A DNA stretch of 64,000 bases from Chthoniobacteraceae bacterium. Its GTDB lineage: Bacteria > Verrucomicrobiota > Verrucomicrobiia > Chthoniobacterales > Chthoniobacteraceae. The DNA is taken from NCBI GenBank assembly GCA_028293625.1, contig JAQGOL010000036.1, positions 124,001 to 188,000 on the forward strand, in the 5' to 3' direction. This document shows, in pieces, positions 1 to 64,000 of this stretch. Under the pieces are notes generated by a model. The model saw nothing but the letters and a program-made list of their open reading frames with translations. It searched no databases and was not told where the DNA came from. Positions within the stretch are counted from its first letter, which is position 1. Every line of letters starts with the position of its first letter. Made by a program: the position numbers and the translations under genes.

Positions 1-15
1 TCTTGATGTTCTTGA

Positions 16-1713
16 GCTTCAACGGGGCCGCGCTTTTGAAAGCGCGGAAGGCGCAAATGACGGGACCTTCTCAACCACGGTAGTTAAGCTTCAACGGGGC
101 CGCGCTTTTGAAAGCGCGGAAGGGGCAACCCGACGTGATTCGCACTTTGAACGGTGTGATGCTTCAACGGGGCCGCGCTTTTGAAAGCGCGGAAGGACAT
201 GCCCCGAGCCCGATAAAATGGAATCCTACTGCGCTTCAACGGGGCCGCGCTTTTGAAAGCGCGGAAGGATCGAGGACGTGTTTTAAATTCGCTCCGGTAG
301 TCCTAAGCTTCAACGGGGCCGCGCTTTTGAAAGCGCGGAAGGCACCCAGAGGTCACAAAGACTCTCCGCCAGATGTGCATCGCTTCAACGGGGCCGCGCT
401 TTTGAAAGCGCGGAAGGTCGGCGACGAAGACAGCGCGCCGCGCGCTTGTTACACGCTTCAACGGGGCCGCGCTTTTGAAAGCGCGGAAGGGACTCATTTA
501 CTGAGAAGTTGACACTCAACCCAGCTGCTTCAACGGGGCCGCGCTTTTGAAAGCGCGGAAGGGTTTTCCGAAGGTGCGGCTGCGGCGGCTGTAACCAGCT
601 TCAACGGGGCCGCGCTTTTGAAAGCGCGGAAGGAAGCAGTGGTTTATCTTTGCCTCTAATGAAGCAACGCTTCAACGGGGCCGCGCTTTTGAAAGCGCGG
701 AAGGGAGCTTATCTGATTCGCAGGAAATAAGCACGCAGCTGCTTCAACGGGGCCGCGCTTTTGAAAGCGCGGAAGGAAAGAAACCGGCCGCCTTGCTTCC
801 GTCTCGGTTAATGCTTCAACGGGGCCGCGCTTTTGAAAGCGCGGAAGGGCCTCCTCTTATTACAATTACGCGTTCGCGGGAACTGCTTCAACGGGGCCGC
901 GCTTTTGAAAGCGCGGAAGGGTCGAGACACGATCCGCTTCTGCGCCCTTTTCGGGGTGCTTCAACGGGGCCGCGCTTTTGAAAGCGCGGAAGGAACGGCT
1001 TGCTCGTGATTACACGTTTGGCCAGCTCGCTTCAACGGGGCCGCGCTTTTGAAAGCGCGGAAGGCACCATTGCCCCGACCTAGGCGTTGGTTATAACCAC
1101 GCTTCAACGGGGCCGCGCTTTTGAAAGCGCGGAAGGTGAATCCCGTATCCCACAACGTCGCAAACGATATGGCTTCAACGGGGCCGCGCTTTTGAAAGCG
1201 CGGAAGGTTGGATAATCCAAACTACCCGGCAGAGCTGGCAGCCGCTTCAACGGGGCCGCGCTTTTGAAAGCGCGGAAGGTGGGAATGCGCGAACGCGTGC
1301 CTTTGACCAGTTGCGAGCTTCAACGGGGCCGCGCTTTTGAAAGCGCGGAAGGTGGGACGCGGCAGCTACTGCACTTGTAGAATTGCGAGCTTCAACGGGG
1401 CCGCGCTTTTGAAAGCGCGGAAGGCTCGTTGAGATACGGTTTAGCCTGTGCACCGCGAAGCTTCAACGGGGCCGCGCTTTTGAAAGCGCGGAAGGGCTAT
1501 GAGATTCCTCAGGACATGGAGTTTCCACATGAGCTTCAACGGGGCCGCGCTTTTGAAAGCGCGGAAGGCAGCATCTTGATGGAGAAGCGCGCATCATAGA
1601 CTTCGCTTCAACGGGGCCGCGCTTTTGAAAGCGCGGAAGGTGGTAATGGTATCAGCACCTAAGATTCCATTATCCATGCTTCAACGGGGCCGCGCTTTTG
1701 AAAGCGCGGAAGG
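16..1713 (-). CRISPR. CRISPR array, 24 identical 36-bp repeats, type I-G
   Basis: Twenty-four copies of a 36-bp repeat start at 16, 88, 161, 233, 307, 382, 455, 527, 598, 669, 741, 813, 885, 958, 1029, 1101, 1172, 1244, 1317, 1389, 1460, 1533, 1605 and 1678. On the plus strand the repeat begins GCTTCAACGGGG and ends GCGCGGAAGG, and its centre is a 9-bp-stem palindrome (CCGCGCTTT / AAAGCGCGG). The 23 complete spacers are 35-39 bp and unlike each other; bases 1-15 look like the end of another spacer, so the array probably continues to the left. No copy is visibly degenerate. Read on the minus strand the repeat ends GTTGAAGC, which resembles the ATTGAAAC-type 5' handle of type I-B/I-C crRNAs. 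I therefore infer minus-strand transcription with the leader at 1714-2088 and the youngest spacer at 1641-1677. The cas genes alongside assign it to type I-G. Confidence 0.98.
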
Positions 1714-2088
1714 TGCTCCTTTCTAACTGCCTTGCGGGCAGGTGCAAAGGAGGGAGTTTGCGAGCGGTGCGATTTCTGCAGCCGTGTGCGGAGGCGGCAC
1801 TTGAGGGCGAGACGCACGAAAAAGACGCAAGTGGCTGATTTTAAATGCCCGCGAGCGGTCTTCCTGCGGGACGCGGCATCTCACTGCTCGCGGTTCAAAT
1901 GTCAAAGAGTCCAATAGGAAGCGCACATGATACAACAATGTCACCGGGCAGGCTACTTCGCTTCTCTGCCTGCGACAAGCAGAGGGCGCGTACTTTAGGG
2001 AAGGGTATATGCGAGGCAAATGACATAATTTCGAATGAGAGAGGTTCGCGTTGTGTTTTATAAACGACATGTATAAATCACATTAATT
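1714..2088 (-). promoter_or_regulatory. Putative CRISPR leader and cas4-cas1 promoter region
   Basis: This 375-bp stretch between the last repeat and cas4-cas1 has no convincing gene; the small frames lack any recognisable product. It is the expected leader if the array is transcribed leftward. Visible structure: a short hairpin just beside the array (CTGCC at 1726 pairing with GGCAG), and an 8-bp inverted repeat CCGCGAGC (1849-1856) / GCTCGCGG (1886-1893). The final 50 bases are clearly AT-rich and include TATAAA-like tracts just upstream of the cas4-cas1 GTG. The leader role is inferred from position and repeat orientation, not from a recognised leader motif. Confidence 0.55.
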
Positions 2089-4008
2089 GTGTCTCAGTCC
2101 TCCACTGCGGTTACCGAGGGTGAACCGTTAACCGCCCGAATGGTTAATGAATTCGTTTATTGTCCACGCCTATTCCATTACGAATTCGTCGATGGCATTT
2201 TTGTTTCCAGCGCCGACACGTTGCGTGGATCGGCTGAACATCGCCGGGTGGATCGTGGCTCGGGCGCCTTGGCCAAGGCGGCATTGCCAAACGCCGATCC
2301 GGAAGAAAACGCGGTAGGAGAAAAACAGACGATTCATTCGCATTCAGTCCAGCTTGGCTCCGATCGGCTGGGAGTGAGCGCGAAACTCGATCTGGTGGAG
2401 ACCAAGGCAGGGGAGAAAGCGGCTGTTGTCGTGGCGCCGGTGGAATATAAGTCCGGAAGCCCCCGGCAAACCAACGAGGGCATCACGATCTGGGACGCAG
2501 ACCGGATTCAGCTTGGGCTTCAGATGTGGCTCTTGCGCGAGAACGGTTATGTTTGTGAGGAAGGTGTCCTTTATTACAGGGAAACCAAACAGCGTGTGCC
2601 TCTGCGATGGACGCCCGAGTTGGAGAGCTGGGTGGAAGCCCAGGTGAATGGCGCGCGCCGCTGTGCGATGGGAGCGCGTCCGTTGCCGCTGATTGATTCC
2701 CCAAAGTGCCCACGCTGCTCGCTTGCGCCCGTTTGTCTGCCCGACGAAACCAACTGGCTGCGTCAACAGATCGGAGCGGGCGAGAGTGCCCCGGCGGAGT
2801 TGCCGAAGACGGATATGCCAGGGGAACTCTATAAGCCGGCGCCGAGTCCGCCCCGGGCCCCGTCGGATTCCACGATTGAACCGGCGGTTTCCAAGGGCAA
2901 ATTGCGGCGTGGAAAAAACGGTGGAAGCGCGCCGGCTTCGGGTGAACTGCGTCGTCTAATTGCCCCGCGCGATGATCGCCGCGCGGTCTACTTGAACACG
3001 CCGGGTTTGAATGTCGGTCTGCGCCAGGGCGTGTTGGTGGCCAGGGAGAAGGAGAAGGTCGTCCAGGAAATCCGGGTGCAGGACATGAATCATCTGGCCC
3101 TTTTTGGAAATATTCAGCTCTCCACCCAAGCCATCCAAATACTGGCCGGTGAAGAGATTCCGATTACTTACTTTTCGATGGGCGGCTATTTCCATGCGGT
3201 CACCCACGGGCACGGGCTCAGGAACGTGGTTACCCGAATTGAACAATTCCGTGCGGCTGGCGATCCGGTGACCTGCCTGGCATTGGCCAAACGGATGGTG
3301 GCCGGCAAGATCCGCAATCAGCGCACTCTGCTCATGCGCAATCATGAACAGCCACCCGAGGCGGTACTCAAACGGCTGAACCAGGCACAGGCCGATGTGG
3401 AACGCGTCGATTCATTGGGTTCCCTGCTTGGAATGGAAGGCGCCGCTGCCGCGCTTTATTTTGAGCATTTTGGCGGCATGTTGCGACCCCGAAGCGCGGC
3501 CGATATGCCTGACAAGCCCGCTGATGGCGAGCACTGGACCTTTGATTTCCAGGGTCGCAACCGGCGTCCGCCGCGCGACCCGGTCAACGCGATGCTTTCA
3601 CTGGCATACAGTCTTTTGGCCAAGGACTTCACCGTCGCGGCGTATGCGGTGGGGTTTGATCCGTATGTCGGTTTCTATCACCAGCCACGTTTTGGGCGTC
3701 CCGCCCTGGCGCTGGATTTGATGGAAGAATTCCGCGCTTTGGTGGCTGACTCGGCGGTGATCACGGCCATCAACAATGGTTCGATCACCGCGCGCGATTT
3801 CGTGCGCGCGGGCGATGCGGTGAACCTGAGCGCCGCCGGACGCAAAGCCTTTTTTGAGGTGTATGAAAAGCGCGTGACCGGCACGATTCGGCATCCGGTG
3901 TTTGAGTATGAGGTGAGTTACCGGCGGGCCTTTGAATTGCAGTATCGGTTATTGGCCCGGGCGCTTTCGGGCGAGCTCGCGCATTACGTGCCGTTTAAAA
4001 CACGCTGA
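2089..4008 (+). CDS. cas4-cas1: Cas4-Cas1 fusion, spacer integrase with PAM-trimming nuclease domain
   Basis: A 639-aa fusion of the type characteristic of I-G/I-U systems. Residues 1-220 are Cas4: the start motif NEFVYCPRLFHYEFV, a RecB-like nuclease site formed by D101, E119 and K121 (VEYKSG), and four iron-sulfur cysteines (C25, C207, C210, C216). A proline-rich linker of about 70 residues leads to Cas1 from about residue 290 (RRAVYLNTPGLNVGLRQGV). The Cas1 metal site is intact: E450 (GMEGAAAALYF), H531 (FDPYVGFYHQPRFGRPAL) and D543. Cas4 selects and trims prespacers at the PAM; Cas1 with Cas2 integrates them at the leader. I chose the GTG at 2089 because homologues have a short leader before the FVYCPR motif; no strong Shine-Dalgarno is visible. 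First gene of the adaptation arm, 112 bp before cas2. Confidence 0.96.
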   Translation: MSQSSTAVTEGEPLTARMVNEFVYCPRLFHYEFVDGIFVSSADTLRGSAEHRRVDRGSGALAKAALPNADPEENAVGEKQTIHSHSVQLGSDRLGVSAKLDLVETKAGEKAAVVVAPVEYKSGSPRQTNEGITIWDADRIQLGLQMWLLRENGYVCEEGVLYYRETKQRVPLRWTPELESWVEAQVNGARRCAMGARPLPLIDSPKCPRCSLAPVCLPDETNWLRQQIGAGESAPAELPKTDMPGELYKPAPSPPRAPSDSTIEPAVSKGKLRRGKNGGSAPASGELRRLIAPRDDRRAVYLNTPGLNVGLRQGVLVAREKEKVVQEIRVQDMNHLALFGNIQLSTQAIQILAGEEIPITYFSMGGYFHAVTHGHGLRNVVTRIEQFRAAGDPVTCLALAKRMVAGKIRNQRTLLMRNHEQPPEAVLKRLNQAQADVERVDSLGSLLGMEGAAAALYFEHFGGMLRPRSAADMPDKPADGEHWTFDFQGRNRRPPRDPVNAMLSLAYSLLAKDFTVAAYAVGFDPYVGFYHQPRFGRPALALDLMEEFRALVADSAVITAINNGSITARDFVRAGDAVNLSAAGRKAFFEVYEKRVTGTIRHPVFEYEVSYRRAFELQYRLLARALSGELAHYVPFKTR

Positions 4009-4120
4009 TTATTCCAGCGGCGGCCAGGGCGCCGATGCAGAAAAACGGGATTGGGCAAAAAGTGAAAAGACCGTGCGGTCCGGTTCGCGCGAAAGGGATC
4101 TGCAATCCGCAATTCCCCCC

Positions 4121-4411
4121 ATGCGCACCAGCTACATTGTCACCTACGACATTTGCGATCCCAAACGGTTAAGGAAAGCCTTCCATACCTGCAAGGCTTA
4201 CGGCACCCACCTGCAGCTGTCGGTTTTTGAATGCGATCTGAGCGAGGCGGAGTTTGTAAAGCTCAAGAGAGAGCTGGAGGAGGTCATTAAACACGATGAA
4301 GACCAGATCCTGTTTGTCGCGCTGGGAGCTACCGAAACGCGCGGCAAGCGGCTTATTGAATCGATAGGAATCCCTTACACAAAAATGGATGCCGCCTGTT
4401 ACGTTGTATGA
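4121..4411 (+). CDS. cas2: Cas2, integrase partner of Cas1
   Basis: A 96-aa Cas2 of normal length, beginning MRTSYIVTYDICDPKRLRK. It has the ferredoxin-like first strand ending in the conserved aspartate (D10) and the usual KAYGTHLQLSVFECDL second strand. Cas2 dimers bridge two Cas1 dimers during spacer integration. The ATG at 4121 matches the family start exactly; an upstream in-frame extension is unlike Cas2. Its stop overlaps the start of the next gene as ATGA, so the following DUF559 nuclease should be translated from the same mRNA. That coupling to a non-cas gene is the odd feature here. Confidence 0.95.
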   Translation: MRTSYIVTYDICDPKRLRKAFHTCKAYGTHLQLSVFECDLSEAEFVKLKRELEEVIKHDEDQILFVALGATETRGKRLIESIGIPYTKMDAACYVV

Positions 4412-5514
4412 CGGCGGGCGCTTCGATCTTCCTCCGCCGGTGCGCGCCGCCGTGCGATTTCCGCGTGGTGCTGCTTGACGAGAATGCCGAACGGCATTGG
4501 ATGCAACAATCTCCCGCCGGAGAATGGATCCGATGCGGCGCCGGGGATTGGGATCGTGCCGATCAATGGTTTGCACGCGCGCTCGCTTCTCCTCTGACTG
4601 CGCGCTGCTGTATGAAATGGGTGGCGGCCCGGCTTGGCATTGACTCGTTGACGCAAATTTCCGCCCCTTTGCGCGCGCGCATTGTCGAACGCCTGACCGG
4701 GCTTTCCGAGGGAAAGGAGCAACTTGTGGCCCGGCTTTGTATTCAAGTGCTCGGATGGGGGCCACAGGCGAAGTTGGAGCGGTCTGAGTTTTGGCAGGCG
4801 CTTGCCGGGTGTATGCCTGGCGCTTGTTTGCCGCGCATCGTGGTGGAAGGGAACTTCATGCTCGAAGAGGCCGATCGCATTGCCATTGGCGGCGTTTCCA
4901 TTGGTTTCAGGGTGAGCGCCTCCCATTGGGAACGATTTCTGGCCGGGAATAATTGGCGCCATCATGCCGCGCGCTGGCGGCTTGCCCCGGTTTTTGGAGG
5001 CTCCATTTTAGACGATGATGCGGTCGAGAGATCGGACATTCCCGGCACCAAGTGCCGATGCCTCGTGGAAGCCTGCGCGCCGGATGCCATCGCGCAGTTT
5101 GAAATCGCCGCGGCGCTGATCAAAAACGAACAAGCTTCGCATGGCGGGGAATCCGGCGAGGCGCGCAGTGCTGTCGAAGCTTTGCTCTTTTCCGTGCTTG
5201 ATGCGCGGCCACTGACACACGGCCGGTTCTCACTGAATTCGCCGCTCGACTTTCAATTTGGCACGCGCTCGGCCGAGGGCGATCTGGTGGCGCATCACGC
5301 CCGGCTGGTGGTGGAAATCGACAGCTATTTTCACTTTCGCGATTCGGACGGTTACCGACGCGCCCGCCGCAAAGATGCCGCCCTGCAGGAGCACGGCTGG
5401 TTTGTCCTGCGGTTTCTGGCCGCGGACATCGTGCGCGATCTTGAAGGCGTATTGGCGCGAATCGAGGGCCATCTCGCCCGGCTTTCTTATGAACACATTG
5501 ACCTTCAAAGATGA
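4408..5514 (+). CDS. DUF559/Vsr-like PD-(D/E)XK endonuclease-domain protein coupled to cas2
   Basis: 368 aa. The C-terminal third matches the DUF559 (MTES_1575, Vsr-like) endonuclease fold: helix SAVEALLFSVLD, then LNSPLDFQFGTRSAEGDL, LVVEIDSYFHFRDSDGYRRA, and RRKDAALQEHGWFVLRFLAA. The likely metal ligands are D292, E303 and D305, with the conserved FHF histidine just after, all present, so the nuclease looks intact. Residues 1-250 are not a family I recognise; they contain two cysteine-rich patches and no membrane segment. The start ATG overlaps the cas2 stop (ATGA) and the stop lies 26 bp inside the next gene, so this is the first member of a tightly packed three-gene cassette. A DNA-cleaving role is inferred from the fold; the substrate is unknown. 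It is not a known core cas gene. Confidence 0.75.
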   Translation: MTAGASIFLRRCAPPCDFRVVLLDENAERHWMQQSPAGEWIRCGAGDWDRADQWFARALASPLTARCCMKWVAARLGIDSLTQISAPLRARIVERLTGLSEGKEQLVARLCIQVLGWGPQAKLERSEFWQALAGCMPGACLPRIVVEGNFMLEEADRIAIGGVSIGFRVSASHWERFLAGNNWRHHAARWRLAPVFGGSILDDDAVERSDIPGTKCRCLVEACAPDAIAQFEIAAALIKNEQASHGGESGEARSAVEALLFSVLDARPLTHGRFSLNSPLDFQFGTRSAEGDLVAHHARLVVEIDSYFHFRDSDGYRRARRKDAALQEHGWFVLRFLAADIVRDLEGVLARIEGHLARLSYEHIDLQR

Positions 5515-6346
5515 ATTAACGCTCCTTGGTTTTTTAAGCGGTCAAGGCCAGGCGCTCACAACAGCCAAACTGCGCAACGCGCTCAAGCCGGTGCTGCGTC
5601 AGCAATCGCTTGATTTTTCAACACTCCTGCCGCGTCTCGCTGAACTTGCTCTGATTGAAGAGCTACCGCGCCAACCCCGAACGCGCAGCTCGCGCTGGAG
5701 GCTCGCCCCGCCCGGGCATGAGAGTATGCAAGCCCGCCTCGGTGAAGGATCAACCCGTGGCCGGGGCTGGATGATGAAAGCCGCGCGCGCGCTCGCCTCC
5801 GGCCGGACATTCGGAGTCACCTCCCGGATGGCAGTCACGATCGCCGGTCAGCCGGACGCGCTCGCGACTTTCTATCTGGCGACCCGGCTCGGACTGGAAT
5901 TTCAACCCGGGATGACCACCCTCGGTCTTGCCCGGGAGCTCGCGGCCTCGGAACTTGGCGTCACCAACGCGCGCGCTGAAACCCTTTGGAACGGTTTGAT
6001 CGAGCGTGCGCTCGGCACCAAGGCAGCGGAGGAAAACGAACCGTGTTCGATCGAACCGTTTTCTATCCAGGTCCAGCGCGCGGCCCGGACAGCGATCCAC
6101 GGCTGGTTCGGGCCGGGCAAACTGTTCATTCATCATGCCTGGGAAACGTGGCGGCGAAAAACCGGGGATCCGCTTGATTTGCCCGAGTTTAAAAAACGGC
6201 TCCTTGCCGCGCTGCGTGCCGGAGAGCTGGGACTTACCCGCGCCGATTTTACTCCCGTGCTTGATCCCAGCGAACTCGCCCAGGCCGAGATTCGCGACGG
6301 CGTTGAGACCTTCCATTTTCTCACCATTGAACAGACGACCCCATGA
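5489..6346 (+). CDS. Small helical, possibly winged-helix protein of the nuclease-ATPase cassette
   Basis: 285 aa from the ATG at 5489; a longer in-frame extension back to 5258 would run entirely inside the nuclease gene and is rejected. The first 70 residues (FKDELTLLGFLSGQGQALTT, then LLPRLAELALIEELPR and SSRWRLAPPG) look like a winged-helix or BrxA-like module: several helices and a basic wing. The middle is alanine/arginine-rich, and the C-terminus has EFKKRLLAALRAGELGLTRADF, which is typical of helical adaptor proteins in defence operons. No catalytic motif is visible. The 3' end overlaps the ATPase start as ATGA. It could be the DNA-binding or assembly subunit linking nuclease and motor; this is inference from size and context only. 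Confidence 0.6.
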   Translation: MNTLTFKDELTLLGFLSGQGQALTTAKLRNALKPVLRQQSLDFSTLLPRLAELALIEELPRQPRTRSSRWRLAPPGHESMQARLGEGSTRGRGWMMKAARALASGRTFGVTSRMAVTIAGQPDALATFYLATRLGLEFQPGMTTLGLARELAASELGVTNARAETLWNGLIERALGTKAAEENEPCSIEPFSIQVQRAARTAIHGWFGPGKLFIHHAWETWRRKTGDPLDLPEFKKRLLAALRAGELGLTRADFTPVLDPSELAQAEIRDGVETFHFLTIEQTTP

Positions 6347-9300
6347 GCAGCCTTGTTCCCCTCCACTCAATGCCCGTCGAGCCACCGCTTCCCGTGGCGC
6401 AATCACCCGCCACGCCCTGGCAGGAAGCGCGGTGGGCCGCGTTTCAATCGCCTCTGGGCCGGTGCGCTTTTGATGCCGTCGCCGGGACGGAAGACGTCTG
6501 GATGGATGATCCCTACGACGAGGAAACCATCCATGAAGAGGCGCGCCAGACATTTTCCGAGGTCATCGATCTGGCGGCCGATCGCGAGAGGGGAGCCAGT
6601 TCAATCCTTTTGCTCCAAGGCGACGCGGGCTCAGGGAAAACGCATCTCATGGGGGCATTCCGGCGCATGGTCGAGGAGCGTGGCGCGGGATTTTTCACGT
6701 ATGCCCAAATGACGACCTCCTCGCCTGACCTTTGGGCGTATCTCCTGCGCAACGTTGTCGATTGCCTCCAGAAACGCGGCGCTTCCTCCCGTGAAAGCGC
6801 CTGGCTCAGACTCTCGGATTCTCTGGTGGAGCGGCCGTGCATCCCGCCCGAGGAACGCGAGACGTTGCGCACCTCGGAGGATTATTATAGCGCCTTTGAT
6901 GCCATACGCCGTCGGTTGCTGGGTGATTTGTATCATCCCGACCCGGACAAACGGCTCCATTCCGATTTCCTTTCCGCCCTGCTGGCCCTTCAACGCCGCG
7001 ATGGCAATTCATCCGATGCCGCCATGAAATATTTTCGCGGCAACATCCTTGGCGAAGAGGAGGCGCGCTGGCTTTGCTGTCCGCAGGGACTCAGCGGCCA
7101 GGGCGACGCGCAGCAGCTTTTCGACTGGCTGTTGCGGGCGGTGCGCCAGTTCGGCTCCACCCATGGCGGCGCGTTTGTGCTTTGCATCGACCAGATCGAG
7201 GAATTGTTTGAGCGCTCCGAGTCCCAGCGGCGTTTTTCGGAAATGGTGGCGACAGTCTGCTCATTAACCGACCGGCATCCGGGTGTGGTGATCGTGCTGG
7301 CGTGTCTGCGCGATCTTTACATCGGATTGCAATCGTCGTTGTTTCCAACCCATCGCGATCGAGTCGAGGGACAGTGGCCCCACCCGGCCATCCTGAGAAC
7401 CGAACGCACTGCCGATGAAATTTGCGCATTGGTAGGCAAGCGGTTGCGCATGCTCGATGCCGACGCCGCGCTCAAACTCGTGCCAGCTCCGGGCGATGAT
7501 TTGCTTTATCCATTTACCCGCGAGGCGCTTGCCCGCCTTCAAGGATCGCGTCCCCGCTCGGTGCTGATCGAATGCCACCGGGCATGGGAAATTAGCCGGC
7601 GTACAAAGAATCTGCCGCGGATCAAATGCGAGCCCGCATTTTTCCCGGAAGTCGATCCGGTTGCACCGCCACGGATCAGCCCGGTTGTCCCATTGCCGGC
7701 CGCCGCCATGCCACTCGAATCCGCATGGTCCGAGCGCTGGAATGATTTTCGCACCGCATGGAGTGGCGCCGTTCCCGCACAGACCAGCGAATTGGCGGAG
7801 TTGCTTGCCTGGGGGGTCAATACGCTGGCCGCACAAACAGGCGCGCCATTGCGGGCCGAGGCCGCCGCCGACCTGGTGCATCTCAACCGCGATGGCGAAG
7901 ATGCCACGGCCGCCATCTGCAACGCCGCTTCCCAAGGGGGCAAGCTGCTGGCCCAGCTCCATTCACTCCGTCGATTTGCCACCGAGACAGGGCGCAAACC
8001 GCTGGCTGTTCGTGCCACCGAATTTGCTAAGAGCCCCAAAGCGCAAGTCATGCTGCAGGTCGGTGAACTCGTGAAGATTGGCGGACGCCGTGTCATTTTC
8101 CCCGAAGCCGATTGGAGAAGCGTTCAGGCATGGCGCGAGTTTGCCGGCATCCACGATGGCGAAACAGGCTTTGCTCATTGGATTAAACAGGCACGCCCTT
8201 TGAGCAAGGTATCGGCATTGCGGGATTTGGTAAAACTCGACGAACTGTCCTGGGGCGAGACGCGGGCCGAGCCAATCGATCTTCCTGAACCGGCCCCCGA
8301 TTTAACCCATCCCGTCGCCACGCCGGCTGAAGCGCCGTTTGATCCCGACTCGATTTTATTGGGTAAAACCGAAGGGCTGCGTTGCGAACCGATCACGCTC
8401 GCGACGGCCTCGCTTACCCAGCATCTGGCCGTGCTCGGCGGGACCGGTTCGGGCAAGACCACCGTGGCGCTGACCTTGATTGAAGGACTGCTTTTGCGCG
8501 GGATTCCCACCATCCTGATCGACCGCAAAGGCGACCTTGCCCGGTATGCCGATCCAGTCTCGCTCGCCGCGCTTCCCGGCCAGGCCGGTGCTCTTTTTCG
8601 TGAGCGTGTCGATGTCGCGCTCTTCACACCCGGCGCTGAGGCGGGCCGTCCGCTCGCCCTTCCGGTGCTGCCGGCGCGAATCGTTGGAGCCACCTCCGAA
8701 GAGATTCGCAATCAGGCCGGCGCCGCCGCCCACGCGCTCGCCGCCATGCTCGGATACAACGAAGGCCGCGCCCATCAGCCCAGGCGCGCGGCGCTGGCTG
8801 CCGCAATCGAAGTACTCCTTGAGCTTGATGGGGAACCGCCCACACTCGATCGCCTCCTCGATTTGATGAACGCCGAGGACCCGGCCCTCCTGCAGGCCCT
8901 TGACTATATCGATCCCAGAAACCTCCGGACGCTCGTCCAGGATCTCGGCGCATTTCGCCGCCTCAACGCGCGGCTGCTCGGATCCGGAGCTGAACCGCTT
9001 GAAGCCGAACGACTCCTTGGCGTGGGCGCGCATCGGGTCGAAGGCAAGACCCGCCTTTGCATTCTTTCCACCAAGTTCCTTGGCGGCGACAACCTGGTTC
9101 AATTCTGGGTGGCCCAACTCCTGATGGAACTGGCCCGGTTTGCATCCGCGCAACCGGCCTCTCGCCTCCAGGCCGTCCTGATGATCGATGAAGCCGATCT
9201 TTTCCTGCCGGCCGTTGGCCAGCCCGCCAGCAAACAGCCGATTGAAAACGCCCTGCGCCGTTTCCGTTCCCAGGGGATCGGCCTCATCCTGGCCTCGCAA

Positions 9301-9570
9301 AATCCGGGAGACTTTGATTACCGGTGCCGCGGCAACATCCAGACCTGGCTGGTTGGCAAAATCACCGAAACGCTTTCCCATAGAAAACTGGCCCCGGTCT
9401 TTGGCGATGCCGGCGGCGCCTTCCTCCAGCGCCTCGCCCAGCACGCGACCGGCGAGTTCTGCCTGGTGCGTGAAGATGCGCTTTGCCGTTTTAAATCCCA
9501 ACTCAACCTCCTCCGCACCGAGCAACTCCCCGACGCCGAGATCCTCAAGGCGGCGAGGGAGAAAATGTAA
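6343..9570 (+). CDS. Double-ATPase: N-terminal P-loop module fused to HerA/DUF87-type motor
   Basis: 1075 aa with two separate, intact nucleotide-binding cores. Core 1: Walker A GDAGSGKT (residues 93-100) and Walker B VLCIDQIEEL (about 278-287), in a STAND/AAA-like arrangement. Residues about 450-670 are an unassigned helical spacer. Core 2: Walker A GGTGSGKT (699-706), followed at once by LLRGIPTILIDRKGDLARY, with Walker B VLMIDEADLFLP (about 945) and the sensor-like ILASQNPGDFDYRCRGN. That set is typical of HerA/FtsK-type DUF87 translocases. Such motors pump DNA or assemble hexamers with nuclease partners in several defence systems (SIR2-HerA, DUF4297-HerA), and large dual ATPases occur in BREX and Dpt systems. 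It is the last gene of the arm cas4-1, cas2, nuclease, wHTH, ATPase. Function in this locus is inferred. Confidence 0.82.
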   Translation: MSSLVPLHSMPVEPPLPVAQSPATPWQEARWAAFQSPLGRCAFDAVAGTEDVWMDDPYDEETIHEEARQTFSEVIDLAADRERGASSILLLQGDAGSGKTHLMGAFRRMVEERGAGFFTYAQMTTSSPDLWAYLLRNVVDCLQKRGASSRESAWLRLSDSLVERPCIPPEERETLRTSEDYYSAFDAIRRRLLGDLYHPDPDKRLHSDFLSALLALQRRDGNSSDAAMKYFRGNILGEEEARWLCCPQGLSGQGDAQQLFDWLLRAVRQFGSTHGGAFVLCIDQIEELFERSESQRRFSEMVATVCSLTDRHPGVVIVLACLRDLYIGLQSSLFPTHRDRVEGQWPHPAILRTERTADEICALVGKRLRMLDADAALKLVPAPGDDLLYPFTREALARLQGSRPRSVLIECHRAWEISRRTKNLPRIKCEPAFFPEVDPVAPPRISPVVPLPAAAMPLESAWSERWNDFRTAWSGAVPAQTSELAELLAWGVNTLAAQTGAPLRAEAAADLVHLNRDGEDATAAICNAASQGGKLLAQLHSLRRFATETGRKPLAVRATEFAKSPKAQVMLQVGELVKIGGRRVIFPEADWRSVQAWREFAGIHDGETGFAHWIKQARPLSKVSALRDLVKLDELSWGETRAEPIDLPEPAPDLTHPVATPAEAPFDPDSILLGKTEGLRCEPITLATASLTQHLAVLGGTGSGKTTVALTLIEGLLLRGIPTILIDRKGDLARYADPVSLAALPGQAGALFRERVDVALFTPGAEAGRPLALPVLPARIVGATSEEIRNQAGAAAHALAAMLGYNEGRAHQPRRAALAAAIEVLLELDGEPPTLDRLLDLMNAEDPALLQALDYIDPRNLRTLVQDLGAFRRLNARLLGSGAEPLEAERLLGVGAHRVEGKTRLCILSTKFLGGDNLVQFWVAQLLMELARFASAQPASRLQAVLMIDEADLFLPAVGQPASKQPIENALRRFRSQGIGLILASQNPGDFDYRCRGNIQTWLVGKITETLSHRKLAPVFGDAGGAFLQRLAQHATGEFCLVREDALCRFKSQLNLLRTEQLPDAEILKAAREKM

Positions 9571-9601
9571 AGGGGAGCAATCCAACCGTGCGCTCGCCCC
9601 T
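9571..9601. terminator. Possible bidirectional terminator hairpin between convergent genes
   Basis: AGGGGAGC at 9571-9578 can pair with GCTCGCCCCT at 9592-9601, leaving a 2-base CG bulge and a 13-nt loop. It lies exactly between the ATPase stop and the stop of the convergent hypothetical gene. There is no clear T-tract on either side, so it is a weak candidate. Confidence 0.3.
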
Positions 9602-10331
9602 ATGGGTTCGCGGTGAGCGTCGCAGGCATCGGCGGAATCAGCATTGAAGGAATCGGTGCCGCCTCCGCCACCCTCCCGTAATCGCGCCGCGGCTGATACT
9701 CAATGCGCGCCAGTTCCGGGGTCCGATCCGCATCGCGCGTTGCCGAGCAATACCAGAACCGCACACGCAAAAGGGTCGTGGTCCCCAAATCAACCGCCGT
9801 ATCCCGGCTCCGATTTGCCGCCTGCCGGCCGCCGCCCGTTGCGGTGTCTGCCAGTCCATCAATGATATCCGATTGCGCCTTGATCCGCGCCAGTCGCATT
9901 GCCGGATATCGCCACTGCGCCTTCACGAGATTATCCTTGTCCACCTTGATTGCCTGCCTGGCCAGCGATAGGCAGCGCGCATGATCAAAGCGTCCGATCT
10001 GTCCGCCTTTCCAGAGATAAGCCTCAAAAAGCCCATCCCGTTCCACGTCGGTGATCATCTCCTCATCGAGCGCCTGAATAAAACGGTGTCCGCCGCGCAA
10101 CTGCCTTCCGAGTTCATCAAGCGCCCTGTGCTGCATGCCGGAAGCCTCTGTCCGTTCCCCCTCTGTCGTGCCCGTCAGCGCATCCCGATCCGCGAGATTT
10201 TTGACATCCTCCGCCACATCCTTGCGGAGCGCTCCCGGCAGCTTCAGCGGATCATCCGCCGCCCGTTTATCATCAATGCTCAAGACCAGGTACAACCGCC
10301 GGGCCAGCTCCGTGGATTCATTGTTAGGCAT
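9600..10331 (-). CDS. Hypothetical protein, 243 aa
   Basis: I do not recognise a named family. The protein starts MPNNESTELARRLYLVL, is rich in Ala/Arg/Asp, and seems mostly helical (for example ALDELGRQLRGGHRFIQALD and AQWRYPAMRLARIKAQSDII). It has a short glycine patch ATGGGRQAA near residue 165, then ends in a proline/alanine tail (IPSMLIPPMPATLTANP). No signal peptide, membrane segment or catalytic motif is visible. It converges on the ATPase gene and lies just downstream, on the same strand, of the 14-residue-repeat frame at 10415-10684, so the two may belong together. It sits between the two cas arms and may be unrelated to CRISPR function. Confidence 0.6.
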   Translation of the reverse strand: MPNNESTELARRLYLVLSIDDKRAADDPLKLPGALRKDVAEDVKNLADRDALTGTTEGERTEASGMQHRALDELGRQLRGGHRFIQALDEEMITDVERDGLFEAYLWKGGQIGRFDHARCLSLARQAIKVDKDNLVKAQWRYPAMRLARIKAQSDIIDGLADTATGGGRQAANRSRDTAVDLGTTTLLRVRFWYCSATRDADRTPELARIEYQPRRDYGRVAEAAPIPSMLIPPMPATLTANP

Positions 10332-10414
10332 ACTTCAGTCTCGTTTGGGTATTACGTTTAGGGGTTAACTTCCCCCTCCGAACGCCCAAGCCTTCCCCTT
10401 CGCGCGTGAATTTT

Positions 10415-10684
10415 TCAAAAGCACTCCGTTTTTTCCTGCCGGGAAGAATTCCGAAAACGTTCCGCCTCTATCAACCCTCCGGCGATCGCGGCAACAGACG
10501 TTTCCCCCTTTCCCAAAGGGTCCGCGTCCTCAAAAACAAACGTCTTCGCTTTCCCGAACCCTTCCGGAAACGCGGCGACAAACGTTCCAGCCCCCGCCAA
10601 TCCTTGCGGAACGCCAAATACAAATTTTCCCGCCTTTTCGGATGCGTCGGCCGGTCTTGATACAAACGTTTTTATCCTTCCCAA
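10415..10684 (-). CDS. Small protein made of 14-residue repeats (uncertain gene)
   Basis: The frame reads as 14-residue repeats, each a rough variant of x-x-x-F-V-x-x-x-x-x-G-x-x-K: IKTFVSRPADASEK, AGKFVFGVPQGLAG, AGTFVAAFPEGFGK, AKTFVFEDADPLGK, GETSVAAIAGGLIE, AERFRNSSRQEKTE. The phenylalanine/valine and glycine positions recur while third codon positions vary, which suggests selection on protein. The only available start is a TTG at 10684; the same repeat pattern continues a further dozen residues upstream in frame (AAIPDGLGR) without an ATG or GTG, so the true start may be non-canonical or lost. 89 aa as given. It lies 83 bp upstream of the hypothetical gene at 9600-10331, same direction. 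No function can be assigned. Confidence 0.4.
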   Translation of the reverse strand: MGRIKTFVSRPADASEKAGKFVFGVPQGLAGAGTFVAAFPEGFGKAKTFVFEDADPLGKGETSVAAIAGGLIEAERFRNSSRQEKTECF

Positions 10685-10705
10685 TCCATCGGGAATCGCG
10701 GCGGA
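10454..10705. repeat. Degenerate 42-bp tandem repeat, six units
   Basis: Six consecutive units of exactly 42 bp start at 10454, 10496, 10538, 10580, 10622 and 10664. Most begin AAACGT (or AGACGT, AAATTT) and three end with the dinucleotide AC preceded by a variable core. The units are only partly identical at the DNA level, but the period is strict and corresponds to 14 codons on the minus strand. The rest of the 10332-10749 intergenic interval holds nothing else I can identify. Confidence 0.75.
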
Positions 10706-10749
10706 GTGGTGCTGAATAAAGTCAGCTTAAACGGCAGGGTTCACTGAAG

Positions 10750-15375
<4,626 letters not shown>

Positions 15376-15379
<4 letters not shown>

Positions 15380-15524
15380 TTTCGTAAGCCGTATTGCGGC
15401 CTCATTGAAGTGTTGAGCCGAGAGCGAGCTCGGCAGCATCGCTGCCAGTTCCGCGGTCCTGCGGCCGCGGCCCCATTCCGCTTCGGTCGGGCCACGGTTC
15501 TTGCAATCGCGGCGCCGTTGAAGC
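15376..15524 (+). other. Degenerate mini-CRISPR (repeat-spacer-repeat-like) upstream of csx17 and the TA pair
   Basis: Three segments resemble the array repeat in its inferred transcription orientation. 15489-15524 matches 22/36 positions, including 16 of the last 17 (ending GCGGCGCCGTTGAAGC). 15447-15482 matches 19/36, including TTCCGCG and GCGGCCCC at the same offsets with the stem preserved. 15376-15411 matches 19/36, including 13 of the last 16 (GCGGCCTCATTGAAGT). The first two in plus-strand order are separated by 35 bp (15412-15446), exactly a spacer length in the main array; the third follows after 6 bp. The pseudo-spacer contains a perfect palindrome (15432-15446). The element points toward the antitoxin gene. 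The region is very GC-rich, so chance similarity is possible. Similarity counts are by eye. Confidence 0.45.
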
Positions 15525-15536
15525 TTATTAGCGGCT

Positions 15537-15788
15537 GTGAATTCGTTGATCGAAATCGAAGAAGCCATCGAGTCGCTTCCACCAGAGGAGTTCCACACGT
15601 TGTTTCGCTGGATTGCAGCGCGCCGGGAGAACCTTTCAGATCGCGAGTTCGAAGCCGACGTGAAGGCTGGCGGGCTGGATGCAGCCTGGCAAAATGCGTT
15701 GAAGGAAATCGAGGCTGGGGAGGCAAGGCCGCTGGATGAAATCTGCGACGACCCGGACATTTGGCGAACAACTCGCGGAGCTTCCTAA
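15537..15788 (+). CDS. Antitoxin of a RelE-type toxin-antitoxin pair
   Basis: 83 aa starting at a GTG (15537). It opens with a helical, acidic segment (IEIEEAIESLPPEEFHTLFR) and ends with ALKEIEAGEARPLDEICDD, a tail typical of short antitoxins paired with RelE/ParE toxins. It overlaps the toxin start by 53 bp, the usual coupling for such pairs. It lies on the strand opposite to csx17 and cas3, between those two genes, and its upstream region carries the degenerate repeat element and the palindrome GGCAGC/GCTGCC, which could serve as an operator. The antitoxin assignment rests on size, tail and partner. Confidence 0.72.
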   Translation: MNSLIEIEEAIESLPPEEFHTLFRWIAARRENLSDREFEADVKAGGLDAAWQNALKEIEAGEARPLDEICDDPDIWRTTRGAS

Positions 15789-15996
15789 ACAGGTTCAAAG
15801 ACAGGCGCGGAAGCAGTTTTGCTTGTGGCGGCATAATCCTCAGCATCCGTCTCTCCGCTTTAAAAAGGTCAGCGAATATTGGTCCGCCAGGATCAACGAC
15901 GACTATCGGGCGGTGGCTCGTTTCCATGGCGACACCTGTTACTGGTTCACGATTCGGTCGCATAAAGATTACGACGAATTCTTACGATCCCGCTAA
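15736..15996 (+). CDS. RelE/ParE-family toxin inside the cas effector region
   Basis: 86 aa with the compact RelE fold pattern: TFGEQLAELPKQVQRQARKQ (two helices), HPSLRFKKVSEYWSARIND, DYRAVARFHGDTCYWFTIRS, then HKDYDEFL. The basic residues and the terminal SHKDYDEFL motif are common to mRNA-cleaving RelE-like toxins. The ATG at 15736 overlaps the antitoxin. The 3' end overlaps the cas3 stop by 15 bp, tail to tail, so the pair is inserted very tightly between cas3 and csx17. It could be a passenger addiction module or, by analogy with CreTA, a guard of the effector genes. Confidence 0.78.
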   Translation: MKSATTRTFGEQLAELPKQVQRQARKQFCLWRHNPQHPSLRFKKVSEYWSARINDDYRAVARFHGDTCYWFTIRSHKDYDEFLRSR

Positions 15997-18255
15997 AAGC
16001 GGTTCCGGAAGGCCGGTGCCCCGGCGCTCCGCTGCGGCTGAAGCACGCACATCGGCTGCCCGAAAGATCGCTTCGAGCCACGCAAGGCGGAATGGGCCGA
16101 TTTCCTTGTTGTTTCGAAGGGCGAGAACACGGCTAAGCCACGAGGGACGGCCTTCGGTTCCACCAAGAAGCATGCAGCGCAAATCAAGAGCGTCGATGCG
16201 AGGGAGCTCCCGGCCTTCGATCACAATCGGCATGTTGTCAGGCGCCGGCAGGGGATCGCCGTGCCAGACGCCGCGGGCGAATAGCCGGTCATCTTCAGGT
16301 GGCGCTTTTTCATCCGGAAATGCTCGCAGGGATGCGCGAACTTTTCCGTGGTGCGAGGCGATAAGATAGGCGACCAAGCTTTGCTCCATCTCATCCAGCT
16401 GCATGGCGTCGTCAGATTGAAGCCAGGCCAGAGCAGAGGCCAGTTCATGCCGGAAACGAGGGCGTTCGGATTTGCCGCCGGATCGGCCGGACTTCGCCCA
16501 GTAAGTCGTTGTCTCCGGGCAACCGGGAATTTTGCGAAGCATCTTTTGGAAGATCTCGTGGGCCTTGCCGACATCATGCCAAAAAGCAGCAATCTGCAGG
16601 ATGCGCAGTGTGGGTTTATCGATTTGAAGAGTTGAAGAGAGATCTGTCACGGCAGCGAGAACGTCGCTGGTATGCTCCGCAAGTGAGAGCCAAACGCCGA
16701 TGGTGGTTCTCCAATCTCCGTCGTAGCCCGGCTCGGGAAAGCCGCCGGATTGAAGCGCTGGTGGTTGCTGTTGAGTTTCGCCAGTCCATCCATATTGGGT
16801 GGAGTAACCGCCTGCATCCGTGGCGATCAGGTAGATGCGTCCGGGAACGGCCCGATGCGCCGGCTGCCATTCATCGTCGAGCCCGTTCCAAGTCCAAATC
16901 CGGGAGTCACGCTGCTTTTCTTTCGCGCGTTTGCGCTCCGACTCGAGAAACTTCTCGAACTCAAAAAGCGAAACCGCGCAAAGCTCTTCACGTGTCGGAG
17001 CACCGGTGAGTTTGCTGTAAGGGCGCGCGTCCTTTTCGAGCTCACGCCAAAACACTTGGACATCACTCGGCTCGCCATCGCGGACGTAGCGCGAGATGTC
17101 GAGATCATTGCCCGCGAGATCAGGGGTGGTATCGAAAAGATCAAACAAATCCTTGCGGCGCAGGACAGGGCGGACGGGCCGCATCGGTTCGACCATCTGC
17201 GTCGCCAGCGTGGCAGGGCCAACGTCAGTTACTCGCTCCAAAACCTCGCGAGCAAGTCGCAGTTCTTCAGGTAGGTAAGGCGTGGCTAGTTTTTCATCAC
17301 CGACGGCCAGCTCTATCCAGAAAACATCAGTTCCTTCCGCGACCTCACCGGAGCGATTGGTTCTGCCAAAGCGCTGAACCAGAGAAGAACACGGTGCCAA
17401 CTCGGTGAAGAGAGTGCGGGCGGAGACATCAATGCCCGCTTCAACCGCTTGCGTAGCAACGACGATGCGGTCGCCCGGAGCGAAAAGGATTTTCTGCTGC
17501 GCCGCGCGGTCAACCGGACGAAACCGCGAATGGATCAGAGCCTTGGTTTGCTGCGGCACCCGTTTTTCCAAAGCGCGAAACACGGCATGGGCTCGGTTGA
17601 CACGGTTGATTACAACGAGGGTCAGCGTGCCTTGCCGATGCGCGGCCACGACCTCCTCAGCCAATGTGGTGGCATAGGCGGCAATTTCATCTTTCTTATC
17701 TGCAGCCAACTTGGAGCCGGCTTGTCGCAATATCTTCCTGGCACCTTCACGGTCCTGGACGGACGGGGCCTGACGATCAGCTTCCTCCAAACTGATCCAA
17801 GGCCAGCCACCCGCCGGTTTTGGGTGATCCACGGTTGCAAGCTGTGTCTGATCCAGTGTAGCACTCATCCACCAGGTCGGACACATCACGGCAGCAGAAC
17901 GAAACGCATCAAGCTGCGCGCTTGTTTCAACCGCCACCCCCATGAGTTGTGTCTCATCCATCACCCAAAGTGCGTCGTTGTTAAGCAGGCCAAAATGGAT
18001 TGGCCAGCGGTAGCGGGTCATGCCGTAACCGCGGTTCAGCGCGCGGGAAAGGAGCATGTCTTGTGTGCCGATCAGGATGGCTTCTTTTTCGAGATAAAGA
18101 TCCCAGCTGCTGTCGGGCTCTTCTCCGCCCATAAGAATGGTTGGGGAGTTGTCCGCCAGCCACCGGAGTTCAGGAGAACCATCCCCATAACGTCCCGCAA
18201 GCGCTTCCAGCCATGCGCTGATACAGTCACGCGTTTGCTCGACGAGTGTCCGCAT
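15982..18255 (-). CDS. cas3: Cas3 helicase-HD nuclease of type I-G, N-terminally truncated (no Walker A)
   Basis: 757 aa from the first ATG at 18255. This methionine is inside helicase motif Ia (LPMRTLVEQT), not a true start. Motif II DETQ (100-103), SAT (131-133), motif V VATQAVEAGIDV (267-278) and motif VI QRFGRTNR (294-301) are present. A C-terminal HD domain has LAEHTSDV (523-530), WHDVGKAH (557-564) and ASHHGK, the helicase-then-HD order of I-G Cas3. Upstream the frame is open to 18441 with family-like PDIEARKQWPRRLVFCLP just before the ATG, but no GKT loop and no ATG, GTG or TTG. Roughly 60-80 residues with the Q motif and Walker A are missing, in all three minus frames up to 18600. The helicase should be unable to bind ATP normally. 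Deletion, or an assembly join, are the alternatives. Confidence 0.88.
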   Translation of the reverse strand: MRTLVEQTRDCISAWLEALAGRYGDGSPELRWLADNSPTILMGGEEPDSSWDLYLEKEAILIGTQDMLLSRALNRGYGMTRYRWPIHFGLLNNDALWVMDETQLMGVAVETSAQLDAFRSAAVMCPTWWMSATLDQTQLATVDHPKPAGGWPWISLEEADRQAPSVQDREGARKILRQAGSKLAADKKDEIAAYATTLAEEVVAAHRQGTLTLVVINRVNRAHAVFRALEKRVPQQTKALIHSRFRPVDRAAQQKILFAPGDRIVVATQAVEAGIDVSARTLFTELAPCSSLVQRFGRTNRSGEVAEGTDVFWIELAVGDEKLATPYLPEELRLAREVLERVTDVGPATLATQMVEPMRPVRPVLRRKDLFDLFDTTPDLAGNDLDISRYVRDGEPSDVQVFWRELEKDARPYSKLTGAPTREELCAVSLFEFEKFLESERKRAKEKQRDSRIWTWNGLDDEWQPAHRAVPGRIYLIATDAGGYSTQYGWTGETQQQPPALQSGGFPEPGYDGDWRTTIGVWLSLAEHTSDVLAAVTDLSSTLQIDKPTLRILQIAAFWHDVGKAHEIFQKMLRKIPGCPETTTYWAKSGRSGGKSERPRFRHELASALAWLQSDDAMQLDEMEQSLVAYLIASHHGKVRASLRAFPDEKAPPEDDRLFARGVWHGDPLPAPDNMPIVIEGRELPRIDALDLRCMLLGGTEGRPSWLSRVLALRNNKEIGPFRLAWLEAIFRAADVRASAAAERRGTGLPEPLLAGS

Positions 18256-18579
18256 CGGCAGGCAAAAGACCAGGCGGCGGGGCCACTGTTTGCGGGCCTC
18301 GATGTCTGGCTGGATTTTGATCCGGGGAAGGGGGGCAGAAGTGTTGCAACAGCAATCCTGAAATTGAAATTCATTTATTATTGATGCGAGATAATTTGTA
18401 CGTGGAAGCGTTTTCGTTCTGAATCGAGGCGTTGCCGGTTTTCATCGACGCCGGCGGTTGATGCCGGTTGCATCTGCCTGAATGGGTGGGCTCCGGAACT
18501 GGCGGCGCTGCCGTTGGCCCGCGATTAAAGTTGTCGAGCGTGGAGTTGTGAGGAAATAGTCGGTTCCACCTTTCCTATT
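18256..18579. other. Gap between truncated cas3 and the SbcD-like gene; probable deletion junction
   Basis: The 324 bp contain no gene I can support. The part next to cas3 (18256 to about 18330, minus strand) still reads as Cas3 protein (ending ARKQWPRRLVFCLP). Beyond about 18330 the similarity stops abruptly, giving cysteine- and serine-rich translation and then a TGA at 18442-18444. Some short repeats of GCCGGTT occur at 18434-18470. The stretch nearest 18580 would carry the promoter of the SbcD-like gene. Confidence 0.5.
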
Positions 18580-19830
18580 GTGAGATTTATTCACGCGGCT
18601 GATATCCACCTCGATAGTCCCCTTCGAGGACTTGAACGTTATGAAGGCGCGCCGGTGGAGGAACTGCGCGGGGCGACACGCAAAGCGTTTACAAAGCTGA
18701 TCGCGCTTTGCCAGGAGGAAGCCGTCGATTTTCTGCTGATCGCCGGAGACGTGTACGACGGCGACTGGCAGGATTATAATACAGGCCTCTTTTTTACCAA
18801 ACAGATGGCCCGCCTGCGCGATGCGGGGATTCCGGTGTTCCTCATTCGTGGCAATCACGACGCGGAAAGTAAAATCACACGGCAACTCCGGCTCCCGGAT
18901 AATGTGCATTGCTTTGACTCCCGCCATGCCCAGAGCAAGCCGCTCGATGACCTCGGCGTCGTGGTCCATGGGCGGAGTTTTGCAACGCAGGCGGTTACGG
19001 AAAATCTTAGCACGTCGTATCCGGCTCCGATCCGCGGCTTGTTCAACATCGGCTTACTCCATACAAGCGCCGATGGCCGCCCGGGGCACGAGTCGTATGC
19101 GCCGTGTTCCCGGGAAAATCTTTTAGCCAAAGGCTATCACTACTGGGCGCTTGGACATGTTCATGAACGGGAAGTGATCGGAGAAGAAGAACCGTGGATT
19201 GTTTTTCCCGGGAACCTTCAGGGGCGGCATGTGCGGGAAATCGGCGGGAAAGGCTGTTCAATAGTAACCGTTGAAAGCGGCGGCGGTGTTCAGGTCGAAC
19301 ATCGGAACCTTGATGTTGTTCGTTGGTGCCGCCGTTCAGTCGATGCTTCCGGGGCAAAATCAATTGATGAGCTTTTAAGTAGAACTCAAAACGCGTTTGA
19401 ACAAGAGCTGCGGAGCGCCGGAGAATGCCTGGTGGCCGCGCGGCTTACTTTCACGGGCGCATGCGCGGTGCACCGGTCCCTTGTGACAAAACCGGATGCT
19501 TTCATTGCCGAAGTCCGCTCGATGGCGGGCAGTCTGGGCAATGTATGGGTGGAGAAAATCGCGCTCGATACACGCTCCCAGATTGACCTTGATCTGATTG
19601 CGCAGCAGAACGATCCGCTTGGACAACTTATCCAGTATACTCGCCAGCTTAAGAATGACGATGCAGCGCTTCAGGAACTTCTCTCGGAGGTTGCCGAACT
19701 AAAACGCAAGCTGCCCGCCGAGTTGATTGAACGGATTGTGCCGGATGAATGTAGTCTGATTCGAGGCTTGCTTGATGAAGTCGAGCAACTGCTTGTTCCG
19801 CGTCTTCTTGAAGAAAAGGAGCTGGCATGA
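18580..19830 (+). CDS. SbcD/Mre11-like DNA repair exonuclease (YhaO type)
   Basis: 416 aa metallophosphoesterase with the full Mre11/SbcD site: ADIHLDSPL (D8, H10), IAGDVYD (D57), RGNHDAE (N92, H93, D94), LLHTS near 155 and LGHVHERE near 196. The GTG at 18580 puts the catalytic first strand RFIHAADIH directly at the N-terminus, as in the family. The C-terminal half (IDELLSRTQNAFEQELRS onward) is the less conserved capping and ATPase-binding part. It overlaps the SbcC-like gene by 4 bp, so they form a nuclease-ATPase complex for processing DNA ends, hairpins or blocked breaks. YhaO-type proteins are shorter-named relatives of SbcD; I cannot separate the two by eye. Confidence 0.88.
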   Translation: MRFIHAADIHLDSPLRGLERYEGAPVEELRGATRKAFTKLIALCQEEAVDFLLIAGDVYDGDWQDYNTGLFFTKQMARLRDAGIPVFLIRGNHDAESKITRQLRLPDNVHCFDSRHAQSKPLDDLGVVVHGRSFATQAVTENLSTSYPAPIRGLFNIGLLHTSADGRPGHESYAPCSRENLLAKGYHYWALGHVHEREVIGEEEPWIVFPGNLQGRHVREIGGKGCSIVTVESGGGVQVEHRNLDVVRWCRRSVDASGAKSIDELLSRTQNAFEQELRSAGECLVAARLTFTGACAVHRSLVTKPDAFIAEVRSMAGSLGNVWVEKIALDTRSQIDLDLIAQQNDPLGQLIQYTRQLKNDDAALQELLSEVAELKRKLPAELIERIVPDECSLIRGLLDEVEQLLVPRLLEEKELA

Positions 19831-22800
19831 AGCTTGTTACTTTGGATTTTCAGCTCTTTGGTTGCTTTAATAATCTACGGCTCGATTTCTCGCAGCCGGG
19901 CAAACAGTTCCATCTTATCTATGGGAACAATGAAGCCGGCAAAAGCACCGCTTTAAGAGGGCTGACCAATTTCTTCTACGGCATTCCCGCCCGCACCACT
20001 GATGCGTTCCGGCACGATGCGCCGGCGTTGCGGATCGCGGCGGAGCTTTTGAGCGCCGGGGGAGAAGAGCTCTCCTGTGTCCGGCGCAAAGGCAATCAGA
20101 ACACGCTTTTAAGCCGTGAAGATAAGGCACTGCCGGAAAAGCTTCTTAACGACTTTCTAGGCGGACTTTCCGAGGAAGCTTTTACCACCATCTACCGACT
20201 CGATCATGAAACGCTTGTGCGGGGAGGGGAGGAGTTGCGCGAGGGCCGGGGCGATCTTGCTGAAAGCCTGTTTCAGGCGGGCTCGGGCATCAGCGGGTTG
20301 CGGCAGGTATTAAAAGCGCTGGATGAAGAGGCCGGCGAAATTTTCAAGGCACGCGCGGTGACCCCGCTCATCAACCGCGCCATCAACACTTATCAGAGCG
20401 CCAGGAAGCGCAGTAAGGAGCTTTCGGTTAAACCCGCTGATTGGAAGGAAAAGCAGGGCGAACTCACCGGAACGGAAGAAAAGCTCAAGGGCGAGCAGGT
20501 GGAACTTGCCCGGCTTCAAGCCGAGCTGAAGCGGCTCGACCGTGTGAAGCTCGCGTGGCCGCCGGCGGCCAGCCTGCGCCGTGTGCTGAATGAGATCGAG
20601 TTGCTTGGCGAATTCATCGCACTGCCGGAATCGGCAACCCAGGAGCGTCTTGATGCGGAACGCCGCGAGCGCGAATCGACAGCCCTTGAAGAGCAGGCGC
20701 GCGAGAAGATTGAGCGAATCGAGGGGGAAATCGCCCGGCTGCATGCGCCCGAGGAACTGATTTTGCAGGCGCTTGCCATTACCGCCGCCCATCAGCGTCT
20801 GGGGCGTCATCAGCAGGCGCGCATCGATCTGCCCCAGCTTCTGGCCGAGGTAAAACGGGATCAGGCCGATGCGGACGAACTACTGCGCGATTTACGGCCC
20901 GGCAATCAGGGCGGCGATTCATTTCATCTCTCTCTCCTGGCCCGTGAACGCATCGAGACATTGGCGGGCCGCCATTCGGTTTTGCATCAGCGCGTTCTCG
21001 ATACGGCCGGCCGCAAAGCCGATGCGACGGCGGATCTGGCCGAGGCCCGGGCGGTGTTGCAACCGGCCGAGACCACGGCGGACCCGGCCAGGCTGCGACA
21101 GGTATTGGGTCGGGTGCAAAAGGAAGGCGACCTGCAGACGCTTCTTTTTAAATCCAGGGCGCAGCTCAAACTACTGGACGAGCAGGTCGCACGGGAAACT
21201 GCGCGGCTGGGACGGTGGCATGGCTCGGCGGAGGAACTCGGGCAGGTGACGCTTCCAGGCATGGAAACAGTCGAGCGTTTTGAGAACGAATTCGCGCGGT
21301 GCGAACAATCGCATCGGGACGCCTTGCTCCAGGCTGAACAAGTCCGCGAGAAATTGCGGCTCTCTGAAACCCGGATCCAGGCTTTAAAACTCGGAGGCGA
21401 AGTGCCAACCGAGCACGAGCTTGAAGCCAGACGCGAGCGGCGGGAGGCAGGCTGGCAATTGGTGCGCCGCGCCTGGCTGGAAGCTTCGCGTGATGAAGCC
21501 GGGGAACGGACTTTTAATGCCCGGAAACCATTGGCCGAGGCGTATGAAGAAGCAGTCGAGGAGGCCGACAGCATCGCGGATCGGCTTCGACGGGAGGCGG
21601 CGCGCGTCGGCCAGCTTGCCGAACTTCTCGCGGGGCAAGCCGATCATCAGCAACGGTTAACCGATGCCGAGGAGGCGAGCACGAAAGCGCGCTCTCTTTG
21701 CGAGCGAGTTCAAGGCGAATGGGAAAAAGCGTGGAGTGCAATCGTGCCCGCCACTCCCCGCGAAATGCGGGCCTGGCTGACGCAATATGAAGGGGTGCTG
21801 CGACTGCTTGGTGAGGCGCGTCAGCAACGCAGCGGCGTGGAGCAGACGGAGAGTTTGATTAAAAACCGCGCGGCCGAGCTGCGCGAAGAGTTGCTTCTGT
21901 TTGGAGAAAAAGCGGAGGATCGCCTCGACGCATTGATTGATTGTGCGGGCTCGTTGTTAACGCGCATCGAAGAGACGCGGGGAAAACGCGAGGCGTGGGA
22001 AAAGGAGATCAAGGGACTTAATCTGGCGCTTCAAAAAGCGGATCGTGAAGCGCGACAGGCAATCAGCGAGCTTGACGCATGGCGGGAGGAATGGAGCGCG
22101 GCGGTCGCTCCGCTGGCACTTGGGCGGGAACCGGCTGCCAGCCAGGCGTTGGGTGTGATTCGACAGATCGAGCTTTTTCAGCAAAAAAAGAAATCCGCCG
22201 AGCAGCGGCTTATCCGGATCGCGGCGATGGAAGGCGCGGTTGCAAGTTTCGAGCAGGAGGTGGGCGCGATTGTGGAAACCGTGGCGCCGGATCTGCGTGG
22301 AGTTGCCGCCGATCAGGCCGCCATTCAATTGCAGGCACGGCTCACGCAGGCCCAGAAACATGCCGCACAACGGCAAACTCTCGAAAAGCAATTGGCGCAG
22401 GAAAAAGAGCAGAGGGAGGGCGCCATTGTGCAAATCCGCAAATCGAAGGCCGATCTTGTCCGTTTGTTTGAAGCGGCAAAATGCAGCACGCGTGGGGAAG
22501 TCATTGTGGCCGAAGAAAAGGCTTTCAGAGCGCGTTCGCTAACCAATCAGAAAGAGGAGTTGTTGAGAACCGTCATGCCGTTGAGCGCCGGCGTGCCTAT
22601 TGAAGAGTTTCTCATTCACCTCGATGGAGTGCAGCTCGACGCGCTCTCTTTGGATGCCGAGAGGGTCACCGGCCAAATAGCGGAATACGAGGCGCGGATA
22701 GGCCAGTTGCAGACCACGCGCGGCAAGTTCCAAACAGAACTCAGCGTCATGGATGGCGGCGAACAGGCCGCGGATGCGCTCGAACAAGCTCAACAAGCGG

Positions 22801-23351
22801 CTGCGGAAATCGAGTCGCTGAGCACGCGTTATATACGGCTTCGGCTCGCCGCCGGAATCCTGCGGCGGCAGATCGAACGGTATCGCGAAGAAAATCAAGG
22901 TCCGGTCGTGCGCCGTGCAAGCGAGCTATTCCCGCGGCTTACCCGAAATTCCTTTAGCGCTTTAAAAACCGGCTTTGATGAGAAGGATCGTCCGGTGCTC
23001 CAGGGCGTGCGTGCTTCAGGTGAAGAAGTGCCGGTTACCGGCATGAGCGAAGGAACACGGGATCAGCTATTTCTTGCCCTGCGTCTGGCCAGCCTTGAGC
23101 GGCAGATGGAAGGTTCTGAGCCGGTTCCATTTGTTCTGGACGACATTCTCATGAGCTTTGACGACGACCGCGCACGCGACACGCTCCGGGTCCTGGCGGA
23201 TCTCTGCTCCAGAACGCAGGTGCTATTTTTTACCCACCACGCGCATTTGGTGGAACTCGCCAAACAAGCCGTGCCGGCGGGCCTGCTTCAATTGCACGAC
23301 CTCGGCCAGAGCGATTCACCGGATCCATCCAGGCTCGCGTTTAAGTCGTGA
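19827..23351 (+). CDS. SbcC/Rad50-like ATPase (YhaN type)
   Basis: 1174 aa. The N-terminus has the ABC/SMC-type Walker A YGNNEAGKST (residues 32-41) preceded by LVTLDFQLFGCFNNLRLDF, and a FFYGIP motif seen in YhaN-type proteins. A long coiled-coil region spans roughly residues 190-1030, rich in Glu, Arg, Leu and Ala. The C-terminal lobe has the signature GMSEGTRDQLFLALRLASLE and Walker B PFVLDDILMSFDDDRARDT, then VLFFTHHAHL. ATGA overlap with the SbcD-like gene. No obvious CxxC zinc hook is seen in the middle of the coil, which is unlike SbcC/Rad50 and agrees with YhaN. Cytoplasmic DNA-repair complex. Confidence 0.88.
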   Translation: MKLVTLDFQLFGCFNNLRLDFSQPGKQFHLIYGNNEAGKSTALRGLTNFFYGIPARTTDAFRHDAPALRIAAELLSAGGEELSCVRRKGNQNTLLSREDKALPEKLLNDFLGGLSEEAFTTIYRLDHETLVRGGEELREGRGDLAESLFQAGSGISGLRQVLKALDEEAGEIFKARAVTPLINRAINTYQSARKRSKELSVKPADWKEKQGELTGTEEKLKGEQVELARLQAELKRLDRVKLAWPPAASLRRVLNEIELLGEFIALPESATQERLDAERRERESTALEEQAREKIERIEGEIARLHAPEELILQALAITAAHQRLGRHQQARIDLPQLLAEVKRDQADADELLRDLRPGNQGGDSFHLSLLARERIETLAGRHSVLHQRVLDTAGRKADATADLAEARAVLQPAETTADPARLRQVLGRVQKEGDLQTLLFKSRAQLKLLDEQVARETARLGRWHGSAEELGQVTLPGMETVERFENEFARCEQSHRDALLQAEQVREKLRLSETRIQALKLGGEVPTEHELEARRERREAGWQLVRRAWLEASRDEAGERTFNARKPLAEAYEEAVEEADSIADRLRREAARVGQLAELLAGQADHQQRLTDAEEASTKARSLCERVQGEWEKAWSAIVPATPREMRAWLTQYEGVLRLLGEARQQRSGVEQTESLIKNRAAELREELLLFGEKAEDRLDALIDCAGSLLTRIEETRGKREAWEKEIKGLNLALQKADREARQAISELDAWREEWSAAVAPLALGREPAASQALGVIRQIELFQQKKKSAEQRLIRIAAMEGAVASFEQEVGAIVETVAPDLRGVAADQAAIQLQARLTQAQKHAAQRQTLEKQLAQEKEQREGAIVQIRKSKADLVRLFEAAKCSTRGEVIVAEEKAFRARSLTNQKEELLRTVMPLSAGVPIEEFLIHLDGVQLDALSLDAERVTGQIAEYEARIGQLQTTRGKFQTELSVMDGGEQAADALEQAQQAAAEIESLSTRYIRLRLAAGILRRQIERYREENQGPVVRRASELFPRLTRNSFSALKTGFDEKDRPVLQGVRASGEEVPVTGMSEGTRDQLFLALRLASLERQMEGSEPVPFVLDDILMSFDDDRARDTLRVLADLCSRTQVLFFTHHAHLVELAKQAVPAGLLQLHDLGQSDSPDPSRLAFKS

Positions 23352-23394
23352 GTTGTCAGCGGCCCCGGCCGTTGCGTGAATTGAAAATCCGAGT

Positions 23395-23635
23395 GGCAGC
23401 GCGTTTTATAACGATTCCACTGATCCGGTGCTCTTCAACGCCGCCAACGCCCGCTTTTTCAACGGCACGCAGCAGCTTGATGAAGGGACCAGTTTCATCG
23501 TGACCAGCGGTCTGTTCATGCACCAATGCCAATGAGATTGTGCTGATTGCTGTGCCGGAACCGGGCGTTTTTGGCGAACTCCTTGGCAGTCTCGGCATGC
23601 TGGCCGGTTTACGGCGTTTTAAGCGGCGTGGCTAA
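23395..23635 (+). pseudogene. 3' remnant of a PEP-CTERM sorted surface protein, frameshifted
   Basis: From 23395 one frame reads GSAFYNDSTDPVLFNAAN, then QQLDEGTSFIVTSGLF, before a stop at about 23533. In a shifted frame the protein continues TNANEIVLIAVPEPGVFGEL, then LGMLAGLRRFKRRG and stop (23633-23635). VPEPG, a hydrophobic stretch and an arginine-rich tail make a PEP-CTERM exosortase sorting signal, and the TNANEIVL stretch is typical of the last beta-strand of such proteins. The N-terminal bulk of the gene is absent, so this is the decayed end of a secreted protein left between the SbcC-like gene and the chemosensory operon. No exosortase is in the window. Confidence 0.72.
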
Positions 23636-23819
23636 GATTGCTGCCTTGATTTTTAAAAGGCGGGCGAACCCAAATTCCTGGATCGTTTTGGCGTGAATAT
23701 TCATCGAAAAACGCGGCGATTTTTATAGAATCCGGAGTTGATGTGCGAGTCTCGACAGGACGCATTTGCAGTGTCAGCGTGCGGTTCCTCGATCGACTTT
23801 ATTGCATTGCGTCTTTGCC

Positions 23820-25802
23820 ATGAGCATTCCATCCATCCCCACCTCTCGCGTTACCAAAAAACTGGCTTCGCCCAATGCCGCGCCCGGTAAACCCGAGGCG
23901 CATGCATTGATGCATTCCTCCGAGCCTGTGGAGGAACGCACCCGGAAGCGGGAAACAGCCCGGCGCATGGCGGAACAAAAAGTGCGTTCCCGGACGATGG
24001 CGCGTTCCCAGGCTCTTTCTGAAAAACTGGCCATCGCGGCTGAGCAGGTCGCTTCAGCGATTATTGAAGCAAGCGGTGCGGTGCAGGAGATCCAGAAGAC
24101 AATGCATTCAATTGCCGCGGGCACCGAGGAAGCCAGCGCGGCGGCTGAAGAGTCGCGGGCGGCGATCAATGAAATTGAGAAGGCAGCCGATCTGTCGCAT
24201 ACGAACGCGACCCGATCGCGCGAGGCGGTGGCATTGCTCCAGCAGCAGGTCCGGACAAGCAGCACCGAAATCACCGCATTGCTGAATGGTGTGCTCGAAG
24301 CGGCCAATGCGAACATTGAATCGGCAAAGCTTATTTCTGAGCTTGAAGTGCTTTCGAGTGACATCGGCAAAATCGTGATGACCGTCGCCGGGGTGGCCGA
24401 TCAAACCAATCTTCTTGCGCTGAACGCGGCCATTGAGGCATCGCGGGCCGGCGAGAACGGACGCGGTTTCGCCGTGGTGGCCGAAGAGGTGCGGATTCTC
24501 GCTGAGCGCAGTGAAAAAAGTGCCAGGCAGGTGCAGGAAGTCGTCGACCACATTCAAACCCAGGTGAAAGTTGTTGCCAGCGAAGCGCAGGCATCCGGCA
24601 CGCGCGGCCAGCAGGATGCGCAAAAGGCAAAGAACATCACCAGCGACCTGATTGGGATTGAGAAAACATGCGTCGACATGCAGCGCGCCGCCGAGCAGCT
24701 CGCGGGAAATGCTTCAGCGATGTTGCATGCCGGAAAAGAGTTTCTGGCCGCCGCCGAACAGATCGCGACCGCCGCCGATGAAGCGTCGTCGGCTTGTTCG
24801 GAGGCATTGCGGGCCGTGGAAGAACAGGGCAAGGCTTTTGAAGAGATCGGCGAGGCATCTCAAAATCTGACCGGCCTGGCCGATACGTTGAGCACTTCCA
24901 CCGATACCCAAAAATCGAGCGAAGAACTCGCGGCGGCAGCCGAGGAACTTTCCGCCAATACGGATGAAACCAAAGCGGCGGCCTCGCAGATTGCGACCGC
25001 GATCGAGGAGATTGATATCACGGCCCGGTTGCAGGCGCGCTCCTGCCAGTCCGCCTCGCAGGTTGGTGATCGTTTAACGGATCTTGTTGTCAGAACCAGG
25101 GAACAATCCGAAACAAGCGTACGCCAGGCTCATTCCGCGGTGGACCTTCTTGAGCGTAATAAATCCGGGATCGCGGCCCTTGCGGACAATATCAAGGAAT
25201 CCCAGTCGTCGGCTTCCACGTTGTTCCAAAGCGTCTCCTCGCTCGATGAGCTCACGCGCCGGATTGAAAAGCTCGTGGACGAGATCGTGATGATTTCAGT
25301 CCAGACCAATATGCTGGCCGTCAATGGAAGCATTGAGGCCGCGCGCGTGGGCGAGTTCGGCCGCGGTTTTTCGGTGGTCGCCAACGATGTGCGGGCTCTT
25401 GCTACCCAGGCGTGGGACAGCGTCGGACGGATCAAGGAAATCGTTCGCGCCGTTCAAAACCAGATCCGGAAGGTTGGCGGGATTATTGAAATTGCCTCGC
25501 GACGTTCCGCTGAGGAATGGGCCCGCGCGAAGGTTGCGACAATCGGATTGGAAATTATCGAAGAGACGGCGCGCCAGTATGCGGCGGGAGTGGAAGAGAT
25601 CGGGATGGCGATGCGCGAAACGGCAACCGCGGTGGAGCAGGCAAACCTGGCAAGCAGCCAGATTGCGCTTGCCGCGGAGGAAGTCAGCCGTGCTGCAACC
25701 GAGGCGGCCGGCGCTGCTGATGAATCAGGCAAAGCAGCGGCTGAGATTGCCCAGGCGGTTGAAGAGATCGCCAGCCACGCCGACGAGTTGCAGAACTCTT
25801 AA
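23820..25802 (+). CDS. Soluble methyl-accepting chemotaxis protein with two signalling hairpins
   Basis: 660 aa from the ATG at 23820 (a TTG 54 bp upstream is less likely). No transmembrane segment and no recognisable sensor domain: the protein is almost entirely helical coiled coil. Two copies of the MCP hairpin tip are present. The first, near residues 181-230, has [20 protein letters not shown]; the second, near 485-535, has [20 protein letters not shown]. Both tips bind CheA and CheW in normal receptors. Having two in one chain is unusual. Ala/Glu-rich flanks ([30 protein letters not shown]) are candidate methylation helices. First gene of the chemosensory operon; the next gene starts 4 bp after its stop. 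Confidence 0.9.
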
Positions 25803-25806
25803 ATCC

Positions 25807-27543
25807 GTGGCCGCTTTACAGGCAGAGGATTTGGAAGTGCTGAGCTTCCGGTTGGGCGGCAAACAGTTTGCCGTCAGCCTCGTCCATGTCCGCGAGATCA
25901 TCCGGGTGCCGCGCATTACGCGGGTGCCGCTGGCGCCGGCGTATGTGCTTGGCCTGCTTAATTTGCGGGGCGAAGTGATCACGGTGATCAGTGGCTCGGC
26001 GCGCGTCGGACTGACTTCCACCCCCTCGACACTTGAGTGCCGCATCCTGATTTTAACGATTGAGCAGACCAAACTTGGAGTGGTGGTTGATGAAGTCGAC
26101 AGGATCCTTCGATTCACACCGGATCAGTTTGATACCTCGGCCGATGCGCTGACAAATATGCCAGCGGAGTTTGTGGCCGGGGTGTTGAAGTATAACAACC
26201 GCACCATCTTTAAACTGGCGGCCGTAAAGCTGCTCGACCAAAAAGAGGAGTCGGCCCCCGCCGTCGCCGCCATGGCGCTTTCCGCGCCGCGCCCCGTCCG
26301 CGAAGCTGTCTCAACACAAACCGTTGTGATCGCGGAAATCGGCCGCGAGGAATTCGGTATTGCCATTGGCCTGGTGCGGGAAGTCGTCCGTTTTGTTGAG
26401 CCCAATCCCATTCCGGACGCACCGGCCTTTCTGCTCGGAGTCATGATGCTGCGTTCGCAGGTTCTTCCGGTCATAGAACTGCGAACCCTGATGCAGCGTC
26501 CGAGTTTTCTGGAGGAGATCCGCCGCCAGATCGCCCCTGTGCGTGCAGCCTATGAAAACGCCCGGATCGACAAGGACGGGATGGGGGCCGCGCTTCTGGA
26601 AAAAAGCAGCCGTTTAGTTGAGGCAAGCGCCCTTCTTTTACCGCGCGCGGAGAAGCTCCTGACCCGCACGGCAATTCTCGGCAAGGAACTGCGCGGATCG
26701 GCCTCGGGGGATCATTCAGAAGCATTCGCGGAACTTTTCGCGCTCCTGGATGCAATCGTGCAGACCGCAATCGAAGCCCCCGACCGCCGCCTGCTGATCG
26801 TGGAAAGTGAAGGGGCGCGTTTTGGTTTGGCGGTCGATCGCGTCACGCAGATTGTCGCATTTCCGAAATCAGCTCTGCAACCGCCGCCGCCGATCGCCAA
26901 TGAGAGCGGCGTGCACCTGGCCGGGTTGGTTCCCATTGAAGGCTCCAAACGCCTGGTGCTCTTGCTGCAATTGGAGGAAATGATCCGCAAGAACCGCCTT
27001 CAGGGGGCCTCGATGAATGAGCCGCAATCTGATCGTCTTATGTTGGCATCCAATCAGGAACAGTGGGTGAGCTTTCTTACCGGTGGCGAAGAGTTCGCGC
27101 TCCCGATCAGCGAAGTTTTTGAAATCGGCCGCGTCGAAACGATCACCCGGATTCCTTCAGCGCCGAAATTTATCCAGGGAGTGATCAACCTTCGCGGGGA
27201 GATTGTGCCTGTTATTGACCTGCGCAAGCGCTTTGGGCTCGAAGCGATTGCCGCAACCAACCGGACGCGGATTCTTTATTTTCAAACCGGGGTTGTGAAA
27301 GTCGGGCTCATCGTCGATGGAGTCTCTCAAATTCTTTCACTTGCCCCAAGTGACTTTACCCCACCACCACCTAGCATTTGTTCAAAGCGCGTTTTGGAAT
27401 ATCTGAGCGGGATCGCCCATTACAAAGACCGGATGATTCTTCTCTTAAATTCCGAGAGCCTGCTTACGAAAGCCGAACAGCAGGGTGCGGAAAAAACGTC
27501 GCGTGCCAGGCTCTTGCCCGCGCCGGAGAAGCCGACATCGTGA
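25807..27543 (+). CDS. Triple CheW-domain scaffold protein
   Basis: 579 aa, starting at a GTG (25807) 4 bp after the MCP stop. It contains three CheW-like regions: residues about 9-145 (LEVLSFRLGGKQFAVSL, GLLNLRGEVITVI), about 175-400 (VVIAEIGREEFGIAI, GVMMLRSQVLPVIEL, interrupted by a helical insert near 240-320, then LLIVESEGARFGLAV), and about 415-560 (QWVSFLTGGEEFALPI, GVINLRGEIVPVIDLRKRF). CheW couples receptors to CheA; multi-CheW chains are known but uncommon. The insert in the second domain contains paired helices with LLPRAEKLLTRT and looks like a CZB or linker-like bundle, unassigned. The stop overlaps the CheB start as GTGA. Confidence 0.88.
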   Translation: MAALQAEDLEVLSFRLGGKQFAVSLVHVREIIRVPRITRVPLAPAYVLGLLNLRGEVITVISGSARVGLTSTPSTLECRILILTIEQTKLGVVVDEVDRILRFTPDQFDTSADALTNMPAEFVAGVLKYNNRTIFKLAAVKLLDQKEESAPAVAAMALSAPRPVREAVSTQTVVIAEIGREEFGIAIGLVREVVRFVEPNPIPDAPAFLLGVMMLRSQVLPVIELRTLMQRPSFLEEIRRQIAPVRAAYENARIDKDGMGAALLEKSSRLVEASALLLPRAEKLLTRTAILGKELRGSASGDHSEAFAELFALLDAIVQTAIEAPDRRLLIVESEGARFGLAVDRVTQIVAFPKSALQPPPPIANESGVHLAGLVPIEGSKRLVLLLQLEEMIRKNRLQGASMNEPQSDRLMLASNQEQWVSFLTGGEEFALPISEVFEIGRVETITRIPSAPKFIQGVINLRGEIVPVIDLRKRFGLEAIAATNRTRILYFQTGVVKVGLIVDGVSQILSLAPSDFTPPPPSICSKRVLEYLSGIAHYKDRMILLLNSESLLTKAEQQGAEKTSRARLLPAPEKPTS

Positions 27544-28616
27544 CGGATAAAATCCGGATTCTGGTTGCGGATGATTCCGCTTTGATGCGCAGGACCCTGA
27601 CGCGTCTGATCGAGCGCGACCCGGAGCTTGAAGTGATCGCGACCGCGCGCGATGGCGAAGATGTTGTTACCAAGGCGCGTCAGTTGCGGCCGGATGTCAT
27701 CACGATGGATATCAATATGCCGAAGTGTGATGGGATTACCGCGTTGCAACAGATTGTCGAAGAGTCAATCTGCGCGGTGGTCATGGTCAGTTCGCTGACC
27801 CACAAGGATGCCGTGACCACCTTTGAGGCCCTGGAGCTGGGCGCGTTTGATTACGTTTTGAAGCCCGAAGGCACGGTCTCCTCAAATCTGGGCGCCGTCG
27901 AAGCGGAGCTCATCGCAAAGCTCAAGTTTGCCGCATCTTCCCAATCTGTCAGGAAACTTGCCCGCCGCCATATACCGCGGGACCCGGCAACGGTGATTCC
28001 TGCAACAGCAGTGCCGGCGCCCATCTGCAAACCGGTAAAGAACGCGTTTGGTTATAAAGCGGTCGCCATTGGGATTTCGACCGGCGGCCCTTCGACCTTG
28101 AGTGAGTTTCTTCCGCTTCTGCCACGCGATCTGCCGGCAGCGCTCTTTCTGGTGCAACATATGCCGGCTCGTTTTATTCCGGCATTTGCTGAACGGCTGG
28201 ATCGAAGCAGCCAGATTCGAGTCGTTGCGGCGGAATCGGGGATGACGGTGGAGGCGGGCACCTGTTATGTAGCAAAAGGCGATTGCCAGCTCGGGTTGCT
28301 CCACCGGATGAACGGCGAGGTTGTGATCCGCACTCCGCAATTTCCAAAAACCCTTTTTATGCCTTCAGTGAGTGAAATGATGCGCTCGGTCCATGCCGTT
28401 TACGGCCCGGAAACGATCGGTGTTCTCATGACCGGCATCGGAGACGACGGCGCGGATATGATGGTGCGTATTCGGGAATCGGGCGGTCTGACCATTGCCG
28501 AAAGCGATGAGACCGCGGTGGTCTTCGGCATGCCGCGGAAGGCCATTGAAATGGGAGGCGCGCAAGTGATTGCGCCCAGTTTTCGTATCGCGGAGGAGCT
28601 TCTAAAGGCGTTCTAA
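27540..28616 (+). CDS. cheB: CheB, protein-glutamate methylesterase with receiver domain
   Basis: 358 aa. Receiver domain at residues 4-120: IRILVADDSALMRR, phospho-acceptor in VITMDINMPKCDG, and SSLTHKD. The C-terminal CheB methylesterase domain has the catalytic triad: serine in GISTGGPSTL, histidine in FLVQHMPARF and aspartate in MTGIGDDGADMM. Removes methyl groups from (or deamidates) MCP glutamates when phosphorylated by CheA. The GTG start at 27540 overlaps the CheW-gene stop, with a GGAGAA ribosome-binding site about 9 bases upstream; longer in-frame starts would lie within the CheW gene. Confidence 0.95.
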   Translation: MTDKIRILVADDSALMRRTLTRLIERDPELEVIATARDGEDVVTKARQLRPDVITMDINMPKCDGITALQQIVEESICAVVMVSSLTHKDAVTTFEALELGAFDYVLKPEGTVSSNLGAVEAELIAKLKFAASSQSVRKLARRHIPRDPATVIPATAVPAPICKPVKNAFGYKAVAIGISTGGPSTLSEFLPLLPRDLPAALFLVQHMPARFIPAFAERLDRSSQIRVVAAESGMTVEAGTCYVAKGDCQLGLLHRMNGEVVIRTPQFPKTLFMPSVSEMMRSVHAVYGPETIGVLMTGIGDDGADMMVRIRESGGLTIAESDETAVVFGMPRKAIEMGGAQVIAPSFRIAEELLKAF

Positions 28617-28623
28617 GTATCTC

Positions 28624-29226
28624 ATGAACATTCTCCCCCTGATAGATCAACTCTCTGATCCCGATGAGCGCGAACGAGTTTTTGCCGCCGACGACCTGGG
28701 CGTTTCCAACGAGCCCGCCGCAATTGGCCCGCTGATCGCCCGGTTGCTGCTGGAAGAGAGCCGCGCGGTAAGGGAAATGATCATGCTCGCGCTTCGTCGC
28801 ATTGAATCCGAAGTGGTCCTTGAGCAGGCGGTGCAATTGCTCGCCAGTGATGATCCGTTCGTGCGCAATGAAATGGGGGCGCTGCTGCAGGCACGCGGCG
28901 AGAAGTCGATCCCGTGGCTTGTCAGAGTCCAGAACCATGCGGATCCCGATGTGCGTAAACTGGCGATCGATGCTGCTTCGGAAATTCCGAGCCCCCTGGT
29001 GAGCGGCATGTTGGCCACCGCGCTGGCGGACCCGGATCCAAACGTGGTGATTACCGCGGTTGAATATGCTGGATTGCGTCAGTGCTCTGAACTTCGGGCT
29101 CAGATCGAAGCGCTGGCGGCCGTGGCGGTCGAACCGATGCTGCTCCTGGCTTGTAATGAGGTGCTGACCGTGTTGCGTCGCGCCGGTTCATCGGCTTCCG
29201 GGCCGGCAGCTACAGAAATTTTCTAG
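28624..29226 (+). CDS. HEAT-repeat protein in the chemosensory operon
   Basis: 200 aa. Repeated helical pairs with the HEAT pattern: FAADDLGVSNEPAAIGPLIA, LLEESRAVREMIMLALRRIE, LASDDPFVRNEMGALLQARG, NHADPDVRKLAIDAASEI and LADPDPNVVITAVEYAGL, about five repeats from residue 15 to 185. Such armadillo/HEAT proteins act as protein-protein scaffolds. It lies 7 bp after cheB and 1 bp before cheR, so it is surely part of the operon. A regulatory or receptor-binding role is inferred from position; no enzymatic motif is present. Confidence 0.82.
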   Translation: MNILPLIDQLSDPDERERVFAADDLGVSNEPAAIGPLIARLLLEESRAVREMIMLALRRIESEVVLEQAVQLLASDDPFVRNEMGALLQARGEKSIPWLVRVQNHADPDVRKLAIDAASEIPSPLVSGMLATALADPDPNVVITAVEYAGLRQCSELRAQIEALAAVAVEPMLLLACNEVLTVLRRAGSSASGPAATEIF

Positions 29227-29227
29227 C

Positions 29228-30064
29228 ATGGAATATACGGCGCTTACCTCCGCGCAGTTTCTGCAACTGCGCGATTTCATCTGCTCCAAGCTGGGGCTTT
29301 TCTTTGAAGATAGCCGGACCAGCTTTCTTCAAAAACGGATTGAAAAACGGATGCGGATATTGAAGGTCGACTCGCCAGGCGATTACCTTCTGTTATTACG
29401 CTTTCAGGACGTTGATGGCCGCGAAATGCAGGCGCTGGCCAACCTGATCACCACCAACGAGACGTACATGTTTCGTGAGTTCAGCCAGCTAAGGGCATTC
29501 AGCGATTTTGCGCTTCCCGAGGTGCTCATGGCCAAGCAGACCAGGGGGGATCGCAATTTGCGGATCTGGTCGGCGGGTTGTTCAAGCGGTGAAGAGCCTT
29601 ATACTCTGGCTATTATCCTCCGGGAACTGCTTAGCAACGTGAATGACTGGAATATTGAAATCACGGCGACTGATATTGACCAGAATGTCCTGAGCCGCGT
29701 TAACGAAGCAGTCTACGACCAGCGCTCAGTTCGGGAGGTGCCGGATGAGTATTTTGATCGCCATTTTACAAGGGAAGGCAGCTTCTCAAGAGTGCGTCCT
29801 GAGACGGCGGCATTGGTAAAGACCAGGCATCTCAATCTCCATGACCGGATGGCGTTGCGCACCATGCGAAATCTTGATTTTATTTTCTGTCGCAATGTGT
29901 TGATCTATTTTTCCGCTGAAACGCGGAAAACCGTGGTCGATTACTTCTATACGGCCCTTAATCCGGGGGGATTTATTTTCCTGGGACACTCGGAGTCAGT
30001 CGGCCGGATTTCGACCGCCTTCAAGCTCGTCCGGCTCGGTGATCACCTTTCCTATAAACGCTGA
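29228..30064 (+). CDS. cheR: CheR, MCP glutamate methyltransferase
   Basis: 278 aa with both CheR parts. The N-terminal helical domain contains FICSKLGLFFEDSRTSFLQK. The SAM-binding domain has TNETYMFREFSQLRAF, the motif I region LRIWSAGCSSGEEPYTLAII, ITATDIDQNVLSRVNEAVY, and FIFCRNVLIYFSAETRKTVV. Adds methyl groups to receptor glutamates using S-adenosylmethionine. Ends LVRLGDHLSYKR. Start ATG at 29228 follows the HEAT gene after a single base; length is typical. Confidence 0.95.
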   Translation: MEYTALTSAQFLQLRDFICSKLGLFFEDSRTSFLQKRIEKRMRILKVDSPGDYLLLLRFQDVDGREMQALANLITTNETYMFREFSQLRAFSDFALPEVLMAKQTRGDRNLRIWSAGCSSGEEPYTLAIILRELLSNVNDWNIEITATDIDQNVLSRVNEAVYDQRSVREVPDEYFDRHFTREGSFSRVRPETAALVKTRHLNLHDRMALRTMRNLDFIFCRNVLIYFSAETRKTVVDYFYTALNPGGFIFLGHSESVGRISTAFKLVRLGDHLSYKR

Positions 30065-30071
30065 GATACCA

Positions 30072-30440
30072 ATGAAACGAGTTTTGATAGTCGATGATTC
30101 ACGGTTATCGCGTAGTTATCATACCTATATTCTGACTAACGCCGGATTCTCCGTGGAAACGGCTTGTGAAGGCGCCGAAGCGTTGGAAAAGCTGATGCTT
30201 GAACCATTTGACGCCATGTTAACGGACATCAATATGCGCGGAATGGATGGCTACGAGTTGATCCGGCGCGTCCGAGCGGACGAAACCCTTGAGCCTCTGC
30301 CGATTCTGATCATCTCAACGGAAGCGAGTGAGGAAGATCGCGGCACCGGATTTGCAGCGGGCGCCAACTTCTATCTGGTGAAACCGGCCGACCCTCAAAA
30401 GGTCGTCGAAAGTGTACGGATGATGGTCGAAGGACAGTGA
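30072..30440 (+). CDS. CheY-like single-domain response regulator
   Basis: 122 aa receiver domain only. Begins MKRVLIVDDSRLSRSYHTYI (acidic pair D9, D10); the phospho-acceptor aspartate is in MLTDINMRGMDGYE, the switch threonine/serine in IISTEAS and the lysine in YLVKPADP. No output domain, so output is by protein interaction. I chose the ATG at 30072, since upstream in-frame starts lie within cheR. It overlaps the next gene (CheA) by one base, or by 4 if CheA starts at the GTG. Confidence 0.92.
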   Translation: MKRVLIVDDSRLSRSYHTYILTNAGFSVETACEGAEALEKLMLEPFDAMLTDINMRGMDGYELIRRVRADETLEPLPILIISTEASEEDRGTGFAAGANFYLVKPADPQKVVESVRMMVEGQ

Positions 30441-32488
30441 TGCAGGAAGAGTCGAAATCGCGGTTTACCAATCACGGCGTTTTTACCGACGAGTCGATTC
30501 GCGACTTTATTGCCGAGGCTGAGGAACAGCTTTCCGGCATAGAGCAGGAGATGCTCGCCCTGGAAGAAGAGCGTTCGTCGCGCAGCCGGGTCGAAGAGAT
30601 TTTCCGGCATCTTCACGGTCTGAAAGGAAATACGGGCCTGGTTTTAAGCGAGTCTGAAAAGCCGTTGCCCCGGATCCATCCGCTTAACTATCTGCAAACG
30701 GGCATTCATGCGATCGAGTCGGCATTTGACCATTTGCGGCAGCCGGCGGCTCCACCTGTGACGGATGAGGAGATAGCGTTTTTATTTGAAGCGCTCGATT
30801 TTCTAAAAGAACAGGTCAGCGCGTTTCGCGAAGGAGCGCTTGTGCCGGTTCGTAACGAGCTTTTTTTGGCTCGGCTCGGTCTTTGCATTGCCGATTTTGA
30901 AGGTGCAGTGAGCGCCGCACCTGATGTCGCGACAGACGTATTTCGGGATGCGGCCGGACAAAGCATCAGCGCCGCCCGTGCGTTCTTAAAAGAGATTCAC
31001 GCCGGTAGTTTAAACGGACTAAAAAACCTTCACCGCTGTGTGGGCACGCTGGCCAAGGCGGCCCGTTACGCTGGCGAGGTGTTGATCCTTGATCCGGCTG
31101 AACGGCAACTCGCGCTCGTGGAGGAAGCGTTGCGAGCCGGACCTGGCGTGGAGCAGGTCGAGCTATTGCTCGCCTTGCAAAAGGAGATCGAATCGATTTT
31201 CGATTCGTCCGATCATCCTGAAGCGAGTCCGCAGGAGCCATCCGGATCCCAGCCGGCCGCGGATACTGCCAAGGGGGTGATCCGCGTTGACCAGCACAAG
31301 ATCGATGAGCTTTTAAGAATGGTGGGCCAGCTGCTGGTGCTTAAAAACGGCGTTGCCGATCTGGCTGCCAGGCTCGATGGGACCCACCTCGAAGAGGGAC
31401 TGCGGTCGGAATTGCGGGGAGTGAGCGAAAGCCTTTCCCGCGCTTCAGACGAGCTTCGGGAAGCGGTGGTGACGCTTCGACTCTTTCCGATGCGAAACTT
31501 GTTTAAGCGTTTCCAGCGGTTGATCCGGGATTTGTCGATCTCGCTTGGAAAAGAGATTCGCCTGACCACGCAGGGTGAATCCATTGAACTCGATAAAACG
31601 CTCTTGGACCAAATCAGCGAACCGATAGTCCATTTGCTCAGAAACGCCGCGGATCACGGCATTGAAACGGCCGAGGCGCGCAAGGCCCTCGGGAAACCGC
31701 CCCATGGGACGATCTTCATCCAGGCGTTTCGTGAAAGTTCCACGATCGTGATTGAGGTTTCCGATGATGGCAAAGGACTCGATACGGCGGCCATCACGGC
31801 GCGCGCCCTCTCCCTCGGACTGATTGACGACGCGTCCTCGCTGAGCGAGGCCACGGTGCGCGAGCTGATATTTCATCCCGGTTTTTCCACGGCGGCGTCA
31901 GTCACCTCGGTCTCGGGACGAGGCGTGGGAATGGACGCCGTGCGCAGTGCGATCCGCTCGCTGCGTGGAACTGTCAGCGTCCGCACTCTGGCTGGCCAAG
32001 GGACAACTTTTCAGATTCGTTTGCCGGCGAGTCTTCTTTTAACAAAGGGGATTCTCGTTGAATCCGGAGCCGAGGAATACATTCTTCCCATTGAATCGAT
32101 CCGCGATCTGGTGCGGATCGATGCGCGTGAATTGCGGGATTACCGGGGGATGCAGCTGGCTCAGATCGGGGAGCGGACCCTGCCGGTGGTTTCCCTGCGG
32201 AGCTTGCTTGGCATTGAGGTGGCGGGGAGAGCGACGCGTGCCGTGGATGAATTGCTTTCGGTGGCGGTGATTAATCACGCTGCATTTCCGTTCGGCCTGA
32301 GTGTTGACCGGTTTCAGGGTGAAATGGAAGCAGTAGTGCGGCCTTTGGAAACACAGTTTTGCGGCTTTGAAATATGCCTTGGCGCTGCGATCCTCGGCAA
32401 CGGCCGTGTGGTCCTCGTGTTGAATGCCGAGGAAGTTTCCAGGCGCGTGTTCGGCCGCTCCGAAACTCAGGGATTACTCGAAAATTAA
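30440..32488 (+). CDS. cheA: CheA, chemosensory histidine kinase
   Basis: 682 aa from the ATG at 30440, preferred to a GTG 3 bp upstream because the AAGGA ribosome-binding site is then 5-6 bases away. The P1 Hpt domain contains HLHGLKGNTGL with the phosphorylatable histidine at about residue 59. A poorly conserved middle (P2-like) follows. P3 dimerisation begins near IDELLRMVGQLLVLKNGVAD. P4 kinase core: N-box EPIVHLLRNAADHGIE, G1 VSDDGKGLD, GRGVGMDAVRSAI, and TTFQIRLPASLLLT. P5 CheW-like regulatory domain is at the C-terminus (ILPIESIRDLVRID onward). Complete; phosphorylates the two CheY-like proteins and CheB. Confidence 0.95.
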   Translation: MQEESKSRFTNHGVFTDESIRDFIAEAEEQLSGIEQEMLALEEERSSRSRVEEIFRHLHGLKGNTGLVLSESEKPLPRIHPLNYLQTGIHAIESAFDHLRQPAAPPVTDEEIAFLFEALDFLKEQVSAFREGALVPVRNELFLARLGLCIADFEGAVSAAPDVATDVFRDAAGQSISAARAFLKEIHAGSLNGLKNLHRCVGTLAKAARYAGEVLILDPAERQLALVEEALRAGPGVEQVELLLALQKEIESIFDSSDHPEASPQEPSGSQPAADTAKGVIRVDQHKIDELLRMVGQLLVLKNGVADLAARLDGTHLEEGLRSELRGVSESLSRASDELREAVVTLRLFPMRNLFKRFQRLIRDLSISLGKEIRLTTQGESIELDKTLLDQISEPIVHLLRNAADHGIETAEARKALGKPPHGTIFIQAFRESSTIVIEVSDDGKGLDTAAITARALSLGLIDDASSLSEATVRELIFHPGFSTAASVTSVSGRGVGMDAVRSAIRSLRGTVSVRTLAGQGTTFQIRLPASLLLTKGILVESGAEEYILPIESIRDLVRIDARELRDYRGMQLAQIGERTLPVVSLRSLLGIEVAGRATRAVDELLSVAVINHAAFPFGLSVDRFQGEMEAVVRPLETQFCGFEICLGAAILGNGRVVLVLNAEEVSRRVFGRSETQGLLEN

Positions 32489-32530
32489 CGATTGCCACTG
32501 TAAAGACCACCCGTAGAACGAAACGCGCCC

Positions 32531-32902
32531 ATGTCCCCATCTATGAAATTATTGATTGTCGACGATTCAAGCTTCGCGCGGAGGAAGCTCAAGCAGGCGC
32601 TTTTACTCGCGAAACCGAATCTGGAGATCGTCGAAGCCTGCGATGGGGAAGATGCATTGCAGAAAATCGTTTCGGAGATTCCCGACTACTGCATCACGGA
32701 TCTTGTGATGCCTAAAATGGACGGCATCTCTTTTCTAAATGAGGTCAAGACACGCGGTTTGGCGGTTAAAGTGGTGGTCGCGAGCGCGGATATCCAGGAA
32801 CAGCGCAGGAAAGAATGCTCCGAGCTGGGAGCGGCCGGTTTTTTTGAAAAACCGCTCACGGCTGCAAAGATCACGGGGCTGTTGGCCGCATTGGAATCAT
32901 GA
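32531..32902 (+). CDS. CheY-like response regulator, second copy
   Basis: 123 aa. MKLLIVDDSSFARRKLKQAL at residues 5-24 places the acidic pair near D11-D12. The phospho-acceptor is in CITDLVMPKMDGISFL, with the switch residue in VVASADIQ and the lysine in FFEKPLTA. Start at the ATG 32531; an ATG four codons on is also possible. The stop overlaps the CheC gene start as ATGA. Being paired with a CheC phosphatase, this is the likelier CheC substrate. Confidence 0.9.
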   Translation: MSPSMKLLIVDDSSFARRKLKQALLLAKPNLEIVEACDGEDALQKIVSEIPDYCITDLVMPKMDGISFLNEVKTRGLAVKVVVASADIQEQRRKECSELGAAGFFEKPLTAAKITGLLAALES

Positions 32903-33510
32903 AGAACCTGGGCATTTCCGCGGATCTTCTGGATGCGCTTCTGGAGACGGCAAATATCGGGGTTGGACGCGCAGCCGCTTCGCTTTGCGAGCTGACTGGG
33001 CGGCCCGTGGAAATCAGCGTTCCGGAGCTGGTGATTTTCAAGATTGATCAGCCGATCCAGATGGCCGACCTGCGGACCGGCACGGTGCTGCGGGTGGCTC
33101 AACGCTTTTACCAGGGGCTAAACGGGCATGCCTTGTTGCTCTTAAATGAGTCGGGAGCAAAACAAGTCGCCAAACTGATTCTCTCCGAAGAGATCGACGT
33201 GGACGCTTTTGGTGAAACCGAACAGTCGGCCCTGCTTGAGTTGTGTAATATCATGATAAATGGCGTGATGGGTTCAATCGCTAATCAGCTTGATATCCTG
33301 CTCAGTTACGATGTGCCGTTTCTCGATCTGAAGGGAGTGGAGGATTTTGGCGATTTGGTGGCGGATCTTTTACCCAATGAGACGGGCCAGATTGTATTTA
33401 TGCAGGCCGCGTTGACTATTTCCGCGGAAACCGTGCACGGTTACATTGTGATGGTGCTCGATGAAGTGAACCTTGCAACGTTGCTCGCTTGTTTGGCGCA
33501 CAAAATCTGA
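32899..33510 (+). CDS. cheC: CheC-type CheY-P phosphatase
   Basis: 203 aa. Two copies of the CheC active-site pattern (E-x3-N) are present: LLETANIGVGRAAASLCELT near residue 15 and LLELCNIMINGVMGSI near 115, as in bifunctional-looking CheC proteins. CheC speeds the dephosphorylation of CheY-P, and is commonest in pathways lacking CheZ. ATGA overlap with the response regulator upstream supports that it acts on it. Length fits the family (about 200). Confidence 0.88.
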   Translation: MKNLGISADLLDALLETANIGVGRAAASLCELTGRPVEISVPELVIFKIDQPIQMADLRTGTVLRVAQRFYQGLNGHALLLLNESGAKQVAKLILSEEIDVDAFGETEQSALLELCNIMINGVMGSIANQLDILLSYDVPFLDLKGVEDFGDLVADLLPNETGQIVFMQAALTISAETVHGYIVMVLDEVNLATLLACLAHKI

Positions 33511-33539
33511 CTCCGCAAATCGAAGTCTGTTACCCGACC

Positions 33540-34685
33540 ATGGCCGAAAACGACGTTTTCCAAACTACCGATGCGCTCCCATATGGATTTTTCCAGCTGG
33601 ATGCAGAGGACCGGATCACGGTTTGGAATCGCTGGGTCGAGGACAAATCGGGGCGAAAACGCGGCGAGGTGATCGGAAGGCCGCTGCGCGAGATTTATCC
33701 CGAGGCGGTAAAGCTTCACCATTCAATTGCTGAAGTACGCAAAACGGCCCAGCCGCTCCTGCGCTCGCAGATGCTGCATCAGTATATCCTCCCGATCCCG
33801 CTGCCTTCAGGACATCTCAGCGGATTCGAGTGGATGCAGCAGGAATGCCATCTTGTGCCGCTGGATGTTCAGGGCGGTTCCATTGCCATTTCCGTGCGCG
33901 ATGTAACTCCTATTGTCGTGGGACGCAACCGGCTGCTGACTTTGCAGAAGGAATGGAAGCTGGCCAAAAACACAGCGATCCGCAACACGCAACGCAAGAC
34001 CGAGTTCCTGAACGTGATGAGCCATGAGATCCGGACTCCGCTCAATGCGATTCACATGTTTTGCACAATTCTTTTGAGCGAAGAGCCGGAGAAGCTTTCG
34101 GAAGAGCAATTGGCTGATATTCGCGGGATACAACAGGCGACCCAGGATCTCACCAATCAAGTCAACGATCTGCTTGATGTCGGGAAGATTGAAGCGGGGA
34201 AAGTGACTTTGCGCACCGATGAGTTTACAGCGGCGGAACTCTTCGAATCGCTGAACCGGATGCTTCATCCGCTGGCGAATAACTCCAAAGTGGCTTTGGT
34301 TTTTGAACCGGTCAAAGAAAACGAAGTAATCAGGACGGATCAGAACAAGCTTTCCCATATTCTGCGGAATTTGATTACGAATGCTTTGAAGTTCACAAAG
34401 GAAGGCTTTGTGCGCGTCTCCTCGCATCGGACGATTGAATCCGTTGTTTGGAGAGTGACGGATACGGGAATAGGAATCGCGCCGGAGAACCTAAACGAGA
34501 TATTTGAGGACTTTTATCAGATTGAAAATGAAGTCCAAAAGGGCGTTGCTGGTACAGGCCTGGGGCTTTCGATCTCCAAAAAGCTGACGGCATTGCTTGG
34601 TGGAACGCTCAACGCGGAAAGTGTTCAGGGTAAAGGTTCCGTATTTAGCGTGAGCATCCCCCTGGAACGGCTGGGGCTTAAGTAA
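33540..34685 (+). CDS. PAS-domain sensor histidine kinase ending the chemosensory operon
   Basis: 381 aa from the ATG at 33540, 29 bp after cheC. PAS domain at residues 1-125 (YGFFQLDAEDRITVWNRWVE, GEVIGRPLREIYPEAVKLHH), a short linker helix, then HisKA with NVMSHEIRTPLNAIHMF (phospho-acceptor histidine near 163) and a HATPase with LRNLITNALKFTKEGFVRVS, VTDTGIGIAPENLNEIFEDF and GTGLGLSISKKL. No membrane segment, so cytoplasmic. There is no receiver domain in the protein; it may feed phosphate to the CheY-like proteins in the cluster. The family is common; its partner here is inferred from operon position. Confidence 0.9.
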   Translation: MAENDVFQTTDALPYGFFQLDAEDRITVWNRWVEDKSGRKRGEVIGRPLREIYPEAVKLHHSIAEVRKTAQPLLRSQMLHQYILPIPLPSGHLSGFEWMQQECHLVPLDVQGGSIAISVRDVTPIVVGRNRLLTLQKEWKLAKNTAIRNTQRKTEFLNVMSHEIRTPLNAIHMFCTILLSEEPEKLSEEQLADIRGIQQATQDLTNQVNDLLDVGKIEAGKVTLRTDEFTAAELFESLNRMLHPLANNSKVALVFEPVKENEVIRTDQNKLSHILRNLITNALKFTKEGFVRVSSHRTIESVVWRVTDTGIGIAPENLNEIFEDFYQIENEVQKGVAGTGLGLSISKKLTALLGGTLNAESVQGKGSVFSVSIPLERLGLK

Positions 34686-34797
34686 CCCAGGCTGCCAATT
34701 CGAAGTGCCAGGAACCGTGGCCGCTTGGCCCGATGCTGTAAGTGCTCGTCTCTCCATTGATCACCCAATGGCTTCATAAATCGCGTCAGAATCGAGC

Positions 34798-36183
34798 TCA
34801 GGCGTTGGTCATGATTTCGGTCAGTTGTTTGGTGGCGATCCCGATGGGACGATCGAGGGGAATGCCTGCGCAGGTCAGAAGGGTGCTGAGCAGGTCGCCT
34901 TGGTTGCCGCTGCTGGAGGCAACGTACCGGCCCGTGTTGATGGAGCCGCCGCCGCGTCCGGCGATGATGAAGGGAAGGTTGGCGCGAGTGTGCGTGTTGC
35001 CGTCCTCCAGGCCGGAGCCCCACATCATGATGCAATTGTCGAGCAGGGTCCCGTCGCCTTCGCGCAACTCCTGCATGCGTTTGATCATGTAGGCGAATTG
35101 GGAAATATTGAAGGAGGTTATCTTCGAAATCTTGTCGACCTTGACCGGTTCGTTGTTGTGATGGGTCTGGGAGTGGTGTTCGTCGGAGAAACCCAATTCA
35201 GGATAGGAAACGCCATTGGGCGTGGAGCCGATGTATGTGCTTACACGAGTGGTGTCGGTCTGGAAGGCCAGCACGGTAAGATCGCACATCACCCGCATGT
35301 AATCGCTGCGGCGGTCGCCTTCGGGAATGATCACCTCAATCGGCACCGAATCGCTGCCGCTGCGTTTGGTGGAGGTGACGCCCGCGGCCGCCTTCGCAGC
35401 TTCCGCCTGGCGAAGTTCGATGGCGGCAATCCGGCGTTCCAGGGAACGCACACTGCCGAGATATTCATCGAGCTTGTGGCGATCGGTTTGGCCGAGTTTC
35501 CCGCGCAAATCCCTCGCTCCGCCCAGAACCAAATCGAGCATGCTGCGCTCGAGCGGGTCGGCTGTCGTTCGCGTCTCCGGTTTGACGTCTTGCTTCTGGA
35601 AAAGACGTTTTAATGCAGTGCGCGGATTGGTCTCGGCGGGGAGCGCCTGCGTGGGAGAGCTGAAGCTGCAGTGGGAGTAATAGGCTTCATGAAGGCCTTC
35701 CTGGTTCTCCTTGTGGGTCTGCGGCATGGTGGCCAATTCCAGCGAAGGGAGCGCCGTCAAGGCGCCGACATAATTTGCGGCGATCTGGTCAGCCGAAATG
35801 GCGATGTCGACCGTGTTGCGCCTGTTCGCATTGGGAAGCGTGGCGGTCAGCCAGGTGGACAATTCGAGCGCATGGGGGGCGCCATTAAAAGGAGCGGGAT
35901 TCACGCCTGTGATCCCCTTCATCATCAGGCATTGATCGAGCACCCCGCGCAGCGATTCCAAACAGGGCGGTGGCGCGGTCAAAAAGGATTCCGGATTCGT
36001 GGGCCAGAACTGATCCATGATGACTCCGTGCGGCATGAACATGAAGCCGAGTCGCACGGGCGGTTTGAAAGTTTTCTGACTTGGCGATTCGGCCCAGCCC
36101 ATGGTCTCCAGCAGCGGCAGCGCAAGGGTGGCGCCAAGCCCGCGCAGATACGTGCGGCGATTAATCAAGCAGTTGTTTCTCAT
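34798..36183 (-). CDS. DUF1552 domain secreted protein
   Basis: 461 aa. The N-terminus [26 protein letters not shown] is a twin-arginine-like export signal (NRRTYLRG). The body carries family motifs [39 protein letters not shown], and [23 protein letters not shown]1552 proteins are found mainly in Planctomycetes, Verrucomicrobia, Acidobacteria and myxobacteria, almost always next to a DUF1592-type cytochrome-containing protein, as here (10 bp downstream of it on the same strand). They belong to the sulfatase/phosphatase-like alkaline superfamily; the reaction is not known. Confidence 0.92.
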
Positions 36184-36192
36184 GGGTCCTCG

Positions 36193-38073
36193 TTATTCCT
36201 TGGTTCGACGGTGGGTAAAGGGGTAGCTGGTAATGATCTCGGTAATAAGCGTCTGCATCCGATAGCCGTCCCGGGCGATCGTCGCGGTGAGCTGATCGAC
36301 CACGATTTCGTCGTAACCTTCCAATGGCCGGCAGAGCGCATAGGCGAGCATTTTTTCGGTCAAATTCCGGCAGAGATCATCCGCGCGTGCGGCGATGATG
36401 CGTTTGAGTTCGCTTGGGGAACCGAAGCGCAGTTTGCCGGGAAGTTCTCCGGCAGGATCTATCGCGCCGCCCGATTCGTCCTGATCGCGCCAACGTCCGA
36501 TCGCGTCAAAGTTCTCCAGGCCGAATCCGATCGGGTCGAGGATCTTGTGACAGTTGGCGCAAACCGGATCGGTCCGATGCAACTCGGTGCGTTGGCGCAT
36601 GGTCAAAGTAGCGACTGTTTGTTTATCTTGTTTTTCCAGCGCCGGAACATTGGGGGGAGCCGGTGGCACCTGTTGTCCGAGCACTTCTTCGAGTACCCAG
36701 ACGCCGCGCTTGACCGGACTGGTGCGGTTGGGAAAGGAGTTTGTCGCCAGAATGCCCGGCATCGCCAGGATGCCGCCCCGGTTGGGATCGGTCAGCTGGA
36801 CCTTGCGCATCTCGGGGCCGGTGACTGTCTTTTCCAGTCCATAGATCGTCGCGAGGGTCTCGTTGAGAAACGAGTAGTCGCAATCAATAAAGGTGATGAG
36901 GCTGCGGTTTTCGTGGATGAGACTCTCAAAAAACAGCCGGGCCTCATCATACATCGCTCTCCGCATCGCCGGGGTCATCTGCGGAAATTTTTCCCCTTCA
37001 AAAGTTTTGGCTGCGAGTTTGTCCAGGCCGAGCCACTGGGCGCCAAACCCGTCAAAAAGAGCCCGGGAGCGAGGATCGCCAAGCAGTCGGCGCACCTGGG
37101 CGCTGAGAACCGCCGGGTCGTGCAGCTTTCCCTCGTCGGCCAAGTTCGAGAGCTCGGGATCCGGCATCGTGGCCCATAACAGGTAGGAGAGCCGGGACGC
37201 CAATTGATAGTCGTCAAGCGGGACGATCTCGGCCTCCGGCGCCGTCTCGCCGCAGGGAGTGATAAAGAGAAACTGCGGCGAAACCAGGACCGCCTTCAGC
37301 ATCAGGCGCAGTGCCCCCGCATACGATTGTCCGTGGTCTCTCGCCAGCGCGAACACCTGCAAAAGGACGTCGAGTTCCGCTTCCGAGGGGGGCCGGCGGT
37401 AAGCGCGGCGAGCCAGCAAACGGGCTGCTTTTCGCGCGGCAGGTTCCATATCCGTCCCGGCTGCCGGCGGGTCGCCAAAGAGTTGCTGCTCGAAGGGAGT
37501 GGGCGGAGCTCCCTCAACGGACACGATCTGGTGCAGCACGTCGTTGGCAATTGTGAGGCACTGCTCCATGAGCAGCGGCGAAAGCGAATTAAGGTAGCCC
37601 GCGCCTGCCACCTCATCGGGCAACTCCCGGGCGATCTCCGGATCAACCCCGAAGAGATCGTGCAGCGTATTGGCATACTCGATTTTGGTTAAACGCCGGA
37701 TCACGAAGGAACCAGGATCTTTCGGGCTGAGAAATTTGAGCCCCGACACGCAATCCTCGAAAACCTTGCGTTCCTCGGCGCTGGGCTGCTTTTGAGCCTC
37801 TTCGGGCGGCATCTCCTCTCCCTTCACGTTGAACGCCGAATCTCTCCACAACTTCCTGAACGCCGGGGAACCCGGACTCCGAAGGGCATACTGGAAGCTA
37901 ACCCCGCCTTTCCGCTTTTTCTCCCCATGGCAGGAGCTGCAGTAGGTTTCGACGAACGGGACAATCTTCTCATCGTAGCTCTTCCTGGCCTCCGCATTCG
38001 CTGCGGCAAGCTCGGGATCCGCCCCAAAGACCACGCCCACTAAAAACCGGCCCATAACCAAAAGGCGCACCAT
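36193..38073 (-). CDS. DUF1592/DUF1588/DUF1585-type protein with c-type haem sites
   Basis: 626 aa from the ATG at 38073, chosen because [20 protein letters not shown] then forms a signal peptide; a start at 38166 would add 31 residues without a signal. Motifs in order: YCSSCHG (haem CxxCH, PSCyt1-like), DUF1587 ([20 protein letters not shown]), DUF1595 ([20 protein letters not shown]), DUF1592 ([34 protein letters not shown]), DUF1588 ([40 protein letters not shown]) and DUF1585 at the end ([19 protein letters not shown]). Typical of Planctomycete/Verrucomicrobia periplasm, possibly in oxidative carbohydrate or lipid breakdown. Partner of the DUF1552 gene. Confidence 0.9.
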
Positions 38074-38332
38074 TACGGCCAATCCGCCCCTTACCAGACT
38101 CGCTCCACTTCGGCTGCTCGCAAAGCACGGATAGGAAAGCTGGTTGCGTTCAAAGAGGGGGGACACAGAGGGACGATCGCAATGGCGGCAAAGAATTAGG
38201 GAAAGTCAAAACAGGATAAGGGATGTACGCACGAAAAGCTTTGCGGTTTCCCCATCTCCCTTCATTAAACCGGCATTTAATCATTTAAACCAAGACACGC
38301 CATACCTCCATTGAAGGGTCAGAACTTACCGC

Positions 38333-39352
38333 ATGAAACTACACCCCAGCTTGTTCCTCTTTGTCCTGCTCTGCCTGAATCGGGTCGCGCTTGCAGACGA
38401 AGTTCCGCCACCTTGGGCCTATGGGTTTAAAACTCCGGCCCCGCCCGAAGTCTCCCTCCCGGTGCCGCCACCGGCATCAACCAACCTGGTGCCCAAGCCA
38501 GCCGATCTGATCCTCCATCATCTGCCCGGCACGGATCGCCAGTTTAACCGTATCCAGATTACCGACATCTTTGGCCCGGCGGATTGGTATCCGCAAGACC
38601 ATCCTCCGATGCCGGAGATTGTCGCGAAGGGCAAGGCCCCGGCCGTGTGGGCGTGCGCTCGATGCCACTACCCGAATGGGAAGGGACGCCCGGAGAATGC
38701 TCCCATCGCGGGTCTGCCCGTTGAATACTTCATCGCACAACTCCATTCATTCCGAGCCGGTGACCGGCAGACCAGCGATGTCCGCAAGCCGAACACGAAG
38801 ATGATGACGGAATATGCCAGGGGGTTGACCGAGGAGGAAATGCGAGTTGCCGCGGAGTACTTCGGCTCGATGAAGTGGACGCCATGGATCCGGGTGATCG
38901 AGACTGATCGGGTGCCGCAAACCACCCTCTCTGCCGGGATGTTTCTGCCGGTTGCGAACGCTCCGGACGAGCCCATCGGCAACCGGATCATCGAAGTGCC
39001 GGAAGATGTGGAGGCTGTCGAACTGCTCCGCAATCCGAGAACTGGCTTTATCGCCTATGCTCCGATCGGCAGCATCAAGCGGGGCGAGGAACTAGTCACC
39101 ACTGGCGGTGGCAGGACATTGGCCTGCGCCGCCTGCCACGGCCCCGATCTCAAAGGGATGACCATACCCGGGATTGGAACCACGCCTGGATTAGCGGGAC
39201 GATCGCCCAGCTATCTGACGCGCCAGATGTTCGATATCAAATCGGGCGCTCGCCGCGGGCCATCCGTGGAGCTGATGAAGCCCGTCGTAGCCAACCTCAC
39301 GTCCGAGGATATGCTCGCGATTTCCGCCTTTCTGGCTTCAAGGATCCCGTAA
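38333..39352 (+). CDS. Dihaem c-type cytochrome, periplasmic
   Basis: 339 aa. Signal peptide MKLHPSLFLFVLLCLNRVALA. Two CxxCH haem sites: WACARCHYPNGKG (about residue 106) and LACAACHGPDLKG (about 265), each followed by a methionine-containing ligand region (AGLPVEYFIAQLHSFRAG, and TMEDM-like LTSEDMLAISAFLASRIP). It matches the two-domain class I cytochrome pattern seen in Acidobacteria/Verrucomicrobia. It is divergent from the DUF1592 gene across 259 bp (166 bp if that gene starts at 38166) and may be its electron acceptor; that link is inference. Confidence 0.88.
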   Translation: MKLHPSLFLFVLLCLNRVALADEVPPPWAYGFKTPAPPEVSLPVPPPASTNLVPKPADLILHHLPGTDRQFNRIQITDIFGPADWYPQDHPPMPEIVAKGKAPAVWACARCHYPNGKGRPENAPIAGLPVEYFIAQLHSFRAGDRQTSDVRKPNTKMMTEYARGLTEEEMRVAAEYFGSMKWTPWIRVIETDRVPQTTLSAGMFLPVANAPDEPIGNRIIEVPEDVEAVELLRNPRTGFIAYAPIGSIKRGEELVTTGGGRTLACAACHGPDLKGMTIPGIGTTPGLAGRSPSYLTRQMFDIKSGARRGPSVELMKPVVANLTSEDMLAISAFLASRIP

Positions 39353-39598
39353 ATCAGCAGGATCGGGTTAAGGGCCAACACCGGTATTGAATCGTCAACG
39401 AGGCGGTTTCTTTAATAACCGATAAGAGAGGCCGCATCCCAAAGCATGCCGCCCAATTATTTTCGACGGCCCCTGTCTTTTTAAGGGCCAAATCTCGCTT
39501 TATCTCAGGAGCTCGATCGGCCTCACAGAAGTTTTGAAACGGTTGATTCAATGAGCATCTAATACCTGCATTGAAATCACAGAAAACCTAACCAGCAA

Positions 39599-42500
39599 AT
39601 GAACGATTCCACCGATCGGGAAGTGGTGGTGTTTACGGAGGCCAGTCAATTGCCTGCCGATGAACGCGTTGCGTATCTGGAGCGCGCGTGTGGCGGGGAA
39701 GCGAAACTGCGCCAACGGGTGGAGGCGCTTTTGCTTACCTACGATCATGCGGGAGACTTCCTTGAGCAATCAGCGCCAGGCGGGGCGCATGAGTTCCGAC
39801 AGGCAGCATCGGTTGCCGAAAAACCGGGTGATCGGATCGGCCACTGCAAGCTGTTGCGGCAAATCGGCGAAGGCGGTTGCGGCGTAGTCTACATGGCCGA
39901 TCAGGAGGAGCCGGTTCGGCGGCGTGTCGCCCTGAAGATCATCAAGCCGGGCATGGACACCAAGAACGTCATAGCGCGGTTCGAAGCGGAACGTCAGACG
40001 CTCGCATTGATGGATCACCCCAACATTGCCAGGATCTTCGACGCGGGAGCGACTGAATCGGGGCGGCCGTATTTCGTGATGCAACTCGTCGATGGCGTGA
40101 AGATCACTGAATTTTGCGACCAAAACTCCCTTTCGACTGAGGAGCGGTTGAATCTATTTGTCGAGGTCTGCCAGGCAGTCCAGCACGCTCATCAAAAGGG
40201 GATTATCCATCGGGATATCAAGCCCTCCAATATTCTTGTAACCAGAACCCTGGAAGGCAGGGCCTTGCCTGTCGTGATCGATTTTGGAATTGCGAAGCCG
40301 GCCACAAACCAGCTGCTGGCCGGTAAAACTGTTTTCACAGCGTTCGAAATGCTCATTGGCACGCCTGCTTACATGAGCCCCGAGCAGGCAGAGCTGGCCA
40401 GTGTCGATGTAGACACGCGTTCCGATATCTACAGCCTGGGCGTGCTCCTATATGAGTTATTAACCGGCTCGACTCCCTTCAATACGGTGGAACTTATGGA
40501 GAGCGGACTTGATGAAGTGCGCAGAGTGATTCGTGAACAGATACCAGTCCTTCCATCAACGCGGATAATTGGCCTGTTGAAGGAGGATCTGACAAGCATC
40601 GCGCACCGCCGCAAGGCTGAACCGCCCCAGTTGATCCGCGCTGTTTGCGGAGACCTGGATTGGATAGCGATGAAAGCGCTGGAGAAGGATCGCACGCGCC
40701 GGTATGAAACAGCCAACGCTCTGGCTTTGGATGTCCAAAGGTTTCTGGCAAATGAGACTGTGACCGCGCGGCCGCCCAGCGCGGTGTATCGTTTCCAAAA
40801 GAGTGTATCGCGGAATAAACTCCTGTTTGGGGGGATCGGTATTGTCGCAATTCTTCTTTTCGCCAGCCTCGCGATCGTGACCGCATCGTATAATCGGGAG
40901 CGTGAAGCCCGCAAAAAGGCGGAAACCGAAGAGGCTCGGAGCCGGCAGACAACCCAGTTCCTCAAGGATTTGCTGGAGGGTGTGGGACCGTCGGTCGCCC
41001 GGGGGCAGGATTCGCCCACCATGTTAAAAGGGATTCTCGATATCGCGGCTCAAAGAATCGGCAACGAAATGACTGGCCAGCCCTCGGTCGAGGCGGAACT
41101 CCGCGGACAGATCGGGCGGCTTTATCTGGAAATTGGAAATTACAACGAAGCAGAAAAAATGCATCGGAGGGCGCTGGCGATTTACCGGTCGCTTTTCGGT
41201 CAGGACAGTCAGCAGGCGGCAACAGAACTCAATGACCTTGGATTGGCGTTATGGCGGGCACGCAAGCTGGACGAGTCTGCAGCGGTCCTGCGGGAAGCGC
41301 TTGGCATCCGGCGGCTGCTCTTCGGGAACGTCCATGCGGAGGTAGCGGCGACACTGAACAATTTGGCCGGCGTTTTCAGACGGCAGCGAAAGCTCGCGGA
41401 AGCTGAGGCGTTGACCCGGGAATCGCTGGAAATCAGGCGAAAGCTCTTCGGGAGCGAACATTTGGACGTGGCGGACTCCCTTCGCAACCTAAGCATTCTC
41501 CTTGGCGATGAGGGAAGACGTGTCGAATCCGAGACGATCGCTCGTGAAGTTCTGGCGATGCGCCGGCGGCTGGTTGGAAACGAACACCCGCTGGTGGCGG
41601 CCGCGCTGGTTGATGTGGGCTGGGCGGCAGGCTACAACGGCAAACTGGATGAGGCGGAATCAATGGAGCAAGAAGCGCTGGCGTTGCAGCGCAAAGTTCT
41701 TGGAGATGATCATCCGGACGTGGCCAAATCTTTCTCCTCGCTGGGCCAACGCATGCAGCAACAGGGAAAATTTGCTGAGGCACATGGCGTCTTGGGGGCC
41801 GCCGTCTCGATCCAACGAAAGCTCCTCGGCCAGGAAGATCCCGCTACTTTGGATTCCCTGCGGAGTCTGGGGTCGACTCTGGAACGCGAGGGAAAATTGG
41901 ACGAAGCGGGAGCGGCCTTTCGCGAATCACTGATCTCGTGGCGCAAGCGGCTCGATGATGGCGATCCGAAAGTATTCGACGGGTTCGAGAACTTAACCCG
42001 CGTTTTATTGGCGCAGAAACACTTTGCGGAAGTGGAAAAACTCCTCAACGAAGCGCTGACTCCCGAGTTTGCAAGTCAGCCATCAAGCTCCAAACTCCTG
42101 GTTCTAAGGGCTGATCTTCTGGGGCGCCGAGGGCGCTGGAAAGAGGCTGCAAAGGATGCGGCGCTTCTTATCCAACATCAACCGGAGGAACATTACCGTT
42201 ATCAAACGCTTATTCCACTCCTGGCAATCACGGGCGATCGACAAGCCTACGAGCAACTCTGCCGGCAAATTGTGGCGGTGTTTCCCACAACCAAAAATCG
42301 ATACGTGGCGGAGCGCATGGCAAGGAACTGTCTTCTCCTGCCTCGTTCGGGTATCGATTTGCGGTGGACCGAGGAATTCGCCGATGTGGCGCTTGCGCCG
42401 GAAAGTGGTGAACCTGCAAATCCGTTTAATCAGGGGTGCAAGGCACTTTCGAAATATCGGCAGGGGCGCCTTCAGGAAGCTATTGATTGGGCGGAGAAGG

Positions 42501-42775
42501 CGGTAAATAGCTCTGACAAATACGCAAGCGCGCAGGCCTGTGCTGTTTTGGCCATGGCACATTGGCAACTCGGGCATGAGAGCGAAGCGCGAGCGCACCT
42601 GGCCAAAGGAGAGACGTTGGTGCCGGACTTTAAGCCCGTCCGCGATGACGAAGAAATAGGAGGGGCATGGGTGGCGTGGCTTCTTACGCGGGTTTCGCTC
42701 CAGGAAGCCGCCGCTCTCATCCAATCCGGATCAAAAGGCAACGAGGATTCCGTAAAGCCGCTCCGGAGCCATTAG
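39599..42775 (+). CDS. Membrane Ser/Thr protein kinase with TPR ectodomain
   Basis: 1058 aa. N-terminal kinase at about residues 80-400: glycine loop QIGEGGCGVVYMADQ, lysine in VALKIIKPGMD, catalytic HRDIKPSNILV, DFGIAKPATNQ, APE-equivalent GTPAYMSPEQAE. One transmembrane helix near 408-430 (LFGGIGIVAILLFASLAIVT). Then about nine TPR units of the kinesin-light-chain kind (for example ALAIYRSLFGQDSQQAATEL, LNNLAGVFRRQRKLAEAEAL, SSLGQRMQQQGKFAEAHGVL), probably outside the membrane or on the other face. The ECF sigma factor follows 57 bp downstream. This kinase-sigma pair is typical of Verrucomicrobia, Planctomycetes and Acidobacteria. Confidence 0.93.
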   Translation: MNDSTDREVVVFTEASQLPADERVAYLERACGGEAKLRQRVEALLLTYDHAGDFLEQSAPGGAHEFRQAASVAEKPGDRIGHCKLLRQIGEGGCGVVYMADQEEPVRRRVALKIIKPGMDTKNVIARFEAERQTLALMDHPNIARIFDAGATESGRPYFVMQLVDGVKITEFCDQNSLSTEERLNLFVEVCQAVQHAHQKGIIHRDIKPSNILVTRTLEGRALPVVIDFGIAKPATNQLLAGKTVFTAFEMLIGTPAYMSPEQAELASVDVDTRSDIYSLGVLLYELLTGSTPFNTVELMESGLDEVRRVIREQIPVLPSTRIIGLLKEDLTSIAHRRKAEPPQLIRAVCGDLDWIAMKALEKDRTRRYETANALALDVQRFLANETVTARPPSAVYRFQKSVSRNKLLFGGIGIVAILLFASLAIVTASYNREREARKKAETEEARSRQTTQFLKDLLEGVGPSVARGQDSPTMLKGILDIAAQRIGNEMTGQPSVEAELRGQIGRLYLEIGNYNEAEKMHRRALAIYRSLFGQDSQQAATELNDLGLALWRARKLDESAAVLREALGIRRLLFGNVHAEVAATLNNLAGVFRRQRKLAEAEALTRESLEIRRKLFGSEHLDVADSLRNLSILLGDEGRRVESETIAREVLAMRRRLVGNEHPLVAAALVDVGWAAGYNGKLDEAESMEQEALALQRKVLGDDHPDVAKSFSSLGQRMQQQGKFAEAHGVLGAAVSIQRKLLGQEDPATLDSLRSLGSTLEREGKLDEAGAAFRESLISWRKRLDDGDPKVFDGFENLTRVLLAQKHFAEVEKLLNEALTPEFASQPSSSKLLVLRADLLGRRGRWKEAAKDAALLIQHQPEEHYRYQTLIPLLAITGDRQAYEQLCRQIVAVFPTTKNRYVAERMARNCLLLPRSGIDLRWTEEFADVALAPESGEPANPFNQGCKALSKYRQGRLQEAIDWAEKAVNSSDKYASAQACAVLAMAHWQLGHESEARAHLAKGETLVPDFKPVRDDEEIGGAWVAWLLTRVSLQEAAALIQSGSKGNEDSVKPLRSH

Positions 42776-42832
42776 AAACGGCTGGCTGTTGTAAATTCAC
42801 CCTTTAGCCTGCCTCGGGACCCTTATTCGAAA

Positions 42833-43390
42833 ATGGATGCCGCTACACAGTTACTAACGGGCATGCAACAGGGCGATGCCAAGGCTGCTGAAACGCTGCT
42901 CGCTCTCGTTTATAAGGAATTACGCAGACTGGCGGCTAGCAGGATGGCTCGTGAAGCGCCCGGTCATACTCTTCAACCGACTGAATTGGTGCATGAGGCA
43001 TGGCTCCGGATGGTGGGATCAAGCAGCCCAAGCTTCCAGAATCGGGCGCATTTCTTTTCTGTCGCCGCCGAAGCGATGCGCCGCATCCTCATTGACCGTG
43101 CCCGCCGAAAACTTGCCGTGCGTCACGGTGGCGGCCAGGAGCGGATTGATTTTGAGGGACTGGATTTCACCGATCCCGCTGCCGATCAACAACTTCTGGC
43201 AGTGCATGAGGTGCTGGATGAACTGGCGGCAAAGCACCCGTTACAGGCTGATGTAGTCAAGCTGCGTTATTTTGCAGGGATGACGAATGACGAAATCGCC
43301 CAGGTGCTCGGCGTCTCCGTGACCACGGTAAAAAGCTATTGGACGTTTGCGCGGACCTGGATTCTTCACGAGATAAAATACACCAGGTAG
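42833..43390 (+). CDS. ECF-type RNA polymerase sigma factor (TIGR02999-like)
   Basis: 185 aa. Region 2: LVYKELRRLAASRMAREAPG, then LQPTELVHEAWLRMVG and NRAHFFSVAAEAMRRILIDR, characteristic of the TIGR02999 group. Region 4: LRYFAGMTNDEIAQVLGVSV, TTVKSYWTFARTWILHEI. No anti-sigma gene is next to it; instead the upstream Ser/Thr kinase with TPRs is the expected partner, and such sigma factors are thought to be controlled by phosphorylation by that kinase. ATG at 42833 gives a family-length protein. Confidence 0.93.
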   Translation: MDAATQLLTGMQQGDAKAAETLLALVYKELRRLAASRMAREAPGHTLQPTELVHEAWLRMVGSSSPSFQNRAHFFSVAAEAMRRILIDRARRKLAVRHGGGQERIDFEGLDFTDPAADQQLLAVHEVLDELAAKHPLQADVVKLRYFAGMTNDEIAQVLGVSVTTVKSYWTFARTWILHEIKYTR

Positions 43391-43669
43391 CGGGTTGTTA
43401 TTCGATTGCTGATTGCGTCTTTTCGAGGTTTTCCAGAGCCTCTGGGGCAGCTTTAAGGGGGCGGGGATGGGTGGCAGTGAAACGGATGTATTTGAGGTGC
43501 GCAGCGTCCGATTCAACGTTCGGGCGCCTTGAAACGGCGGCAGCAAAAACAAGTTTCACTACAGGCGGCTTTTTCGCCCCGAAATCTCGCGTTGTGTAAT
43601 GAAGGGCAATCGGTCTTTGACCAAAAAAGGTCACCGCAACTGCCCCAAATTCAAACATCACATAATCTC

Positions 43670-44416
43670 ATGAGCAAACTAATCGGGAAAGTTGCAATCG
43701 TCACAGGTGCTTCCAAGGGTATTGGAGCCGCTATCGCCAAGGCGCTCTCCGCGGAAGGCGTGTCCGTTGTCGTTAACTACGCTTCCAGTAAAAGCGGAGC
43801 GGATGCCGTGGTCACCGCCATCGTTAAAGCGGGTGGGAAGGCAGTGGCCGTTGGAGGCGATGTCTCAAAGGCGACCGAAGCGCAAGGCATCGTGGACGCT
43901 GCCATCAGGCATTTCGGCCAGCTTGATATCCTCGTTAATAACTCGGGCGTTTTCAAGTTCGCGCCGATCGAAGCGATCACGGAGGCGGACTTTCATCAGC
44001 ACTTCAACGTGAACGTGCTCGGTCTCCTGCTGACGACGCAAGCTGCGGTGAAACACATGGGCGAAGGAGGGAGCATCATCAATATCAGCTCCGGCGTGAG
44101 CCGGATAACACCTCCCGGCAGCGCGGTTTATACGGGAACAAAATGCGCCGTCGATGGAATCACCGGTGTTTTTGCCCGGGAACTTGGTCCACGTGGAATC
44201 CGGGTGAATGTAGTGAATCCTGGCATGGTGGAGACGGAAGGATCGATCAGCGCGGGCTTCATCGGGTCTGATTTTGAGAAACAACTAATCGCGCAAGCGC
44301 CGCTTGGACGCACCGGCATGCCCGACGACATTGCGGATATCGTTGTCTTCCTGGCCACCAATGAAGCCCGGTGGCTTACCGGAGAACAGTTACTAGCCAC
44401 TGGCGGAATTCGCTAG
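43670..44416 (+). CDS. SDR-family NAD(P)-dependent oxidoreductase (3-oxoacyl-ACP reductase-like)
   Basis: 248 aa classical SDR. Cofactor loop VTGASKGIGAAIAKALS (residues 9-25), then VVNYASSKSGAD, which favours NADP(H); NNSGVF near 89; catalytic serine in INISSGVSR and the tyrosine-lysine pair in AVYTGTKCAV; RVNVVNPGMVETEG. Start at the ATG 43670 (SKLIGKVAIVTGAS); an upstream extension lacks SDR sequence. Substrate not predictable; glucose/ribitol-type or oxoacyl reductases are closest. The 279 bp upstream (43391-43669) hold no gene I can support. Confidence 0.93.
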   Translation: MSKLIGKVAIVTGASKGIGAAIAKALSAEGVSVVVNYASSKSGADAVVTAIVKAGGKAVAVGGDVSKATEAQGIVDAAIRHFGQLDILVNNSGVFKFAPIEAITEADFHQHFNVNVLGLLLTTQAAVKHMGEGGSIINISSGVSRITPPGSAVYTGTKCAVDGITGVFARELGPRGIRVNVVNPGMVETEGSISAGFIGSDFEKQLIAQAPLGRTGMPDDIADIVVFLATNEARWLTGEQLLATGGIR

Positions 44417-44488
44417 CTGACAACGCTTCTTCCCAGCGCCTGAACTACACACCGCCCACGATCGCTCGGCGTCAATCCAAGTCCTGCC

Positions 44489-45652
44489 ATGAAGCGAATT
44501 GAACTGCACTTATTCTTCCTGCTCCTGCTTGCCGGATGTCACCGCAAGGTACCGAGCGCCGTGCCGCCTCCGCCGAAGGTCACCGTAGCGCCGGTTGTTG
44601 AGAAGGAGATCATCGAATGGAACGAATACATCGGGCGGACCGATGCGGTGGAGAGCGTGGAGATCCGGGCGCGCGTCAGCGGCTATCTGACGAGTGTCGA
44701 TTTCAAACCGGGCAGTCTTGTTAAAAAAGGCGACCTGCTTTTCACCATTGATGCGCGCCCCTACAAAGCGGATCTCGCCCGTGCGGAAGGGCAGCTGGAG
44801 CAGGCACGCGCGCGGCAGAAGCTGGCCGAGGCCGATTTTGAACGGGTGAAAGAATTGCGAAACCGCAACGTCGTGGCGGCGAACGAATTCGACAACAAGT
44901 CATCGGCGTTGCTGCATGGCAAGGGAGGCACTGTGGTAGCGGAAGCCGAGCTGGAAACGGCCAGGCTCAATGTGGAGTTTTGCTTCATTCGCTCGCCAAT
45001 CGATGGCCGGGTGAGCCGCGAGAACGTCAGCGTCGGCAATCTTGTACAACCAAACACCGCACAGGGTGGCATCCTGACGACCGTGGTCGCGGTCGATCCC
45101 CTCTATGCCTATATCGACGTCGATGAGAGCGCGATTCTGAACTACATCAAACTCTCGAAAGAAGGCCGCCTGAAGACGGCACGAGAGTCGCGCGTGGCCT
45201 TGTTCATGGGGCTGCAAAACGAAGAGGGATTTCCGCACGAAGGTTATGTCGACTTTGTCGACAACCGGATCACGCCGGGGACGGGTACGATGCGGGTGCG
45301 CGGACAATGGAAAAACTGGGATGCATTGCTGACGCCCGGCTTTTTTGTGCATGTGCGGGTGGCCGCAAGCCCCAAATATCCAGCGCTGCTCGTGCCGGAT
45401 TATGCGATTGGCGTGGACCAGGGAGAGCGCTTCGTCCTCGTCGTCGGGGCCGACAAAAAGGTGCGGTATCGAACGGTAAAACTCGGAACGCTGGCGGATG
45501 GAATGCGTGTCGTGTATGAAGGGCTGAAACCCGGTGAACTGATCGTGGTCAACGGTTTGATGCGTGCCCAGCCGGGCTCGGAGGTGGATGCCGAGATGGC
45601 TGCACCGGCTCAACCGATCGCCGCCGCCGCCAATAATCCGGCCCGGAAATAG
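44489..45652 (+). CDS. RND efflux periplasmic adaptor (membrane-fusion protein)
   Basis: 387 aa lipoprotein: signal MKRIELHLFFLLLLAGC with lipobox LAGC. HlyD/AcrA-like pattern: VEIRARVSGYLTSVDFKPGS, lipoyl-type half VKKGDLLFTIDARPYKADLA, an alpha-hairpin (LEQARARQKLAEADFERVKE), the second lipoyl half FIRSPIDGRVSRENVSVGN, and a C-terminal barrel with RYRTVKLGTLADGMRVVYEG. Bridges the RND pump and an outer-membrane channel. The pump gene starts 6 bp after its stop, forming a two-gene operon; no TolC-like channel is in the window. Confidence 0.94.
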   Translation: MKRIELHLFFLLLLAGCHRKVPSAVPPPPKVTVAPVVEKEIIEWNEYIGRTDAVESVEIRARVSGYLTSVDFKPGSLVKKGDLLFTIDARPYKADLARAEGQLEQARARQKLAEADFERVKELRNRNVVAANEFDNKSSALLHGKGGTVVAEAELETARLNVEFCFIRSPIDGRVSRENVSVGNLVQPNTAQGGILTTVVAVDPLYAYIDVDESAILNYIKLSKEGRLKTARESRVALFMGLQNEEGFPHEGYVDFVDNRITPGTGTMRVRGQWKNWDALLTPGFFVHVRVAASPKYPALLVPDYAIGVDQGERFVLVVGADKKVRYRTVKLGTLADGMRVVYEGLKPGELIVVNGLMRAQPGSEVDAEMAAPAQPIAAAANNPARK

Positions 45653-45658
45653 GGCATC

Positions 45659-48600
45659 ATGAACATCTCAGACTTCTTCATCCGCAGGCCGATCTTCGCG
45701 GCGGTGCTTTCCATCGTCACGGTCATCGTCGGGGGCATCGCGGTTTTCACCCTGCCGGTGGCGCAATACCCGGACGTGACGCCGCCGACGGTGGTGGTGA
45801 CGGCAAAATACCCGGGAGCAAATCCTTCGGTCGTGGCGGAGACCGTCGCCACGCCGATTGAGCAGCAAGTCAACGGCGTCGAGAATATGCTCTACATGTC
45901 GAGCCAGTGCACGAGCGACGGCACGATGACACTCACGATTACTTTTGAGCTCGGGACAAATCTCAATACCGCGCAAGTGCTCGTGCAGAACCGCGTGGCC
46001 ATCGCCGAGCCGCAACTGCCGCAGGACGTGCGCAACCTTGGTGTAACGACTACGAAACGCCAGCCCGCGTTGCTGATGGTGGTGCACATGACGTCACCGG
46101 ACGACAGCCACGATGCGCTTTACCTGAATAACTATGCCTTTCTGCAAATCCGCGATGCCCTGGCCCGATTGAAAGGCATCGGCGACGTGCAGATCCTCGG
46201 TGCCCGGGAATACTCGATGCGCGTGTGGCTGGATCCCGACAAGATCGCCAATAACAACATGACGGCGACCGACGTCGTAAACGCGCTGCGCGAACAGAAT
46301 GTGCAGGTGGCGGCGGGAACAATCGGCCAGCCTCCCGTGGCCAAGGGAGCTGCCAGGTTTCAGCTTGCGATCAACACGCTGGGGCGGCTGACCAATGAAA
46401 AGCAGTTCGAGGATATCGTCATCAAGGAAGGCGAAAACGGCGGGATCTTACGCGTCCGGGATGTGGCGCGGGTAGAGCTGGCGGCGCGGGATTATTCCGT
46501 CGATTCCAACCTGACTGGCAAGCCGGCGGCGGCGATGCTCATCTTCCAGCTTCCGGGAGCCAACGCGCTCAGCGTCTCGGATGGCGTGCGTGCGGAAATG
46601 GCTTCGCTGAAGAAACGCTTTCCGCCGGGAGTGGATTTTTCAATCGCCTATGATCCGACGGTCTTTGTGCGGGAATCAGTCGCCGCGGTCGGGCACACAC
46701 TTGTCGAAGCGATCATCCTCGTGGTGCTGGTGGTGGTCGTCTTTCTTCAGTCCTGGCGAGCGTCCATCATTCCGCTTCTTGCGGTGCCCGTTTCCTTGAT
46801 TGGGACTTTCGCAGTCATGGCGATGATGGGTTTTTCGCTCAACAACCTTTCGCTCTTTGGCCTGGTGCTGGCCATCGGCATCGTCGTCGACGACGCCATC
46901 GTGGTGGTGGAGAACGTGGAGCGAAACATTGAGCACGGCCTGCCTCCTTTGGAAGCGACATTCAAGGCCATGCGCGAAGTGAGCGGGCCGATTATCGCCG
47001 TTGCACTGGTGCTTTGCGCAGTCTTTGTGCCGACGGCGTTTGTCAGCGGAATCACCGGCCAGTTTTATCGTCAATTCGCACTGACAATCGCGGTTTCGAC
47101 TGTGCTCAGCGCTTTCAATTCATTGACTCTTTCGCCCGCTTTGGCCGCCCTGTTACTGCGTCCCAGGACGGATCTGGCGGACTGGTTTACCCGCCTCCTG
47201 AACTTCCTCTTCGGTTGGTTCTTTCGAGCATTTAACTGGACGTTCGATCGAGTGACCGCCTGGTATGTCCGTGTTCTGGGAGGGCTCATTCGCCTCGCGG
47301 CGGTGGCCATGATCGTCTATCTCGGCTTGATCGGGCTGACCTGGTTTGGATTCAAAAGCGTTCCGGTCGGTTTTATCCCATCCCAGGACCAGGGTTATTT
47401 AATAGGTTTTACCCGGCTGCCGGATGGAGCCTCGCTGGAGCGGACAGGCGAAGTGGTCGCCCGGGCGTGCGCGCTGGCCCGGCAGGTGCGCGGGGTGCGC
47501 AATACGGTGGAGTTTCCGGGCTTCGATCCGTTGAATAGCATCAATAGTCCGAACGTGGGTGCGTTCTTTATCGGGTTGGACGCCTTCGACAAGCGCACCT
47601 CGTCGGATCTGAGCGGTCTTGCGATTACCAAAGCGGTTGCAAGCAAACTCGCCTCAATCCAGGAAGGGTTCGTTGCCGTATTCCCGCCCCCTCCGGTGCA
47701 GGGCATCGGCAATGCGGGCGGCTTCAAGTTGATGGTGCAGGACCGCGGAAACGAGGGTTACGCGGCGCTGCAAGCCGCGGTGGGCAAATTGTCGGCCGCA
47801 GCCAACGGCTCGCCTGAATTGTCGAACGTCTTCTCGAGCTTTCGCGGCAGTGTGCCGCAGCTTTACGTCGATGTGGATCGGGTGAAGGCAAGGAGCATGG
47901 GCGTGCCTTTGGGAAATGTCTTCGAAACGCTCCAGACTTACATGGGCAGCCTGTATGTGAATGACTTCAATCGTTTCGGCCGCACGTATCATGTAACCGC
48001 GCAGGCCGACGCGAAATTCCGTCTGCGGGCGGAAGACATCGGGCGCCTGAAAACCCGCAATAAAATGGGGGAGATGGTGCCGCTGAGCGCGGTTGCCAAA
48101 ATCGACCAATCAGCCGGACCGGATCGCGTGATCCGCTATAATTTGTATACCGCCGCGGACCTTTTAGGCGATGTGTCGCCCGGCGTTTCAAGCGGAGAGA
48201 TGGTGACGCAGCTTGAGGCGCTGGCGGACAAGACGCTGCCAGCCTCGTTTACAACCGAGTGGACGGAGCTAACACTGCAACAGAAACTGGCCGGCAACAC
48301 CGCCGCTTACATCTTCCCGATATGCGTGCTGTTTGTCTTCCTCACGCTGGCCGCGCAATACGAAAGTTGGAGCCTGCCGCTGGCTATCATTCTGATCGTG
48401 CCGATGTGCCTGCTCTCCGCAATCGCCGGAGTATGGCTGCGCAATATGGACAACAATATTTTCACCCAGATCGGACTGGTGGTGCTTGTTGGCCTGGCTT
48501 GTAAAAACGCCATTCTGATCGTCGAGTTCGCCAAGGAAAAGCAGGAAACGGGAGCAAACCATGTGCAGGCCGCCATCACCGCCGCGCGGCTGCGGCTGCG

Positions 48601-48856
48601 TCCGATCCTGATGACGAGTTTTGCATTTATTCTGGGAGTTCTCCCATTGGTCCTGGCCAAAGGCGCGGGCGCGGAGATGCGGCAGGCGCTGGGGACAGCA
48701 GTCTTTTTCGGAATGCTGGGTGTGACATTCTTCGGCCTTCTGCTCACGCCGGTATTCTTCGTCGTCATTCGCCGGCTGACGCAGCGTAAGACTCCAGCGC
48801 TCATTCCCGCTGCCCTTCCTGTAGCCGAAGAGGCTGCTCCGGAGCTTGTGCATTGA
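45659..48856 (+). CDS. RND-family multidrug efflux transporter (HAE1 type)
   Basis: 1065 aa with the full AcrB layout. MNISDFFIRRPIFAAVLSIV start, porter loop LYMSSQCTSDGTMTLTITFE, helix 4 with the proton-relay aspartates in GIVVDDAIVVVENVER, second-half GLVVLVGLACKNAILIVEF, and the C-terminal GTAVFFGMLGVTFFGLLLTP. Twelve transmembrane helices expected, six in each half, separated by two large periplasmic loops. Drives drug or lipid export by proton exchange with the adaptor encoded just upstream. Complete and of normal length. Confidence 0.95.
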   Translation: MNISDFFIRRPIFAAVLSIVTVIVGGIAVFTLPVAQYPDVTPPTVVVTAKYPGANPSVVAETVATPIEQQVNGVENMLYMSSQCTSDGTMTLTITFELGTNLNTAQVLVQNRVAIAEPQLPQDVRNLGVTTTKRQPALLMVVHMTSPDDSHDALYLNNYAFLQIRDALARLKGIGDVQILGAREYSMRVWLDPDKIANNNMTATDVVNALREQNVQVAAGTIGQPPVAKGAARFQLAINTLGRLTNEKQFEDIVIKEGENGGILRVRDVARVELAARDYSVDSNLTGKPAAAMLIFQLPGANALSVSDGVRAEMASLKKRFPPGVDFSIAYDPTVFVRESVAAVGHTLVEAIILVVLVVVVFLQSWRASIIPLLAVPVSLIGTFAVMAMMGFSLNNLSLFGLVLAIGIVVDDAIVVVENVERNIEHGLPPLEATFKAMREVSGPIIAVALVLCAVFVPTAFVSGITGQFYRQFALTIAVSTVLSAFNSLTLSPALAALLLRPRTDLADWFTRLLNFLFGWFFRAFNWTFDRVTAWYVRVLGGLIRLAAVAMIVYLGLIGLTWFGFKSVPVGFIPSQDQGYLIGFTRLPDGASLERTGEVVARACALARQVRGVRNTVEFPGFDPLNSINSPNVGAFFIGLDAFDKRTSSDLSGLAITKAVASKLASIQEGFVAVFPPPPVQGIGNAGGFKLMVQDRGNEGYAALQAAVGKLSAAANGSPELSNVFSSFRGSVPQLYVDVDRVKARSMGVPLGNVFETLQTYMGSLYVNDFNRFGRTYHVTAQADAKFRLRAEDIGRLKTRNKMGEMVPLSAVAKIDQSAGPDRVIRYNLYTAADLLGDVSPGVSSGEMVTQLEALADKTLPASFTTEWTELTLQQKLAGNTAAYIFPICVLFVFLTLAAQYESWSLPLAIILIVPMCLLSAIAGVWLRNMDNNIFTQIGLVVLVGLACKNAILIVEFAKEKQETGANHVQAAITAARLRLRPILMTSFAFILGVLPLVLAKGAGAEMRQALGTAVFFGMLGVTFFGLLLTPVFFVVIRRLTQRKTPALIPAALPVAEEAAPELVH

Positions 48857-48904
48857 ACGAAACGCACTCAATGCCGCGACTTCAACTCACCAACACTAAC
48901 CATT

Positions 48905-49876
48905 ATGCGCGCCATCCAACTCTCCTCGTTCGGCAACCCTATCGACGTTTTGCAAATGATCGATCTTCCGGAGCCTCCACCGCCCGGTCCGGGTGAAGCT
49001 CTAATCGGCGTCGAGTTCGCCCCCGTCAACCACAATGACCTGCTTCTTGTCCACGGCACCTTTCACTATCTGCCAAAACTTCCCGCGATTATTGGGAATG
49101 AAGGCGTCGGGCGCATTCTCGCCACCGGAGCGGACGTGGCGAATGTGAAGGCTGGCGATCGAGTGCTGCTGCCGCTTTACAGCAATACGTGGCGGGAGCG
49201 TCTGGTCGTTTCTGCGGCCGGGCTGGTACCGCTTCCGCCAGAGGCTGACGTTCATCAGCTGGCGATGCTTCGAATCAATCCACCCGCTGGCGCGCTCATG
49301 CTCAGCGAATACGTCGATCTTCGTCCAGGGGACTGGGTCATCCAGAACGCCGCCAACTCAGGCGTGGGGCGCGCCGTAATCGCCTTCGGAAATGCCCGTG
49401 GATTGAGGATCATCAATCTCGTTCGGCGGCCGGAAGTGGTCGAGGAAGTCAAAGCCGCGGGCGGCGAGTTCGTGCTGGTTGATGATGAAACCACCCCCAG
49501 CCGCGTGGCGGAGATCGTAGCCGGCAGCAAGGTTCGGCTTGCCTTGGATGGAGTCGGTGGCGAGGCCACCGCGAGGCTGGCCAAGAGCCTCTCTCAACGC
49601 GGTGAGCTTGTGGGATACGCATTTATGGGCGGCTACTCGGCTCCAGGGGAACTCCGGGACCTCATGGACAAGGATATTACCCTTCACAGTTTCTACCAGG
49701 TCCGGCCGGAATACGATCCGAAGATCCCCGGGATCCTGCGCGAGGCGACGGAGTTTATCGCCTCCGGTAAACTATCTGTCCCGGTGGCCGCAATCTATTC
49801 TCTTTCTTCAATCAAGGATGCGGTCGCGCACGTGCAGCGGGGCGGCAAGGTGCTGCTCGACCCAAGGCACGATTAA
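48905..49876 (+). CDS. Medium-chain reductase, 2-enoyl thioester reductase-like (MECR/ETR)
   Basis: 323 aa zinc-independent medium-chain dehydrogenase fold. N-terminal GroES-like part GPGEALIGVEFAPVNHNDLL and PAIIGNEGVGRILATG; nucleotide-binding loop IQNAANSGVGRAVIAFGNAR followed by GLRIINLVRRPEVVEEV, typical of enoyl thioester reductases using NADPH. The catalytic-type tyrosine region is less clear, so general quinone or alcohol dehydrogenase activity is possible. It lies 48 bp after the RND gene and 6 bp before the DUF5069 gene, so may belong to a loose operon. Confidence 0.85.
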   Translation: MRAIQLSSFGNPIDVLQMIDLPEPPPPGPGEALIGVEFAPVNHNDLLLVHGTFHYLPKLPAIIGNEGVGRILATGADVANVKAGDRVLLPLYSNTWRERLVVSAAGLVPLPPEADVHQLAMLRINPPAGALMLSEYVDLRPGDWVIQNAANSGVGRAVIAFGNARGLRIINLVRRPEVVEEVKAAGGEFVLVDDETTPSRVAEIVAGSKVRLALDGVGGEATARLAKSLSQRGELVGYAFMGGYSAPGELRDLMDKDITLHSFYQVRPEYDPKIPGILREATEFIASGKLSVPVAAIYSLSSIKDAVAHVQRGGKVLLDPRHD

Positions 49877-49882
49877 TCAATC

Positions 49883-50338
49883 ATGAACCAATCTTCTTTC
49901 CCCAATCTCACACTCCGTCCGCCGCGCAGCCCGCGAGTTCGCCTCGGCGGTTACGTCATTCTGGCCCGTATGCTGGACAAAGGCCGGGCGGCGCTGGCCG
50001 GGCAGGCTGGAGAATACAAATTTAATAGCCCGATGGATCAACATTGGCTGCGGTTCACAGGCATCTCAGCCGAAGCGCTGAAAGTGGAACTCGCCCTGGG
50101 CAAAGGCGATGGCGAAATTCTCGCGTCGATTCAAGAGCATGCCTCGCACAAACGAGAGGCATGGGAAATCCAGCAGTGGAGCGCCTATTTCAACGAACGC
50201 GGGCCGGACAGCGACGCTGATACACTGGAATTCTTCGTGAACGGTGTAAGTCGGTTCAGCCAGGTTCGAGAAGATATCAAGACCTGGTTTGACCTCCTTG
50301 ATCTCGACGACCACGTCAGCTTTAGCGGACTACCGTAG
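49883..50338 (+). CDS. DUF5069 domain protein
   Basis: 151 aa. Recognisable DUF5069 stretches: LTLRPPRSPRVRLGGYVILA, LDKGRAALAGQAGEYKFNSP, WLRFTGISAEALKVELALGK, and the C-terminal VREDIKTWFDLLDLDDHVSF. Common in Verrucomicrobia and Planctomycetes; function unknown. No catalytic motif or signal peptide visible. Starts 6 bp after the reductase gene. The following 255 bp (50339-50593) contain no gene I can identify. Confidence 0.85.
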   Translation: MNQSSFPNLTLRPPRSPRVRLGGYVILARMLDKGRAALAGQAGEYKFNSPMDQHWLRFTGISAEALKVELALGKGDGEILASIQEHASHKREAWEIQQWSAYFNERGPDSDADTLEFFVNGVSRFSQVREDIKTWFDLLDLDDHVSFSGLP

Positions 50339-50593
50339 GACAACGTCACGGGTTCAGTTTGGTTTTGTGATAGGCCCGGCAGAGGCGCTATTACGAACTC
50401 GGACAGTGCCTTCGGCGCACTTTATCTCCAGTAATTCTTTAGGCAGGCAGTTTCTCGCCGTTACGGACCACAGTCTGGCGAAACAACACGTCATTGGATA
50501 TCAGAAGCTATATCCAATGACTCATCCTTCCTCACACTTATGAACGTGCCAAAGTGCTTACCCAATCGCTGAGTTTAAGTCTTCATAGCTTGC

Positions 50594-51331
50594 ATGAACG
50601 CAAGACCATTCATTTGCTTTGTTCTCCATGTTTGTCTGCTCATTGGCTTGGGCGCATGCAAGGCACCCATTACTAAACCTGTAATGGTGAAAACGGTGCG
50701 CATGGAACGACCGGTGACCACGATTTCAGCGCCGCACTCAAGCCCGCGAGAGATCCCAGGAGAGCTTTCAACGTTATATCAGGGACCGGCTGGCTTGACG
50801 GGATGGATATCTTACAATCCGCGAGGAAAGGACTGGAGGTATGCAGGGAAGGCGTTGTGGACCAAGTCGGCGAGCTGGATCGGCCGCGATGTGCACCTTC
50901 CGGAACGGAGCGCCGTGGAATTCACGCTGTCGAATCCCGGCCTGATTGAAGCCTTTTTCGTTGGCCTCTACACTCATGTGCCACTGAAAGTCACTTATTC
51001 ACCAGTTTATCATGTCGCGAATTACTATACGCTCGGCATCTTCCGCGGCACACTCCTCTTTAATAAGCTCGATGCAGAGGGGCATGACAAAAATTTAGGA
51101 GAGACGCCCAACCTATACTTCTATCCACGCCCGGAAGTACGGGTGAAAATCCTGACAGATAAACGAGCAAAGAAGTTTTGGGTGTTTTTTGATGGCACGC
51201 AGGTCGCGCATTGGGAGGACGCCGAACCATTCGCGGGAGAGGGGACGGGGATCACGTTTCAGGCGTTTGCAGGGGAAGACGAACTGAGCGTCAGCGAAAT
51301 CAAAGTCTCCGTCTGGGACGGAAGCCTTTAG
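50594..51331 (+). CDS. Hypothetical lipoprotein, possible concanavalin-like fold
   Basis: 245 aa. Signal peptide NARPFICFVLHVCLLIGLGAC with lipobox (LGAC at about residue 22). The mature protein has tryptophan/aromatic beta-strands (TGWISYNPRGKDWRYAGKAL, VEFTLSNPGLIEAFFVGLYT, FWVFFDGTQVAHWEDAEPFA, TGITFQAFAGEDELSVSEIK) reminiscent of the DUF1080 / concanavalin-like sandwich found in polysaccharide-binding proteins of this phylum, but I see no catalytic residues. Confidence in the gene is good and in the fold low. Confidence 0.7.
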   Translation: MNARPFICFVLHVCLLIGLGACKAPITKPVMVKTVRMERPVTTISAPHSSPREIPGELSTLYQGPAGLTGWISYNPRGKDWRYAGKALWTKSASWIGRDVHLPERSAVEFTLSNPGLIEAFFVGLYTHVPLKVTYSPVYHVANYYTLGIFRGTLLFNKLDAEGHDKNLGETPNLYFYPRPEVRVKILTDKRAKKFWVFFDGTQVAHWEDAEPFAGEGTGITFQAFAGEDELSVSEIKVSVWDGSL

Positions 51332-51460
51332 CGGATAAAATCGGAATCCGGTTGCCGTGGAACGGGCATCCCGCGGAAGTAAAAGTTTATAGGCGATGGT
51401 CTTCTTGTCAGTGGTGCCCGCGAGATTTTTGATGGTGTCCTTTCGCCTGTTGATCCCCTT

Positions 51461-52441
51461 TCAAAATGCCGCGATTCTTTGGATGACCCAGAACATCGCG
51501 GTGGCGCCGATGGCATAAGGCGGAACAAGATCGGCCCAGCGCGGCAATGGAACGCGGATGCGGCGGACGAGCGCGAGGAAGGTCAGCGCCACGCCGATGA
51601 ACAAAAAATGCCCGGTCTCGACGCCGATGCTAAAGAAGAGCAGCGCGGAGGGAATGTGTCCGGCAGGCAGTCCGGCTTCACTAAGTCCTCCGGCAAAACC
51701 AAGCCCGTGCATGAGGCCGAAGGTGAATGCCACGAGCCACGGGGCGCGCGCAGTAATGCCTTGAATGCCGCGTTTCTGGCGGATGATTTCCGCCGCGACA
51801 AAAACAATGCTCAGCGCGATGACTGCCTCCACGGGCGGCGGCGGGATATGCACCCAGCCGAGCGCCGCAGCAGTGAGCGTGAGGCTGTGCGAGATCGTAA
51901 AGGCCGTGACCGTCTTCACCAATCTCCATTCGCCGTGCGTGATGATAAGCAGCGCGAGGACAAAGAGCAGATGGTCGATCCCCGCGAGAATGTGCTCGAT
52001 GCCGAGCACGGTGTAAGTGCGCGCGACTTCCAGCCCGCTAGGCGCAACTTCGACAGTGAACGACGGAGTCGCGGGGGTGAGCCGTGTAACTTGCGCGGAG
52101 CCGTCAAGCCGTTCCAAGCGCACGAGCACATCGGTCATGGTCCCCGTGAGACCGGCGATCTGAATCGTGCCGCCCGCCAGTCCGCCTGTGCGTTTCACCG
52201 ACCAGCGCTCGGTAAAAGCGTTGTTGGCCATCGAAGCTCGCGGTGCCGTGACATTTGTCGAGCCCTCCGGAAACTCCACGTAGAGCCCAAGACGCATATT
52301 CTCTCCCTGCCCCGGGACTTTCCAAAACACGTCATAAGCCTCGGGGCTTGTCTGCCGCAGTTCGAGATATGCCGGCCGCACCTCGTGGGCGAAGAGGGAG
52401 GACGCAAACGCGAAGATGGAAAGCAACAGCGCGCGTTTCAT
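51461..52441 (-). CDS. HupE/UreJ-family membrane protein
   Basis: 326 aa. Signal peptide MKRALLLSIFAFASSLFAHEVRP, then a beta-rich extracytoplasmic domain (about 25-150), then seven or so membrane helices beginning with the HupE signature GIEHILAGIDHLLFVLALLI, followed by VTAFTISHSLTLTAAALGWV, FVAAEIIRQKRG, FGLMHGLGFAGGLSEAGL and GVETGHFLFIGVALTFLALV. The histidine-rich motifs (GIEHILAGIDH, GLMHGLGFA) suggest metal ion transport, as in HupE nickel/cobalt transporters. It is the last gene of a DUF3604-PpiC-HupE operon; a single base separates it from ppiC. Confidence 0.9.
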   Translation of the reverse strand: MKRALLLSIFAFASSLFAHEVRPAYLELRQTSPEAYDVFWKVPGQGENMRLGLYVEFPEGSTNVTAPRASMANNAFTERWSVKRTGGLAGGTIQIAGLTGTMTDVLVRLERLDGSAQVTRLTPATPSFTVEVAPSGLEVARTYTVLGIEHILAGIDHLLFVLALLIITHGEWRLVKTVTAFTISHSLTLTAAALGWVHIPPPPVEAVIALSIVFVAAEIIRQKRGIQGITARAPWLVAFTFGLMHGLGFAGGLSEAGLPAGHIPSALLFFSIGVETGHFLFIGVALTFLALVRRIRVPLPRWADLVPPYAIGATAMFWVIQRIAAF

Positions 52442-52442
52442 T

Positions 52443-53312
52443 TTACCTTGCCGCCGCGATTTGTTTCTCCTCCGCGGGCTTCAGACGCTCGATGGTCACG
52501 ACGTAACGCTTGAGCAGTTCCTGATAGAATTTCTCATTTCCTTCGACCCGCCGGGCGTTGGCCCACTCACGACGGACCGCATCGCGCACTTCCGCCAGCG
52601 CGGGTACGACTCCTTCCGTGCGGCCGCTGACCAATACCAAATGGACGCCGTAGCCGGACTCGACGGGGCCTTGCCATTGGCCTCGCGAAAGTTCACCCAG
52701 CTTCTCCGCGAATTTTTCCCCGAATTGTTTGGCAGCCTCGCTGGCCGGCAAAGAGTGAAACTTGTGTTCGAGCAGGAACGGATCGCCGAACTCTGAGACA
52801 TCGTCCTGATCGCCGGCTTGCTTTAACTGCGCGAGCAATCGCTCGGTATCCCGGGCAAGGTTTTCGCCGTGCCGTTCGGGGTTGAGGTAGACCTGGCTAA
52901 ACGTGAACTGTCGTTGCATCCGAAACGTGCCGGCGTGCACTTTTAAATAGACGCTCAACTCGGCTTCAGTCGGCTCCGCGAGCGCGGCGACATCGTCGGT
53001 GACAAATTCCATCTTTTGCCGCAGCCGGCGGCGGATGATGGTGTCGTCCTTGTCCAGGCCGAGCGCCATCGCCTCGCGGCAATAGACTTCCTCCTGCACT
53101 CGGTCCCGGATCAACCCGTCGATCTCGGCCGTTGTAGGCGGACGCCGCCATGTGCGGGCGAAGCCCTCAGCCATCGCCGCGACTTGCCCCGCGGAGATAA
53201 CGATCCTGCCCGGCTCGCCGCCGACCGGTTTGGAAACCAAACCGTAGGCCACGAAAATCGCGACCCCCAGCAGGAGGAAATGCAGCAGCGGTTCACGCAC
53301 GATTTTTTTCAT
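52443..53312 (-). CDS. Periplasmic PpiC/SurA-type peptidyl-prolyl isomerase
   Basis: 289 aa. N-terminal single membrane anchor (LLHFLLLGVAIFVAYGLVS), helical chaperone section, then a parvulin (rotamase) domain, with ARDTERLLAQLKQAGDQDDV, FGDPFLLEHKFHSLPASEAA, FAEKLGELSRGQWQGPVESG, and GVHLVLVSGRTEGVVPALAE, the last containing the typical GxHLV. Folds exported proteins, probably the DUF3604 or HupE products beside it: it lies 23 bp after the DUF3604 gene. Such trios also occur in gammaproteobacteria. Confidence 0.88.
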   Translation of the reverse strand: MKKIVREPLLHFLLLGVAIFVAYGLVSKPVGGEPGRIVISAGQVAAMAEGFARTWRRPPTTAEIDGLIRDRVQEEVYCREAMALGLDKDDTIIRRRLRQKMEFVTDDVAALAEPTEAELSVYLKVHAGTFRMQRQFTFSQVYLNPERHGENLARDTERLLAQLKQAGDQDDVSEFGDPFLLEHKFHSLPASEAAKQFGEKFAEKLGELSRGQWQGPVESGYGVHLVLVSGRTEGVVPALAEVRDAVRREWANARRVEGNEKFYQELLKRYVVTIERLKPAEEKQIAAAR

Positions 53313-53335
53313 CGGCTTGACTTGTTGTCCTGCCG

Positions 53336-55285
53336 TTAGTTGGCCGGCGTGTACCAGACCGGCGAAGTGTAAGCGCGTTCGGTGGTGGTCATTGTGACCT
53401 CCGGTCCCATCTTGAGACCGAAGTATTTCGCGTCATACGCCGTCCAGCGCGGAGTAGGGATTTCGATCACGCGGCCGTAGTAAAACGCTCGGAGCGACGG
53501 GTCAAAGTCCGGGTCTTTCCAGACGGCGATCAACTCGGGTGCGCCGATGGTGTTGCTCCATGTTGCGTTCGGCACGTCCACCGTGTTACCGACCGAAGGC
53601 AGCTTGCCGTCCGCGCCGGGTTTGCGGTCGCCGCTCCACGCCACGTCATAAACTTGTTCATGCGTTTCGCCCTTCGCGTCGAGCCAGCCTTTGACGATCT
53701 GGTAGCGGTCCAGGTTCGCGCCAATCGGATCTTTGAGCGCGGCAACGAGGAAGGTGGGCGCTTTGCCTTTGGGTGCATCGGTGAGGTCGCCGCCCATTGG
53801 CACGCCTTTGGTATAGCCGATCTTTGCAGGCATCCGGTTGTTCGCGTCCGATGCTTCAAAATCGAAGCCGCCGAAAAAACGCACGACCATGCGCGGCCCG
53901 GTGGTGGCGTAGGTTTCCTTGCGCTTCATTGCATCGAAGATCGACTCGCGCGTATTCTCCTGCGCCCAAACCGCCGCGTAGCCGGACGCGGACGTTTCCC
54001 AGCCCATGATCTTCAGGCCGAGCTTGGGATTATTCATGAACGGGTGGTCCGCCCGCGTCGCATTCGGCTCTGAAGTGGAAATCTTGCCGAAGTTGTTCTC
54101 TTCATCGGCGGTAGCGAGGCCGGTGTGCGCGTCGGTGCCGCCGACCAGGCCAAATTTGTAGGGATTCACGCCGAACTCTTTTTCCAACTTAAGGCCGTTT
54201 TTGTAGGCTGAGCGGGCGTACTCGAACTCCAGCATCTCGGGCTTCTTCTTTTCGCTCAAATCGAGGTTGCCTTTGTCCCAACGCTCGAAGTTAGCGAATT
54301 CGTCGTTGGGAGAGAGGAACGGATGCGTTTCGCCATCGCCCTTCATTTGCGTGGCTTCATAGAGGCGCTCCCATTTCTCCCGCGCCGCGGCATACTCGCG
54401 ATCCACCCGTTTGCCGGTGAACGATTCGATGATCGGAAACATGGTTCCGTTGCCCAGGTTGCCGTTATGGGCGATGGCGAGCAATTCGCCGCCGGTCTTC
54501 GCCTCGTAAGCGGCCATCCATTTCCACAAATCGCGGGGGTCCGGACTACCCAACGGCGGCGTGGTGGTGTAAGGCTCGATCAGGCTGGCCTTCGCGCCGC
54601 TGTCGCGGAAGATGACATTGCGGTGCAGATTATTTCCCGCGACGAGCGACGTCCACTCGTAGCCGATGAACGCCGTGAAACGTCCCGGATCATTGGCTTC
54701 ATCCGCCGACTTGACGATCTCGCGCCAGGTCGATCGAAAGCCGGGTGTGCCGGGAGCGTAGACGAGTGCCTTGGGGAATTTTCCCTGGGAGAACCCAAAG
54801 ACGATTTCCAAGCATGCCTGGTGGGCTTGGTCGGCTTTGCCCGACTGGACCATATCATACCACCTGCGGCCAGTCGGATCGGCGAGCAGTTCCGGCTTGC
54901 CGGCGAGGAAGTCCGTGAAGAATCCCATATTGTCCGAGTGATCGGTGACTACGAGGAAATCCAGCGGCCGGGAGAGTTTGGCTGGCTGCCCACTGGAAGC
55001 CATGACCTGCTCGCCCTTGGCGAAGCGATAGGCTTCTTTCGGACCAAGGCGGCAGCCGGCAGCGCCCGCATCGAAAGAGAGCGAGGTGTGCAGATGCGTA
55101 TCGCCAAAGAACGGGCGCGTCGGGAAATTGCGGCCCGCGTAAGGCGAATAAGGCGGCTTGGCCGGAAACACCTTGGCTGCGTCGATAATGCCCGTGTCAG
55201 TGTTGATCTCTTCGGCTTGTGCGCCGTTCGTTGCGAGTGCCAGCGCGCAAGCCAACGGGAGGGCGAGAATGATTTTTACTTTCAT
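53336..55285 (-). CDS. DUF3604 domain secreted protein (PHP-like)
   Basis: 649 aa. Signal peptide MKVKIILALPLACALALATNGAQAEE. The mature protein begins with FFGDTHLHTSLSFDAGAAG, which resembles the metal site of PHP phosphoesterases (DxHxH), then LDFLVVTDHSDNMGFFTDFL, IGYEWTSLVAGNNLHRNVIF, and KFGLVGGTDAHTGLATADEE (second metal histidines). Ends PRWTAYDAKYFGLKMGPEV. Family function is unknown; a hydrolase is likely from the site. First gene of the operon with ppiC and hupE. Confidence 0.9.
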   Translation of the reverse strand: MKVKIILALPLACALALATNGAQAEEINTDTGIIDAAKVFPAKPPYSPYAGRNFPTRPFFGDTHLHTSLSFDAGAAGCRLGPKEAYRFAKGEQVMASSGQPAKLSRPLDFLVVTDHSDNMGFFTDFLAGKPELLADPTGRRWYDMVQSGKADQAHQACLEIVFGFSQGKFPKALVYAPGTPGFRSTWREIVKSADEANDPGRFTAFIGYEWTSLVAGNNLHRNVIFRDSGAKASLIEPYTTTPPLGSPDPRDLWKWMAAYEAKTGGELLAIAHNGNLGNGTMFPIIESFTGKRVDREYAAAREKWERLYEATQMKGDGETHPFLSPNDEFANFERWDKGNLDLSEKKKPEMLEFEYARSAYKNGLKLEKEFGVNPYKFGLVGGTDAHTGLATADEENNFGKISTSEPNATRADHPFMNNPKLGLKIMGWETSASGYAAVWAQENTRESIFDAMKRKETYATTGPRMVVRFFGGFDFEASDANNRMPAKIGYTKGVPMGGDLTDAPKGKAPTFLVAALKDPIGANLDRYQIVKGWLDAKGETHEQVYDVAWSGDRKPGADGKLPSVGNTVDVPNATWSNTIGAPELIAVWKDPDFDPSLRAFYYGRVIEIPTPRWTAYDAKYFGLKMGPEVTMTTTERAYTSPVWYTPAN

Positions 55286-55616
55286 GGTTATGTACTTTCG
55301 GCAGTTGAGGATTGGGTTGCTCCGCGCACTTCAGTGGCAGTGTGGGTTGAACGATTTCGTTAAAAAATCATCCGCCAGCGTGGGTGACTCATCGTAGGAT
55401 TTCAGCAGAGCTTTCCTGAGAGCACTATTGGACCTTGGTCCTATATGAACGGAGATCGCGCCGGCGTCCGAGGCACGTCAGGCCCGATCCAGCACCTCTC
55501 GAGCCGCAGCCAAAAAAGCTTCCTCAGCGAACGGATTGTGCAAAAGCGCTCTCACTTCTTTGACACAAACGACCAGGGGCGGATCGGATCACGGATAAAG
55601 TAAAATTCGCCACCCT
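55286..55616. other. Divergent intergenic region between DUF3604 and GH13 genes
   Basis: 331 bp holding the two outward-facing promoter regions. I see no gene, no tRNA and no strong repeat. The translation of 55589-55777 and similar frames on the other strand is only the antisense of the GH13 start. Confidence 0.5.
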
Positions 55617-57437
55617 ATGCATACCCTTCCTGCGCCTCCCTCTGCCGCAAAACACAAGATCGTTGCCGGAATGGGCGCGATCCCATTCGATGGAGGAGTG
55701 GCTTTCCGCGTTTGGGCGCCGCATGCGGAAGCCGTTTTTGTAACGGGCTCATTTAATGAATGGAGCCCTTCAAACAATGCGCTTCAATCCGAAGGCAAGG
55801 GAATGTGGTATGGAGAAGTCAGCGAGGCCGCGCCCGGAGATGACTATAAATTCGTCATCCGGAATGGGGAGCAGACTCTGATGCGGATTGATCCGTATGC
55901 GCGACAGGTGACCAACTCGGTTGGCAGTGGCGTGATCTACGGCGATTCATTTGATTGGAGGGATGACAATTTCAGGATGCCCCCGTGGAATGAGTTGGTC
56001 ATTTACGAACTGCACATCGGCACTTTCGCGCGCCGTCATGATGGAAAACCGGGTACTTTCGACGATGCCATTGCGCGCCTTCCGTATCTTAACTCGCTTG
56101 GGATTAATGCCGTGGAAGTCATGCCGATTGCCGAGTTCGCCGGCGATCTTTCGTGGGGTTACAATCCCGCCCACATTTTTTCCGTTGAGACCGCATACGG
56201 CGGTCCCGATGCGTTCAAGCGTTTTGTCCGGTCTGCGCACGAGCATGGGATTGCGGTGATCCTGGATGTTGTCTACAACCACTTCGGCCCGTCGGATCTT
56301 GATCTGTGGCGATTTGATGGTTGGAGCCAGAACGACAAAGGCGGCATCTACTTTTACAACGACTGGCGTTCAGCGACTCCGTGGGGCGATACTCGCCCGG
56401 ACTATGGCCGCGATGAAGTCCGCAGGTTCATTCGCGATAACGCCATGATGTGGCTTGGTGATTTTCGCGTGGATGGACTCCGATACGACATGACCCTTTA
56501 TGTGCGCTCGGTGTCCGGCAATCACGACGACGAAATCCCGGAGGGTTGGAGCCTCGCGCAATGGATCAACCGTCAGGTTGCCGATCAGTTTCCAGGCAAA
56601 ATCACGATCGCCGAAGATCTGCGTGGCAATGAGTTTATCGTCAAACACGACCACCAGGGCGGCGCTAATTTCGGCAGCCAGTGGGACGCGGAATTTGTCC
56701 ATCCGATCCGGGCGGCAATCATTGCCTCCAACGACCATGATCGCAATATGGAGAGTGTCCGCGGCGCCCTGCTCCATCGGTATGATGGCAATATGACTAA
56801 CCGCGTCATCTATACCGAGTCGCACGATGAGGTTGCCAACGGGAAGGCGCGTGTAACTACGGAAATCAATTCTGAAGATCCCCACGGCTGGCATGCGCTG
56901 AAACGGTCTACTTTGGGAGCCGGCCTCGTCCTAACTGCGCCGGGAATCCCCATGCTCTTTCAGGGGCAAACCATGCTCGAAGACGGCTGGTTCCAGGATA
57001 CGGATCCTCTGGATTGGAATAAGACCAAACGGTTCGCGGGCGTTACACGGCTTTATCGCGACCTGATCCGCCTGCGCCTAAACCTGGATGGCGTATCGCG
57101 CGGACTTACGGGTCAGCACATCACAGTTCATCATGTGAACAATATCGACAAGGTGATCGCTTATCATCGCCATGCCGATGGAGGTCCTAATGATCATACG
57201 CTGATTGTTGCCAATTTTTCGGCGCGTTCATGGACTGAGTATGAGATTGGTGCGCCTGCCGCGGGCAAGTGGGCCGCGCGGTTTAATAGCCAGTGGGAAG
57301 GGTATCGGCACGATCTTGAAAATTTCGAGGTGCACGATATCGAAGCGAAACCGGTTGGGCGCGATGGCGAACCTGCTTCCGCTATTGTATCAGTAGCCGC
57401 TTATTCACTGAACATTTATACCCTTACTGAAGCTTAA
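55617..57437 (+). CDS. GH13 alpha-amylase-family enzyme, branching-enzyme-like with CBM48
   Basis: 606 aa. N-terminal CBM48-type domain: GGVAFRVWAPHAEAVFVTGS, FNEWSPSNNALQ, up to about residue 105. Catalytic barrel: YELHIGTFARR, LGINAVEVMPIAEF, ILDVVYNHFGPSD, DFRVDGLRYDMTLYV (likely nucleophile D291), KITIAEDLRGNEF (acid E near 331), and ESHDEVANG (transition-state D near 402). C-terminal beta domain near 510-606. The layout fits 1,4-alpha-glucan branching enzyme or malto-oligosyltrehalose trehalohydrolase-like GH13 members; I cannot separate them by eye. Glycogen or trehalose metabolism, cytoplasmic. Confidence 0.88.
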   Translation: MHTLPAPPSAAKHKIVAGMGAIPFDGGVAFRVWAPHAEAVFVTGSFNEWSPSNNALQSEGKGMWYGEVSEAAPGDDYKFVIRNGEQTLMRIDPYARQVTNSVGSGVIYGDSFDWRDDNFRMPPWNELVIYELHIGTFARRHDGKPGTFDDAIARLPYLNSLGINAVEVMPIAEFAGDLSWGYNPAHIFSVETAYGGPDAFKRFVRSAHEHGIAVILDVVYNHFGPSDLDLWRFDGWSQNDKGGIYFYNDWRSATPWGDTRPDYGRDEVRRFIRDNAMMWLGDFRVDGLRYDMTLYVRSVSGNHDDEIPEGWSLAQWINRQVADQFPGKITIAEDLRGNEFIVKHDHQGGANFGSQWDAEFVHPIRAAIIASNDHDRNMESVRGALLHRYDGNMTNRVIYTESHDEVANGKARVTTEINSEDPHGWHALKRSTLGAGLVLTAPGIPMLFQGQTMLEDGWFQDTDPLDWNKTKRFAGVTRLYRDLIRLRLNLDGVSRGLTGQHITVHHVNNIDKVIAYHRHADGGPNDHTLIVANFSARSWTEYEIGAPAAGKWAARFNSQWEGYRHDLENFEVHDIEAKPVGRDGEPASAIVSVAAYSLNIYTLTEA

Positions 57438-57454
57438 ACCGGAGCGCGGCTGAC

Positions 57455-58408
57455 TTAGTGCGCTTTAAAACTAAAAGCGGGCTTGTTCATTGTAGAAGCG
57501 TAAAAGATCGAAGAGCTCGGGTCCCACGCGTAGTTGGGCCCGACTCGGTTGATGACGAATCCTGGAGGAAGAGGGGCGGCTGCCTGCCATGTCTTGCCGG
57601 CATCCGTGGTTTCAGAAAAGCCAGTCTTGCCTGCCACTACAAAGTGTTGGGCCGTATGAAAGAACGGACCGTAAGAAGCTTCAACAGGATTACCTTGGAG
57701 ACTCCAGGTAACTCCTTTGTCTTGTGAAATCAGTAATCCTTTTCCTAAAGCCCAATAAGCGGCTTTTTCAAATAAAACGGGAACAGGCGAGACGGGTGTT
57801 TCATTAAATACCTTGGTCCAGTTCAGGCCGGCATCGGTGCTGCGAAAGATACCGGGTTCCTTCATTTTGGTGGCAACAAAAGTTGTGGAGTCCAACACGC
57901 CACAGCCGCTGAATCCTTTTTCCAGATCGGTCCATGTCAGCCCGCCATCGTTGCTGGTCGTCAGCATGCCGCCGCTCTCATGGCGGAGAGCCAGGAGCCG
58001 TTTGCCTGTATCGGCCCAGTCAACCGCGCCGTAGTCGAGATGCGATGTCTTGAACTTTGTCCAGGTCTCGCCGCCGTCGGTGGTCATGGCGCTGTCGCCA
58101 TAAATCATAAAACAAGCGAGCCGGCGGCCGGCCGGATCGACGTTTAAGGCCCAGCCTGTCTCACAGCGGCCGCCGATGGTTTTCCCATCGCAACGCTCGA
58201 ACGTGGCGCCCTGATCGTGGCTGCGCCAGAGACCCTGATCATTGACCACCATAAAAACATCGCCATTAACGCGATCAACAGCGATGCCCGCCGTCGGACC
58301 ATAAATGCCGGGTTTGACTCGCGTTGTGACGGAGTCCGAAATGTTAAGCCATTCGCCCGCGAACGCCGCGGTGGAAAGGTAGAGGAATGTAAGAGTAAGC
58401 GTTTTCAT
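57455..58408 (-). CDS. Secreted BNR/sialidase-like beta-propeller protein
   Basis: 317 aa from the ATG at 58408; signal peptide MKTLTLTFLYLSTAAFAGEW. Several Asp-box blades: MTTDGGETWTKFKTSHLDYG, TTSNDGGLTWTDLEKGFSG, FRSTDAGLNWTKVFNETPVS, and LISQDKGVTWSLQGNPVEAS, about every 50 residues. These form a beta-propeller seen in sialidases and YCF48-like repeats; no sialidase arginine triad or FRIP motif is visible, so enzymatic activity is doubtful. Its ATG overlaps the stop of the PQQ-like gene upstream (ATGA), so the pair is co-translated. Confidence 0.82.
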   Translation of the reverse strand: MKTLTLTFLYLSTAAFAGEWLNISDSVTTRVKPGIYGPTAGIAVDRVNGDVFMVVNDQGLWRSHDQGATFERCDGKTIGGRCETGWALNVDPAGRRLACFMIYGDSAMTTDGGETWTKFKTSHLDYGAVDWADTGKRLLALRHESGGMLTTSNDGGLTWTDLEKGFSGCGVLDSTTFVATKMKEPGIFRSTDAGLNWTKVFNETPVSPVPVLFEKAAYWALGKGLLISQDKGVTWSLQGNPVEASYGPFFHTAQHFVVAGKTGFSETTDAGKTWQAAAPLPPGFVINRVGPNYAWDPSSSIFYASTMNKPAFSFKAH

Positions 58409-59625
58409 TTTTTTCCGATGCAAAAGAGATGTTTGTCGCCACGCAGAAAGAGCCGCCCCTCGCTTGCCGCCGCGCTGGCCCGGTTTTCTTCCCCGATGTC
58501 GTTGGTGGCAAGTATGGCAAGCTTGTCTCCGGCCTTGATGACATAACTCCTGCCGGCGCTGGCGAAGTAGAGGCGCCCGTCACGGGTGGCGATCGGGCTG
58601 GCCCATGTGGAGATACCAGGCAGCCGTTCTGAAAAGACGAGTTTACCTTCCCGGATGCATTTGAGGATCTCGGGATTGTGCGTGCGCCAGACGGATCCCT
58701 CCACGATGATCGGTGAAGAGAGTCCCTCGGGAATTTGCGGATAGGTCCATTTAAGATGGGTTTTACTCACGTCGCCCCGGCCGGTCGGGTCAACGCAGAC
58801 CGCCTTGCCGCCGCGTCCGCTATCGCTGAATACCACGGCGCCATCGAAGGCGGGTGAAGCCGCATCGCCCTGCGCCGAACACCACCAGAGAATTTTTCCG
58901 CTGGCCGGATCGACCCCTTGAATTGCGCTGGTGGCGCTTACCAGCATTTGCGGTTCGCCGCCAATTTTAACAACGGCCGGGGTGCTATGCGCGAAACCGG
59001 TTTCCGGGCGTTTTGCCTGCCAGCGGATCTCGCCGGTGGCCTTGTCCAGCGCAATAAGACTGGAGGTCTTGCCGGTCTGATCGCAATCGAGAATGACTGT
59101 GTCGCCATACAAAATGGGGCTGCTGCCGAGCGCCACATCAAAAGCATAATCGGCGAGTTCCTTGCGCCAGAGTAGTTTGCCATCCATGTCGAGCGCTACG
59201 ATCACCGCGGAGCCGAAAAGAACATAGACACGCTGCCCATCAGTGCATGGTGTCGGAGCGCCATAACCGCCGCGCAGATCGCTTAGAATGAGCGGCCCGG
59301 GTTCGACGGTTGTTTCCCACAAACGGTTCCCGTCGTTTTTGGCAAAACAGAGAACCCGGTGCGTGACGGGCTTGTTGGTTACGCACATCACAAAAAGACG
59401 ATCGTCCCAGACGATGGGCGATGAATACGAGTTATCGCTGGGAGGAAGAGGTGCGCTCCACGCGATGTTCTCGCCGGTTTTTAGATTCCAGCTTAGCGGC
59501 AGATCGGTTTCCTCTGTGTAACCAAGTCCGGTCGGTCCGCGAAATTGCGGCCAGTTCTCCGCATACGCCGCCGTCGATATCAGGGCGCAAATGATGGCAA
59601 CAAGGCAACGATGAGGGGGGCTCAT
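58405..59625 (-). CDS. Secreted PQQ-like beta-propeller protein
   Basis: 406 aa. Signal peptide SPPHRCLVAIICALISTAAY near the start (ENWPQFRGPTGLGYTEETDL then begins the mature protein). PQQ/tryptophan-docking type blades: GSAVIVALDMDGKLLWRKEL, LIALDKATGEIRWQAKRPET, GVDPASGKILWWCSAQGDA. Many such proteins in this phylum are outer-wall dehydrogenase-like or scaffolding proteins without PQQ. No catalytic Cys-Cys pair visible. First gene of a two-gene operon with the propeller protein downstream. Confidence 0.88.
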   Translation of the reverse strand: MSPPHRCLVAIICALISTAAYAENWPQFRGPTGLGYTEETDLPLSWNLKTGENIAWSAPLPPSDNSYSSPIVWDDRLFVMCVTNKPVTHRVLCFAKNDGNRLWETTVEPGPLILSDLRGGYGAPTPCTDGQRVYVLFGSAVIVALDMDGKLLWRKELADYAFDVALGSSPILYGDTVILDCDQTGKTSSLIALDKATGEIRWQAKRPETGFAHSTPAVVKIGGEPQMLVSATSAIQGVDPASGKILWWCSAQGDAASPAFDGAVVFSDSGRGGKAVCVDPTGRGDVSKTHLKWTYPQIPEGLSSPIIVEGSVWRTHNPEILKCIREGKLVFSERLPGISTWASPIATRDGRLYFASAGRSYVIKAGDKLAILATNDIGEENRASAAASEGRLFLRGDKHLFCIGKK

Positions 59626-59696
59626 GCGCGCATATTACATGGAAGCGCGCGCAGAGACAGCCGCTTTGTATCATGGCGCCTTTAATGAACCGCTGC

Positions 59697-62510
59697 TCAG
59701 GAATGGGAATTCAACAACTGTTCAAGCTCAGTGAAGTTGAGCGGTTTTGTCAGGTGATGATCAAAGCCGGCCGCCCGCGAACGCGCTCGGTCTTCTTCCT
59801 GACCGTAACCGGAGATGGCAATGAGAATCATGTGCGAGTATGCCGCGTCGCTTCGAAGGCTGGCGGCGACTTGGTAGCCGTCGCGGCCCGGCAGACCGAT
59901 ATCGAGCAGGACAAAGTTGGGCGAAGAAGAGCGGGCGGCGGCAAGCCCGGCCAAGCCGTCATATGCCAGCTCCACGCTATAACCGCGGCGTCGAAGCAAT
60001 CGCGCCATTCCTTCCGCGGTATCCTTGTTATCTTCCACAATGAGGATCCGTGTGGAGGTTGCACTCGATCTGGCTTCAATCGGGTTGGCCAGAGCCGGAT
60101 GCGGTGATGAGGCGGGTTTGGCCGCGGGCAGGCGGATGGTGAACTCGCTGCCATGTCCGGGGCCCTGGCTTGAAGCGGTTATAGAGCCGCCGTGCATTTC
60201 CGTCAGCCGCTTGACGATGGCGAGCCCGATACCGAGGCCGCCTTCTGAGCGTGCCATATCGCGTTCGCCCTGGGCAAAGAGTTCAAAGAGCGACGCCATT
60301 TTTTCGGGGGCAACACCCATTCCATTGTCGCGAACCACGATCACAATGGTCTCCGCCTCCAGGCGGGCGGAAAGCTCGATGCGTCCGCCCTCATCGGTGT
60401 ATTTGGCGGCGTTGGTCAGCAGATTTAAGACAATCTGTTCGAGCCTTGCGGCGTCGGCTTCCAATGGCAATCCGGTGCTCGAACGATCATAGGAAAGAAA
60501 CAACTTGTGGCGGTGTTTATTAATCAAAGGGCGCGCCGTCTCCACCGCGTGATCCAAAAGGACGGCCGCGTCGACGCGTTCCTTATGAAGGCGGATCATG
60601 CCGAGGGTGATTCGCGAAACATCGAGGAGATCGTCCACCAGATGCGTGAGCTGGCAGGTCTGGCGGTCAACAATCGCCAGGCCCCATTCGTAAATTTTCC
60701 GGCTGCGTTCCTCCCGGCAGGCCTGCACCGCGGTGCAAACCGCGCCGAGCGGATTGCGCAACTCATGGGCGAGCATGGCGAGAAACTCCGTTTTGCGTCG
60801 ATCGGCTTCGCGGAGCGCAAATTCAGCCTCTTTGCGTGCGGTGATATCCTCGATCACGGCGAAGCTAAGGGCGGCATGTTGATTGGTATCGCGCACAAAC
60901 GCGGCGCTGACCCGAACCCAAACAACTCGTTTATCTTTGCGAATGTAACGCTTTTCACTCAGGTAATGCGGAGTTTCCTGCCGGACCGCGCGTTGATAAG
61001 CCTCCCAGTCGGCGTCGCGTTCTTCGGGATGGGTCAGATCGTAGCCACGCATGGTGAGGAGTTCCTGCATGGGGTAGCCGGTGATATTGCAGAACGTCGT
61101 GTTAACCTGAAGGAACCGGCCGTCTTTTGAAGACGCCTGAACCATCCCCACCGAAGCCGATTCAAACATGGCCCGGTATTGTTGTTCGCTCTGGATGAGC
61201 TGCTGGTTGAGTCTCTGGAATTCACGGGTATGCAGCACAATTTCCGCCTGCATATGCTCGTAATGGATCTGAATCATCTGCTTGGACTGGAGCCCCTCTT
61301 TGCCTTGGATATATTCAGTCACGTCCTCGGCGCGATGGATGATGTAAACGATCTCGCCGTTTTCCCCAAACACAGGCGAGTTGATGATGCTCCACCAGCG
61401 GTCTTCAAAGCCGCCTGCCTGCTTGGGCGGCCGTCGAATCGGATAGCGTTGCACGGGCATGACGTCGGCACGCCGAAACGCTTTGACCCGCTCGAAGGAG
61501 GCGGTGAGATCTTTGACTCCCTGGATCTCGGGGTGCTCCGGGTTGTCCGGGAAGACATTGAACATGCGCTGATGAATGATGCTCGCACGGTCGGTCATCG
61601 TCGCCTGAAGATACGATTCGCTGACCGCGGCAATCGTGTAGTCGTCAGGTGTCAGCACAAGATAAAGGCTCGGAGCTGATTCAAAAAGGACGCGAAAGGA
61701 GGCCTCAGCAAACTCGGCCAGTTTGCGATCATGGATATCGATCGCGATTCCAATCCAATGGCGCACGTCGCCATTTTCATCCCGGACCGGCTTTGCACGG
61801 GCAAGATACCAGCGGATGTTGCCGTGGCGGGTGCGCACCGGCATTTCCACTTCGGTCTCCCGGCCCGTACGCACGGCTTCCTGCCATACGCCAAGAACCC
61901 GTTCACGATCCTCCGGTGCGATCGCGCGCAGCCAGCCGTCGCCCTCGGTTTCCTCCAATGAGAGGCCGGTCAGGTTGATCCAATGCTGGTTGCAGAAAGT
62001 AATAAATCCATCGGCGCGGCCGAACCAGACTCCCTGCGGAGAGAGTTCCACGAGCACCCGGTAACGTTCCTCGCTTTGTTCAAGGATTTGGCGGCGTCTG
62101 AGTTCTTCAGTGAGATCCTGGCAGACTTTGGTAAAACCGCCTGGCGATCCCGCCCCATCGTGGAAGGAAGTGAGTTTGCCGCTTGCATAAAACCGGCTCC
62201 CATCCTTGCGCTGATGCCAGCGTTCATCGAGCGCGATCCCTTTTTCGCGAGCGGTATCGAGCTCCTTTTCGGGGGCATTGGCAGCGCGATCTTCCGGGGT
62301 GAACAAAATGGCTGCCGGTTTCCCAAGGATCTCCTCGGCCGTGTAGCCAAACAGGCATTCCGCTCCCGTATTCCACAGCGTGACCAGGCCGCCGGCGTCC
62401 AGAGTGAGGATGGCAAAGTCTTTGACACACTCCAGCGCGCGCCAAATGTTGACCTGGCCGGAAAGGGTTGCCACCGCGTCCGCCGCGGCGTTCGGCATCT
62501 CAGCACTCAT
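59697..62510 (-). CDS. Multi-PAS hybrid histidine kinase with C-terminal receiver
   Basis: 937 aa, no membrane helix. Four PAS/PAC-type regions: about 20-140 (LVTLWNTGAECLFGYTAEEI), 143-265 (GRADGFITFCNQHWINLTGL), 275-405 (APSLYLVLTPDDYTIAAVSE) and 440-560 (DGRFLQVNTTFCNITGYPMQ). Then HisKA with LAMLAHELRNPLGAVCTAVQ, HATPase with LNLLTNAAKYTDEGGRIELS and VVRDNGMGVAPEKMASLFEL, GLGIGLAIVKRLTEMHGGSI, and a receiver (ILIVEDNKDTAEGMARLLRR, NFVLLDIGLPGRDGYQVAA). Signal recognised by the PAS domains is unknown. The product is a cytoplasmic sensor; an unlinked phosphotransfer protein or regulator is expected. Confidence 0.93.
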   Translation of the reverse strand: MSAEMPNAAADAVATLSGQVNIWRALECVKDFAILTLDAGGLVTLWNTGAECLFGYTAEEILGKPAAILFTPEDRAANAPEKELDTAREKGIALDERWHQRKDGSRFYASGKLTSFHDGAGSPGGFTKVCQDLTEELRRRQILEQSEERYRVLVELSPQGVWFGRADGFITFCNQHWINLTGLSLEETEGDGWLRAIAPEDRERVLGVWQEAVRTGRETEVEMPVRTRHGNIRWYLARAKPVRDENGDVRHWIGIAIDIHDRKLAEFAEASFRVLFESAPSLYLVLTPDDYTIAAVSESYLQATMTDRASIIHQRMFNVFPDNPEHPEIQGVKDLTASFERVKAFRRADVMPVQRYPIRRPPKQAGGFEDRWWSIINSPVFGENGEIVYIIHRAEDVTEYIQGKEGLQSKQMIQIHYEHMQAEIVLHTREFQRLNQQLIQSEQQYRAMFESASVGMVQASSKDGRFLQVNTTFCNITGYPMQELLTMRGYDLTHPEERDADWEAYQRAVRQETPHYLSEKRYIRKDKRVVWVRVSAAFVRDTNQHAALSFAVIEDITARKEAEFALREADRRKTEFLAMLAHELRNPLGAVCTAVQACREERSRKIYEWGLAIVDRQTCQLTHLVDDLLDVSRITLGMIRLHKERVDAAVLLDHAVETARPLINKHRHKLFLSYDRSSTGLPLEADAARLEQIVLNLLTNAAKYTDEGGRIELSARLEAETIVIVVRDNGMGVAPEKMASLFELFAQGERDMARSEGGLGIGLAIVKRLTEMHGGSITASSQGPGHGSEFTIRLPAAKPASSPHPALANPIEARSSATSTRILIVEDNKDTAEGMARLLRRRGYSVELAYDGLAGLAAARSSSPNFVLLDIGLPGRDGYQVAASLRSDAAYSHMILIAISGYGQEEDRARSRAAGFDHHLTKPLNFTELEQLLNSHS

Positions 62511-62670
62511 TCTTCCTTACAAAGATCACCGATTGCCCGCCATGCAACCCTTTGGAGAAAAATTGAATGGGATGCTCAATCAAAGAATCGCGGGTCGGCT
62601 CAAAACATCCCTTTTCATAAAACCGAGCCTCGACTTTCCGCGGCGGGCACGGTCGCCTTGAGCTCCTCCT

Positions 62671-63939
62671 ATGAAGATCTTAATCGCCCTTGTGGCTTTT
62701 ACCCCGTTCCTCAATGCAGCCACGCCCCCCAGGTTTCACGCCGTCACCATCGACGACAAAATCCAGATCGGATACGGAGTCGCCGTTGCCGATGTCGATG
62801 GCGACAAATTCGCGGACGTGCTTCTGGCCGATAAAAAGCAGTTCGTCTGGTACCGTAATCCGGGCCCGGAAAAAGCCGGCGATCCCGCGGCGTGGCAGAA
62901 ATTCATCATTGCCGAAGATCTGACGGTGAAAGACAATGTCTGCATTGCCGCGCAGGACATTGATGGGGATGGAAAATGCGAGATTGCCGTCGGCGCCGAG
63001 TGGAATCCCGGCGACACGGAAAAAAGTGGCGCCGTCTTTTATCTGATCCCGCCGGCCGACCGAACCCAACGCTGGGAGCCGGTCAAACTGCACGCCGAGC
63101 CGACCACGCACCGGATGCGCTGGATCCGGGTGAATCATGAGCTTCCGCCACTCCGCGATGGAGCAGTGGTAAAAGGCGGGATAATCCCCTGGGGACTGGT
63201 GGTGGCCCCTTTGCATGGCCGCGGAAATAAAAATGGCGAAGGCGCCGGGGTGAAGGTTCTCCTTTATCATCCGCCCGCGCAGCTCAACGATCCGAAGGGC
63301 GAATGGAAAACCGAGCTCATAGATGGCGAAATGCACATGACCCACAATTTTTCCACGCTCACCGGCGTGGGCGCGCCAAACGATGGATTTGACGGCCTGG
63401 TGCTTGGCGGCCGTGAAGGAATCCGCCGGTATGTGCGCCGGATCGATGGCTGGATTCAGCTCCCTGAAAATGCCGGACCCACTGAAGCCGTAGGAAACGC
63501 GGGCGGGGTGGGGGAAGTTCGCGAACCGCAGGGAGCTTCAGGCGATGGTTTCTTGGTCACCGTCGAGCCGATGCACGGCAATCGGTTGATGGTTTATCCG
63601 GGTCAAAACGTGGTGGACGGTCCGCGTTTTAAAAAGGGTATCCAGCTGACGGACAAACTTTCCGAGGGGCATGCGCTGGCGTGTGGCGACCTGCTTGGAA
63701 CTGGCTCCAATCAGATCGTGGTGGGATGGCGCGGCAAACCGGGCGACGCCGCTTCCTCAAGCGGGGTGTCGCTCTGGAGTGCCAAAGAGAACGAGGGATG
63801 GCAGGAAACCGTGCTCGATGGGATGTCGTGTGAGGATCTTCAGCTCGCGGATCTCAATGGCGATGGCAAGCTCGACATCATCGCCTCGGGCCGTGGGTCT
63901 AAGAACGTGAAAATCTTTCTTAACGAGGTAACAAAATGA
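62671..63939 (+). CDS. Secreted FG-GAP/VCBS-repeat beta-propeller protein
   Basis: 422 aa. Signal peptide MKILIALVAFTPFLNAATPP. FG-GAP/VCBS blades with calcium-binding-like DxDxDG motifs: VAVADVDGDKFADVLLADKK, CIAAQDIDGDGKCEIAVGAE, and DLQLADLNGDGKLDIIASGR at the C-terminus. Extracellular beta-propeller of unknown ligand, abundant in Planctomycetes and Verrucomicrobia. The stop overlaps the next gene as ATGA. Confidence 0.9.
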   Translation: MKILIALVAFTPFLNAATPPRFHAVTIDDKIQIGYGVAVADVDGDKFADVLLADKKQFVWYRNPGPEKAGDPAAWQKFIIAEDLTVKDNVCIAAQDIDGDGKCEIAVGAEWNPGDTEKSGAVFYLIPPADRTQRWEPVKLHAEPTTHRMRWIRVNHELPPLRDGAVVKGGIIPWGLVVAPLHGRGNKNGEGAGVKVLLYHPPAQLNDPKGEWKTELIDGEMHMTHNFSTLTGVGAPNDGFDGLVLGGREGIRRYVRRIDGWIQLPENAGPTEAVGNAGGVGEVREPQGASGDGFLVTVEPMHGNRLMVYPGQNVVDGPRFKKGIQLTDKLSEGHALACGDLLGTGSNQIVVGWRGKPGDAASSSGVSLWSAKENEGWQETVLDGMSCEDLQLADLNGDGKLDIIASGRGSKNVKIFLNEVTK

Positions 63940-64000
63940 AACTCAACGAAGTCCAGCAAGCTGCCCAGGAACAATTCGCCAGGCAGAGCCAGCGTTATGG
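63936..64000 (+). CDS. Start of a probable class I SAM-dependent methyltransferase (partial)
   Basis: Only 21 codons are inside the window. The N-terminus MKLNEVQQAAQEQFARQSQR then Y is the QFxRQAxxY opening common in UbiE/ubiquinone-type methyltransferases. ATGA overlap with the upstream FG-GAP gene makes the start certain. The SAM-binding motif lies beyond the window, so the assignment is tentative. Confidence 0.5.
   Translation, partial: MKLNEVQQAAQEQFARQSQRY

Follow-up and report, generated by a model that had tools for sequence, protein, structure and literature searches.

Gene organization of the type I-G locus

The window, meaning the whole stretch of 64,000 nucleotides that was analyzed, contains a CRISPR array and matches to all of the type I-G components sought: Cas4g/Cas1g, Cas2, Csb1, Csb2, Csx17 and a 5'-truncated Cas3g. 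The locus is assigned to type I-G because Cas4g/Cas1g is accompanied by convergent genes for Csb2, Csb1, Csx17 and Cas3g at 10750-18255. A cassette of three genes directly follows cas2. The features are:

16..1713, no strand given: CRISPR array with a 36-bp repeat, 24 copies in the window
1714..2088, between array and cas4-1: probable leader and cas4-1 promoter region, judged from repeat degeneracy
2089..4008, + strand: cas4-1, the cas4-cas1 fusion of type I-G (Cas4g/Cas1g; NCBIfam NF049935, E=6.7e-206)
4121..4411, + strand: cas2 (PF09827, E=4e-22)
4408..5514, + strand: DUF559 nuclease gene, 368 aa (Pfam DUF559, E=7e-8)
5489..6346, + strand: putative winged-helix (wHTH) adaptor gene, 285 aa (winged helix from predicted structure)
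6343..9570, + strand: AAA + HerA ATPase gene, 1075 aa (Pfam AAA_22/AAA_16, DUF87/HerA_C)
9600..10331, - strand: 243-aa protein of no known family (Pfam, NCBIfam), between the cassette and csb2
10750..12303, - strand: csb2 (cas5-6 fusion), convergent (TIGR02165, E=7e-57)
12300..13238, - strand: csb1 (cas7g; Pfam/NCBIfam profile match)
13235..15760, - strand: csx17 (cas8g; TIGR04113, E=1e-220)
15982..18255, - strand: cas3g, 5'-truncated, homology beginning past the Walker A motif

The array continues upstream of the window to a total of at least 31 repeats. Its degenerate repeats lie at the far end, away from cas4-1, which places the leader on the cas4-1 side. The junctions downstream of cas2 are tight, as the first-pass annotation had described: cas2 shares its final ATGA with the start of the nuclease gene, the nuclease and wHTH genes overlap by 26 bp, and the wHTH and ATPase genes again share an ATGA. 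The same annotation had called the middle protein small, which its 285 residues correct. Scans for promoters and terminators from the array to csb2 gave no signal above that of shuffled sequence, so the proposed operon structure rests on these gene overlaps.

In cas3g, similarity to relatives begins only past their Walker A region, which was not found upstream in any frame. Either interference is defective in this organism, or the helicase is supplied from elsewhere, or the assembly is faulty. Adjoining cas3 (18580-23351, + strand) are genes for an SbcD/Mre11-like phosphoesterase and an SbcC-like AAA_27 ATPase.

Domain composition and relation to known systems

The nuclease comprises a variable N-terminal part of ~250 residues followed by a C-terminal DUF559 (Vsr/REase-like) domain, whose PF04480 match of 32.7 bits exceeds the gathering score of 20.6 and places it in the family. 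Across 13 aligned nucleases drawn from both branches described below, residues D292, E303, D305, R320 and D323 never vary. The metal residues D292, E303 and D305, previously noted as intact, are thus conserved, and the active site is not degenerate in the family; the window protein departs at two near-invariant positions, as G306S and D319A, which hold G and D in almost every other sequence.

Searches of Pfam, PADLOC and NCBIfam assigned the middle protein to no family. An AlphaFold2 model of it (mean pLDDT 82) contains a predicted winged helix at residues 1-120 (VIA Z 11.0, rmsd 2.6, 90 aligned), which bears out the possible winged helix of the first reading, and a conserved C-terminal domain spans residues 190-285 or so. 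PII-protein matches of the wHTH profile (E 0.04-1.4) were not accepted.

The 1075-aa protein combines an AAA region (about 65-425), a segment with the element order of an REase-like fold (about 458-604) and a HerA translocase region (about 660-1066). Both P-loops noted earlier are complete (GDAGSGKT around residue 99, GGTGSGKT around residue 705), and the Walker A and B motifs of both ATPase halves are intact in 9/9 aligned sequences. The AAA half matches Pfam AAA_22 (3.5e-12) and AAA_16 (9.5e-11) and conserves its Walker A and a D[QE]-[IL]-E Walker B. The HerA/DUF87-like character of the second half is confirmed by Pfam DUF87/HerA_C and by fold. Its best fold match is Sulfolobus HerA (VIA Z 32.8, rmsd 3.5, 331 aligned), with the defense proteins SIR2-HerA, DUF4297-HerA and DndH ranking after it (Z about 25-31), in keeping with the likeness to anti-phage HerA motors first proposed. 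Q986 (Q sensor-1) and the upstream arginines R973/R975 are invariant, as in HerA/FtsK ATPases. The central elements run H-H-E-E-E-H-E-H-E in the model, with no D/ExK motif on the third strand; a Pfam search of this segment returned only noise, and the putative REase-like assignment follows the element order of the model. The central domain is probably catalytically dead and structural. The model of the whole ATPase has a pTM of 0.44, which makes its domain packing unreliable.

PADLOC holds no model for the trio. The earlier statement that no described system has this composition is therefore right for PADLOC, but a general class combining an Orc/CDC6 AAA ATPase, REase, wHTH and HerA/FtsK was predicted in 2024 (PMC10853773). 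These "HerA/FtsK capture" systems, for which an anti-invader role is proposed, distribute an Orc/CDC6 AAA+ ATPase, an REase-like domain, an active REase, HerA/FtsK and wHTH over one to several polypeptides per operon; the inactive iREase is inserted between the AAA core and the wHTH, and the active REase belongs to one of two families (PMC10853773, NAR 2024). This class is the closest published idea to the cassette, likened to it by domain content. The cassette shows a comparable combination of AAA, putative REase-like, active-looking REase, HerA/FtsK and wHTH elements. It differs in carrying its AAA, REase-like and HerA regions on a single polypeptide, in its link to type I-G cas genes, and in its active-looking nuclease, a DUF559 enzyme of a kind not mentioned in PMC10853773.

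Other HerA systems resemble the cassette in part. SIR2-HerA (Nezha) and DUF4297-HerA likewise pair a motor of the same fold with an effector enzyme, but the cassette adds AAA and REase-like regions and a wHTH gene, and neither a SIR2 nor a DUF4297 effector was found: its two partner proteins match DUF559 or nothing in Pfam, PADLOC and NCBIfam. The HerA-NurA end-resection complex (9x1m; Z 27.9) also joins a HerA translocase to a nuclease; here the nuclease is DUF559 rather than NurA, there are three genes, and the distribution is patchy rather than that of a housekeeping complex. DndFGH (Dpt) restriction shares a wHTH protein, an REase and a HerA ATPase (DndH-C HerA fold, Z 29.0) but has a different gene content, and none of the three cassette proteins matched PADLOC DndF, DndG or DndH up to E=10. 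PADLOC HerA models cover only part of the 1075-aa ATPase. The top match of its HerA part is Mad8 of MADS (E=2e-19); of the mad1-mad8 set only mad8 is matched, in the HerA region only, and the partner proteins match no MADS component. BREX, defined by BrxC/PglY with PglZ and partners, had no model among the PADLOC matches. The cassette is a real, conserved and uncatalogued variant of HerA-type nuclease systems.

Distribution of the trio and its neighbors

The nuclease-wHTH-ATPase order and orientation is kept in 13 loci from at least four phyla (the window, L177, L031, L032, L033, L034, L038, L041, L145, L149, L152, L188 and L190, with L152 included though its ATPase runs onto another contig), so the co-linearity exceeds chance and the genes are not scattered and unlinked in relatives. 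These loci span the window's own phylum, Planctomycetota (Tautonia, Aquisphaera), Myxococcota and a Bacteroidales MAG, and most of their gene junctions are 4-bp overlaps. A distant branch of two loci (L148, L153) has nuclease and ATPase homologs flanking a 218-224-aa gene in the same order, and four further loci pair the wHTH and ATPase genes without a recognized nuclease. Two members of the window's order carry a split form, in which an AAA-like gene is followed by a Cas4/AddB-type PDDEXK_1 nuclease domain fused to HerA (L178, 197-4317; L180, 1653-5842); this form was not counted as a trio. Abundant HerA proteins of 700-870 aa that match only the C-terminal third of the ATPase were set aside as paralogs; all four examined have housekeeping neighbors and no nuclease or wHTH partner.

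Full-length ATPases occur in only a handful of the ~390, 330 and 390 genomes sampled per phylum, and the distribution is accordingly patchy, with up to three copies in one genome. G204 has another cassette-type ATPase copy on the contig that carries the first; its coding sequence is spread over two frames and apparently decaying (L189, 6818-10491, - strand). This rare, patchy and multi-copy occurrence follows the pattern of mobile defense genes, although mobility is suggested only by the patchiness, since no relatives were found in IMG/VR or PLSDB. Several relatives stand amid housekeeping genes with no obvious defense island (gene identities judged by eye), and the trio did not turn out to be a known housekeeping complex.

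Elsewhere, the neighbors are defense genes. In one myxobacterial MAG the Septu gene ptuA follows the ATPase gene in two loci, joined by ptuB on the longer contig, and in a Kofleriaceae MAG the gene behind the ATPase gene encodes a type IV restriction enzyme (PADLOC E=8e-218). Such neighbors, together with rarity, provide the main support for a defense role. At their N-termini, the PtuA proteins (L036, 3482-5593; L040, 1781-4099) are extended by a stretch homologous to the N-terminal AAA part of the cassette ATPase, a sequence similarity that suggests a swappable sensor domain.

Association with CRISPR adaptation genes and proposed function

The first-pass annotation had offered two readings of the cassette, a separate system captured by the cas operon or an accessory CRISPR module. 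Most trio loci, with a Tautonia version among them, lie away from cas genes, and the first reading is supported on that ground. The second also gained weight. In G052, which belongs to the window's order but to a different family, contig C124 carries the succession array, cas4-1, cas2, nuclease, wHTH, ATPase (locus L177), with 17 bp between cas2 and the nuclease gene. The window and L177 proteins are 66% identical for cas4-1, 59% for cas2, 53% for the ATPase, 43% for the nuclease and 42% for the wHTH protein, and the ATPase and cas4-1 trees each pair the two loci with a support of 100, the ATPase pair on a long stem. In Planctomycetota (L033/L160), ~6 kb separate the trio from a type I-G operon that is complete. 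Moreover, trio genomes are enriched in type I-G. In the window's order, 3/3 trio genomes, one of them known only from an ATPase fragment, fall among the 8/67 genomes with type I-G cas4-1 (hypergeometric p=0.001), and in Planctomycetota type I-G occurs in 3/7 trio genomes vs 12/117 (p=0.04), counts that are small and statistics that ignore relatedness and genome size. The enrichment could be due in part to genome size or lineage. The cassette is not a cas gene set: it adjoins the Cas4-1/Cas2 adaptation module downstream, in one apparent operon, but is absent from the 17 other cas4g-cas1g loci fetched (12 from Planctomycetota and five from the window's order), and so from most of those examined. 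The tie to the type I-G adaptation genes is conserved but lineage-restricted. In two cas4-1/cas2 loci of G199, the region upstream of cas4-1 encodes a different HerA (672-675 aa), a protein of 415 aa and one resembling M78 peptidases (L160, 11600-16504; L193, 12069-16032).

We favor, with a probability of roughly 0.64, a reading in which the trio is a stand-alone, HerA-driven restriction or defense complex directed against invaders that entered a type I-G adaptation operon in a single recruitment. The three proteins would form one complex. By analogy with HerA defense complexes and with the predicted capture systems (PMC10853773), the wHTH adaptor would contact DNA and, with the AAA half, position the complex on the DNA of the invader; the N-terminal AAA domain may act as a nucleotide-driven sensor or loader. 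The HerA domain would form a ring and translocate DNA to the DUF559 endonuclease, which would cut it. A single recruitment event would have produced the order array, cas4-1, cas2, nuclease, wHTH, ATPase, and with the trio recruited into the adaptation operon, its co-expression with the genes for spacer acquisition is probable. More speculatively, the products of the cassette could then become available to Cas4-1/Cas2.

A rival account, somewhat unlikely in our view, is that an independent defense system came to lie behind cas2 by chance in the common ancestor of both loci and has no functional tie to CRISPR. Conservation of the trio without cas genes in most genomes is what this account expects, and the two cas-adjacent cases may represent one event, inherited or transferred together. 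However, the linkage has been kept while the proteins diverged to 42-66% identity, gene spacings of -4 and +17 bp are not what a pure bystander usually shows, and trio genomes are enriched in type I-G. This account is in any case compatible with the stand-alone part of the explanation that we prefer.

That the HerA-driven nuclease complex is instead a working part of the type I-G system, capturing invader DNA and either supplying fragments to Cas4-1/Cas2 or replacing a defective Cas3, appears unlikely. Its first form, which we regard as distinctly doubtful, has foreign DNA processed by the HerA motor and the nuclease, whose products would pass to Cas4-1/Cas2 and be integrated at the adjoining leader, much as RecBCD/AddAB or HerA-NurA act on DNA ends. 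In two families the trio shares an operon with cas4-1/cas2, the array precedes cas4-1 in each of them, the leader end of the window's array faces cas4-1, type I-G is enriched among trio genomes, and the different HerA upstream of cas4-1/cas2 in the two G199 loci indicates that HerA genes recur near the adaptation module. Against this stand the 17 cas4g-cas1g loci that lack the trio, the majority of trio loci with no cas genes nearby, and the position of the single trio-type ATPase fragment of G080 on another contig. Its second form, in which the cassette provides motor and nuclease as a back-up or replacement for a broken Cas3, is conceivable because the window's Cas3 lacks the Walker A region, and the cassette directly follows cas2 in the slot held by cas3 in L160, but it is very improbable: G199, with its trio near a I-G locus, keeps a Cas3 with a PTGAGKT motif, a second cas3 may lie elsewhere in the window's genome, and the truncation could reflect recent decay or an assembly error.

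To our knowledge, where the DNA fragments for new spacers come from is still an open question in CRISPR types with no obvious use of RecBCD. If the proposed association holds, a motor-nuclease complex expressed from the Cas4-1/Cas2 operon would constitute a restriction-coupled CRISPR adaptation operon, and would connect innate restriction directly with CRISPR memory in a way that can be tested. Setting the CRISPR link aside, these data describe a patchy system of three genes, found in at least four phyla and unmodeled by PADLOC, that stands beside Septu, type IV restriction and type I-G genes.
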